From an uncultured Neomegalonema sp. (GTDB lineage Bacteria > Pseudomonadota > Alphaproteobacteria > Rhodobacterales > Rhodobacteraceae), in assembly GCA_937995735.1 (NCBI GenBank), contig CALKIZ010000067.1, forward strand, positions 1 to 42,179: a stretch of DNA of 42,179 nt, read 5' to 3'. The translations under genes were made by a program, and so were the position numbers. A model generated the notes under the pieces. The model searched no databases, was not told the DNA's origin, and worked only from the letters and a program-made list of their open reading frames with translations. Shown one piece after another: positions 1 to 42,179 of the stretch (position 1 is the stretch's first letter; each line of letters starts with the position of its first letter).

Positions 1-67
1 TGGTCTTATCCTTGGAAAAATGAGCTTACGGGCTGCGCTCCGGCTCATTTTTCCAAGGATAAGACCA
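1..67. repeat. Perfect 25-bp inverted repeat
   Basis: The two arms at 1-25 and 43-67 are exact reverse complements, separated by a 17-nt G+C-rich centre that can itself form a short CGG/CCG stem (29-31 with 40-42). The arms contain A/T runs and begin at the first base of the window, so the element may extend outside it. It could be a bidirectional terminator, the stem of a dispersed repeat, or the end of a mobile element. No transposase gene is visible next to it. Confidence 0.85.
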
Positions 68-203
68 TAACATGATTCTTTCGCGCTGAAGCGCTTCCGA
101 CTGGAAGTCCGAGGGTTTGCTCCAGTGCGTGGATACTAAATGATGTATTCATCTACATGCATAAGTAATTTATCATTATTATTATTTAAAAACAATATTG
201 ACT

Positions 204-566
204 TTAATATTTTTCTTCATATCCAAATAGGGTTTTTATTTGACAATTTAAAAAGCAATCTATTTTACAGTTTTCTGGAAATTCAGTTGCTGTACTTCTG
301 GCAGGCCTAAACTTTTTTTCATGATCGGGATTCCCGAAATTTTTGTCTATACAGACATCCAATGAAAGTTCGTCTTCATCAACACAGGATTCCTCAACTG
401 TAATCCATATAGGGTCTTCCGCTATAATGATACAATGCCCCATCCGGTATGCAGGACGGTCATTTGGGATAGGATCTTTAAAGACTCCGCCTTGTAGTTG
501 GAATGAAGTCCAGGGATGTTTTCCGAGTAAGCATCTAGTGTTTTTCAAAACTGTTTCATCAATCAA
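204..566 (-). CDS. Small orphan protein of unknown function (about 120 aa)
   Basis: I do not recognise this protein. It is acidic and fairly Cys-rich (Cys at about residues 12, 44, 60, 71, 100, 104 and 108), with no signal peptide or membrane segment, so it is probably cytosolic. The only usable start in frame is TTG at 564-566, preceded by an AGGAAA ribosome-binding site about nine bases upstream; no ATG gives a longer product. The segment is more AT-rich than the housekeeping genes to its right and lies between a large inverted repeat and repeat-like DNA, which fits an accessory region. Sequence composition looks coding, but the TTG start and the lack of recognisable family keep confidence moderate. 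Confidence 0.5.
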   Translation of the reverse strand: MIDETVLKNTRCLLGKHPWTSFQLQGGVFKDPIPNDRPAYRMGHCIIIAEDPIWITVEESCVDEDELSLDVCIDKNFGNPDHEKKFRPARSTATEFPENCKIDCFLNCQIKTLFGYEEKY

Positions 567-1007
567 AGTGAATTGTTTCCTTTCCCTTTGGTCCCCGGCC
601 GGGAATATCTATGCGCGGCCCACTATTTCCCTCAAGAAATCTCAAGGCAGTTCCATCATCGGCTACTCGGCGCAATCCTCCTTTTTTGTCGTACCGTTTT
701 CAACGTTTTAGTTCTTAGTCAATCTACGAAAAATCGATTTAGCCGTTGCAACGCGACCATCTAAGCCAGTGTTCACACGCTTTTTAGCTGGTGAGCGAGG
801 ATTTCGACCAAGAAGAGGCTTGTTACAATTATTATGCACCCAAACCGGCTCATCGCCAAGTTCAACACTGACGAAGAACGTCTCAAAATATTCGGGTCAT
901 CATCGGACTTGTTCCGATGATCCAAGGCAACCGACGTCCATGTTCCTGGCTCTGGATTGCCGTCGTGTATTATGGCCAAACGGTCTAAAATTCCGACCTC
1001 AAACCAC
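567..1007. other. Gene-poor stretch with repeat-like DNA
   Basis: I see no convincing gene here. Short open frames exist on both strands but none has a plausible start, ribosome-binding site and protein-like composition. The stretch contains a hairpin at 899-921. One minus-strand frame across it reads LDHRNKSDDDP, a phrase resembling translations of short dispersed palindromic elements common in alphaproteobacterial intergenic DNA. The right edge is the leuC terminator. Confidence 0.5.
899..921. repeat. Palindromic hairpin, probable dispersed repeat
   Basis: ATCATCGGA at 899-907 and TCCGATGAT at 913-921 are perfect complements around a 5-nt loop. The flanking DNA reads like the short palindromic elements scattered between alphaproteobacterial genes. 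There is no T-tract, so a terminator role is less likely. Copy number elsewhere in the genome cannot be seen from this window. Confidence 0.5.
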
Positions 1008-1037
1008 AAAAAAGCCGCCCGGAATAATCTGGGCGGC
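1008..1037 (-). terminator. Intrinsic terminator of leuC
   Basis: On the minus strand GCCGCCC (1031-1037) pairs with GGGCGGC (1014-1020) across a 10-nt loop and is followed by six U residues (1008-1013). It lies about 24 bases after the leuC stop codon, so leuC transcription very likely ends here and no leuD is co-transcribed. Confidence 0.85.
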
Positions 1038-1061
1038 GTTTCTGTATTCTATGCAGCAGGG

Positions 1062-2462
1062 TTAAAGGTCGCGCACATCCGTTAGTTTACCCGTTATCGC
1101 CGCCGCCGCCGCCATCGCCGGTGACAGCAAGTGAGTCCGCCCACCGCGCCCTTGCCGACCCTCGAAATTCCGGTTCGACGTAGAGGCACAACGCTCACCC
1201 GGCGCAAGCTGATCCGGGTTCATGCCGAGGCACATGGAACATCCCGGCTCGCGAATATCGAAACCGGCTTCGGCCAGTTTTTGCGCGAGGCCCTCGTCTT
1301 CCATCTGCTTTTTGACCAAGCCTGATCCGGGGACGATCATCGCGCGCAGACCGTCTTTGACCTTTTTGCCTTCCATGACTTTCATCACTTCGCGCATGTC
1401 TTCGATCCGGCCATTCGTACAAGACCCGATGAAGATCGTATCAACGGAAATATCCGAAAAGCGCGTGCCGGGGGTCAGGCCCATATAATCGAGGCTGCGG
1501 CGTACCGCATCGACTTTGCCGCCCTCAAAATCTTCGGGGTTTGGAACCATTGAGTTGATGGGCAGAACATCTTCAGGCGAGGTTCCCCATGTAATCACAG
1601 GCGCGATATCCGCTGCATTGATCGTGAGCACCGTATCGAAATGCGCGCCATCATCGGTGTATAGCTCTGACCAGTTTGCCAGCGCTGCATCCCAATCGGC
1701 GCCTTTTGGCGCTTTGGGGCGACCCATGACGTAGTTGAAAGTTTTCTCGTCCGGCGCAATCAAACCGGCACGCGCACCGCCTTCAATGGCCATGTTACAG
1801 ACGGTCATCCGGCCTTCCATAGACAGCGCCATGATGGTGTCGCCACAATATTCGATCACATGCCCCGTACCGCCAGCGGTTCCGGTCAAGCCGATCACGG
1901 AGAGCGTAATATCTTTCGCTGTCACACCGGTTGGAAGCGTTCCGGTGACTTCGACCTTCATGTTTTTCGATTTTTTCTGGATCAGCGTTTGAGTCGCCAG
2001 AACATGCTCGACTTCAGACGTGCCGATACCATGCGCCAACGCGCCAAACGCACCATGCGTCGCAGTATGGCTGTCACCGCACACGATTGTCATACCCGGC
2101 TGAGTGAGGCCCTGTTCCGGTCCGACGATATGCACGATGCCTTGGCGAATATCCATGACATCAAAATACTCGATACCGAATTCCTCAGCATTCGAGCGCA
2201 AGGCATCGACCTGAATGCGGCTTTGTTCGTCTTCAATGCCTTTGGCACGATCCGACGTGGGCACATTGTGATCCGGCACAGCCAATGTCGCCCCCGGTGC
2301 GCGGACTTTGCGTCCGGTCATGCGCAGGCCTTCAAAGGCTTGCGGGCTGGTGACTTCGTGGACCAAATGGCGGTCGATATACAGCAAGCATGTGCCGTCA
2401 TCGGCTTCATGGACGACATGAGCGTCCCAAATTTTGTCATAGAGCGTGCGCGGTGCAGTCAT
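1062..2462 (-). CDS. leuC: 3-isopropylmalate dehydratase large subunit
   Basis: LeuC, with the small subunit LeuD, isomerises 2-isopropylmalate to 3-isopropylmalate in cytosolic leucine synthesis. The 466-residue product has the usual family length and the three [4Fe-4S] ligands: Cys348 in SCTNGR and Cys408/Cys411 in CSMC, the same spacing as in other LeuC proteins. I start at the ATG giving [15 protein letters not shown]; a TTG eleven codons upstream is open but would add residues not typical of the family. A strong intrinsic terminator follows directly, and no leuD or leuB lies in the window, so the heterodimer partner must be encoded elsewhere. The 240 bp upstream, before nudC, hold no clear gene and presumably the promoter. 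Confidence 0.97.
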
Positions 2463-2705
2463 TTCTTCGTTCCCGATATCGGTTGAGGCAATCAATTACG
2501 GCGCGTTATCAACGCCCGTCACTGCTGCTCATCAGCCCGAAAAAGCGCCACGGCAGGCGGTTGTGATCGGAAACCCCTGCCATTGCGCAATATATGTGTC
2601 TCAAACTCATGGCCTCCCATACCAAGGCCCGCGCTTTCGCACAACGCATTGCAGCGCATAACTTGGTTCTAAACGCCAGAGAGTAGCATTCACCTAAGTT
2701 TCGCA

Positions 2706-3614
2706 TCAGTATCCGACTTTTCCGTCCAGCCAGTCTTTCAACAGGCTCGCGGCAATAGAACCCGCTCGGGGCGCTGAAATCTTTTCATTTTCATCTCTGA
2801 AAATTGCTGCCAGAGCGTCGCGGTCCAACCAACACGCTTCACTGAGTTCCGCCTCTTCAAGCGTAAACGCATCATCCAACGCTTCGGCAATGCACCCGAA
2901 CATCAATCCGGCAGGAAACGGCCAAGGCTGCGAGCAAAGATAATCCACGCGGCCACAGCGGATACCGAGTTCCTCCAAAGTCTCACGGCGCACGGCTTCT
3001 TCAATGGTTTCACCGGGTTCAACAAAACCGGCAATCAAAGAATAAAGCGTGTCCGGGAAATTCACATTATGAGCAACCGCGACCCGCTCATCTTTGACCA
3101 CAAGCATAATGACCACAGGGTCAGTGCGTGGGAAGTGTTGCGCAGTGCATGAAGGGCACTCCCGCTTCCATCCCCCTTGCGCGGGCGATGTTTTCCCACC
3201 GCACCGGGCGCAATGTTGATGCGAAGCGTGCCAGCCGGAAATCGCCTTAGCGCCCGCGACAATGGCGGCTTCATCACCGGAAAAATCGCCGGAAAACAAA
3301 GCGGAGCGGAGGTCGATAAACTTACAATCATCAGGGGTTTCGGCGTCGTCTACGCGGGTCACAAACCGGGGTTCAGTGCCATCAAGACCCAAAAATATCG
3401 GTGGTTCCTTGCTTGGCACACGATCCAGCGGCAGCCATTCCAAGGCTAAACCAGTGTTTGTCAGGCGAAACAGCGTTTGATCTTGCGAAAACAGAACCAT
3501 ACGCGCATTGGGATCGGCGGCCATGCGCGCCAAGGCCTCGGAGTCATCGCGCACATGGGCCGCACGATCGAGCGAAGCACCCGTGAGGGGCGGCGGTGTG
3601 GGATTTTGTTTCAT
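2706..3614 (-). CDS. nudC: NAD(+) diphosphatase (NudC-type Nudix hydrolase)
   Basis: NudC hydrolyses NAD(H) to NMN(H) and AMP and in some bacteria removes NAD caps from RNA. The 302-aa protein has an N-terminal domain, a zinc ribbon with Cys135, Cys138, Cys153 and Cys156, and then a Nudix domain whose box runs from Gly196 to about residue 218 with the REtlEELG core. The NudC-specific SQPWPFP motif follows at residues 228-234, which separates it from other Nudix families. The ATG at 3612-3614 gives a normal length. It diverges from the SRP RNA gene and dnaX across about 235 bp. Confidence 0.95.
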   Translation of the reverse strand: MKQNPTPPPLTGASLDRAAHVRDDSEALARMAADPNARMVLFSQDQTLFRLTNTGLALEWLPLDRVPSKEPPIFLGLDGTEPRFVTRVDDAETPDDCKFIDLRSALFSGDFSGDEAAIVAGAKAISGWHASHQHCARCGGKTSPAQGGWKRECPSCTAQHFPRTDPVVIMLVVKDERVAVAHNVNFPDTLYSLIAGFVEPGETIEEAVRRETLEELGIRCGRVDYLCSQPWPFPAGLMFGCIAEALDDAFTLEEAELSEACWLDRDALAAIFRDENEKISAPRAGSIAASLLKDWLDGKVGY

Positions 3615-3816
3615 CCCGCGTTCTATGCAAGGCGGTCACCCGTTCTGCAAGGCCCGTCGTGCCGCATATTCTCTCAGAAAATCAAGAGGCCGGATTATCC
3701 AATCGCTCTGCCCCGCGCGAACGTTCAACATTAATGAACGTAGTTCATATTATTACAACACTTTTCGTTCTCAGGATAATTTATGAAAATATCCGACCAG
3801 AAGTATGTCGAAATCC

Positions 3817-3845
3817 TTGCGATTTTCACTGATTCCCGGTTACAA
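3817..3845 (+). promoter_or_regulatory. Sigma70-type promoter of the SRP RNA gene
   Basis: TTGCGA at 3817-3822 and TTACAA at 3840-3845 are separated by exactly 17 bases, and the predicted start about seven bases downstream coincides with the first base of the terminal SRP RNA helix near 3850-3853. A second possible -10 (GATAAT near 3774-3779) lies further upstream in an AT-rich tract and could serve a longer transcript. The rest of 3615-3816 shows no gene. Confidence 0.6.
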
Positions 3846-3849
3846 AAGG

Positions 3850-3945
3850 GCTGAGGAGTCGCCGGGCGAGTCTGCCGCCAACCTGGTCAGGTCCGGAAGG
3901 AAGCAGCCACAACGGTTTGTGCTTGGGTCGCGCGGCTTCTCACTT
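3850..3945 (+). ncRNA. ffs: Signal recognition particle 4.5S RNA
   Basis: The apical domain core GGTCAGGTCCGGAAGGAAGC (3885-3904), followed by AGCC, is the universally conserved Ffh-binding hairpin of bacterial SRP RNA. The ends close with a 10-bp helix, 3853-3862 with 3932-3941 (Watson-Crick plus G-U pairs), giving an RNA of about 95 nt, the size of the 4.5S class. With Ffh it targets membrane proteins to FtsY and SecYEG. Its place immediately upstream of dnaX is a common arrangement in alphaproteobacteria. The exact 5' and 3' ends are estimates to within a few bases. Confidence 0.95.
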
Positions 3946-4000
3946 TACCCCTTTCGCACATCGTCCTACGGTCTGCTTATGACGCGAGGAAGAAACGCCC

Positions 4001-5752
4001 ATGAGTGACGATGCGCATGGCGCTTATCAAGTGCTGGCACGGAAATACCGGCCCCAAGACTTCTCTGCTCTTATCGGGCAAGAGGCGATGGTCCGTGTTT
4101 TGCGCAATGCCTTTGAAAAAGACCGCATTCACCATGCCTATGTGCTGACCGGCGTAAGGGGCATCGGCAAAACGACGACGGCGCGAATCATAGCCAAAGG
4201 GCTGAACTGCATAGGCGCTGATGGAACAGGCGGTCCGACGGTCGAACCATGCGGGGTTTGCGAACATTGCACGTCGATCATGGACAGCAGGCATGTCGAT
4301 GTCATCGAGATGGATGCCGCCAGCAACACCGGCATTGATGACGTGCGGGAGGTCATCGAGGCCGCGAAATACCGCCCCGCCATGGCCCGCTATAAAGTCT
4401 TTATCATTGATGAGACTCACATGCTGTCCAAGCAAGCATTTAATGGCTTGCTCAAGACGCTCGAAGAGCCGCCCGAACACGTCAAATTTCTCTTTGCGAC
4501 GACAGAAATTCGCAAAATGCCGGTGACGGTCCTGTCCCGCTGTCAACGGTTCGATCTGCGGCGGATCGAGCCTGAGCGCCTTATTGAACATCTTGCGTCG
4601 ATTTGCGGGGCCGAAGGCGTTGAAATTGACACCGAAGCATTGGCACTGATTGCCCGCGCGGCAGAAGGATCGGTAAGGGATTCGCTCTCATTGCTCGATC
4701 AAGCCATTGCCGATGGCGGCAAAGACGCTGCATCCGTCCGAATCATGCTCGGGCTTGCGGATCGTGCGCGGGTACTGGACCTCTTCGGGCTGATTATGAA
4801 AGGCGATGCCAAAGCCGCCATAGAAGAGCTACGCGATCAACATAAATCCGGCGCGGACCCCGAGGCCACGCTGCGCGATCTTGCGGAGACAACCCATTGG
4901 CTCTCGACGTTAAAAATCTCACCGGATTTGGCGAATAATCCTGCCCTTGGAGCAGACACCGCAGCGCGCGGTGCTGAGATGGCGGGAACGTTAGGAATGC
5001 GCGTTCTCGCGAGGACGTGGCAGATGCTCTTAAAAGCACTGGAGGAGCTTTCACGCGCTCCCTCTGCGATTATGGCCGCAGAAATGACAATCATCCGCCT
5101 ATGTGCCGTCTCGGATTTGCCCACACCGGAAGAACTCGTCAAAAAACTGACCGACGAGCAGGCGGGGTCTACTGGCACGTCTGGGCCTGCGCCAAAACCC
5201 GGCCCCGGCTCGGCTCCACAAGCCCGCATGAGTGTTGCATCCTCAAACGCGGTTGCCGCCGCCGAGCCGCAAGGGATCACGCAAACAAGCGTCGCCCCCG
5301 CACAAGACCTTTCCCACCTGCCGCAAAGTTTCGATGCCGTCGTTGCCCTCATCAGCGAAAAGAAAGATGGCGAACTGCTCTATGACGTAGAGACGGGTTT
5401 GCGGTTGATTTCTTACACGCCGGGGCGGATCGAATTTCAACCAGCCACAGGAGCGCGTGAGGATTTATCAGGGCGTCTGTTGCAGGCCCTTTCAAAATGG
5501 ACAAACCACCGCTGGATTGTGTCAGTCGGCGATGCGCCCGGCGGCGAGACAATTTCCGAGATGCGCAGCGAGCAAATGCAATCGCTCGAACAACGTGTCC
5601 GCAAAAACCCCCTTGTCGCGGCGGGATTGGAACTTTTCAAAGATGCGGAATTGCTTGTGATACCGCGTAAGCGTATGACAAGCGAAGAGTTGGGTGATGT
5701 CCCCCACGGGGAAGACCTTGACGATGATGAAGACCTATTTGGAGAAGATTGA
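4001..5752 (+). CDS. dnaX: DNA polymerase III subunit gamma/tau
   Basis: DnaX is the ATPase of the clamp loader; the tau form also tethers the polymerase core and helicase. The 583-aa protein has the AAA+ module at the N-terminus: Walker A GVRGIGKT (residues 51-58), the zinc module with Cys84, Cys87 and Cys90 (and Cys70), Walker B ending in IIDETH (135-140) and the SRC sensor. A low-complexity Pro/Ala/Gly linker at about 390-430 leads to the tau C-terminal domain and a very acidic tail. AGGAAG sits 11 bases before the ATG. ybaB follows with no gap, so both are probably translated from one message. I see no convincing gamma-producing frameshift signal. Confidence 0.97.
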   Translation: MSDDAHGAYQVLARKYRPQDFSALIGQEAMVRVLRNAFEKDRIHHAYVLTGVRGIGKTTTARIIAKGLNCIGADGTGGPTVEPCGVCEHCTSIMDSRHVDVIEMDAASNTGIDDVREVIEAAKYRPAMARYKVFIIDETHMLSKQAFNGLLKTLEEPPEHVKFLFATTEIRKMPVTVLSRCQRFDLRRIEPERLIEHLASICGAEGVEIDTEALALIARAAEGSVRDSLSLLDQAIADGGKDAASVRIMLGLADRARVLDLFGLIMKGDAKAAIEELRDQHKSGADPEATLRDLAETTHWLSTLKISPDLANNPALGADTAARGAEMAGTLGMRVLARTWQMLLKALEELSRAPSAIMAAEMTIIRLCAVSDLPTPEELVKKLTDEQAGSTGTSGPAPKPGPGSAPQARMSVASSNAVAAAEPQGITQTSVAPAQDLSHLPQSFDAVVALISEKKDGELLYDVETGLRLISYTPGRIEFQPATGAREDLSGRLLQALSKWTNHRWIVSVGDAPGGETISEMRSEQMQSLEQRVRKNPLVAAGLELFKDAELLVIPRKRMTSEELGDVPHGEDLDDDEDLFGED

Positions 5753-6103
5753 ATGTTTGGCGGACTTAAAGGACTTGGCGACATCAAAGGAATGATGGAG
5801 CAAGCGCAACAAATGCAAGCGAAAGTCGCTGAGATGCAGGAATCTCTGAACCATATCGAGGTTCAAGGGTCTTCCGGTGGCGGCATGATTGTGGCAACGG
5901 CAACGGCAAAAGGCACGCTCAAAGCGATGCAAATTGATCCGTCATTGGTCAATGCCGAAGAAGTTGGCGTGCTCGAAGACCTGATCGTAGCCGCAGTCGC
6001 TGATGCGCAGACAAAAGCTGCGGCACGGGCTGAAGAAGAGATGCAAAAGCTGATGGGTGGCATGGAAATACCACCCGCTCTGCAAGGCATGGTGGGTCAG
6101 TAA
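5753..6103 (+). CDS. ybaB: YbaB/EbfC family nucleoid-associated protein
   Basis: The 116-aa product is a typical YbaB/EbfC protein: a small dimeric DNA-binding protein, with an N-terminal Gly-rich segment and a Met/Gln-rich helix (EQAQQMQAKVAEMQ at about 18-31), then a conserved GGGMIVAT strand. The ATG begins on the base after the dnaX stop codon, indicating translational coupling. In most bacteria recR follows ybaB, with a proposed link to recombination repair; here a minus-strand beta-propeller gene follows instead, so recR must be elsewhere or the locus has been broken by insertion of the methanol-oxidation block. Confidence 0.95.
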   Translation: MFGGLKGLGDIKGMMEQAQQMQAKVAEMQESLNHIEVQGSSGGGMIVATATAKGTLKAMQIDPSLVNAEEVGVLEDLIVAAVADAQTKAAARAEEEMQKLMGGMEIPPALQGMVGQ

Positions 6104-6166
6104 CTTTACCGCCCCGCGATGACACTAACAGAGTGCTGTTGTCGCTCGACAGACGTAATGGGCGAG

Positions 6167-7102
6167 TCAGTCTCTCGTCAAAAAATTCCCGAAAGCACGG
6201 GGACCATCGCCAACGTCAATTTCTGTCACGACTTCCAGAGTCGTGGCATCTAAAACCGAAATCGTGTTCGAAAACCAATTCGCAATAATGAGCGATGTGC
6301 CGTCAAACGTTGTTGCGATGCCTTCAGGGTATTCGCCGACATCAATCGTCTCGATGACCTCCAACGTTTTCAGATCAAAGGCGGTCACGGTATCACCATA
6401 CTGATCGGTTGCAAAGCCTTTGCCTTTGGCCAATCCCACAGCATAAGGCCGTTCTCCGGTTGGGACACTTCCAAAAACCTTGTTTGTTGCGAGGTCAATC
6501 ACAGTAACTGAGTTCGAGCCGACATCCGCCGTGTAAGCGCGTTCACCTTTGGCGTCTATCGTGATTCCAAAAGGCCGCTCACCGGTCTTGATCTGTTTTG
6601 TATCTCCGGTTTCAAGATTGATGATCGAAATTTGGTTCGAGTCGCGATCCGCAGTCAAAACCGCCTGACCATCGGGCGTTACGGCAACACCGGACGGCGA
6701 TTCTCCCGTTGGAATTTTCCCCGTGACGCGGAATGTCTTGGCATCAATAACGAAAAGCCGCGCCTCAAACCAATCTGCAACATAAAGAGTGCGACTATCC
6801 GGGCTGATCGCAATACCCAATGGCCCGCCTTCTAAAACCAGACGTCTGGAAACTTTCAAGGTTGCCGAATCGATTTCTGAAATCGATTTATCACCCGGAC
6901 TTACAACATACACGGCATCTCCGTCGGGAGCCGCCACGATACCGGCGGGCTGTCCACCCACCGGAATTGTCGCGATAACCTTGCTTGCTTTGAGGTCGAC
7001 AACCGAGACATCACCGCTCGATTGATTGGTGATCCATGCTGTATCCGCCATCGCAGGCAGGTTAAAAAGTACACCTACGATGGCCGCAACAACACGCATC
7101 AT
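6167..7102 (-). CDS. Secreted YVTN-family beta-propeller protein, PQQ locus
   Basis: The 311-aa precursor starts with a signal peptide (about residues 1-19, cleavage near PAMA-DT) and then consists of seven repeats of about 42 residues with the pattern of YVTN beta-propellers: VSVVDLKASKVIATIPVG, then a GIVAAPDG turn, then a VYVVS strand. It should fold as a seven-bladed propeller in the periplasm. Such proteins accompany PQQ-dependent alcohol oxidation loci, where their exact role (scaffold, chaperone or electron-transfer accessory) is not known. The start overlaps the mxaD-like stop by four bases (ATGA), so the two form an operon diverging from the binding-protein gene. It is a distant relative of the propeller at 9128-10105. 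Confidence 0.85.
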   Translation of the reverse strand: MMRVVAAIVGVLFNLPAMADTAWITNQSSGDVSVVDLKASKVIATIPVGGQPAGIVAAPDGDAVYVVSPGDKSISEIDSATLKVSRRLVLEGGPLGIAISPDSRTLYVADWFEARLFVIDAKTFRVTGKIPTGESPSGVAVTPDGQAVLTADRDSNQISIINLETGDTKQIKTGERPFGITIDAKGERAYTADVGSNSVTVIDLATNKVFGSVPTGERPYAVGLAKGKGFATDQYGDTVTAFDLKTLEVIETIDVGEYPEGIATTFDGTSLIIANWFSNTISVLDATTLEVVTEIDVGDGPRAFGNFLTRD

Positions 7103-7638
7103 TGATTGGCGTCAAACTCAGCCGCAAGCGCTTCCAGACCAGCCTCATAAACCCCTGTGACGGCTGCAACAGCGGCTTCGTCGTTCAGGTTTTCCGGCGG
7201 ATCATTATTGGGATAGCCGCGATAGAATGCACCTTTCCATTCCACCAATGAACCTCCATCTTTGCCCTCCTTGACAGTCAAGTGGGACGAGTAATTCGTT
7301 ACAGGTAGAACATCGACCTCGACGGCTGTGATCCGATAGGAATAACTGCGCTTTTCTTCTTTGTATTTGTAGAGGACTTCCGAAATCGTTGGCCCATCTT
7401 CTTCACCGAGAGTCAGAACACGGGTTGCATCAATGTCATTGCCCTTTTTGCCTTTCGTTGAATGAACCGCAGGATGCCAACTCATGTCCTGAAAATCACC
7501 AATACGCGCCCAGACTTTCTCAGGCGGCGCAGCGACCTCTTGCGTGATGACAATTTTCTGCCGAGTCGGGCCGTGCGCTTGCGCCGCAATCGGTGTCAAC
7601 GCTGCAACGAAGCCAAGTGCAATCATCAAAGATTTCAT
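7099..7638 (-). CDS. mxaD: MxaD-like SRPBCC family periplasmic protein
   Basis: The product (179 aa from the ATG at 7636-7638, with GGGAGAT as ribosome-binding site) has a signal peptide (about 1-20, cleavage at AAQA-HG) followed by one SRPBCC/START-like domain: the VAAPPEKVWARIGDF opening and the later KGAFYRGY segment are characteristic. In methylotrophs MxaD is proposed to help the interaction of methanol dehydrogenase with its cytochrome. A further 30 codons are open upstream but contain no signal-like sequence, so I reject that longer start. It is translationally coupled to the downstream propeller gene. The family assignment is firm; the MxaD name rests on family plus neighbourhood. Confidence 0.8.
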   Translation of the reverse strand: MKSLMIALGFVAALTPIAAQAHGPTRQKIVITQEVAAPPEKVWARIGDFQDMSWHPAVHSTKGKKGNDIDATRVLTLGEEDGPTISEVLYKYKEEKRSYSYRITAVEVDVLPVTNYSSHLTVKEGKDGGSLVEWKGAFYRGYPNNDPPENLNDEAAVAAVTGVYEAGLEALAAEFDANQ

Positions 7639-7943
7639 CAATATCTCCCAGTCCGTGTTTTTTATGTCTTCTTGACCTGACGTTATCAGTGCTTTGGTCA
7701 AAAACAAGGCACTCACAGCAGAGCACATGGCAAATTCTTGAAAGATCGTGAGATGACGTGCAACGTGACTTACAGCCGAATCTAGGCAGAATGGCGTAAG
7801 TCGGTGCTCTAAGTTTATCGTCGGCTTTTCGGTGAAACAGATGGTCGAGCCATCGCTGTGCGATATAATGTCTCGGAACGATGTGCATCAAATGCATAGA
7901 TTGACCATGCGCTAAACTTGGATACGCTAATGCAAACGGGGGA
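7639..7943. promoter_or_regulatory. Divergent promoter region, mxaD-like versus binding-protein operon
   Basis: No gene is visible in these 305 bp, which separate two divergent operons of the methanol locus. Rightward candidates are TTGACC (7901-7906) with TACGCT (7923-7928, 16-bp spacer), and an isolated TATAAT at 7864-7869 with a poor -35. A small inverted repeat, TGCAT-CAA-ATGCA, sits at about 7883-7895 just ahead of the first promoter candidate and could be an operator. These are pattern matches by eye only. Confidence 0.35.
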
Positions 7944-7949
7944 ATGAAA

Positions 7950-9146
7950 ATGCGCGTTTGGCTATTGGTCTGCTTTTCAATTCTATGGATCGGGTCCACG
8001 CCTGCGCGCGTCAATGCCTCAGATAAACAAGTGATCAGTGTCGGCATTCTCAAGGTCGAACGAGAAACGCCCCTACCCATATCCCGCCTCGACCTACCGC
8101 CGGAGAATCTCGGGTTCCAAGGCGCGCGGTTGGCGACTGAAGAAAATCAAACCACAGGCCGATTCACGGGACAAGACTACCAACTCAATGAGGCCACAGC
8201 CTCACCTGAAGAAGCATTAGACGCCCTAGATACATTGATTGAAGGCGGATCAAACATCATTGTTGCAATGGCAACAGGTGACGACCTGATTGCTTTGTCA
8301 AAGCATGTCTCGGACCGCAATGTATTATTGCTGAATGCACAGGCCGAAGACGATTCACTCAGAACAGATATTTGCCTGCCGAACGTGCTTCACGTTGCGC
8401 CGAGCCGTGCATTGAAAGCCGACGGATTGACGCAATTTTTGGCGGTCAAGAAATGGCGCAAGGCTTTCCTGATCTCCGGTTCGCATGACGGTGATAAACT
8501 TTGGGCCGATGCCCTGCATCGCTCGGCAAATAAATTCGGGCTAAAAATCGTAGAAGAACGGACCTTCGAAGACACGGGCGGAGCGCGGCGCTCTGATACC
8601 GGCCATGTTCAAGTGCAAAAACAAATGCCGATATTCACCCAGCGTGCGCCGGATTACGACGTCCTTCTCGCTGCTGACGAATCCGATGTGTTCGCCGCTT
8701 ATCTCCCCTATCATACGACTGATCCGCGCCCGGTAGCGGGGTCTGCTGGCTTGCGTCCAATCGGTTGGCATCCGGCGAATGAGGCTTGGGGAGCAACACA
8801 GTTCCAACGCCGTTTTGAGAAGCTGGCATCGCGCCGGGTTCGCTCGCTCGATTATCAGGCATGGCTCGCAGTGCGTGCAATTGGCGAGGCGGCAACGCGG
8901 GTTAAGTCAAGCGAAGCAGCGCCCTTAAAAGAATACATTCTCGGCCCTGATTTCGAACTCGGTGTTTTCAAAGGAACGAAAGTTACCTTCCGTCCGTGGA
9001 ACCACCAATTACGCCAACCCGTTCTGCTAGCGAATGATCGCGTGATCGTATCGGTTTCACCCCAAGACGGATTTCCACACCGTGTCAGCCTAATGGACAC
9101 CCTCGGTTTTGATCAACAGGAGAGCACATGCGCCTTCAACAAATAG
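7950..9146 (+). CDS. PQQ-dependent alcohol dehydrogenase-associated periplasmic binding protein
   Basis: This 398-aa protein has a signal peptide (about 1-23) and the fold pattern of a type I (Leu/Ile/Val-type) ABC substrate-binding protein: GGSNIIVAMATGDDLIALS, then VLLLNAQAEDDSLR, and RRFEKLASRRVRSLDYQAWL near the C-terminus. It matches the family of binding proteins found with PQQ alcohol dehydrogenases. I start at the second ATG (7950), six bases after GGGGGA; the ATG at 7944 is too close to that site. The next gene overlaps by 19 bases. No ABC ATPase or permease accompanies it, so it may act as a periplasmic sensor or accessory rather than a transporter component. Confidence 0.8.
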   Translation: MRVWLLVCFSILWIGSTPARVNASDKQVISVGILKVERETPLPISRLDLPPENLGFQGARLATEENQTTGRFTGQDYQLNEATASPEEALDALDTLIEGGSNIIVAMATGDDLIALSKHVSDRNVLLLNAQAEDDSLRTDICLPNVLHVAPSRALKADGLTQFLAVKKWRKAFLISGSHDGDKLWADALHRSANKFGLKIVEERTFEDTGGARRSDTGHVQVQKQMPIFTQRAPDYDVLLAADESDVFAAYLPYHTTDPRPVAGSAGLRPIGWHPANEAWGATQFQRRFEKLASRRVRSLDYQAWLAVRAIGEAATRVKSSEAAPLKEYILGPDFELGVFKGTKVTFRPWNHQLRQPVLLANDRVIVSVSPQDGFPHRVSLMDTLGFDQQESTCAFNK

Positions 9147-10105
9147 CTTCTGCACTTTTGGCTCTCGGAGTCATGGCAACAGCGACCCAAGCATGGGCTT
9201 ACCGTGTGTATGTCAGCAACGAGAAGGGTAACGATATCACGGTCATCGACAGTGAAACGCTCGAGGTGATTGATACCTTCAAGGCGGGGCAACGCCCTCG
9301 GGGTATCGGGATATCCAAAGACGGCAAGGAGCTTTATGTCTGCGCGTCGGACGACGACATCGTAAATGTCTTCGATCCGATAACCTACAAGCGCTTGCAC
9401 ACACTCCCCTCCGGACCCGACCCGGAATTGTTCACGCTGCACCCGAGCGGCAATCCTCTCTACATCGCGAATGAGGACGACAATATCGTAACGGTCGTTG
9501 ATGTAAAAAAGCGGTCCGTGCTTGCCGAAGTTCCCGTCGGTGTTGAACCCGAAGGCATGGGAGTCAGTCCCGATGGCAAGATCGTGGTAAATACGTCCGA
9601 GACCACGAATATGGCCCACTTCATCAATACTGAAACTTTTGAGATCGAAACCAATGTGCTGGTCGATCAACGCCCGCGTTTCGCGCAATTCACCGATGAC
9701 GGCAAGCTACTCTATGTCTCTTCCGAAATCGGCGGCACAGTCAGTGTGATTGATCCGGCGGCAGGCGAGATCATCAAGAAAATTGAATTTGAAGTGCGCG
9801 GCATTGTCCCCGAAGCGATGCAGCCGGTGGGCGTTCGCGTCACGAAAGATGGTAAGAAAGTTTTCGTTGCTCTTGGTCCAGCCAATCGGGTTGCTGTCGT
9901 TAATGGTGAGACTTTTGAGGTGGAAAAATATCTGCTCGTTGGTCAAAGAGTTTGGCAGCTTGCCTTCACACCAGACGAGAAACTGTTGTTTACGACAAAT
10001 GGCAACTCGAACGATGTTTCCGTCATTGATGTCGAATCGCTAAAAGTTATCAAAACCATAGCGGTTGGAGAACAACCATGGGGAGTCGTCGTCGCACCTG
10101 AATAA
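9128..10105 (+). CDS. PQQ-dependent catabolism-associated beta-propeller protein
   Basis: The 325-aa precursor carries a signal peptide (about 1-24, cleavage near AWA-YR) and seven YVTN-type repeats, for example YVSNEKGNDITVIDSETLEV at the start and SNDVSVIDVESLKVIKTIAVG at the end. The family is defined by its presence beside PQQ enzymes; it is periplasmic, and its molecular task is unknown. AGGAGAG lies five bases before the ATG, within the end of the binding-protein gene, so translation is coupled. It is better matched to the named PQQ-associated family than the other propeller at 6167-7102. About 110 bp separate it from moxR; they hold no clear gene. Confidence 0.88.
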   Translation: MRLQQIASALLALGVMATATQAWAYRVYVSNEKGNDITVIDSETLEVIDTFKAGQRPRGIGISKDGKELYVCASDDDIVNVFDPITYKRLHTLPSGPDPELFTLHPSGNPLYIANEDDNIVTVVDVKKRSVLAEVPVGVEPEGMGVSPDGKIVVNTSETTNMAHFINTETFEIETNVLVDQRPRFAQFTDDGKLLYVSSEIGGTVSVIDPAAGEIIKKIEFEVRGIVPEAMQPVGVRVTKDGKKVFVALGPANRVAVVNGETFEVEKYLLVGQRVWQLAFTPDEKLLFTTNGNSNDVSVIDVESLKVIKTIAVGEQPWGVVVAPE

Positions 10106-10217
10106 GACCGCCTATGGCAACCTCGTATCGTTTCGCCTCTGGCCTTTGGTTTGGTGCTTGCTGTTCCGGCGATTGCGAGACAGACTAAAGCTCCGACAAT
10201 AAAGCACGAGGTCGTTC

Positions 10218-11201
10218 ATGCTGGATCAGGGCGAGGCCACCGCCATAGTGTCACGTTCGCGCGTTGTGGCGCTGGGCAAAAGTATTGACGACCGTTTGAT
10301 CGGCCTTCATACGCTTGTCGAAAAACTTCAAGTCGGGTTGATTGTCGGAGGACACTTGCTGGTCGAGGGTGCGCCGGGGCTGGCAAAAACGCGCGCTGTG
10401 AAACTGTTGGCGGAAGGTCTGGATACCGATTTTGCGCGCATCCAATGCACCCCTGATTTAATGCCGTCTGACCTAACAGGAACATCGGTATTTAGACCCG
10501 ATACAACGCAGTTTGAATTTGTCGAAGGGCCGGTATTCCACGGACTCGTTCTTGTCGATGAAATCAATCGCGCACCGCCAAAGGTACAATCTGCCTTGCT
10601 CGAAGCAATGGGCGAAGGTCAGGTTACGGTTGCCGGAAAGACCTATCCACTGCCCGATTTGTTTATGGTGGTCGCAACACAAAATCCGATTGAACAAGAA
10701 GGCACGTTTCCGCTGCCCGAAGCGCAACTTGATCGCTTCATGCTTCATGTCGTTGTCACGCCTCCCAATCCTGAAGACGAACGCGCGATCCTTGATTTAG
10801 TCGAACAGGAAACAATTACCGATCCATCTTTACCTCAAGACACTTTGTCGATTGAAGGTGTGATGGAAGCCAGACAAGCGGCTGCAAGAGTGCATGTATC
10901 GCCTGCGTTGAAAGATTACATCGTGCGTCTGGTGACGGCGACACGCGGCGGTGATCTCGCGCCGGATCTGGCCGCACTTATCGAGCATCCCGTTTCTCCG
11001 CGTGGTTCTCTCGCACTGGCTTCGGGTGCGCGTGCGCTGGCTTGGCTGCGTGGGCGAGATTTTGCGACCCCGGAAGATGTGCGCGATCTGGCCGCTGACG
11101 CACTGGCCCACCGACTGATTCTGAATTGGCGCGCCACTGCCGATGGCGAGACACCGCGCGGTGTCATTGGCCGCTTGCTCGAACAGGTTGAGGCGCTGTG
11201 A
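10218..11201 (+). CDS. moxR: MoxR-family AAA+ ATPase
   Basis: MoxR ATPases act as chaperones together with VWA-domain partners; in methylotrophs MoxR is needed for active methanol dehydrogenase. The 327-aa protein has Walker A GAPGLAKT (residues 51-58), Walker B VLVDEINRA (about 111-119), the GTFPLPEAQLDRF segment and the C-terminal lid, all diagnostic for the MoxR family. It begins a run of seven genes that overlap or abut, ordered like the mxaRSACKL set. The ATG at 10218 gives the normal family length. Cytosolic, presumably acting on the membrane-bound VWA proteins encoded downstream. Confidence 0.93.
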   Translation: MLDQGEATAIVSRSRVVALGKSIDDRLIGLHTLVEKLQVGLIVGGHLLVEGAPGLAKTRAVKLLAEGLDTDFARIQCTPDLMPSDLTGTSVFRPDTTQFEFVEGPVFHGLVLVDEINRAPPKVQSALLEAMGEGQVTVAGKTYPLPDLFMVVATQNPIEQEGTFPLPEAQLDRFMLHVVVTPPNPEDERAILDLVEQETITDPSLPQDTLSIEGVMEARQAAARVHVSPALKDYIVRLVTATRGGDLAPDLAALIEHPVSPRGSLALASGARALAWLRGRDFATPEDVRDLAADALAHRLILNWRATADGETPRGVIGRLLEQVEAL

Positions 11202-12088
11202 CTCATCCGGTCCTTGATGCGCCCGGCGTTTCGGTCGATGTGGATGCGCTGCTGGCCTTACGCCACTTGGTGAGATCAGAGACAGACGCAAACGCTTCCA
11301 CGACCGCAATGCATGGCGGGTTCGTGCGCCGCCGCCGGGGGCGGGGTTTAGAAGTCGCAGATGTCCGCGTTTTTCAAGATGGAGATGACGTCCGCCATAT
11401 CGACAGAAACGCGACAGCGCGAACAGGCACACCCCATGTACGAACTTTTCAAGACGAGCGCGAACGGACAACTCTTTTAATTGCAGATTTTCGCAGTCCG
11501 ATGCTCTGGGGTACGCGCAGGGCTTTTCGCTCGGTGGCGGCGGCAGAACACTTATCGCTTATTGGCTGGAGGGCAATCACAGAAGGCGGACGTGTCGGGT
11601 TGATGGCGATTGGCGGTGCAGCACCGCTATTCGTGCCAGCACGTGGCCGTAAGCGAGCAATGATCTCCGTGATTGGTGGTCTTGCCCAAGCCCATCGCGC
11701 CGCTCTTGAAAACCAAGCAACCAATCTATCCAACAAGCCCGAGCCATTAGAAGAATTTTTGCGGATGGCGAAACAAGTCGCCCCGCGCGGCGCATCCGTT
11801 GTGCTCGCATCCAGCCTCGATGCGCCGGGGACATCCTGTGAAACTGCGATGTCTGAACTGGCACATCATACATCTTTCTCGATCTTGCATTTACGCGATG
11901 CGGTCGAGCAAAATCTTGAGGATAGCGCTTATCCCTTTGAGACCGAGACGGGGCGGCGCGGTTTAGGACTGGTAACTCGTGGCGCTCATCATGCTGAAGA
12001 CGAACTTGTTGCCCGTTTACGCGCGCGAAGAATACCCGTCCGCGAGATAGACACGGCAACCGCACCGAGTGATGCTAGGAAAGTGTGA
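11198..12088 (+). CDS. mxaS: DUF58 protein, MxaS-like
   Basis: This 296-aa protein contains the DUF58 signature (GRGLEVADVRVFQDGDDVRH, about 49-68, then a RT-G-PHVRTFQDERE stretch) followed by a degenerate VWA-like fold. DUF58 proteins are the usual partner encoded directly after MoxR; in methanol-oxidation operons the equivalent gene is mxaS. The start overlaps the moxR stop by four bases. No signal peptide or clear membrane segment is visible, so it is probably cytosolic or peripheral. It likely bridges the MoxR ATPase and the membrane VWA pair. The role in metal or cofactor insertion is inferred from genetics of other methylotrophs. Confidence 0.85.
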   Translation: MTHPVLDAPGVSVDVDALLALRHLVRSETDANASTTAMHGGFVRRRRGRGLEVADVRVFQDGDDVRHIDRNATARTGTPHVRTFQDERERTTLLIADFRSPMLWGTRRAFRSVAAAEHLSLIGWRAITEGGRVGLMAIGGAAPLFVPARGRKRAMISVIGGLAQAHRAALENQATNLSNKPEPLEEFLRMAKQVAPRGASVVLASSLDAPGTSCETAMSELAHHTSFSILHLRDAVEQNLEDSAYPFETETGRRGLGLVTRGAHHAEDELVARLRARRIPVREIDTATAPSDARKV

Positions 12089-12522
12089 TGGCAACGGACC
12101 TGCTTACAGAGTTGCGCGGATTACATGGCCCTCCGACTGATCTGAGCGCTTTAATCACTGATGGCACAATCGCATTGGCCATAGGGCTTCTCACGTCATG
12201 GGGAATTGCAAAACTCATAAACTTGGTAACGATCCGGCGCGTCTCACCGGAACAAGAAGCCTTACGACGGCTAGAAAAAATTCAACAAACTTCTGGCATC
12301 GAAGATCTCACAGCACGGGCGCATCTTTTGCAAAAATTATCCGAGCACCTGCCCGATAAAGATGGCGATTGGCTGCATCGGGTTGACGACCATTTGGGCG
12401 GATTCTTATCTCAAGGTTCAGGAAAAGGTTTGCGCGATGCACTTTATAAACCGGGTGCTTTACTTGATATTGAGCGATTTGACAGTGAGCTAAAGACATC
12501 GCTTGAACGGGCTGGCCGTTAA
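12088..12522 (+). CDS. Small membrane-anchored protein of the mxa-like operon
   Basis: The 144-aa product has a single transmembrane segment near residues 24-44 (DGTIALAIGLLTSWGIAKLI) and a basic/polar cytosolic domain with RRVSPEQEALRRLEKIQ. It occupies the place of the DUF4381-like or MxaA-like gene between DUF58 and the first VWA gene in moxR operons, but I cannot firmly assign it to either family. I use the ATG at 12088, which overlaps the mxaS stop by one base; a GTG at 12085 in the same frame is an alternative. The next gene starts on the base after its stop codon. Confidence 0.75.
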   Translation: MATDLLTELRGLHGPPTDLSALITDGTIALAIGLLTSWGIAKLINLVTIRRVSPEQEALRRLEKIQQTSGIEDLTARAHLLQKLSEHLPDKDGDWLHRVDDHLGGFLSQGSGKGLRDALYKPGALLDIERFDSELKTSLERAGR

Positions 12523-13479
12523 ATGCCGGGCTTTGCAACACCTTTATTTCTGTTGCTGTTGCCGCTGCCCTTGATCGCAATGCGTTTGCTGCCGCCGGTT
12601 CGAGCACGCGGTAGCGCTCTGATCGTTCCCGATAGTATTTTGCAGCAGTTTTCGCGGGAGGGCGCTGGGTCGTCAGTCTTGCGGCGGTGGGGTCTTCCAG
12701 CGTTGCTTTGGCTCGCTCTGGTTATCGCGCTCGCGGGGCCACGCATTGTCGTCCCCTCGGTGGCTGCGCCTGTTTCTGGTCGCGAAATTATTCTGGCACT
12801 TGATCTGTCTGGTTCGATGGTGACGAAAGATTTTGAACTGGATGGACAAAAGGCACAACGCATTGATGTTGTGAAGCGCGTGTCGAGTGCTCTCGTCCGG
12901 CGTCGGCGCGGTGACAGAGTGGCGCTCGTGTTGTTCGGTTCCAAAGCATATTTTGCGACACCACAAACCTATGACGTCGAATCCGTAGCCGCCACTATCG
13001 AAGAAGCAACGATTGGCATATCAGGGCGCGCGACTGGCATCAGCGGCGCGCTAGGACTCGCGTTAAAACGGCTCAAGCAATCAGATGCCCATTCAAAGGT
13101 CGTCATCCTACTGTCAGACGGTGTGAATAATTCAGGGGCCGTAAAACCTCGCGGGGCAGCACAACTTGCGGCGCTCAATGATGTCCGCGTTCATACCATC
13201 GCATTGGGACCGGAGGATTTGCTCGAAGGTGGAATTGCGCAAAAGGGCGGCGTAGACAGCGCAACTTTGGCCGCCATCGCCCGGATCAGCGGAGGGACAT
13301 TCTTTCGGGTTAAATCGACAGCAGACCTCGAACAGGTCGCACGCGACATAGATCGTCTTGAACGCTCGGACCGCATCGGCCCCATAGCAGAGTTTTATCG
13401 TGACCTCTGGATGTGGCCTGCGCTGGTCGCCTTTCTCGCTGCGCTAGGGCTTTTATTTGACCGCAGAGTATTGGCATGA
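12523..13479 (+). CDS. mxaC: VWA-domain membrane protein (BatA/MxaC-like)
   Basis: The 318-aa protein has an N-terminal hydrophobic segment (about 5-22), a second at about 57-72, a von Willebrand A domain, and a C-terminal transmembrane helix (about 292-311). The VWA domain keeps an intact MIDAS motif, DLSGS at residues 94-98, with later T and D residues (ILLSDGVNN), so it can bind a divalent metal. Orientation should place the VWA domain in the cytosol or periplasm with three membrane anchors, as in BatA. The position after DUF58 in a moxR operon corresponds to mxaC. It overlaps the next gene by four bases. Confidence 0.83.
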   Translation: MPGFATPLFLLLLPLPLIAMRLLPPVRARGSALIVPDSILQQFSREGAGSSVLRRWGLPALLWLALVIALAGPRIVVPSVAAPVSGREIILALDLSGSMVTKDFELDGQKAQRIDVVKRVSSALVRRRRGDRVALVLFGSKAYFATPQTYDVESVAATIEEATIGISGRATGISGALGLALKRLKQSDAHSKVVILLSDGVNNSGAVKPRGAAQLAALNDVRVHTIALGPEDLLEGGIAQKGGVDSATLAAIARISGGTFFRVKSTADLEQVARDIDRLERSDRIGPIAEFYRDLWMWPALVAFLAALGLLFDRRVLA

Positions 13480-14396
13480 TGTCGCTCTGGGGATTTGAAT
13501 TATTGCGCCCGGCTTGGGCATTCGCATTGCCTTTGATCGGAATACTTGCCGTATTATTCGCACGGCGAGGCTACGCACTCGGTGCTTGGGATAAAGCGGT
13601 CGACGCGCCGCTTATGGCGGCGCTGGAACGTCTGGGTAAAGTTTCACACGGCGCAAAGCAAACCCGCTGGCTCGCGCCTTTGACGGCGGCTTTTATCGCG
13701 CTTGCAATGATCGGTCCGGCGAAAGATCGCAACGACGGTATCGCTTTTCGAAATCTCGACGGCGTGGTGATTGCCATTGATTTATCGCCTTCAATGACTC
13801 AAGGCGGACGATTTCGCGATGCAAAGACGGCGGCTCGATTGGTCGCGCAAAGCGTTGGTACACGGCAGGTCGCACTTGTTGTTTATGGGGGCGACGCCTA
13901 TCGCGCGAGCGCTTTCACAACGGATGCGGATGCTCTGGGTCAAACCATTTCATTTCTTGATGCCGAGACTGTCCCCGACGATGGCTCCCGCCCGGAACGC
14001 GCGTTGGCGTTAGCGGCTAAAATGATCCGCGATGCTGAAATTATCCTTGGCGACATCGTGCTGATCACAGATGGCGGCGGCATTGGACCCTTGGCAGAAG
14101 CACAAGCACGCACCCTTGGCGCAGCCGACATACCGCTTTCAACGATCTATGTATCATCGCGTATCGAGGATGGCCCGTCGTCTGATCGCAACGCGATTGA
14201 TGCACTTGCAGTTTTAGGCGACGGCGCACAGGGCGACCTTCTTGACCCTTTCCCCGTGACCCGTGCTTTGCGTCAGGGATTTGAGCGCCGGATGCGGGCA
14301 ATGGAAGACCCCGTGCAGATGCGACGGGATTACGGACGGTTTCTGTTGTTATTAGCCGTATTCCCTGCTCTGGCGCTTTTCAGGAGGCAAGCATGA
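13476..14396 (+). CDS. mxaL: Second VWA-domain membrane protein (BatB/MxaL-like)
   Basis: This 306-aa protein repeats the architecture of its neighbour: N-terminal membrane segments (about 13-29 and 67-80), a VWA domain with MIDAS DLSPS at residues 102-106 and a VLITDGGG strand, and a C-terminal helix (about 287-302). The Pro inside the MIDAS is a substitution but leaves the Asp and both Ser residues in place. In mxa operons two VWA proteins (MxaC and MxaL) occur; the assignment of this one as MxaL rests on order and family and is tentative. Its ATGATG start overlaps the previous stop and its stop overlaps the next start. Confidence 0.8.
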   Translation: MMSLWGFELLRPAWAFALPLIGILAVLFARRGYALGAWDKAVDAPLMAALERLGKVSHGAKQTRWLAPLTAAFIALAMIGPAKDRNDGIAFRNLDGVVIAIDLSPSMTQGGRFRDAKTAARLVAQSVGTRQVALVVYGGDAYRASAFTTDADALGQTISFLDAETVPDDGSRPERALALAAKMIRDAEIILGDIVLITDGGGIGPLAEAQARTLGAADIPLSTIYVSSRIEDGPSSDRNAIDALAVLGDGAQGDLLDPFPVTRALRQGFERRMRAMEDPVQMRRDYGRFLLLLAVFPALALFRRQA

Positions 14397-15091
14397 AATC
14401 GCGCTCGATGCTTCCTATCGCTGCGGCTTTGATGTTGATCGTGGTTATCTTACTCGGAGGGCGCGAGCCTTTCGCGCGCCTCATGTTGCGGGTCGGTCTA
14501 CCCAGCACTGCAATCAAATTATCAGATGATCCTGTTTTGCAAGGCGTGGCCCTGTCAAAAATGGGACGTCACGGCGAGGCGGCTATTCAGTTTGCAGAAG
14601 CCGGGCTTGAACAAACCTATAATCGAGCAACCGCCCATGCCCTCAATGGAGATTATGCCGAAGCTCTCCTCGCCTATGACGACTTGCTTGCCAGAAATCC
14701 AAACCATGCGGATGCGCGAGCAAATTTTGCCTTGCTGGTTTCGATTTATGGCGGGACTGAACTTGAACTAACCTTCGCAGATATTCTGACGGAAGAAAAA
14801 GAAGGAGAGACGGTAAAAGGACCAGAGGCACAGGGCGGCGCGCGGGCAACGGGCGATGGCGCAGAAGCAGACGGCAACGCAACTGATATTTTCGCGCCCG
14901 AAGTTCAAACCGCTGCGGGTATCCGCGTTGTTCCAAAAGTCTTCGATGATATGTTTATCGCTGCAACGGACGAATGGTTGGAGACAATGCTGGATCAACC
15001 CGGACAGTTTTTAGCGGCCCGCTTATCAGCCGAACAAAAACGCCGGCGCGCTGAGGGTATTGGTGTGCCGGAGGAAAAAGGCGCATGGTGA
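14393..15091 (+). CDS. TPR-containing membrane protein (BatC/MxaK-like)
   Basis: The 232-aa protein has an N-terminal transmembrane helix (about 6-22), then two or three TPR-like helical pairs at about 45-120 (ALSKMGRHGEAAIQFAEAG; GDYAEALLAYDDLLARNPNH), an acidic Gly/Ala-rich spacer at about 140-165, and an amphipathic C-terminal region ending in basic helices. It matches the TPR component that follows VWA genes in bat operons and the mxaK position in methanol operons. It probably sits in the periplasm or on the membrane as an adaptor for the VWA proteins. It overlaps both neighbours, by four bases and seven bases. Confidence 0.75.
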   Translation: MKSRSMLPIAAALMLIVVILLGGREPFARLMLRVGLPSTAIKLSDDPVLQGVALSKMGRHGEAAIQFAEAGLEQTYNRATAHALNGDYAEALLAYDDLLARNPNHADARANFALLVSIYGGTELELTFADILTEEKEGETVKGPEAQGGARATGDGAEADGNATDIFAPEVQTAAGIRVVPKVFDDMFIAATDEWLETMLDQPGQFLAARLSAEQKRRRAEGIGVPEEKGAW

Positions 15092-16329
15092 AACTTCTCC
15101 TCGCTTTTCTCTTTACGCTGATCACGACGACAGGATGGGCGCAATCCGTTGGCCCTGAAGACCTCAAACTTGAATTGTCGTTCGAGGAACGCTCCGGCCC
15201 TCTTTATACGGGCGAGATGGTGTTGCTAAAGGTGCGCGGTTTTTACAAAATCCGCATCGCCCGCGAAAAAATAATCCAATCCGATCTCGATGGGTTCGAC
15301 TGGATGCAACTTGGCGAAGACACATGGACGAAAGATAAAACAAAGGGCCATGAAATCTTACAGCTTGAGCGCATTATCGCGCTGTTTCCAAATCGGGCAG
15401 GAACCTTAGAGATAAAGCCATTCGACCATCAACTTGAGCTTTGGACCCGTACGGGCGAGCGATACGATCATACTTTAACATCTGACCCAATTTCTATTGA
15501 GGTCACAGAGCGCCCCGATACCCATGACTGGTGGCTACCCGCGCGCCGTTTAACGGTCGAAGATAATTGGAGCAATCCACCAGACAAACTCGGCACAGGC
15601 GAAGGGGCGCTGCGCGTTGTGACGATCACCGTTGAAGGTGTTTTGCCTCAGCATATGCCGCCCATGCCGAAGCTCGAGTCTGCAGGTGCATATGTTTTTC
15701 CGCATCCTGAAAGGCGGATAAAGCGCCTATATAAACGAGGGCCGGTGACGCGCGTGTTTTGGCGTTGGACTGTGCGCCCAGAAAACCCGCCATCAGCCTA
15801 TCTCAAACCCATCCATTTACCCTATTTCGATACGCAAACACGGGAGCACCGTGAAATCGTAATTGCTGCGCAACGGATAGCGATGACGGATGAAGCTATG
15901 GCAACATATCTTGCGGAAGCAAATTCAGAGTCTGTCGCATTGCTGGATCAAATGCCTGCAAATGGGAGTAGCGCTAGCATATCACACCGCTTTGCAGGAA
16001 GTATCGCACCCTTAGGTTTTTTGGGTGGAATGCTTGCTGGCCTGATCTTCATGACACCGGGTATGCGTTGGCGCAAATTCAGGCGCTTTAGAGGTATGTT
16101 GAATCGTTTTCGCTCCGACCCTGATATCGCTGCCTTGAAAAAAGCGGTTTCGCTTGGCGATGCTGTTGCTGCACGGCGTGCCGGTGTAAAACTTATCAAC
16201 AAAGGAAAAGGCGATGTTAAAGGTTTAAAACAGGCCGTATTGGATTTTGATCAGCACATATTCGGCATACCAAAAACGGAACCGGATCTTGGGAAATTTA
16301 AAACGGTTATACTGAAATCTCTTCGCTGA
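15085..16329 (+). CDS. BatD-like membrane protein closing the moxR operon
   Basis: The 414-aa protein has a signal peptide (about 1-19, cleavage at GWA-QS), a periplasmic region of Ig-like beta domains (GPLYTGEMVLLKVRGFY; SDPISIEVTER), one transmembrane segment near 306-326 and a basic cytosolic tail of about 85 residues. This is the BatD arrangement, and BatD-like genes close many moxR/VWA operons. Within the methanol locus it may stand in for MxaA, but sequence alone does not prove that. It starts inside the preceding gene (7-base overlap), completing a chain of seven coupled genes. Confidence 0.75.
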   Translation: MVKLLLAFLFTLITTTGWAQSVGPEDLKLELSFEERSGPLYTGEMVLLKVRGFYKIRIAREKIIQSDLDGFDWMQLGEDTWTKDKTKGHEILQLERIIALFPNRAGTLEIKPFDHQLELWTRTGERYDHTLTSDPISIEVTERPDTHDWWLPARRLTVEDNWSNPPDKLGTGEGALRVVTITVEGVLPQHMPPMPKLESAGAYVFPHPERRIKRLYKRGPVTRVFWRWTVRPENPPSAYLKPIHLPYFDTQTREHREIVIAAQRIAMTDEAMATYLAEANSESVALLDQMPANGSSASISHRFAGSIAPLGFLGGMLAGLIFMTPGMRWRKFRRFRGMLNRFRSDPDIAALKKAVSLGDAVAARRAGVKLINKGKGDVKGLKQAVLDFDQHIFGIPKTEPDLGKFKTVILKSLR

Positions 16330-16711
16330 AATTCAAGTTTTAGCTGACTAATTATTCCAATAAAATCACCTTTAGATTGCTTTTAATGAGCTGTATCCAA
16401 GGCCAATAATTTCAGCACACTGACATGTTCTGCAACCCAGACCTTTAAAGCAATGAAATTGCATAAGTTTCCTCCCGATACTAATTTTTGAAATAATGCC
16501 TGCATGCCTGAAAAAATTTCCAGACCTAGTGTCGCATTCGTGTAGATAATACCTTGACGTGTGCGTCTGGACGGGCAAGCGTAGACAGGCGCATTTTTGG
16601 TTGTCTGAGTTATACGGCGGCGCAATATTACCATCGCCTTGCTCGAATATACGCTTACGGAGTCAAATCAGGTTTCGAAAAAAGCGAGACTGAACCTATG
16701 GGAGGAATACT
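16330..16711 (+). promoter_or_regulatory. xoxF upstream region
   Basis: This 382-bp AT-rich interval separates the maturation operon from xoxF and I see no credible gene in it; the minus-strand open frames lack coding character. A rightward promoter candidate is TTGTCT (16601-16606) and AATATT (16624-16629) with a 17-bp spacer, four of six matches in each box. The ribosome-binding site of xoxF is strong, GGGAGGA about five bases before the ATG. A strong separate promoter would suit a highly expressed dehydrogenase gene. Confidence 0.4.
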
Positions 16712-18511
16712 ATGAAACGACTGCTAATCGGCAGCACGATAACAGCAATGTTGTGTGCCGGAACGGTGTTGGCGAATGACAGCGTTCTGAGCGACACAGC
16801 CAATGTTAATCAGTGGGCAATTCAAACGGGTGACTATGCGAATACCCGCTACTCAAAGCTCAATCAAATCAACCGCCATAATGTAAAGCGCCTTCAGGTC
16901 GCATGGACGTTCTCGACCGGCGTGCTTCGCGGTCACGAAGGATCGCCGCTTGTCATTGGCGACACGATGTATGTTCACACCCCATTCCCGAACATTGTGT
17001 ATGCGCTTGATCTCAACAACGATGGCGCAATCAAATGGAAGTACGAGCCAAAGCAAGACCCGGATGTGATTCCGGTGATGTGCTGTGACACGGTGAACCG
17101 TGGACTGGCTCATGCAGACGGCACGATCTTCTTGCATCAAGCCGACACAACAATCGTTGCGCTTGATGCTAAATCCGGTGACGTCAAGTGGACTGCTGTA
17201 AACGGTGACCCGTCAATCGGTGAAACTAATACTGCAACGGTTCTGCCGGTCAAAGATAAGATAATCGTTGGCATTTCCGGTGGCGAGTTCGGAATTCAGG
17301 GCCACGTTACCGCCTACGACATTAAATCCGGTGAGAGACTCTGGCGTGCCTTCTCGCAAGGCCCGGACGACATGTTATTGTTTGATGAGAACACCACATC
17401 CCTCGGCAAGCCCGTTGGTGAAAACAGCTCGCTTGACACTTGGGAAGGCGATCAGTGGAAAATCGGCGGTGGCGCGACTTGGGGTTGGTATTCTTACGAT
17501 CCTGACTTGAACCTCTTCTACTACGGTTCAGGCAACCCTTCGACATGGAACCCTGCACAGCGTCCTGGCGACAACCGTTGGTCCATGACGATCTTTGCGC
17601 GTGATGCCGATACTGGTGTTGCGAAATGGGTTTATCAAATGACCCCACATGATGAGTGGGATTATGACGGCATCAATGAAATGATCCTTACCGATCAGGA
17701 AATTGATGGTAAAATGCGCCCGCTTCTGACGCACTTTGACCGTAATGGCCTCGGCTACACGCTGGACCGTGCTACTGGTGAATTGCTCGTCGCGGAAAAA
17801 TTCGACCCGGTGGTTAACTGGACCACAGGTGTCGATATGGACCCTGACAGTGAAACATATGGCCGCCCGGCTGTTGTGGCGGAATATTCCACCGAGCAAA
17901 ACGGCGAAGACGTAAACTCGACGGGTATTTGCCCGGCAGCGCTTGGTTCAAAAGACCAACAGCCTGCCGCATACAGCCCGCGCACTGAAATGTTCTACGT
18001 CCCGACCAACCACGTCTGCATGGACTACGAGCCATTCCGTGTTTCGTACACAGCGGGTCAGCCTTACGTTGGCGCAACCCTCGCAATGTATCCTGCTCCA
18101 GACTCGCATGGCGGCATGGGTAACTTCATCGCTTGGGACGGCAAAAAAGGTGAAATCGTTTGGTCCCTTCCTGAGAAATTCTCAGTATGGTCCGGCGCAC
18201 TCGCAACGGCTGGTGATGTCGTCTTCTACGGCACGCTCGAAGGTTACCTAAAGGCTGTTGATGCACGCTCGGGTGAAGAACTTTATAAGTTCAAAACCCC
18301 ATCGGGTATCATCGGCAACGTGATGACCTATAAGCATGACGGCAAACAGTTTGTTGGTATCCTTTCAGGTATCGGCGGCTGGGCTGGCATCGGCCTTGCG
18401 GCTGGTCTGACAAACCCGAATGACGGTCTGGGCGCTGTGGGTGGCTATGCTGCACTCAGCAACTACACCGCACTTGGTGGCCAGCTGACAGTCTTCGCAC
18501 TACCTGACTGA
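16712..18511 (+). CDS. xoxF: Lanthanide-dependent methanol dehydrogenase
   Basis: XoxF oxidises methanol (and other short alcohols, sometimes formaldehyde) in the periplasm with PQQ and a lanthanide ion, passing electrons to a cytochrome c. The 599-aa precursor has a signal peptide (about 1-21, LA-ND), an eight-bladed propeller with Trp-docking repeats, the adjacent Cys124-Cys125 pair that forms the disulfide above PQQ, and the catalytic Asp317 in [11 protein letters not shown]. Asp319, two residues on, is the lanthanide ligand that marks XoxF; calcium enzymes of the MxaF type have Ala there. No mxaI lies nearby. The cytochrome and xoxJ genes follow after a terminator. Confidence 0.97.
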
Positions 18512-18538
18512 TCGAAGACACTTTAGGCTAACAAAGAG

Positions 18539-18572
18539 AGCCCGGCGTCATCCGGCGTCGGGCTTTTGTTTT
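18539..18572 (+). terminator. Intrinsic terminator or attenuator after xoxF
   Basis: A 10-bp stem (18539-18548 with 18555-18564, two G-U pairs) around a 6-nt loop is followed by TTTTGTTTT. It lies 27 bases after the xoxF stop and just before the cytochrome gene, so it probably ends most transcripts and lets xoxF be made in excess over the downstream genes, which rely on read-through or their own promoter. Confidence 0.85.
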
Positions 18573-18618
18573 GAGTGAAAGAGGCCGCAAGAGAGCCTCG
18601 CACGGAGGAAACCCCACA

Positions 18619-19335
18619 ATGACAAAGTTTATGCGGTTTGCCGCATGTTTGGGATTTATAGTTCCATTCGTTTCGGCACAAATGGCCTTTGCAAATGATA
18701 AGATTTCCGAAGCTGAAGGAATGATTGAACGTGCGGCTGAATTACGCGCGGAAGCGGACGCACTCGCCGAAAAAGCTGCGGCTCTGATCAAAGCCGCCGA
18801 AGCAGAAGCTGCTGCGGCCAAAGAAGAATCCGAAACGGCTGAAGCTGCAACCGAAGACGGCGCATCCGAGGCAACCTTAGAAGGTGCTGAAGGCGATAAC
18901 ATCGCTGCTGCCTATGAAGAGGGCGGCAAATATTTCACCGCCGACGATGTGCCTACTTTTAATGTTGCCGCAAATGGCGAAGTTGATTGGAATACGTTCT
19001 CAGGATTTCGGCGCTATCACTCCGAATGTCACGTATGTCACGGACCAGACGGAGAAGGGTCAACCTACGCCCCTGCATTGAAAAAATCAGCCCTCGATAT
19101 GGACTACTATGATTTCGTTGATGTCGTTGTAAATGGCAGGAAAGTTGTCGGTTCTTCCGCAAACAGCGTTATGCCATCTTTCGGTGAGAATAAGAATGTC
19201 ATGTGTTATCTCGACGACATTTACGTCTACCTGAAAGCACGCGGAACAGAAGATGTTGCACGCGGTCGTCCCGGCAAAAAGGCCAAGAAAACTGCGGAAT
19301 ACAAGGAGCAAGAAAATGCATGTATGGAAGGCTAG
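18619..19335 (+). CDS. xoxG: Methanol metabolism-related c-type cytochrome (XoxG-like)
   Basis: This 238-aa protein is the likely electron acceptor of XoxF. It has a signal peptide (about 1-25), an unusual Ala/Glu-rich helical linker (about 30-85), then a class I cytochrome c domain with CHVCH (Cys137, Cys140, His141) and Met185 in NSVMPSFG as axial ligand. The C-terminal part contains two further Cys residues (in VMCYLDD and ENACMEG), matching the four-Cys methanol-related cytochrome family, and the usual VARGRPGKK stretch. GGAGGAA precedes the ATG at 18619; the frame is open upstream to 18571 but that extension overlaps the terminator. It overlaps xoxJ by 20 bases. Confidence 0.88.
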   Translation: MTKFMRFAACLGFIVPFVSAQMAFANDKISEAEGMIERAAELRAEADALAEKAAALIKAAEAEAAAAKEESETAEAATEDGASEATLEGAEGDNIAAAYEEGGKYFTADDVPTFNVAANGEVDWNTFSGFRRYHSECHVCHGPDGEGSTYAPALKKSALDMDYYDFVDVVVNGRKVVGSSANSVMPSFGENKNVMCYLDDIYVYLKARGTEDVARGRPGKKAKKTAEYKEQENACMEG

Positions 19336-20149
19336 TTTAGCCCTCTGTCTGAGCATTTTTTTTGCTGGTCAGGCACAGGCACAAACCGCTGATCTTGTTG
19401 CAAAGACAGCATTTCGTGTCTGCGCTGACCCTGCAAATATGCCCTTCTCCAACAAAGCGGGGGAAGGATTTGAGAATAAGTTAGCAGAACTATTCGCCGA
19501 AAAACTTGAATTACCCTTGCGCTATGAATGGTTTCCGCAAGCCACGGGTTTTATAAGAAGAACGTTGGGCGAAAAACGATGTGATGTGGTGATGGCCTAC
19601 GCGCAGGGCCACGAGTTGGTTCTGAACACAAACCACTATTTCGTTTCATCTTACGTCTTTGTCACGTTGCCGGATAGCCCGCTGGCCGACGTTACAACGC
19701 TTTCCGACGAGCGACTGAAAGGGAAACGCATTGGTGTTATCGCGGGGTCACCGCCCGCAACGCATATGGCGAGAAATGGCCTGATCGGTAAAGCCAAAGG
19801 TTATCATCTCGTCGTAGATCGGCGAGCGAACTCACCAGCCGAAAAGATGCTCGCGGATATTTTAGACGGGACCGTTGATGCAGGCGTTCTTTGGGGACCA
19901 ATCGGCGGTAATTTAGCGAAATCAAGCGATCCAGCACTTACAGTGATACCGCTGCTAAATGAAGTTGGCGCACCGCGCATGTTCTACCGGATTACAATGG
20001 GGGTAAGGCCGGGTGAGCTGGTGTGGAAACGAAAACTCAATTCTATGATCCGCCGAAATCAGAAGGAAATCGACGAAATCCTCGAAGAATTTGGCATTCC
20101 TCTGCTGCGAGAAATGGGAGACGGAGTGATCGAAAAGGGCGCGGAATGA
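19316..20149 (+). CDS. xoxJ: XoxJ/MoxJ-type periplasmic binding protein
   Basis: The 277-aa protein has a signal peptide (about 1-21, AQA-QT) and a type II periplasmic-binding fold: FRVCADPANMPFSN at the start, YEWFPQATGFIRRTLGEKRCDVVMA, then DGTVDAGVLWGPIGG. This is the MoxJ/XoxJ family encoded with quinoprotein dehydrogenases. The protein has lost transport partners in methylotrophs and is thought to help activate or assemble the dehydrogenase. The AAGGAG site is seven bases before the ATG at 19316, inside the end of the cytochrome gene. The next gene starts within its stop codon (ATGA). Confidence 0.9.
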   Translation: MHVWKASLALCLSIFFAGQAQAQTADLVAKTAFRVCADPANMPFSNKAGEGFENKLAELFAEKLELPLRYEWFPQATGFIRRTLGEKRCDVVMAYAQGHELVLNTNHYFVSSYVFVTLPDSPLADVTTLSDERLKGKRIGVIAGSPPATHMARNGLIGKAKGYHLVVDRRANSPAEKMLADILDGTVDAGVLWGPIGGNLAKSSDPALTVIPLLNEVGAPRMFYRITMGVRPGELVWKRKLNSMIRRNQKEIDEILEEFGIPLLREMGDGVIEKGAE

Positions 20150-20685
20150 ACTTTCGCCTCGCCCTCGTGTCGATCTTGCTTCTCACTCAGCCGGCTTTTG
20201 CTGACACGGAACCCGAGGGCTACAAACTCGATCATTATCGCTCGCCCGTGCCCGACACATTGGAGGGTGTTACGATTGTCGATGACGATGCGGCCTTCGC
20301 GCTTTGGAAAACGGGCACGGTCGTTTTCGTCGATGTTTTGCCGAAACCGCCTAAGCCCAAACTCCCTAAAGGAACAATCTTTCGGGAAAAGCCGAGGCAC
20401 AGTATTCCGGGTTCTATTTGGTTGCCGAATGTCGGGTATGGACGGCTTGCCGATCTAACAGATGCCTATTTTCGGGAGAATCTTGAACAAGCATTGCAAA
20501 GTTTAGAATCGCCGGTTTTGTTCTTTTGCCTACGTGATTGCTGGATGTCATGGAACGCAGCGAAGCGAGCAACAACCGAATACGGCTACAAGCGTGTCTT
20601 TTGGTATCCTGATGGCACGGATGGGTGGGAGTTCTTTGACTATCCTACAGAAAAATCCACCCCTGTCGCCCAACGCGACCCTTAA
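20146..20685 (+). CDS. PQQ catabolism-associated CxxxCW-motif protein, rhodanese-like
   Basis: The 179-aa precursor has a signal peptide (about 1-19, FA-DT) and a rhodanese-like fold with the motif FFCLRDCWMSWNAAKR, in which Cys128 and Cys132 precede Trp133. This protein family co-occurs with PQQ-dependent alcohol oxidation genes and is thought to be a periplasmic redox or sulfur-handling protein; no reaction has been assigned. Its ATG overlaps the xoxJ stop. A SoxYZ-like carrier encoded two genes downstream would be a natural sulfur partner, which is my inference. Confidence 0.88.
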   Translation: MNFRLALVSILLLTQPAFADTEPEGYKLDHYRSPVPDTLEGVTIVDDDAAFALWKTGTVVFVDVLPKPPKPKLPKGTIFREKPRHSIPGSIWLPNVGYGRLADLTDAYFRENLEQALQSLESPVLFFCLRDCWMSWNAAKRATTEYGYKRVFWYPDGTDGWEFFDYPTEKSTPVAQRDP

Positions 20686-20689
20686 GCGG

Positions 20690-20721
20690 CTCCGTAATGT
20701 TTAATCTAAAGCGCTACGGAG
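20690..20721. other. Inverted repeat between CxxxCW and HExxH genes
   Basis: CTCCGTA (20690-20696) and TACGGAG (20715-20721) are perfect complements around an 18-nt AT-rich loop, five bases after the preceding stop codon. No T-tract follows. It may be a weak terminator, a processing site or an operator for the HExxH gene starting at 20756. Confidence 0.4.
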
Positions 20722-20755
20722 TTGAGCAAGTCAGGGAACAATCAGACGGACGACC

Positions 20756-21322
20756 ATGAAGAAATTTGGCTTCATACTCGGTGTATTTACCGCTCTGATA
20801 GCGTCCAATGTGGTGGCTGGACCAGCGACCGATAAAATAGCACAGCGTGAGCCGGAACCCTTCGCCGGATATTCAAAGAAATGCGGTTTCCCGATTTTAT
20901 TCGCGAATACCAATTCTATTTCTCTCGCCCGTATTGACGCCCGCCTTGGCAAAATTATCGTACTCGATCCTGTTTTAAGATACCCCGGCCAAGACGCGCA
21001 CCGGCGATTCCTCATCGCCCATGAGTGCGCTCATCACCTTCAGGGGCATACCTCTGTCAAAGGCTTACAAAATCGTAGAAAAGATAAAGGCGTTGAAGAT
21101 CAAGAGTTAAGTGCCGATTGTTGGGCGGCTGAAGCCTTGGCCCTCACTGACTATGCCGCTAATGTTAAGTTCATCGCAGACGCCTTCTATCGCAAGGGTC
21201 TTCATTCACCGGGATCAGGTTATCCATCAGGCGTACAGCGATCCACAATGGTCTATCACTGCCTCCAATCAGCCCGTCGACAAAAAGCGGCTAAAGAAAA
21301 TACAAGTTCTGAAAGGAAATAA
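20756..21322 (+). CDS. Secreted HExxH-motif putative metalloprotease
   Basis: The 188-aa protein has a signal peptide (about 1-21, VVA-GP) and a zinc-peptidase-like core: HECAHH at 89-94 gives the HExxH ligands His89 and His93 and catalytic Glu90, and QELSADCWA places a third ligand, Glu117, in the ExxAD pattern of gluzincins. It lacks membrane segments, so it should be periplasmic. I cannot name the family. It sits between the CxxxCW protein and the SoxYZ-like carrier, so a function in dehydrogenase maturation, signalling or quality control is plausible but unproven. The start is the ATG at 20756. Confidence 0.8.
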   Translation: MKKFGFILGVFTALIASNVVAGPATDKIAQREPEPFAGYSKKCGFPILFANTNSISLARIDARLGKIIVLDPVLRYPGQDAHRRFLIAHECAHHLQGHTSVKGLQNRRKDKGVEDQELSADCWAAEALALTDYAANVKFIADAFYRKGLHSPGSGYPSGVQRSTMVYHCLQSARRQKAAKENTSSERK

Positions 21323-21426
21323 GGCTTCAATTTGCTGCACCGCAATATGCAGGGTGTTTGCCTAAATATCCAAATCCGTTTACTATCCGGAGATATAAAG
21401 GAACTTTACCCGCTAGGATTTTTTTC

Positions 21427-22260
21427 ATGAAGCGCGCTGCCTTTTTGACAATGATGTCTTTCGCACTTTTTTCCGGGCCAGCTTTGGCCGGGGAAGCATG
21501 GGATGAAATAAAGGCGGAGCTTTATGGTGAGCGTGTAATCCTTCCGGCAAAAGATATTGTCACTCTGACGACGCCCTATCGCGCGAAAGATGATCGTGAA
21601 GTCCCGATTGAAACGAGCACTCGTTTCTCTGACGGACGCACTGTTAAATCGGTTTCGATCATTATCGATGACAACCCAGCACCTGTTTCGGCTGTTTTCG
21701 AGCTTGAAACGCCGGAACAGAGTTTTGATGTCACCGCAAATATGCGCATCAATGGACCCACGCCCGTCCGCGTCGTCGTTGAGGCTAGCGATGGCGCGCT
21801 TTATATGACGGAAGAGTTTGTAAAAACGTCCGGCCTTGGCGCTTGTTCCGCGCCACCGATAAGCGGCATCAAAGAAGCCCTAGCCACCTTGGGTCAGATG
21901 GACCTTATCGCTAAACCACCAAAAGATGTTGAATCGCTGGTGGCGAACTTGACCGCAAACACAGCTTCTTCAACCAAGCCTGAGCCAAAAAACCTACGTC
22001 TGGAAATTAAGCACCCAAGCCATTCCGGGATGCAGATGGACCAGATATCACTGCTGTATATTCTCGCGCGCTATGTTGAAACCGTCGAAGTTTGGACGGA
22101 TCAAGACAAGCTGTTCACAATGACCGGCTCAATATCGCTAAGTGAAGACCCCGAGATTGAGTTCAGCTATACCACACCGGATGTGAAAGCCATTCGCGTG
22201 CGAATGACCGATACGGATGAAACCGTCTCTGAAGAGGTTTTCCCTATCGGGGAAAGCTAA
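21427..22260 (+). CDS. Quinoprotein dehydrogenase-associated SoxYZ-like carrier
   Basis: The 277-aa precursor has a signal peptide (about 1-21, ALA-GE), an N-terminal SoxY-like domain and a C-terminal SoxZ-like domain (about 185-277, with LRLEIKHPSHSGMQMDQ). In sulfur oxidation SoxY carries intermediates on a Cys near its end; here the junction segment SGLGACSAPP holds Cys140 in the equivalent position. The fused family is known beside PQQ dehydrogenases, with unknown substrate. I start at the ATG at 21427, which gives the signal peptide; the open frame upstream to 21358 does not look coding. It ends the methanol-related block. Confidence 0.85.
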   Translation: MKRAAFLTMMSFALFSGPALAGEAWDEIKAELYGERVILPAKDIVTLTTPYRAKDDREVPIETSTRFSDGRTVKSVSIIIDDNPAPVSAVFELETPEQSFDVTANMRINGPTPVRVVVEASDGALYMTEEFVKTSGLGACSAPPISGIKEALATLGQMDLIAKPPKDVESLVANLTANTASSTKPEPKNLRLEIKHPSHSGMQMDQISLLYILARYVETVEVWTDQDKLFTMTGSISLSEDPEIEFSYTTPDVKAIRVRMTDTDETVSEEVFPIGES

Positions 22261-22333
22261 CATCGCCGGGTCAGGTTAGACCGTTACGGAATAGCAACAC
22301 AGAGAAATACGAGCAGCTTGGATTACGATTATC

Positions 22334-23260
22334 TTAGCGTAAATCGAACCGCATCGGAGTCATTCCGGCCACGCTGCCGCCACGGGTTATTTGTCTCTCG
22401 GATAGAATAACAGAGCCATCATCCGCAAAGATTTCGACCATTTGCCACGCACCCGGTCTTTTATGCCCTCTTGCAGGATGTGTACTCAGAGAACCAATCC
22501 CGACGACCGGGATACGTTTTGTCTTGCCATCAATCCAAGAGAGTTCCCGTGCATGTGTATGGCCGTGCAGCACAAGAGCAACGCCATATTCGGCGAATAA
22601 TTCACAGACTTCCGGCCCATCGATCAGGCGTTTTCGTGAAGAGGTAATCTTTGTAGGAGGATGGTGCATCAAGACAATAGCCAACAATCCGTCCGCTCGC
22701 ACCTGACCTAATATTTGCGCGAGCAGCTCGCGTTGACTTTCTCCCACCTCACCAGATGCAAACCCCAACGGGGTCGGGATAGCAGTCGATACGGTGATCA
22801 AAGCGCAATTTCCAAATACACGAAGCACGGGGAATTGCTCTTTTTCTGACACTCCTTGAATGGCAGACCAATGGGTTCTCATGTAATCCATAGAGCGATG
22901 CGTCATGGCTTCATGATTACCGGGCAAGCAAAGTAAGGCTTCCGGCTTACAGAGCTTTTGTAGAAAACCTGCTCCGTTACGAAATTCCGCCTCCGATCCA
23001 AAATTGATCAGGTCGCCTGTCATCGTGATAAGATCAGGGCTGTGCTCTTTTACGTCTTCTAACAGCGTGGCCGCAATTTCCGGTCGATGAATCCGTCGCC
23101 GCCTTAGATACCAACTACAGGTACTAAGGGCCGCTTTAGCACTCCACTCTTTGCCACGGGGAAGGCCCATTGGCAGGTGAAGATCTGAAATATGAGCTAT
23201 GCGAAGGGGTCCGGTCACGCGGTGTCGTCGCAAATTTCGCGTTAGCTGTCCAGACGCCAC
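22334..23260 (-). CDS. Metallophosphoesterase (calcineurin-like)
   Basis: The 308-aa protein contains the full set of dimetal phosphoesterase motifs: ISDLHL (Asp26, His28), GDLIN (Asp83), GNHE (Asn115, His116), MHHPP (His199/His200) and GHTHA (about 233-237). Members hydrolyse phosphate esters such as cAMP or lipid intermediates; the overall pattern is closest to CpdA-like class III enzymes, but the substrate cannot be told from sequence. It has no signal peptide. The start is a GTG at 23258-23260. It is convergent with the SoxYZ-like gene and divergent from the HIT gene, so it is probably monocistronic. Confidence 0.88.
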   Translation of the reverse strand: MASGQLTRNLRRHRVTGPLRIAHISDLHLPMGLPRGKEWSAKAALSTCSWYLRRRRIHRPEIAATLLEDVKEHSPDLITMTGDLINFGSEAEFRNGAGFLQKLCKPEALLCLPGNHEAMTHRSMDYMRTHWSAIQGVSEKEQFPVLRVFGNCALITVSTAIPTPLGFASGEVGESQRELLAQILGQVRADGLLAIVLMHHPPTKITSSRKRLIDGPEVCELFAEYGVALVLHGHTHARELSWIDGKTKRIPVVGIGSLSTHPARGHKRPGAWQMVEIFADDGSVILSERQITRGGSVAGMTPMRFDLR

Positions 23261-23402
23261 TTAATATCAATATGGAATGAGAGCCTATCAGCACAGTATC
23301 TTGTGCTGTAACAGTCTGCGAGAATTTAAATGTGATCACGGCCCAAAGATTGGCATATTACAAGAGCTTTATGGCGCTCAATGCTTGAGGTAGGGTGACC
23401 CG

Positions 23403-23846
23403 ATGAATGCGACTTTTGAAAAATTCGGCTGGCCAAAAACCAAAATAGCCGAGCTAAAACACTGGGGCGTGATGCTACGCCCGGCGCAACCGACACTCGG
23501 CTCACTCGTCCTTGTTTGTAAGCAGGATGTGGATGCTTTCGGGGCGGTCGATACTGACGGAATGCAAGAGCTAGGCGAAGCAATCCATCATATTGAAGCG
23601 ATGCTGAAGCAAGCTGTGGACTATGAGAAAATCAACTATCTCATGTTGATGATGGTTGATCCTGACGTTCATTTTCATGTCATTCCCCGCCATGATGGTG
23701 TTCGCACGCTTTGCGGGTTTGACCGGGTTGATTCGGGCTGGCCGGGTCCTCCGAACCTTGGTGATGCACTCGCACTGGAAGCTCCTGATGTTGAACAGAT
23801 CGTCACAGCGTTGCGTAGTGTATGGAACGGGCCGGTTTCGGGGTGA
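23403..23846 (+). CDS. HIT-family hydrolase
   Basis: HIT proteins cleave nucleoside phosphoramidates or dinucleoside polyphosphates. The 147-aa product has the HIT signature as DVHFHVI (residues 88-94): the first His of the usual triad is Asp88, while His90 (the nucleophile position) and His92 are kept, so activity is likely. It is cytosolic. It opens an operon with LptF, LptG and the ceramide-synthase-like gene, overlapping lptF at the stop codon. Whether it has a role in lipid metabolism or is only co-transcribed is unknown. Confidence 0.88.
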   Translation: MNATFEKFGWPKTKIAELKHWGVMLRPAQPTLGSLVLVCKQDVDAFGAVDTDGMQELGEAIHHIEAMLKQAVDYEKINYLMLMMVDPDVHFHVIPRHDGVRTLCGFDRVDSGWPGPPNLGDALALEAPDVEQIVTALRSVWNGPVSG

Positions 23847-25006
23847 TCAACTTTCCCTGCAAGATCGACCGGTATTTATTGAAATTGATGTTTCCACGCC
23901 TAGTGGCGGTGTTGCTCATTGCATTGGCGGCATTGCTGGCAGAGCGTATGCTGCGCCTCTTCGATCTTATGATTACATATGGTTCCGAGGTAACACCCGT
24001 TTTGCGGATGGTTGGCTCGCTCGTACCACATTATCTCGGACTGGCTTTGCCGGTGGCTTTCTGTATTGCAGTACTGAGTGCCATGCGCCATCTGTCGCAA
24101 ACCAGCGAGGCCGTTGCCATGGGCAGTGCGGGCTGGTCTTTGCGCCGCATCGGGCTTCCTTTTTTGTTATGCGGCGTTTTGTTCTGTCTGTTGAGTCAGA
24201 TGCTTTTTGGCATCGTGCAACCTGCTTCTCGCTATGCCTATCAAACCATCCGCCATGAACTCATCAATGCGGGTTGGAATGGTCGTATCGAAGAAGGCTC
24301 TTTCTTCAAAGTCAAAGACGGCTTTTTAGTTTCCACCGCCGGCATTGACGACACAGGCCGTATCCTCGACGAAGTTTTCGTTCTGCGCGAAGGTAAAGAC
24401 GGCACGACCGTGATGACGGCAAAGGGCGGCGTTCTCGTCCCTGATGTTGAAAACAACCATGTCCGGCTCCAATTAAATAATGGAAGGCTTCTTCTGCCGG
24501 ATGGTAAGTTTTTTGATTTCGAGAAAACAAACGTAAAGCACGAATTCGAACTTCCCGAACCTTTTCGGTCCCGTGGCACAAGCGCGCGCGAGTTAACAAC
24601 ATTAGAATTGTGGCACGCCATGTCACATGAGACACAATCGGCTGATCCACAGTTCGCCGCCGAATTTCATAATCGCCTTATCCGTTCCGTATCTCTCATC
24701 GGTATAGCAATGATGGCGGTCCCGCTGGGTATGGCCAATGCGCGAAGTCCGGGATGGATGCCGTTGGCCGTTGCCGTGGCTGTTCTTGCTATCTTCGATA
24801 ATGCGATCAAATTTGTAGACGGGCTTGCTCAGACTGAGAGAATAGATCCGGCGCTGGGAATGTGGGGGCTGGCCTTTATATTCAACGCTGCCGGGTTATG
24901 GCTCTTTTTGACGACATCAAGCGCGTCTTGGGGACCCCTTGCAACACTCAGACGTTTCGTTCGGCGTTTAGTTGACGGACTGATCCCAAGGAAAGCACGC
25001 GAATGA
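23843..25006 (+). CDS. lptF: LptF/LptG-family permease, LptF-like
   Basis: LptF and LptG form the inner-membrane part of the ABC transporter that extracts lipopolysaccharide and feeds it to the Lpt bridge. This 387-aa protein begins IDRYLLKLMFPRL, has three membrane helices in the first 125 residues, a periplasmic beta-jellyroll domain (about 125-265) and three C-terminal helices. I choose the GTG at 23843, whose TGA overlap with the HIT stop is typical coupling; an ATG at 23822 is possible. Normally lptFG precede lptD; here they precede sphingolipid genes, so this pair may serve sphingolipid export. Confidence 0.88.
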   Translation: MINFPCKIDRYLLKLMFPRLVAVLLIALAALLAERMLRLFDLMITYGSEVTPVLRMVGSLVPHYLGLALPVAFCIAVLSAMRHLSQTSEAVAMGSAGWSLRRIGLPFLLCGVLFCLLSQMLFGIVQPASRYAYQTIRHELINAGWNGRIEEGSFFKVKDGFLVSTAGIDDTGRILDEVFVLREGKDGTTVMTAKGGVLVPDVENNHVRLQLNNGRLLLPDGKFFDFEKTNVKHEFELPEPFRSRGTSARELTTLELWHAMSHETQSADPQFAAEFHNRLIRSVSLIGIAMMAVPLGMANARSPGWMPLAVAVAVLAIFDNAIKFVDGLAQTERIDPALGMWGLAFIFNAAGLWLFLTTSSASWGPLATLRRFVRRLVDGLIPRKARE

Positions 25007-26064
25007 CGCTGCTTTTCTATGTGACGCGGGTGGTGGGGCTAAGAGTTTTAGCCGTCTGCCTTTGCCTCTTGATACTCGGGATCGGCGTTGACTTGATTAA
25101 AACTGCACCGGAGTTGCTTGAGTTCGGTGGTGGTCAGGCAGTAGCAAAATATGCAATTTTTCGCGTACCGGCTATGCTGGCAACGACACTCCCGATTGCG
25201 ACTTTGATCGGCGCTCTTCTCGCAATGCTGTCGCTCGGCCAAAACAGTGAGCTGGCTATTATCCGTGCCGCCGGAGTTTCTACACAGCGGCTTCTTTTAT
25301 GGCTCACCCCTCTCGCGTTGATCCTTGGCGGACTTCATTATCTGTCAGTCGATCGCGGCATCATTTGGAGCAACAACGCTTTGGGAGCAACATTCGGCAA
25401 GATTGCCGACGTAGATGTTCCCGAGATCGGCAGAGTGATTGCCGTGAGAGATGGCAACCGTATTCTTTATGGGAAACTGGCATCTCTCGACGGAGTAGAA
25501 TTAGCGCCTTTTGTTAGTTTCGCTCTCGATTCAGACGGCAATATCACACAGCGAACCAGCGCCGTAACTGCAGATTATGCCGATGGAGTTTGGACACTCG
25601 ATACTGTTGAACGTCTGACTGTTGGTGACGCGGAAGGCCAACCGATTAAGCTGCCACAATACGCATTGAAATCTGCATTAACGCCGGAACTTGTTCTTGA
25701 CCTTGCCAGTAAAGCAAAAGCAGTAGATTCCCGTCATGCTGCGGCGGTCCTTGCAAAGCAAGCAATTGCGACACGCGGCAAAGCTTATTATGCGATGCAG
25801 ATTAGCCGCAGCTATGCCGCTTGGGTTATTCCATTCGTCATGTTGCTCATCGGAATGCTCGGCAGTTACAAATTGCCCCGCAGTATGGAGGGCCTCGGTG
25901 CGGCTGGCCTCGGATTTGTGATTGGCATCTTTTATATTGGCACGGATGGATTATTCACATCACTAGGACAATTGGGTATTGTGCCGGTCGAATTCGCCGC
26001 TTACACGCCAAGTTTCAGTTTTGCCCTGATCGCAATTATTGCCCTGAGGCAATGGGAAAGTTAG
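25003..26064 (+). CDS. lptG: LptF/LptG-family permease, LptG-like
   Basis: The 353-aa partner of the preceding gene, overlapping it by four bases. It has the same plan: three membrane helices in the first 120 residues (including ATLPIATLIGALLAMLSLG), a periplasmic domain at about 120-265, and three C-terminal helices with WVIPFVMLLIGMLGSYKLPR. Together with LptF and an LptB ATPase encoded elsewhere it should form a lipid-extracting transporter. Six bases separate its stop from the ceramide-synthase-like gene. The substrate is inferred from the neighbours: lipopolysaccharide by family, possibly a sphingolipid by context. Confidence 0.88.
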   Translation: MTLLFYVTRVVGLRVLAVCLCLLILGIGVDLIKTAPELLEFGGGQAVAKYAIFRVPAMLATTLPIATLIGALLAMLSLGQNSELAIIRAAGVSTQRLLLWLTPLALILGGLHYLSVDRGIIWSNNALGATFGKIADVDVPEIGRVIAVRDGNRILYGKLASLDGVELAPFVSFALDSDGNITQRTSAVTADYADGVWTLDTVERLTVGDAEGQPIKLPQYALKSALTPELVLDLASKAKAVDSRHAAAVLAKQAIATRGKAYYAMQISRSYAAWVIPFVMLLIGMLGSYKLPRSMEGLGAAGLGFVIGIFYIGTDGLFTSLGQLGIVPVEFAAYTPSFSFALIAIIALRQWES

Positions 26065-26070
26065 AGCCTT

Positions 26071-27207
26071 ATGGCATCACAGGGTATCACTATCACCGAA
26101 GTCGCCGGACGCGGAGATATGACCAGATTTATCCGCCTGCCCGGAGAAATTTCTGGAGATGATCCAAATTGGATCGAGCAACTCCATTTCGAACGAAGGC
26201 GATTTCTAACACCGAAAACCAATCCCTTTTTTGATCATGCAGATGTCAAACTCTGGCTCGCAAAACAAGGCGATAAAATTGTCGGGCGGATCAGCGCACA
26301 GATCGACCACAACATGCCGCTTCATGAAGGAAGTAAAGTTGGTATGTTCGGAATGCTGGATGGGCAAGACGAAGACATCATCGCTGGATTGCTCGATACG
26401 GCAGAAAATTGGTTGCGCGCCCAAAGTGTGAAATGGATACGCGGTCCTTTCAGCTTATCGATCAACCATTCTTCCGGGGCTTTGGTCGATGGCTTCGACA
26501 CGCCGCCACAAATTATGATGGACCACAACGGGCCGCTGCTAGGCTCTGCGATAGAGCGTCATGGATATGTGAAAGCGCGTGATTTGCTCGCCTATCAACT
26601 CGATGTTTCAAACGGGCTGAGCGGTAAGATGCGCTCCTTGGCAACGCGCGAATATAAAGGGCTTGTTATCAGGCCATTAGAGCGAAAAAAGTTTGCTGAA
26701 GAAATCCGAACGATCATGGACATCTTCAACGATGCTTGGGGGGGAAATTGGGGATTTGTACCGCTGACCGAAGCAGAAACCGAGGCAATGGCAGAAGAAT
26801 TAAAACCTATTATCCCCGATGATTTTATTCAGATTGCCGAGATCGACGGAGAACCTGTTGGGTTCATTGTCTTGCTCCCCAATATCAACGAGGCGTTACG
26901 CGGATTGGATGGACGGCTGTTTCCTTTTGGGTGGGCGCGGTTGCTTTGGCGATTAAAAGTCAAAGGCGTACGCTCTGCTCGGGTTCCGCTAATGGGCGTG
27001 CGTCAAGCAACGACAGACACAATAATCGGTAAATTGATCCCTCTAAAATTAATTTACGCGCTTCAAGAACCTTCTATGTCACGCGGGATCGAAGAGCTAG
27101 AGATGAGTTGGTTGCTTGAAGAAAATATGTCCGTGCGACGGTTTGTCGAAAGCATCGGCAGCACCCTCTATAAAACTTACCGCATTTATGAAAAGCAACT
27201 GACATGA
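26071..27207 (+). CDS. bcerS: GNAT-fold acyltransferase, candidate bacterial ceramide synthase
   Basis: The 378-aa protein contains two GNAT-like halves: an N-terminal part with NPFFDHADVKLWLAKQGDKI and GPFSLSINHSSGALVDGFD, and a C-terminal part with IAEIDGEPVGFIVLLPNINE. Proteins of this group, often mislabelled as dATP pyrophosphohydrolase, include the Caulobacter ceramide synthase that N-acylates 3-ketosphinganine. The family and neighbourhood (SPT, ACP, SDR and acyl ligase within 10 kb) make that role likely here. It has no membrane segment. The stop overlaps the following nucleotidyltransferase start by four bases, so lipid backbone and head-group genes are coupled. Confidence 0.8.
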   Translation: MASQGITITEVAGRGDMTRFIRLPGEISGDDPNWIEQLHFERRRFLTPKTNPFFDHADVKLWLAKQGDKIVGRISAQIDHNMPLHEGSKVGMFGMLDGQDEDIIAGLLDTAENWLRAQSVKWIRGPFSLSINHSSGALVDGFDTPPQIMMDHNGPLLGSAIERHGYVKARDLLAYQLDVSNGLSGKMRSLATREYKGLVIRPLERKKFAEEIRTIMDIFNDAWGGNWGFVPLTEAETEAMAEELKPIIPDDFIQIAEIDGEPVGFIVLLPNINEALRGLDGRLFPFGWARLLWRLKVKGVRSARVPLMGVRQATTDTIIGKLIPLKLIYALQEPSMSRGIEELEMSWLLEENMSVRRFVESIGSTLYKTYRIYEKQLT

Positions 27208-27989
27208 ACTGGACCGCGCTGGTGCTAGCCGGATCACGTGGGGCCACAGATCCGGTCGCTCTCGCCGCTGGCACACAATATAAAGCATTCGCGGACATCA
27301 ACGGGCGTCCGATGATTTCTTATGTGATCGACAGCCTTAGAGCAGAGCCGCGAATTGGGCGTATTGTTGTCTCGATTGAAAAGGACGCTCCAAACTTACC
27401 GGAAGGCGTCGAAAGGATTACAGCGCTGGGCAGTCCTGCCTCTAGCGTACATTTTGCGTTGGAAGCCTTACCAACACCCGTGTTGGTAACAACCGCTGAT
27501 CATCCTCTTTTGACGCCTGATATGATCGCGACTTTCCTTGATGATGCCGAGCGTAATCCGGCAGAGGCATTAACCGCATTATGTCCTCGCGAGATTGCAG
27601 AGCAGGCGGGGAATCCGGCGCGGCGAACATATCTGCCGTTTCGGGATGGTCGAGCGAGCGGCACGAACCTTTTCGCTCTCAAGACACCCCGAACCTTAGC
27701 TGTGGTAGATCTTTGGCGGAAAATAGAAAAACTTCGGAAAAGTCCGATCCGCATGGCAATGACTTTGGAGCCAAGATTATTAATCCGCACGGCTTTGGGG
27801 CGTCTGCAACGCGCACACGCTGAGCAAGCTTTAGAACGCGCCACTGGGTGTCCTGTTGCTTTTACAGAATTGATGTATCCCGATGCCGCTCATGATGTTG
27901 ACACACCCGCTGACCTCAATTTCGTGGCACAGCGATTATTAGAACCCCAGCAATCCGCGCCGTTGAATCCTGGAGCAGTGCGCACATGA
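27204..27989 (+). CDS. MobA-like nucleotidyltransferase in sphingolipid operon
   Basis: The 261-aa protein has a Rossmann-like nucleotidyltransferase fold: VLAGSRG at 7-13 (a variant of the LAGGxG loop), Lys27 in the QYKAF segment, and TTADHPLLTPD with metal-binding Asp99. The C-terminal half has DAAHDVDTPADL, typical of MobA/IspD relatives, with the second metal-binding Asp. It activates some phosphorylated alcohol or sugar with CTP or GTP; the substrate is unknown. Coupling to the ceramide synthase and GMC genes suggests head-group activation, for example of phosphoglycerol, for a phospho-sphingolipid. That is inference. Confidence 0.8.
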   Translation: MNWTALVLAGSRGATDPVALAAGTQYKAFADINGRPMISYVIDSLRAEPRIGRIVVSIEKDAPNLPEGVERITALGSPASSVHFALEALPTPVLVTTADHPLLTPDMIATFLDDAERNPAEALTALCPREIAEQAGNPARRTYLPFRDGRASGTNLFALKTPRTLAVVDLWRKIEKLRKSPIRMAMTLEPRLLIRTALGRLQRAHAEQALERATGCPVAFTELMYPDAAHDVDTPADLNFVAQRLLEPQQSAPLNPGAVRT

Positions 27990-29593
27990 TTATTGATTTC
28001 AGAGAAACCGAAGAAGGCTACACTACGTCGGCAGATATTTGCATCGTCGGTACCGGCGTTGCAGGATTAACGCTTGCAAGAGAACTTTTGAAAACCGGAT
28101 TGAAAATCTGCCTTGTCGAAAGTGGCGGGGAGGATTTTGATCGAGATACCCAAGACCTCTATGATGGCGAAGTTACCGGACGAACTTATTCGCCGTTAAA
28201 AAAATCACGGCTGCGTTTTTTTGGTGGGACGACAGCGATATGGGGCGGACGATGCGTTCCACTGGACCCGATAGATTTTGAACCACGACCGGGGATTTGT
28301 GAGACAGGTTGGCCTTTTCGTATCGATGCCTTGTCAGAATATTACGCGAAAGCCAATGAGCATTTCGAATTGCCATTCGATGTGTATGACGAACGACTTT
28401 GGGAAAAAACTAACATTAACCCACCTGCTTTTGATCATGATCAAATACGGAGCGGTTTCTGGCAATTCGACGATAAATATTGGCGGTTCGGATTAGCCCA
28501 ATGTCGCGATCTCACCGAGCATCCACGGGTTGAAGTTTTACTCCATGCGAATGTCGTCAATATCGACACCAACGATAACACCCACAAAATCACCCAATTA
28601 AAAATCGCATCGCTCAACGGAAAAAGAGGGGCGATTAAAGCACGTAAATTCGTTTTAGCCTGTGGCGGCATCGAAAATGCGCGACTGTTGCTAGCGGCAG
28701 ATCAAATTAATCCACACGGTCTTGGTAACGATCACGATCAAGTCGGACGTTACTTTATGGAACATCCTCGTGCCCGCATTGGAACCTTGAAACTGCAAGA
28801 TCCGGTGTCGTTCTGGCTTACCTATCGCAAACATTTTTTACGCGGAGGCCATAAAGTCATTCCGGCATTACGCCTTGGCGAAAAGATTCAACGCGAAACC
28901 AGAGCACTGAATAGCGCGATGACAATAAAGTTTCAGGTATCGCCGGAAAAAGGAGTTACGTCATCAAAGGCACTGTATGACACAATCCTGAAAAACAGCT
29001 CTCCCAATCGATTTATGAGGCGCATTTGGCGGTATCAACGCCGAGCAACGGATTTCTTTAGTTCGCTCGGTGTGCGTGACTTGGCCAAGCGGCAAATGAA
29101 AGCCGGGAAAGGCGATCTCTACTTGATAGGGCGTGCTGAACAAGCACCCAACCCCGACAGTCGCATTATGCTTTCAAGCGAACGGGATGCACTTGGTATG
29201 CGTAAGTCTGTTCTTGATTGGCGATTGTTGCCAGTGGATACGCATAGTTTACGTGTGCTGGCGGATACTTTTGATGGTGAACTCAGACGAATCAACCTTG
29301 GCAGTGTTGAAAAAAGTAATTGGCTAGAGACGGATACAATTGACTGGCCGATTGATTCAACAATTGGTCGCCATCCTATTGGTGGTTATCATCACATGGG
29401 GACGACACGAATGGCTGACGATGCGAGACAAGGCGTCGTCGATGCACAATGCTGTGTACACGGGATGGATAATCTCTACATTGCCGGAAGTTCAGTATTC
29501 CCAACCAGCGGGTGGGCAAATCCAACGCTGACTATCGTTGCAATGACGTTGCGGTTGGCGGAGCATTTGACCGATAAAATGTCGACCACGTGA
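27986..29593 (+). CDS. GMC-family FAD oxidoreductase
   Basis: The 535-aa flavoenzyme has the dinucleotide-binding GTGVAG (Gly22, Gly24, Gly27), the acidic end of the second strand at VESGG, the CGGIENARLLL stretch typical of GMC enzymes, and the C-terminal HPIGGYHHMGTTRM (His463 onward) that carries the catalytic His pair, followed by GSSVFPTSGWANPTLT. Such enzymes oxidise alcohols of sugars, sterols or lipids. It lacks a signal peptide, so it is cytosolic. The ATGA overlap with the nucleotidyltransferase ties it to the sphingolipid operon, where oxidation of a lipid hydroxyl or a head-group is the obvious guess. Confidence 0.85.
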   Translation: MIIDFRETEEGYTTSADICIVGTGVAGLTLARELLKTGLKICLVESGGEDFDRDTQDLYDGEVTGRTYSPLKKSRLRFFGGTTAIWGGRCVPLDPIDFEPRPGICETGWPFRIDALSEYYAKANEHFELPFDVYDERLWEKTNINPPAFDHDQIRSGFWQFDDKYWRFGLAQCRDLTEHPRVEVLLHANVVNIDTNDNTHKITQLKIASLNGKRGAIKARKFVLACGGIENARLLLAADQINPHGLGNDHDQVGRYFMEHPRARIGTLKLQDPVSFWLTYRKHFLRGGHKVIPALRLGEKIQRETRALNSAMTIKFQVSPEKGVTSSKALYDTILKNSSPNRFMRRIWRYQRRATDFFSSLGVRDLAKRQMKAGKGDLYLIGRAEQAPNPDSRIMLSSERDALGMRKSVLDWRLLPVDTHSLRVLADTFDGELRRINLGSVEKSNWLETDTIDWPIDSTIGRHPIGGYHHMGTTRMADDARQGVVDAQCCVHGMDNLYIAGSSVFPTSGWANPTLTIVAMTLRLAEHLTDKMSTT

Positions 29594-29626
29594 GCGCCTT
29601 AACGCATCAAATTCGCGTAGAACATC

Positions 29627-30562
29627 TTACAGCCACCCGGCATCACGATACCAATCGAAGGTTTGCCGAAAACCCTCTTCAATTCTGATACGGGGTGCCC
29701 AGATATGCGACGGTAAAATTTCAGCAGATGCGATAGACCAGTTCTTGCACAATATCTCGTTGCATTTCGCTGAGGTCAGCATTGGCGCTTTGCCAAACCG
29801 TGCCTGTAAATCACCAAACCGACCACCAAGGCGCAGCACCGCCTCGGGTAGACGAACGATCCGAGCTTTACGTTTCCAACAATCCGCAGCGGTGGTTATG
29901 GTTTCTGACCAAGAATAACCTCCAAGATTACCATCACATAATTCGAAAACTTTGTTTTCTAAATCTGTTGGGTATTGGGTCACAGTAACCAGCGCATCGA
30001 CGACATCAAAGACGTGAACGAAGGTCAGTCGAGCGTCTGCCGAATTGAGTGAAACCTGCAATGGCCACCGCGTTGCTCCGAAAAGGCGCAACGTTTCGCG
30101 GTCTTTTGGCCCATAAATAGCGGTTGGACGAAAGACCACCGCTTTAGTCTCTTTAACGACTGCCTCAGCAGCAGCTTTCGACGCAGCATAATGAGACAAC
30201 TCGGGATGCCGCGCGGCGAGCGATGAGATCAGTACAAAACCGGCTTTAGGTGAATATTTTTTCCAAGCCGTAACCATCGACTCCGTACCATCACGATTGG
30301 CACGCATAAATGCATTTCTATTTGGCGCTTTGATAGCTCCGGCAAGATGGAAAATAAAGTCTGCCCCATCCGCCAGCTTTGCTAATGCCGTTTTATCATC
30401 AAGACTGCCGGGGATTACTGTGACAGGGCGCGGCCCTGCTTCTAACGTATTGCCACTCCGCATAAGGACACGAACATTATGCCCCAGTTCATTAAAGCAG
30501 CGCACCGCATGTTCGCCAAGAAAACCAGTTGCACCAGTGACCGCGATAGTTAGCGGCTTCAA
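29627..30562 (-). CDS. cerR: NAD(P)-dependent epimerase/dehydratase-type SDR, candidate ceramide reductase
   Basis: The 311-aa extended SDR has GATGFLG at 10-16 for NAD(P) binding and the catalytic Tyr125-x-x-x-Lys129 (YAASK), with Ser113/Ser114 in LISSLAA as the third residue. In Caulobacter a homologous SDR beside an acyl-ACP synthetase gene reduces the 3-keto group of the oxidised ceramide. The same adjacency is seen here: the acyl-AMP ligase ends four bases into this gene. The assignment to ceramide reduction rests on family and locus, not on a unique motif. It is cytosolic or membrane-peripheral. Confidence 0.75.
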   Translation of the reverse strand: MKPLTIAVTGATGFLGEHAVRCFNELGHNVRVLMRSGNTLEAGPRPVTVIPGSLDDKTALAKLADGADFIFHLAGAIKAPNRNAFMRANRDGTESMVTAWKKYSPKAGFVLISSLAARHPELSHYAASKAAAEAVVKETKAVVFRPTAIYGPKDRETLRLFGATRWPLQVSLNSADARLTFVHVFDVVDALVTVTQYPTDLENKVFELCDGNLGGYSWSETITTAADCWKRKARIVRLPEAVLRLGGRFGDLQARFGKAPMLTSAKCNEILCKNWSIASAEILPSHIWAPRIRIEEGFRQTFDWYRDAGWL

Positions 30563-32259
30563 TCGAAAGCTCCGGCCAGATAAATCTTCCGTGTTTCTGC
30601 ACGGCTGAGTTTTCCGGATGAAGTTCGAGGTAGTTGACCACGCCGGCCCAATACAACAATTGGTTCTAAGGCATTGTTGATCTTGACCGAACGTCGTACT
30701 TCTTCGCGCAAGGCTTCACGTTTGCTTTCATCTTGCTCACGGCATTCAGCAACAACGACAACATGCTCCTCCGAGCCTTGCCCAATATTGAAAGCTGCAA
30801 AACTGCCTTCGCGCATACGGTCCAGGAACACTTTTTCGAGATTCCATTCAATGTCCTGTGGCCAGATATTACGACCATTCAGGATAATAAGATCCTTATT
30901 GCGTCCGGTAATAACCAAGTCGCCAGCATCCGTGATAAAACCGCGATCGCCGGTATCGAGCCACCCATCTTCCGCCAAAGACTCCCGTGTTAAAGGGAGG
31001 TCATTGTAGTATTCACGCATCATACTCGGGCCATGAGCCATGATCCTCCCACATTGCCCGTTTTTGAGAATGTGTTCGTTAACATCGCGTATTTGCAGTT
31101 TATGGTTCGGTAGAGGTTTTCCACAAAGAACGAAAGTCGCTTTACCATGACCGTTAGCAGGGATCGCTTCGCCGGCCTCCAACGCTGTAGCGTCGAGGTC
31201 TACACTTGACCAGCCCGTGCCAAGTTTTGTGAAGGTCATACCGAGAGTCAGTTCCGCCATTCCATAACTGGGTAAGAAGCTACTTTCATTAAATCCATGC
31301 GGTGCATAAACTTCTGTAAAAGATTGCAGGTCCGAGGGTTTAATCGCGTCACCGCCTATCCCGGCCATCCGCCAGTGCGATAAGTCGAGGGGCTCCTTGA
31401 ACCGTGCTGCGCGCGCGGCAAGTTGGTATCCGAAAGATGGAGAGTAAGAGATTGTCCCTTTAGTATCACTTATTAATTTCAGCCAAAGTGCCGGACGGCG
31501 AACAAAATCATTCGTGGCCAAATAGGATACTGACAGCTGATTCGCTATCGGTAACATCATGTTTCCGACGAGGCCCATATCGTGATAAAATGGTAACCAA
31601 CTTACCCCGCGATCATTTTCGTTAACCTCTAATGCATGTGTAGACATTGCCTCGATATTAGCCATAAGCGCGCGGTGTGTAACAGCAATGCCTTTTGGAG
31701 CACTCGTTGTCCCGGAAGAGAACTGCAAATACGCAATCGACTCAGGGTCAACTGTGTTTTGAGCCAGCGGCGTGTCCACTAATGGCAATTCATCTAACGA
31801 ACCGAAATATCGCAGTTCGGTAACATCAATCTCTGCTCCTGCGACCTCCGCAAAGATTTCAGGTGAGATCAAGACCGAGATGCCCGCAACACGCGCGATG
31901 CGGGCAATTTGTTTCGCATAAACGGAGCGGTCCCCGAACGCTTTAGGCAATGGCATCGGGCAAGGGATTAGTCCTGCATAAAGAGTGCCGGTGAAGGCGA
32001 GGATGAAATCAGGACTTGTGTCCGCGATGATTCCAATCCGCGAACCTGGTGTAATCCCGGCGGCCAACAACCTAGCTGCTGTCACGCGGCATCCTTGGAT
32101 TAACTCGGCATAGGGAACAGCGTGCATTAATTGACCGCGAGGACCGTAGAAATCCATCCCACTGCGTGCGTTAGCAGCGTAGTCAAGTGCTTCAAGGAAG
32201 GTTTTAAAATTAGCTCGCCGCAGGGAAAGTCCACGATGAGTCGGGGTTTTCTTCAGCAT
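30559..32259 (-). CDS. Fatty acyl-AMP ligase / acyl-ACP synthetase
   Basis: The 566-aa protein is an AMP-forming ligase of the FAAL branch: the P-loop SSGTTSAPKG (181-190), VSWLPFYHDMGLVGNM, YGMAELTLG, WLDTGDRGF and the C-terminal LPRTSSGKLSR with the catalytic Lys near 554. FAAL-type enzymes transfer a fatty acid to an acyl carrier protein rather than to CoA. Here the ACP gene lies at 34971-35228, and Caulobacter needs such an enzyme for ceramide synthesis. The ATG lies inside the end of a small open frame on the same strand. The stop overlaps the SDR gene. Confidence 0.88.
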   Translation of the reverse strand: MLKKTPTHRGLSLRRANFKTFLEALDYAANARSGMDFYGPRGQLMHAVPYAELIQGCRVTAARLLAAGITPGSRIGIIADTSPDFILAFTGTLYAGLIPCPMPLPKAFGDRSVYAKQIARIARVAGISVLISPEIFAEVAGAEIDVTELRYFGSLDELPLVDTPLAQNTVDPESIAYLQFSSGTTSAPKGIAVTHRALMANIEAMSTHALEVNENDRGVSWLPFYHDMGLVGNMMLPIANQLSVSYLATNDFVRRPALWLKLISDTKGTISYSPSFGYQLAARAARFKEPLDLSHWRMAGIGGDAIKPSDLQSFTEVYAPHGFNESSFLPSYGMAELTLGMTFTKLGTGWSSVDLDATALEAGEAIPANGHGKATFVLCGKPLPNHKLQIRDVNEHILKNGQCGRIMAHGPSMMREYYNDLPLTRESLAEDGWLDTGDRGFITDAGDLVITGRNKDLIILNGRNIWPQDIEWNLEKVFLDRMREGSFAAFNIGQGSEEHVVVVAECREQDESKREALREEVRRSVKINNALEPIVVLGRRGQLPRTSSGKLSRAETRKIYLAGAFD

Positions 32260-32405
32260 CCGTGCTTCTGTCCGGCTCGTATTTTCAGTTGTTCGGAGAT
32301 CTCTCCGGCTTTTTCTAACAGCTTTTTAAATCCATCTGAATTGAGTTTAACGACATTATCGGTTTCAGGATAGTGCCGGATGTGATGTACGACGGTTATC
32401 TGATA
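32253..32405 (-). other. Protein-like 50-codon frame without a normal start codon
   Basis: Upstream of the acyl ligase, a stop-to-stop frame on the minus strand reads like a protein: HIRHYPETDNVVKLNSDGF, then KKLLEKAGEISEQLKIRAGQ. It ends in a TGA that overlaps the ligase ATG (ATGCTGA), the arrangement of a translationally coupled gene. Yet it contains no ATG, GTG or TTG. A frame beginning at ATG just upstream (MISDN) would join it after a one-base shift, so this may be a small gene with a frameshift, a sequencing error, or a very rare start codon. It may equally be chance. Confidence 0.35.
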
Positions 32406-32437
32406 TCATCAAGTAAACCGAGGAAGTGCTGATCGCC

Positions 32438-33742
32438 ATGACTGAAGCGCCCCATAAAGCGGAGCGAGAAAAATTATGGCAGCGTCTTCGAAGGAATATT
32501 TCGGTTATTCTCGGTGGCCGTGCAGTATTCGGCGTTGTCAATCTTATCGCCGCAGCGATTGCGGTACGCGCATGTGGCGTCGAAGCGTTCGGAATTGTGG
32601 CTCTACTGCAAGCGTATATTCGTGTTTTTGCTGGTTTATTACGATTTGATACCTGGGCGACAGTAACCCGCTATGGAGTACAAGCCACCAATTCTACGGC
32701 TGACTTGCAACGGCTGTTGGGTTTTACCTTGCGGCTTGACGCTATCGCCTTTTTTGCCTCCATTTTGCTTGCATCGCTTATCGCGCCTATTGCTGGGCGC
32801 ATCTTAGGTTGGCCCTCAGAAGTGATTACACTCGCACCATGGTATGCGCTGAATATTATTTTTATTACAGGAGCAACCGCGACGGGGTTCTTGCGGCTAT
32901 CAGACCGATTTTCTGTTCTTGCAAAACAACATGGAATCAATGCGTTGATTCGTCTTTGCGGAGCTATGCTTTTATTGGTTATTGGCGGCGGCGTACTCGA
33001 ATTGGCGCTCGTTTGGGGGATCGCCGGCTTGGTGTCCGGAATTTATATGATGTCTACGGCATGGCAGGAAGCACGGAGCCGCAATCTGTATCCGCGCTTT
33101 CGCGGGAGTTGGCGGGAACTTTCAACAGGATTTCCGAATATCTGGCGCTTTGTTTCAGTCACAAATGTCGAGGGTATGATCTCAACCGTCATGAACCATG
33201 GAGTCATCTTGATGGTAGGGGCAATTCTGGGCACGGGAGGAGCGAGCTTGTTCCAGATTGCCCGGCAATCAACTGACTTTATGCGTAAAACAAGCAATCT
33301 ACTCAGCCCTATTTTTTTTCCTGAAATCGCTAAAATGGAAGCAAAGGGAAAACGTCCAAAAATTCGAAAGCTGATTAGACGGACGCTTCAGATTTCTGTG
33401 TTGTGGCTTGCGGTTGTCACAATGCTTTTAATGATCGGGGCCGAGCCGTTCTTACGGTTTGTCTTTGGTCCGGAAACTGTTGAGGTGAAAGATGCAATGA
33501 TCCTTTGTGGTATTGCCGCTGCTCTTCATGCTTCCGGCTTTACATTTGAACCAGCATTGATGTCGATCAGTAAAGAAAGCGCATTATTGAAAACAACAAT
33601 TTTCGCAAGTGCGATTGCTATACCTTGTATTATCACAATGACTTATAGTTACGGTCTTATCGGTACGGGGTTAGGATTATTGTTATGGCGTAGTCTGATC
33701 TTTGCGAGCCGATTTATTATTCTTAGACGCGCGCTAAATTAA
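32438..33742 (+). CDS. Wzx-like lipopolysaccharide/polysaccharide flippase
   Basis: The 434-aa protein is almost wholly hydrophobic, with about 12 predicted membrane helices and an N-terminal GRAVFGVVNLIAAAIAVRAC segment typical of the MATE/MOP flippase superfamily. Members flip lipid-linked sugars or other amphiphiles across the inner membrane. The location between the acyl ligase and a LicC-like nucleotidyltransferase suggests a substrate linked to the sphingolipid pathway or a surface glycan. I use the ATG at 32438; a GTG at 32426 in the same frame sits too close to the AGGAAG site. It diverges from the ligase across about 180 bp. Confidence 0.82.
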   Translation: MTEAPHKAEREKLWQRLRRNISVILGGRAVFGVVNLIAAAIAVRACGVEAFGIVALLQAYIRVFAGLLRFDTWATVTRYGVQATNSTADLQRLLGFTLRLDAIAFFASILLASLIAPIAGRILGWPSEVITLAPWYALNIIFITGATATGFLRLSDRFSVLAKQHGINALIRLCGAMLLLVIGGGVLELALVWGIAGLVSGIYMMSTAWQEARSRNLYPRFRGSWRELSTGFPNIWRFVSVTNVEGMISTVMNHGVILMVGAILGTGGASLFQIARQSTDFMRKTSNLLSPIFFPEIAKMEAKGKRPKIRKLIRRTLQISVLWLAVVTMLLMIGAEPFLRFVFGPETVEVKDAMILCGIAAALHASGFTFEPALMSISKESALLKTTIFASAIAIPCIITMTYSYGLIGTGLGLLLWRSLIFASRFIILRRALN

Positions 33743-34054
33743 CAATACAGTCGGCGTAAAATTTCGAAATTCATACGACGACGCAACAAGGAACTGTATA
33801 TCGAAGACGGTGTTTTTATCTCTGATGCACAATGAGTACGACCTGAAAAATACCTTTTGATAGCATTCATAAATAATACAATTTTTATCACCTCTATCAT
33901 CGACTTAGCGAGCAAATTTGACTTTAGGTCCACCAGCAATAACCTGAGATTTAATATATGCGCTGTCAGCACTCATCTTGATTGATCAATCTCGGTAGAT
34001 ATGGTTTCTCTGACCTACTCTGCGATCTAGCATCCGAATGAAAGCGAAGTGACG
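33743..34054. other. AT-rich intergenic stretch, no gene seen
   Basis: About 310 bp separate the flippase from the LicC-like gene. I see no convincing open frame on either strand. A 12-bp perfect palindrome, GATTGATCAATC at 33980-33991, lies about 65 bases before the start of the LicC-like gene and could be an operator. No clear terminator follows the flippase. Confidence 0.5.
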
Positions 34055-34831
34055 ATGACGAATGCGGTGATCCTAAGCGCCGGTCAAGGCAAACGTCTTG
34101 CTCCATACACGGACAACCGACCTAAATGCCTTGTCCCGGTCAATGGAAAGCCGATTTTGGATTGGCAATTGCGAGCGTTAGCAGACGCCGGAATTGAAAA
34201 TGTAACGGTCGTTACGGGGTTCGGTGCGGACTCGGTCGATACTTTCGTAAATATCTGTGTCCCTGAGATCTCTGTGCAATGCGTGTTCAATCCATTCTAC
34301 GCAGTGTCCGATAATATTGGAACACTTTGGATAGCGCGGGATTTTCTAACGAATGATAGCTTGTTGATTAATGGAGATACGTTGCTCGATCCGCGTATTA
34401 TCCGAAAAGTATGCGATGAGGCGACGGCAGAGATTTCAGTCACGGTCGATCACAAAAACCAATACGATGCTGATGATATGAAAGTTCGCATCACCGATGG
34501 AAATCTGGTCTCCATTGGCAAAACGCTCGCTGAGCCTATCCATGGTGAGTCTATTGGTATGTTGCGATTTATCGACGAAGGTGCCGACTTACTTCGCAGC
34601 ACATTGGATACGATCATAAGAAAGCCGCACGGCTTAGATCTTTGGTATCTTTCAATTATTGATAAATTGGCACAACAGACCAAAGTTGGTACTGTCTCAA
34701 TCACGGGATTGCCTTGGGCTGAGATAGACTTTCCATCCGACTTGGCTGGGGCTTCTGATATCGTTCATCAGTTTAAATTTAAGGATTTGAATCGCATCGA
34801 AACAATTGCTGCTTTGGATATCGAGAAATGA
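34055..34831 (+). CDS. LicC-like nucleotidyltransferase
   Basis: The 258-aa protein has the sugar-phosphate/choline-phosphate nucleotidyltransferase pattern: LSAGQGKRLAPYT, then RPKCLVPVNGKPILDWQ, the NPFYAVSDNIGTLWIAR segment seen in LicC-type cytidylyltransferases, and LINGDTLLD with the metal-binding Asp. It activates a phosphorylated head-group alcohol with CTP. Position between flippase and ACP/SPT genes suggests it supplies a head-group for sphingolipids, as a glycerophosphate or choline-like cytidylyltransferase would. I choose ATG 34055; GTG 34049 is in frame. The substrate is not decided by sequence. Confidence 0.82.
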   Translation: MTNAVILSAGQGKRLAPYTDNRPKCLVPVNGKPILDWQLRALADAGIENVTVVTGFGADSVDTFVNICVPEISVQCVFNPFYAVSDNIGTLWIARDFLTNDSLLINGDTLLDPRIIRKVCDEATAEISVTVDHKNQYDADDMKVRITDGNLVSIGKTLAEPIHGESIGMLRFIDEGADLLRSTLDTIIRKPHGLDLWYLSIIDKLAQQTKVGTVSITGLPWAEIDFPSDLAGASDIVHQFKFKDLNRIETIAALDIEK

Positions 34832-34970
34832 TAAAATTGAGTTCGTGATTGTTATGCTCACACGCAAAGAGTTTACCAACATCAATGAGATTATCAAAAC
34901 ACCTTGAATTCGATATTCTCAATTCTTCAAATCCATTAGATAGACAGCCAGCAATATTTACCGAGGGAAT

Positions 34971-35228
34971 ATGGAAGATTCAGAAGTTAGAGGTAAAATA
35001 TATGCGTTAATTGAGAAGTACTCAAAATCAGATAAAGAAATAAAGCCAGACTTTGATATTTTAGCTGACACAGGACTAGACTCGGTTTCAGTCATGGACA
35101 TCGTCATGGAACTCGAAGATGATCTCGACACCATGATTTCAATTGAGCAGCTGTCAAACGTGCGAACGGTCAGTGATTTTGAGGCAGTCATTTTCGACAT
35201 TTTGAACAACGGATCCCGAGACAGGTGA
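34971..35228 (+). CDS. Acyl carrier protein, dedicated to sphingolipid synthesis
   Basis: The 85-aa protein is an acidic four-helix ACP with the phosphopantetheine site at Ser38 in GLDSVSVMD and the usual acidic helix (MELEDDLDTMI) after it. It is unlike the housekeeping AcpP, whose motif is DSLD. GAGGGAAT lies directly before the ATG. The serine palmitoyltransferase-like gene starts 10 bases after its stop, a pairing found in Caulobacter, where a specialised ACP delivers the acyl group for 3-ketosphinganine formation. It would be charged by the FAAL-type ligase encoded at 30559-32259. Confidence 0.9.
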   Translation: MEDSEVRGKIYALIEKYSKSDKEIKPDFDILADTGLDSVSVMDIVMELEDDLDTMISIEQLSNVRTVSDFEAVIFDILNNGSRDR

Positions 35229-35238
35229 GTTAAACTAC

Positions 35239-36477
35239 GTGGGCATTAAAGAACGAATTCAGACAGCAGAGAGTAACTTTGGTTACCTCAGGCAACTTGG
35301 TCGCGACCCCAGCGCCCTGGAATTCGAAGAAATTATCACACCGACACAAGCCAAACTCGATGGCGCAAATGTCGTTTTATTCGGGACCAATAATTATCTC
35401 GGATTGACATTTCATCAGAGCTGCATTCAAGCGGCCACGATAGCCAGTCGGGTGCAAGGAGCCGGAACCACAGGCTCTCGCATGGCGAATGGCAGTTACT
35501 CGTCACACCGCAACCTCGAAAAAGAAATTGCAGCGTTTCACGATAAGCGAGAAGCGATCATATTCTCAACGGGGTATCTTGCAAATGTCGGTATGATTTC
35601 AGCGCTCGCCGGAGCTGGAGATCATTTGCTGATCGACGCCGACAGTCATGCTTCGATTTATGATGGATGCAAGATGAGCGATGCGGAGACCTTACGGTTT
35701 CGACATAATTCTCCTGAAAGCCTCGCTCGTCGTCTAAAGCACCTGTCTGGATCTCCCGGTGATAAAATCGTCATCGTTGAAGGCATATATTCGATGCTTG
35801 GCGATAAGGCTCCTCTTAAGGAAATTGCGGCCATCGTTCGCGAAGCGGGTGACAAAGTTTATCTCATGATTGACGAAGCACATTCGTTGGGTGTGCTCGG
35901 TCATAATGGGCGCGGTTTGTGCGAACAAGACGGTGTTGAGCAAGACTGCGACTTTGTGACTGGAACGTTCTCCAAAACAGTTGGAACAACGGGTGGGTAT
36001 TGCGTCTCTGACCATGAATGGTTCAACGGACTCCGGGTTCTGTCACGTCCGTATATCTTTACGGCGTCGATGACACCGAGCGCTGTTGAAACGGCACGTG
36101 CAGCATTCAAGATTGTAGCATCTTCAGAAGGGCGTGCTCTTAAAACCAAACTTCAGCGTAATTTTCATCGTGTATTCGAAGGTGTACAAGCATTGGGCTT
36201 TGAAACCGGGCCGGAACCAGGACCGGTTGTCGCGGTGCGACTGCCTGACCCTGAAATCGCAATTCGCTTTTGGAACCGCACAATCGACGAAGGCCTCTAC
36301 ACAAACATTGCCATTCCACCAGCAACACCCGATGGGCTTTCTCTGTTGCGGGTTTCGGTATCCGCCGCCCACTCGGAGGAAGAAATTGCGCGGGCCTTGT
36401 CCATATTGGCATATATAGGCGTAGAGTTTGGTCTTATTCCCAGTGCCAAAAAATATGCGGCGGCAGTAGGCTCTTGA
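35239..36477 (+). CDS. spt: Alpha-oxoamine synthase, probable serine palmitoyltransferase
   Basis: The 412-aa PLP enzyme condenses an amino acid with an acyl thioester. It has the alpha-oxoamine synthase motifs NYLGLTFH, GTTGSRMANGSYSSH, HASIYDG, MIDEAHSLG and the PLP Lys246 in GTFSKTVGTTGG. The family also holds KBL and AONS; the adjacent ACP and the ceramide-type neighbours favour serine palmitoyltransferase, the first committed step of sphingolipid synthesis. The start is a GTG at 35239 with AGGTGAG nine bases upstream. It is cytosolic. A palindrome at 36505-36528 follows as probable terminator. Confidence 0.85.
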   Translation: MGIKERIQTAESNFGYLRQLGRDPSALEFEEIITPTQAKLDGANVVLFGTNNYLGLTFHQSCIQAATIASRVQGAGTTGSRMANGSYSSHRNLEKEIAAFHDKREAIIFSTGYLANVGMISALAGAGDHLLIDADSHASIYDGCKMSDAETLRFRHNSPESLARRLKHLSGSPGDKIVIVEGIYSMLGDKAPLKEIAAIVREAGDKVYLMIDEAHSLGVLGHNGRGLCEQDGVEQDCDFVTGTFSKTVGTTGGYCVSDHEWFNGLRVLSRPYIFTASMTPSAVETARAAFKIVASSEGRALKTKLQRNFHRVFEGVQALGFETGPEPGPVVAVRLPDPEIAIRFWNRTIDEGLYTNIAIPPATPDGLSLLRVSVSAAHSEEEIARALSILAYIGVEFGLIPSAKKYAAAVGS

Positions 36478-36504
36478 ACAACTTAGCAATCCCGAATGCA
36501 AATT

Positions 36505-36528
36505 AAGTCATAGCAATTGCTATGACTT
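36505..36528. terminator. 24-bp perfect palindrome after SPT, possible terminator
   Basis: The sequence 36505-36528 is an uninterrupted perfect palindrome of 24 bases, centred on CAATTG, in an AT-rich setting 28 bases after the SPT stop and between convergent genes. As RNA it can form a long hairpin from either strand; there is no classical U-tract, so it could equally be a protein-binding site. Confidence 0.5.
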
Positions 36529-36580
36529 CAAATCAAAAAGTTAACTGCCAGATGCCAGATGGCTTTTTATAAGGTCGATA

Positions 36581-36611
36581 ACAGCGTACCGAGACTATCC
36601 CGGAACGCTGT
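36581..36611 (-). terminator. Hairpin after the DUF3566-like gene
   Basis: ACAGCGT (36581-36587) pairs with ACGCTGT (36605-36611), and an inner CCG/CGG pair extends the stem. It lies 20 bases after the stop of the minus-strand gene. The following minus-strand DNA is only mildly T-rich, so termination is plausible rather than certain. Confidence 0.45.
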
Positions 36612-36630
36612 GATGTAATATTAGGCCGCC

Positions 36631-36975
36631 TTAAATATCATCATAAAGATCTTCGACACGAACTTTGATCCCGCCCGTAATCGCTGCGACGATATTATAC
36701 AAAATCGCGAGAACCAGCCCAACAATAAAGTAGAAAAGCAATAAAAACCCGAGCGAGATTGCCAATTGTATCAAGCCCTCCTGCGTTTGGGCCATCTCAA
36801 CAAACGGCTGTACCATTGGTTGGAAGGTATCAACGACTGTCGCACCTTCACCAGCCGGGAGCATAGGTAACACGAAAAATCCTAATAAGCCCACGATAAC
36901 GACGACGAGCAAAATAAGGAGCGCGAAAAAAATTCCGAAAGAAATTGGCCCGATCCGGGCAAGTTTTTTATGCAT
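36631..36975 (-). CDS. DUF3566-like small membrane protein
   Basis: The 114-aa protein has two strong membrane helices (about 13-38 and 71-97) joined by a polar loop, an N-terminal KKLARIGPISFG stretch, and a C-terminal GGIKVRVEDL. This resembles the DUF3566 membrane family of unknown function, often with the same two-helix plan. AGGGAC lies about ten bases before the ATG. It stands alone, convergent with SPT and divergent from rnhB. No catalytic residues are apparent. Confidence 0.75.
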   Translation of the reverse strand: MHKKLARIGPISFGIFFALLILLVVVIVGLLGFFVLPMLPAGEGATVVDTFQPMVQPFVEMAQTQEGLIQLAISLGFLLLFYFIVGLVLAILYNIVAAITGGIKVRVEDLYDDI

Positions 36976-37063
36976 TTGTTAGTGTCCCTTTGGATTTTGC
37001 CGCCGCGCTATCGGCGTTCACGGCAATACTAGTCAATTTTACCGCATAGGAAAAGCCGTTTCG

Positions 37064-37681
37064 ATGAGTGCTGTTGCAGATCTATCCAGGGAAATTGCTT
37101 GTGGCTTCAAGCCGGTATGCGGTGTGGATGAAGTGGGGCGCGGTCCATGGGCAGGACCGATTGTGGCCGGAGCTGCGATCCTACCGGAAGACCATAGCAT
37201 CGACGGAATCGCGGATTCTAAAGCCCTTTCCAAACCTAAGCGTGAGCGTATTGCCGCTTTGCTTCATGAACAGGCTGACATTGGACTCGGTATTGTCGCA
37301 GTGACCGAATTGGACGAAATCGGTCTGACAGCCGCGAATGATCTTGCCATGGTCCGCGCCGTTCAAAACCTGCAGGAACGCCCAACCTATGCGCTTATTG
37401 ACGGTAAACGCACACCCAAAGGTCTGAGCTGTCCATGCGAGGCGATCATTAAGGGCGATGCGACGTCACTGTCGATTGCAGCGGCATCTATTGTGGCAAA
37501 AGTCCATCGTGATCAGATCATGACGCGCCTTGCAGAGAATTTTCCTCATTACGGTTGGGAGACGAATGCGGGGTATGGAACAGCAGCCCATCGCGCGAGC
37601 CTGAAAAGCCATGGTGTGACCCCACATCACCGTCGTTCGTTCAAACCGATAGCCGAGATTTTACTTAAAGAACAACGTATA

Positions 37682-37690
<9 letters not shown>
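37064..37690 (+). CDS. rnhB: Ribonuclease HII
   Basis: RNase HII nicks RNA-DNA hybrids and starts ribonucleotide excision repair. The 208-aa protein has the signature VDEVGRGPWAGP (Asp22, Glu23), the IADSKALS segment, LIDGKRTP with a catalytic Asp, and AAASIVAKVHRDQ. The length is normal for the family. GGAAAAG lies eight bases before the ATG. rnhB directly ahead of ccrM is the usual order in Caulobacterales and many other alphaproteobacteria, and here 37 bases separate them. Confidence 0.95.
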
Positions 37691-38900
<1,210 letters not shown>

Positions 38901-38906
38901 TTTCAA

Positions 38907-38931
38907 GTGTCCCCGGCATTGTCGGGGACAC
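38907..38931 (+). terminator. Terminator hairpin after ccrM
   Basis: GTGTCCCCG (38907-38915) and CGGGGACAC (38923-38931) form a perfect 9-bp stem with a 7-nt loop, six bases after the ccrM stop. The sequence following is CCCATTTTA, a short T-tract, so termination is likely but not classical. Confidence 0.7.
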
Positions 38932-39026
38932 CCCATTTTAGACGTCACAGATTATCAGGATTGATCGCGAGCGGATTTCCGGCCACACACAGGGCAAAAT
39001 GAAATCCAGCGAAAGTCACTCCTCTC

Positions 39027-40001
39027 ATGTCAAAGAAAACCGTCCTGATCACCTCGGCAACAGGCCGTATCGGTAAAGAGCTGGTGGCCCGCCTTGCGGC
39101 GAATGATGCTTTCACCGTGCGCGCTTGTTATTTCAGCGATGCGAAAGCGGACAGCCTGTTGGCGCTTGGCGCAGATGAAGTGGTCAAGTTCGATCTCTCG
39201 GACACCGCGACATGGGGACCGGCGCTGGAAGGCGTGAGCGCGGTTTACTCTGCTTCGCTCGACCCGATGCTCGAAGGGCATCTCGCGTTTTGCAAAGAGC
39301 TTGGCAAGCGCAAAACCCAAATCGACCATGTTGTGCGGGTGAGCTGTATGGGCGCGGATACCAACACGGCCTCCTATGACCCTGATCAACACGCCTCACG
39401 CGCGGGTGCGGGCATTCCGTTGATGCTGCAACATTACTGGTGGGGCGAGAAAGCCCTGATTGACGAGGGGTTGAACGTCACTGCCCTGCGGAATAACTTT
39501 TTTATGAACCATCTGCTTAAGACCGATTGCGAGACAATCGACACAGAAGGCTGGTTCTCCAATCCCCTCGGCGATATGCGTAATTCTTTCGTGGCGACCC
39601 GCGATATTGCCGAAGCAGCGGCGGTTGTCCTTAGCGAAGGACCGGCGCGCCATGGCAATAAATTCTACGACATCACCGGCCCCGCGCCTCAGTCTATGGC
39701 AGAGATCGCGGCGGATCTGGGCCGCGCGATGGGCAAAACGCTTGAATACCGCGCGCAATCCATGGTCGATTTCGAGAACGATTTCGGAGCAACCCGCGCC
39801 GAGTTCTTCGAATATCTGACAAACGGATTTTACACTCGCTGTAGCCCGGATTTCTACAATCTAACCGGCCATAAACCGGCATCCTATTACGACTACCTAA
39901 CCACCAAAGGCGCAAGCGGCGAAACCGGCCTCGAAGAATTATGGCAGGGCAACCTTTGGAAAAAGGGCGAAGACGCAATGAAAGACGCGGCGAAAGCCTG
40001 A
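39027..40001 (+). CDS. NmrA-like NAD(P)-binding oxidoreductase
   Basis: The 324-aa protein is an atypical SDR of the NmrA type: an N-terminal Rossmann motif TSATGRIG at 9-16, the VRVSCMGAD segment in place of the usual active site, ALRNNFFMNHLL and GNKFYDITGP, followed by a C-terminal domain typical of NmrA/HSCARG relatives. It lacks the YxxxK catalytic pair, so it may sense or bind NADP rather than act as a standard reductase; quinone reductases in the family also look like this. No ribosome-binding site is evident before the ATG. The gene is transcribed alone between terminators. Confidence 0.82.
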   Translation: MSKKTVLITSATGRIGKELVARLAANDAFTVRACYFSDAKADSLLALGADEVVKFDLSDTATWGPALEGVSAVYSASLDPMLEGHLAFCKELGKRKTQIDHVVRVSCMGADTNTASYDPDQHASRAGAGIPLMLQHYWWGEKALIDEGLNVTALRNNFFMNHLLKTDCETIDTEGWFSNPLGDMRNSFVATRDIAEAAAVVLSEGPARHGNKFYDITGPAPQSMAEIAADLGRAMGKTLEYRAQSMVDFENDFGATRAEFFEYLTNGFYTRCSPDFYNLTGHKPASYYDYLTTKGASGETGLEELWQGNLWKKGEDAMKDAAKA

Positions 40002-40012
40002 CCCACGCATAA

Positions 40013-40039
40013 ACCGCCCCTCAACCGGCGCGGGGCGGT
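40013..40039 (-). terminator. GC-rich hairpin between convergent genes
   Basis: ACCGCCCC (40013-40020) pairs with GGGGCGGT (40032-40039) with an 11-nt loop. It sits between the NmrA-like gene and the minus-strand small membrane gene, overlapping the end of the latter. In the minus direction it is followed by TTTAT, so it can serve that gene, with weaker use for the other. Confidence 0.5.
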
Positions 40040-40308
40040 CTGGACAGGGCGGCGGGGCAACAGACAATCGGCGGACGCATATCGTCTCGTGCGATGTTGC
40101 TGACTTCGACTGTTTGAAACGCTAGGATCAACCCAAGCAAAGCAATCCATCGGCCAACGCGCACGTTTTTTGTATGTGCGGCGAAATCGGCCAAGCCCAT
40201 CAGGGCATAGGCCGCCGCGTGCATTGTGATCGCGATAGACTTGTCCAAACCGAACAGCGTCGCCACATAAAGGGCAGCGATAAGAATATAAGATGTTGCG
40301 TGTAGCAT
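40021..40308 (-). CDS. Small membrane protein of unknown function
   Basis: The 95-aa product has three hydrophobic segments (about 5-20, 25-43 and 53-69), with a short polar loop AAHTKNVRVG, and a Pro/Arg/Cys-rich tail. I do not recognise a family. The ribosome-binding site GGAGAA is six bases before the ATG at 40306-40308, which argues that it is a real gene. It is convergent with the NmrA-like gene and divergent from the XRE-TPR gene. The tail overlaps the hairpin at 40013-40039, so the true coding end could lie earlier if the tail is spurious. Confidence 0.55.
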   Translation of the reverse strand: MLHATSYILIAALYVATLFGLDKSIAITMHAAAYALMGLADFAAHTKNVRVGRWIALLGLILAFQTVEVSNIARDDMRPPIVCCPAALSRPPRAG

Positions 40309-40380
40309 CGACTTTTCTCCATCAAGTCTTCAAAGTCGATTTGATGGCCCCGGTTCGGGCGAATCGGGGTTACCGAACAA

Positions 40381-40397
40381 TCGCGAAAGTTCGCGAA
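40381..40397 (+). promoter_or_regulatory. Direct-repeat operator candidate upstream of XRE-TPR gene
   Basis: TCGCGAA occurs at 40381-40387 and again at 40391-40397, start-to-start 10 bp, one helical turn; the second copy lies in the palindrome TTCGCGAA. The sites are 35 bases before the start of a gene with an N-terminal helix-turn-helix, so autoregulation is a natural hypothesis. Confidence 0.4.
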
Positions 40398-40431
40398 GCT
40401 CTGGCTAAGCGATTGACTAAAAAGGGTTTGA

Positions 40432-41925
40432 ATGAGCTTTGGAATTCATTTCGGCGAGTTGATCGCACGGCGTCGCGGCGAAGAGGGGCTGAGGCAGCGC
40501 GAGCTGGCCATCAGAGCCTTTGATGATGAAAGCCGCAAGCCGCGTATCTCTGAAATCGAACGCGGGAAGGTCGCAAACCCCGCACAGGAAATTGTCGATG
40601 CTTTGACCGTGGCGCTGAACCTGTCGCCCGAAGATGTTTCCGCCTGCCGCACAAAAGGGCGACAACGGACCGGAGTGCTGACCTTTGAACAGCACGAAGA
40701 AAATGTCTCAAAGCGCGTCACCGAAGCGGAAGAAAAACTCCGCGCCGCGACCGAGGCTGACCGGGCGGTGCTGGAACAACAGCTTGTGGAGGCGAAAAAG
40801 CGCGCCTCTGACCTTGAGGTCGATTTTGCCCGTAAACAGGCCGAGCTGGATGCCGCCCATGACCGCCTGTCGCGCCTGCATAATGATATGGAGACCGAAA
40901 AGGTCGAGGCCGCGAAACGCGCTTTGGATCGCGGCGATACGCGATTGGCCGATGTACTGTTCGGCGAGGCACAGGAAAAACTTGCCGCGCAAGCCGATGA
41001 TATTGCGGCAGAAGCGGCAAAACTGGCCTATGAACGCGGCAGAATTGCCGAGGATGACATCCGCTGGCAGGACGCGGATAAACACTATGCCGAGGCCGCG
41101 CGGCTATCCCCGACTTATGATAATTTGATCGCCGCTGGTAAGTTTGCGGATAAATGCGGCGATTACAGGCGCAGCGCCCGATACGAAGAGCAGCTTGTTG
41201 AAATTGCCGAGGCCGAGTTCGGTACTGAGGATGCAAAGACGGCCACTGCGTTGAACAATCTTGCGAGCAGTTATGAATCACAAGGCCGGTACGACGAGGC
41301 CGAACCGCTTTATCGCAGTGCGTTGGAAATTGGTGAAAAGACGTTGGGCGCGGAGCATCCTAAATATGCGACATGGCTCAACAACCTCGCCGGATTGCTG
41401 CGGGCAACAGACCGGTATGAGGAGGCCGAACCGCTCTATCGTCGCGCCTTGGAGATTGGTGAAAAGACGCTGGGCGCGGAGCATCCTTCCGTTGCCATAC
41501 AGCTCAACAACCTCGCCGGATTGCTGCAACGTACAGGCCGGTACGGGGAGGCTGAACCGCTCTTTCATCGTGCTTTGGAGATTGGAGAAAAGACGCTGGG
41601 CACGGAGCATCCTGAATATGCGACATGGCTCAACAACCTCGCTGAATTGCTGGAGGCGACGGGCCGATATGACGAGGCCGAACCGCTCTATCGCCGCGCG
41701 CTAGAGATTAGCGAAAAGACGTTGGGTGCGGAGCATCCTTCCGTTGCGATACGGCTCAACAACCTCGCAGGATTGCTGGGGGCAACAGGCCGGTATGAGG
41801 AGGCCGAACCGCTCTTTCAGCAGGCCATCAAAATTTTCCGTGCATCGCTCGGAGCGGATCACCCCCATACAAAAAAAGTCATCGCGAATTATGAGGTTTT
41901 CAAAGCAACACGGGATAAACCGTAA
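40432..41925 (+). CDS. XRE-type HTH protein with coiled coil and TPR repeats
   Basis: The 497-aa protein has an N-terminal helix-turn-helix of the XRE/Cro type (about 5-68; ELIARRRGEEGLRQRELA, ISEIERGKVANP), a long coiled coil (about 80-165, EAEEKLRAATEADRAVLEQQ), a helical region (about 170-260) and five 42-residue TPRs of the kinesin-light-chain type (about 264-473; LNNLAGLLRATDRYEEAEPL). It is cytosolic and should bind DNA and partner proteins. AAGGG precedes the ATG. This domain mix is seen in stress and signalling regulators and in some defence-related proteins; no partner gene is visible. The repeats are very similar to each other. Confidence 0.85.
   Translation: MSFGIHFGELIARRRGEEGLRQRELAIRAFDDESRKPRISEIERGKVANPAQEIVDALTVALNLSPEDVSACRTKGRQRTGVLTFEQHEENVSKRVTEAEEKLRAATEADRAVLEQQLVEAKKRASDLEVDFARKQAELDAAHDRLSRLHNDMETEKVEAAKRALDRGDTRLADVLFGEAQEKLAAQADDIAAEAAKLAYERGRIAEDDIRWQDADKHYAEAARLSPTYDNLIAAGKFADKCGDYRRSARYEEQLVEIAEAEFGTEDAKTATALNNLASSYESQGRYDEAEPLYRSALEIGEKTLGAEHPKYATWLNNLAGLLRATDRYEEAEPLYRRALEIGEKTLGAEHPSVAIQLNNLAGLLQRTGRYGEAEPLFHRALEIGEKTLGTEHPEYATWLNNLAELLEATGRYDEAEPLYRRALEISEKTLGAEHPSVAIRLNNLAGLLGATGRYEEAEPLFQQAIKIFRASLGADHPHTKKVIANYEVFKATRDKP
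41221..41850 (+). repeat. Tandem 126-bp repeats within the TPR gene
   Basis: Units begin at 41221, 41347, 41473, 41599 and 41725, each exactly 126 bp (42 codons). The units starting at 41347 and 41599 share YATWLNNLA and EPLYR, while those at 41473 and 41725 share SVAI-LNNLAGLL and EPLF, so the array has a higher-order period of 252 bp. This indicates duplication of a two-repeat block. Confidence 0.9.
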
Positions 41926-41940
41926 TCCCTTTTTACTGTC

Positions 41941-42026
41941 ATGCCCGTGAAAACGGGCATCTACTTTCCTGAATGAATGAGATTCCCGCTTACGCATCAC
42001 CCCCGCCCCGTGCAAAGACACGGGGC
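41941..42026. repeat. Two palindromic hairpins, dispersed-repeat type
   Basis: ATGCCCGT-GAAA-ACGGGCAT (41941-41960) is a perfect 8-bp hairpin with a tetraloop, and GCCCCGTG (42005-42012) pairs with CACGGGGC (42019-42026). The minus-strand translation across the first element reads HSFRKVDARFHGHDS, a phrase that recurs in translated alphaproteobacterial dispersed palindromes. The first hairpin, 15 bases after the XRE-TPR stop, may also end its transcript. Confidence 0.6.
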
Positions 42027-42115
42027 CTCGCGCCGTTAACAGGGCGGAATCATAAATTGTTAATGCGCTGAGTGGCGAATTGGATTCTTTAGTCGGTTCC
42101 ACAGGAGGACCGACA

Positions 42116-42179
42116 ATGACACAAAGTTTTCTCGAGCGTATCAGGCTGATTGACGATCCCCGCATTGCGGGAATGATTA
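42116..42179 (+). CDS. Start of an unidentified gene (partial)
   Basis: An AGGAGG-class site (acaggaggac) lies eight bases before the ATG at 42116, which opens a frame reading MTQSFLERIRLIDDPRIAGM and running off the window. Only 21 codons are visible, with no recognisable domain. The strong ribosome-binding site and AT-rich upstream DNA argue that it is a true gene start. Confidence 0.65.
   Translation, partial: MTQSFLERIRLIDDPRIAGMI

Follow-up and report, generated by a model that had tools for sequence, protein, structure and literature searches.

Five predicted ceramide synthesis genes, coding for a serine palmitoyltransferase (Spt), an acyl carrier protein (ACP), a fatty acyl-AMP ligase (FAAL), an SDR-type reductase and a GNAT acyltransferase, span 10.4 kb (positions 26071-36477) of the window, i.e. 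the whole stretch of 42,179 nucleotides analysed from an uncultured Neomegalonema sp. The first-pass annotation had placed them within 11 kb and had described two nucleotidyltransferases (NT1 and NT2), a GMC oxidoreductase, a flippase and an LptF/LptG pair packed alongside. Profile scans of the window located every gene that it had named, each at its given position; a metallophosphoesterase gene had been overlooked. The genes from that of a HIT-like protein to that of the GMC oxidoreductase form a single run of six, with overlaps of 25, 4, 4 and 4 bp and one 6-bp gap, while the SDR and FAAL genes overlap by 4 bp and 10 bp separate the ACP gene from spt. The synteny search that had been proposed finds the same gene set again around spt in other alphaproteobacteria and, because of this recurrence and of the overlaps and short gaps, the tight packing is not due to chance. 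Judged by its gene content, the window carries a predicted bacterial sphingolipid synthesis locus, closely matching a locus known elsewhere, and its genes probably also export the lipid to the outer surface.

Recurrence was counted in 33 other Spt stretches, which come from 30 of the 48 other Spt-positive genomes and from 3 of the 11 loci of a separate set, 8 Bacteroidota-type loci having been dropped; one of the three added loci (L009) is only 6 kb long. The class sample comprises 385 genomes, 49 of them with Spt, and the genus sample 14 genomes. Recognisable homologues of NT1 (9/33), NT2 (5/33, 4 of them at E ≤ 1e-15) and the flippase (5/33) are few, though many of the 33 stretches are cut off at 20 kb or by the end of their contig.

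The predicted Spt (35239-36477, plus strand) scores 569.7 bits with the NCBIfam SerpalmtaseBetaP model (cut-off 500) and stays below the other NCBIfam cut-offs, with 313 against 426.45 for bioF and 270.8 against 460 and 259.4 against 493 for KBL. Its ten best PDB matches are all SPTs (top E-value 3.3e-111), and it is 48% identical to its E. coli BL21 counterpart. An identity as KBL or AONS, which had been named beforehand as the result that would overturn the sphingolipid reading, is not borne out by these curated cut-offs. The AcpR-type ACP (34971-35228, plus strand; PP-binding, 9.7e-9), encoded just upstream of spt, carries a GLDS motif with Ser38 and has a homologue in 32/33 stretches. The AasR-type fatty acyl-AMP/acyl-ACP ligase (30559-32259, minus strand) reaches 660.6 bits with the NCBIfam fatty acyl-AMP ligase model (cut-off 600), is 39% and 47% identical to the BL21 and Roseomonas proteins, respectively, and recurs in 29/33 stretches. 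The CerR-type NAD-dependent reductase, an epimerase-like SDR (29627-30562, minus strand; Epimerase, 2.5e-22), is 37% identical to the BL21 counterpart beside spt and recurs in 28/33. Finally, the putative ceramide synthase, a tandem-GNAT N-acyltransferase of the CerS/bCerS type (26071-27207, plus strand; GNAT, 21.7 bits, cut-off 20.7), is 49% identical over 374 aa to E. coli BL21 YghO and has homologues in 18/33 stretches; its structure model (mean pLDDT 68.3) resembles tandem GNATs. The rhodobacterial ceramide gene set, aasR, cerR, acpR, spt and cerS, is thus complete in the window. The function of AcpR and AasR within the five-gene set of E. coli BL21 is described in PMC9386255, and the activities of Spt, AcpR and AasR, as well as those of the ceramide kinase and of CpgD, have been published in Caulobacter or E. 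coli B.

Two permeases, of the LptF2 type (23822-25006, plus strand; LptF_LptG, 6.9e-60) and of the LptG2 type (25003-26064, plus strand; LptF_LptG, 4.5e-43), both fall under the NCBIfam LptF and LptG cut-offs. They form a second pair in a genome in which LpxC is also found: the idea that they were the only pair was discarded when another was found on contig C109. LptC2 was not seen, a single weak LptC domain (21.8 bits) being found in the genome. The candidate flippase, MATE/Wzx-like and of the CC_1166 type (32426-33742, plus strand), matches MurJ (0.00022) and WZX_like (4.5e-8), both under cut-off, and shows 9 hydrophobic segments in a simple hydropathy count; it is 32% identical to the product of the gene next to acpR on Roseomonas p546-2 and 26% to a BL21 'lipopolysaccharide biosynthesis protein'. 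Sphingolipid transport by LptF2/LptG2 and the flippase has been proposed in print rather than demonstrated.

Several genes of the window could serve head-group synthesis. NT1, a MobA-like nucleotidyltransferase (27204-27989, plus strand; NTP_transf_3, 6e-14), is a candidate counterpart of CC_1153; TTHA0179 is its sole PDB relative (8.4e-19), and it is 48% identical to the Roseomonas copy adjoining cerS. NT2 (34049-34831, plus strand), whose top PDB relative is a CTP:phosphocholine cytidylyltransferase (1.1e-15), is predicted to be a CTP:phosphoglycerate cytidylyltransferase like CpgD, which makes CDP-glycerate (PMC12275187, PMC13228409). All eight reported active-site residues of CpgD (R16, K26, N90, T93, N110, D112, S170 and W201) find a match in NT2 (R16, K26, N89, T92, N108, D110, S168 and W199), the pairing being made by motif and spacing from the published residue positions rather than by sequence alignment. 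Where LicC has an Asp, NT2 carries the Asn used by CpgD for glycerate. The metallophosphoesterase (22334-23260, minus strand; Pfam Metallophos, 1.1e-18), a candidate for the phosphoesterase step, has a homologue in 17/33 stretches and is 49% identical to the L009 copy, which lies between cerR and NT2, and 34% to that of Roseomonas p546-2. The HIT-like protein (23403-23846, plus strand; Pfam HIT, 21.4 bits, just below the 21.5 cut-off) is 52% identical to a HIT family protein of Roseomonas p546-2 and recurs in 7/33 stretches. From position, one may guess at orthology of these two with CC_1158 and CC_1157, respectively. In Caulobacter, the CC_1158 phosphoesterase contributes but is not essential, and its orthologue is reported absent from six other genera (PMC11324152); since the window-type enzyme turns up in many Spt loci, it may not be the counterpart of CC_1158.

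The remaining head-group genes lie elsewhere in the genome. Homologues of CpgB (ceramide kinase), CpgC and CpgA are found on contig C96, whereas spt lies on the 42-kb contig, and the idea that the organism lacks CpgABC, suggested by the window alone, was thereby overturned. Counterparts of CpgB, CpgC, CpgA, CpgD and CC_1153 are thus all present in the genome, as judged by homology to loci elsewhere rather than by alignment with Caulobacter. Spt and CpgB are found in the same 2 of the 14 genomes of the genus; the other of these, G007 (68% complete), has a contig carrying AspH-CpgB-CpgA. The best fold match of a CpgC relative is Tam41, a CDP-DAG synthase, at a distant TM of about 0.5, followed by aminoglycoside nucleotidyltransferases with similar E-values and lower TM-scores; a fold of this kind suggests that CpgC activates ceramide-1-phosphate with CTP. 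An OlsC/LpxO-like hydroxylase is encoded in the same run as CpgC, CpgB and CpgA; by its scores, below the NCBIfam equivalog cut-offs (OlsC, 211.8 against 450; LpxO, 107.8 against 500), it is a relative of these families and not a member. Among its own relatives, 15/19 are in Spt-bearing genomes. It is not a simple stand-in for HydC2, a hydroxylase present in 15/33 Spt stretches: G241 has both, so that replacement is not general, and HydC2 gave no match in this genome in a search of low power to show absence. A cyclopropane-synthase-like gene adjoining CpgA on C96 was dropped as an unsupported pathway candidate, with no match on the AspH-CpgB-CpgA contig of G007.

The Caulobacter crescentus locus CC_1152-CC_1168, responsible for the synthesis of ceramide and ceramide (di)phosphoglycerate (PMC11324152), has in common with the window AasR, CerR, AcpR, Spt, CerS, two nucleotidyltransferases, a phosphoesterase, LptF2/LptG2 and a flippase, a likeness drawn through published descriptions, BL21 and Roseomonas rather than through direct alignment of Caulobacter proteins. 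Compared with Caulobacter, the CpgB, CpgC and CpgA homologues are here on a separate contig, the GMC oxidoreductase is extra, a hydroxylase stands beside the Cpg genes and, whereas Caulobacter has a second LptC, LptF and LptG, only the latter two were seen in a second copy. Plasmid p546-2 of Roseomonas haemaphysalidis (L152) matches the window in its flippase-like protein, AcpR, Spt, phosphoesterase, HIT, LptF, LptG, CerS, NT1, NT2, AasR and CerR; it differs by its own CpgC/B/A and a DUF2141 gene, with no GMC annotated in the stretch. The yghO-spt locus of E. coli BL21 (L148) shares the five ceramide genes along with LptF/LptG, so named by annotation, and a flippase-like protein, but no homologue of NT1, NT2 or CpgA/B/C was detected in its 22-kb stretch.

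Taken together, these data make it highly probable that the window holds a sphingolipid locus of the ceramide phosphoglycerate type, as in Caulobacter. AasR would load a fatty acid onto AcpR, and Spt would condense acyl-AcpR with serine into 3-oxo-sphinganine, to be N-acylated by CerS and reduced by CerR to dihydroceramide. CpgB would then yield ceramide-1-phosphate, which CpgC probably activates with CTP; NT2 would supply CDP-glycerate, and CpgA, of the CDP-alcohol phosphotransferase family, with NT1 and perhaps the phosphoesterase, would assemble the phosphoglycerate head group, and the lipid would then be carried towards the outer membrane by the flippase and LptF2/LptG2. The enzyme activities in this organism, the CDP-ceramide step and transport are all inferred. 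In favour of this reading are the family scores, the related BL21 and p546-2 loci, CpgB/C/A on C96, the CpgD residues in NT2, the co-occurrence of CpgB with Spt, the Tam41-like fold and the second LptF/LptG pair; against it stand the location of CpgA/B/C outside the window, the single LptC match, the low counts of NT1, NT2 and flippase homologues and the doubtful equivalence of the phosphoesterase to CC_1158. The earlier reading of synthesis, head-group addition and export therefore stands as the best one for this gene set, but such a system is already described in Caulobacter, and the GMC gene is the one named gene outside the known locus.

This GMC-family FAD oxidoreductase (27986-29593, plus strand; GMC_oxred_C, 3.2e-22), whose best solved relatives are sugar dehydrogenases, is no standard part of sphingolipid loci: no homologue was found in the 33 other Spt stretches (E ≤ 1e-10) nor, at 1e-30, in any of the 13 remaining genus genomes (1/14 in total), including the incomplete, Spt-bearing G007. 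The 10 neighbours scanned in 6 of the 13 GMC stretches, with 4 of 45 plasmid records read, revealed no common neighbour of its relatives; they include an AMP ligase, a TonB receptor, a GNAT, polysaccharide export/chain-length genes, a methyltransferase, a polysaccharide flippase and three without family. This absence and the varied neighbours, in the few contexts read, would fit a passenger without link to the lipid, whereas its start overlaps the NT1 stop by four bases at the end of the six-gene run, its FAD motif and GMC C-terminus are present, and 17 of the 38 relative-bearing class genomes have Spt against 49/385 overall (genome size and ancestry uncontrolled); we hold the chances of a passenger to be even. 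If it has a role, we would guess at oxidation of the head group or a precursor. The C96 hydroxylase would hydroxylate the amide-linked acyl chain, but its substrate in this organism may instead be ornithine lipid or lipid A, as for OlsC or LpxO. The combined proposal that it is a dedicated sphingolipid acyl hydroxylase of several alphaproteobacterial lineages and that the NT1-coupled GMC enzyme gives rise to an as yet unseen head group is a tentative one, which we consider unlikely.

A ceramide with another head group, such as an oxidised polyol or a phosphosugar, for which NT1, NT2 and the GMC enzyme would form a separate activated-precursor branch, would agree with the sugar dehydrogenase relatives, with the several substrates known in the family of NT2 and with CpgA/B/C sitting on a different contig. 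It is nevertheless improbable, given that CpgA/B/C homologues do exist in the genome, that CpgB accompanies Spt in the genus and that NT2 has the glycerate Asn of CpgD. That the window LptF/LptG pair is an ordinary LPS exporter, near sphingolipid genes by chance, accounts for its LptF/LptG-like scores but hardly for the other pair on C109, the sub-cut-off NCBIfam scores or the homologues in 20 (LptF2) and 19 (LptG2) of the 33 Spt stretches, and we consider it very improbable. As to Spt, KBL and AONS belong to the same superfamily and their models also match, but among the listed models that of SPT alone passes its cut-off, SPTs fill the ten best PDB matches and the locus also contains the four genes that partner SPT; the chance that KBL, AONS or another alpha-oxoamine synthase serves a different purpose here is negligible.

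On the ceramide phosphoglycerate reading, this organism would have a predicted sphingolipid pathway that is nearly complete, its genes divided between two contigs; within the genus, Spt was found in only 2/14 genomes. The GMC oxidoreductase and the C96 hydroxylase would, by their inferred roles, be two additions beyond the described locus. Our results also bring comparative support on the chemistry of CpgC, whose fold would fit CTP activation of ceramide-1-phosphate, and on which genes move sphingolipids, and the association of the hydroxylase with Spt makes it a candidate bacterial ceramide hydroxylase.

The first-pass annotation had suggested that one locus may serve ceramide synthesis, head-group addition and export, and gene calls and family scores locate every gene it named within the window. 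With the curated SPT model, Spt reaches 569.7 bits against a cut-off of 500, its best ten PDB matches are all SPTs (top E 3.3e-111), and the KBL and AONS models both score it below their cut-offs, which supports its identity as an SPT. The acyl ligase FAAL (AasR) is likewise above its family cut-off (660.6 vs 600). Identity to the E. coli BL21 locus is 48% for Spt, 49% for YghO/CerS, 39% for FAAL and 37% for both the SDR (CerR) and the ACP (AcpR), and part of PMC9386255 reports the function of AcpR, AasR and SPT as established in E. coli B and Caulobacter. The closest labelled Spt relative in the Spt scan (79% identity) comes from a MAG of an uncultured Neomegalonema sp. (L009). The predicted structure of CerS, modelled from three sequences with a mean pLDDT of only 68.3, resembles tandem GNAT N-acyltransferases. 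CerR (window 29627-30562) starts straight at a Rossmann-type segment, MKPLTIAVTGATGFLG, with no signal peptide visible at its N-terminus, whereas Caulobacter CerR is reported to be periplasmic (excerpt of PMC11087976).

The source genome (3.69 Mb) is 99.5% complete, and the window is one entire contig of it (C67, 42,179 bases). HIT, LptF, LptG, CerS-like, NT1 and GMC genes follow one another in a single run, in which four junctions overlap (by 25, 4, 4 and 4 bp) and the fifth leaves a gap of 6 bp; the SDR and FAAL genes overlap by 4 bp, and 10 bp separate ACP from SPT. Other features surround the locus. A small bacterial SRP RNA (3850-3947; 53.2 bits, gathering 40) adjoins a DnaX gene (4001-5752), and within 10218-18511 MoxR-type AAA ATPase, VWA and TPR proteins form one run, close to beta-propeller proteins and to a PQQ-propeller protein (16712-18511). 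Upstream of the locus, a single protein (21358-22260) is a fusion of SoxY and SoxZ domains. Downstream of spt, RNase HII precedes an N6/N4 DNA methylase that carries a RAMA domain (37064-38900) and that we take from its architecture to be CcrM-type, and a protein with an N-terminal helix-turn-helix and numerous TPR repeats is found at 40432-41925.

The known counterpart is Caulobacter CC_1152-1168, described in part of PMC11324152 as comprising the five ceramide genes, second copies LptC2/F2/G2, a flippase and six genes for the ceramide phosphoglycerate head group (CC_1161, 1160, 1159, 1158, 1153 and 1152). Within the window, the five ceramide genes each have a counterpart, as do CC_1152, CC_1153, LptF2/G2 and the flippase, and a metallophosphoesterase and the HIT protein occupy, by position, the places expected for CC_1158 and CC_1157. 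The former is a candidate equivalent only, because the same excerpt gives CC_1158 no orthologue in six other genera, yet the window-type metallophosphoesterase is common in Spt loci. NT2 is akin to CTP:phosphocholine cytidylyltransferase (E 1.1e-15). For Caulobacter CpgD, whose reported product is CDP-glycerate, residues R16, K26 and D112 are named in part of PMC12275187, and crystal structures assign R16, T93, N90, N110, S170 and W201 (preprint PMC13228409, in part). NT2 residues R16, K26, N89, T92, N108, D110, S168 and W199 fit these eight positions by motif and spacing, with an offset drifting from 0 to -2, rather than by sequence alignment. Plasmid p546-2 of Roseomonas haemaphysalidis carries a twin locus, CpgC/B/A included (identity: NT2 51%, NT1 48%, CerS 47%, HIT 52%).

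Homologues of the remaining Cpg genes are found on contig C96 of the same genome, all on the minus strand and all clustering with genes beside spt elsewhere: CpgC (3782-4639; 41% to the Roseomonas gene), the ceramide kinase CpgB (5507-6529; Pfam, 31%) and CpgA (6430-7533; Pfam, 47%). Together with an OlsC/LpxO-like hydroxylase between CpgC and CpgB and a cyclopropane-fatty-acid synthase-like gene next to CpgA, they form a run (3782-8945) lying entirely on the minus strand, near which a GT2 glycosyltransferase is encoded (1066-2061). Even if both contigs were adjacent in the most favourable order, about 9.5 kb would separate spt from the Cpg genes. CpgC has no match in Pfam or NCBIfam, and its profile retrieves from PDB only a weak nucleotidyltransferase domain (0.0099). 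The model of a CpgC relative (in L010; three-sequence alignment, pLDDT 81.7) points to Tam41 CDP-DAG synthase with CTP as the best fold match (7ecd, 3.9e-7; 6ig2, 3.7e-6; TM ~0.5), followed by aminoglycoside nucleotidyltransferases (3.7e-6 and weaker, TM ~0.3). A CDP-DAG synthase-like domain was already noted in CC_1161 (PMC11324152, in part).

Regarding export, LptF2/G2 and the flippase have been proposed to move sphingolipids (excerpt of PMC11324152), and the part of PMC11087976 consulted states that no transporter was identified as of that work. Because another LptF/LptG pair, on contig C109, and LpxC are found in the genome, the organism should make LPS; LptC has a single match (21.8 bits).

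Conservation was assessed across a further 33 Spt stretches, drawn from 30 of the 48 other Spt-positive genomes and from 3 of 11 scan loci; many of them stop at 20 kb or where the contig runs out. They contain AcpR (32), AasR (29), CerR (28), CerS (18), CpgC (21), CpgB (17), CpgA (10), LptF2 (20), LptG2 (19), phosphoesterase (17), the hydroxylase HydC2 (15), NT1 (9), HIT (7), flippase (5) and NT2 (5, of which 4 at E ≤ 1e-15); GMC and the OlsC/LpxO-like hydroxylase are found in none of the 33. The GMC protein has an FAD motif (GTGVAG at 22), a GMC-type C-terminus and, by simple count, no hydrophobic segment, and its nearest solved relatives are glucose and fructose dehydrogenases. It occurs in 1/14 genomes of the genus and 38/385 of the class, 17 of these 38 having Spt, and would be an addition, inside the window, to the known sphingolipid gene set.

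The C96 hydroxylase belongs to the Asp/Asn beta-hydroxylase family (1.5e-50) and is nearest OlsC yet below cut-off (211.8/450; LpxO 107.8/500). Relatives at 1e-30 occur in 19 of 385 class genomes, 15 of them with Spt; leaving out its own genome, the count is 14/18 (hypergeometric 8e-11, the genomes not being independent), and 7/7 for the strongest relatives (<1e-60). In the congeneric genome G007, the copy (88%) adjoins CpgB and CpgA. Of the 14 other carriers with Spt, 10 were covered for the context of the hydroxylase gene (all but G102, G307, G316 and G394), as were two carriers that lack Spt. In G238, 130 bp separate it from spt; in G241 aasR is 2 kb away, and in G159 LptF2 is ~7 kb away. 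Neither ceramide nor Cpg genes are found around it in the stretches of G131, G263, G231, G199, G181 and G194, some of which are cut short by the end of the contig, nor adjoining the two incomplete copies that G116 has at the ends of contigs. The family of the hydroxylase differs from those of CC_0202 (DesA family), reported for Caulobacter sphingolipid hydroxylation (PMC11324152, in part), and of the Sphingomonas P450s and myxobacterial FA2H-like enzymes reported for hydroxylated sphingolipids (PMC10002949, in part). Among the literature matches listed, judged by title and abstract start, the OlsC/LpxO/beta-hydroxylase family is never assigned to sphingolipids, nor is such an assignment found among those listed for acetic acid bacteria and ceramide. 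An OlsC/LpxO-like hydroxylase gene may already have been studied in acetic acid bacteria, and we claim no priority.

Of 14 genomes of the genus, several of them incomplete, two have Spt (the window's own and G007; E ≤ 1e-60), and CpgB is found in these same two (E ≤ 1e-8). None of 23 same-family genomes from other genera has Spt at 1e-60, and 49 of 385 class genomes have it at 1e-75. This patchy distribution suggests gain or repeated loss. The proposal of a modified-sphingolipid locus holds for the most part: the ceramide, NT1/NT2, LptF2/G2 and flippase genes are in the window, whereas CpgB/C/A lie on C96 and GMC is absent from the 33 other Spt stretches. Judged from its genes, the organism has a real, nearly complete-looking system for sphingolipid synthesis and export, of a known kind and partly dispersed, to which the hydroxylase outside the window is a plausible addition.
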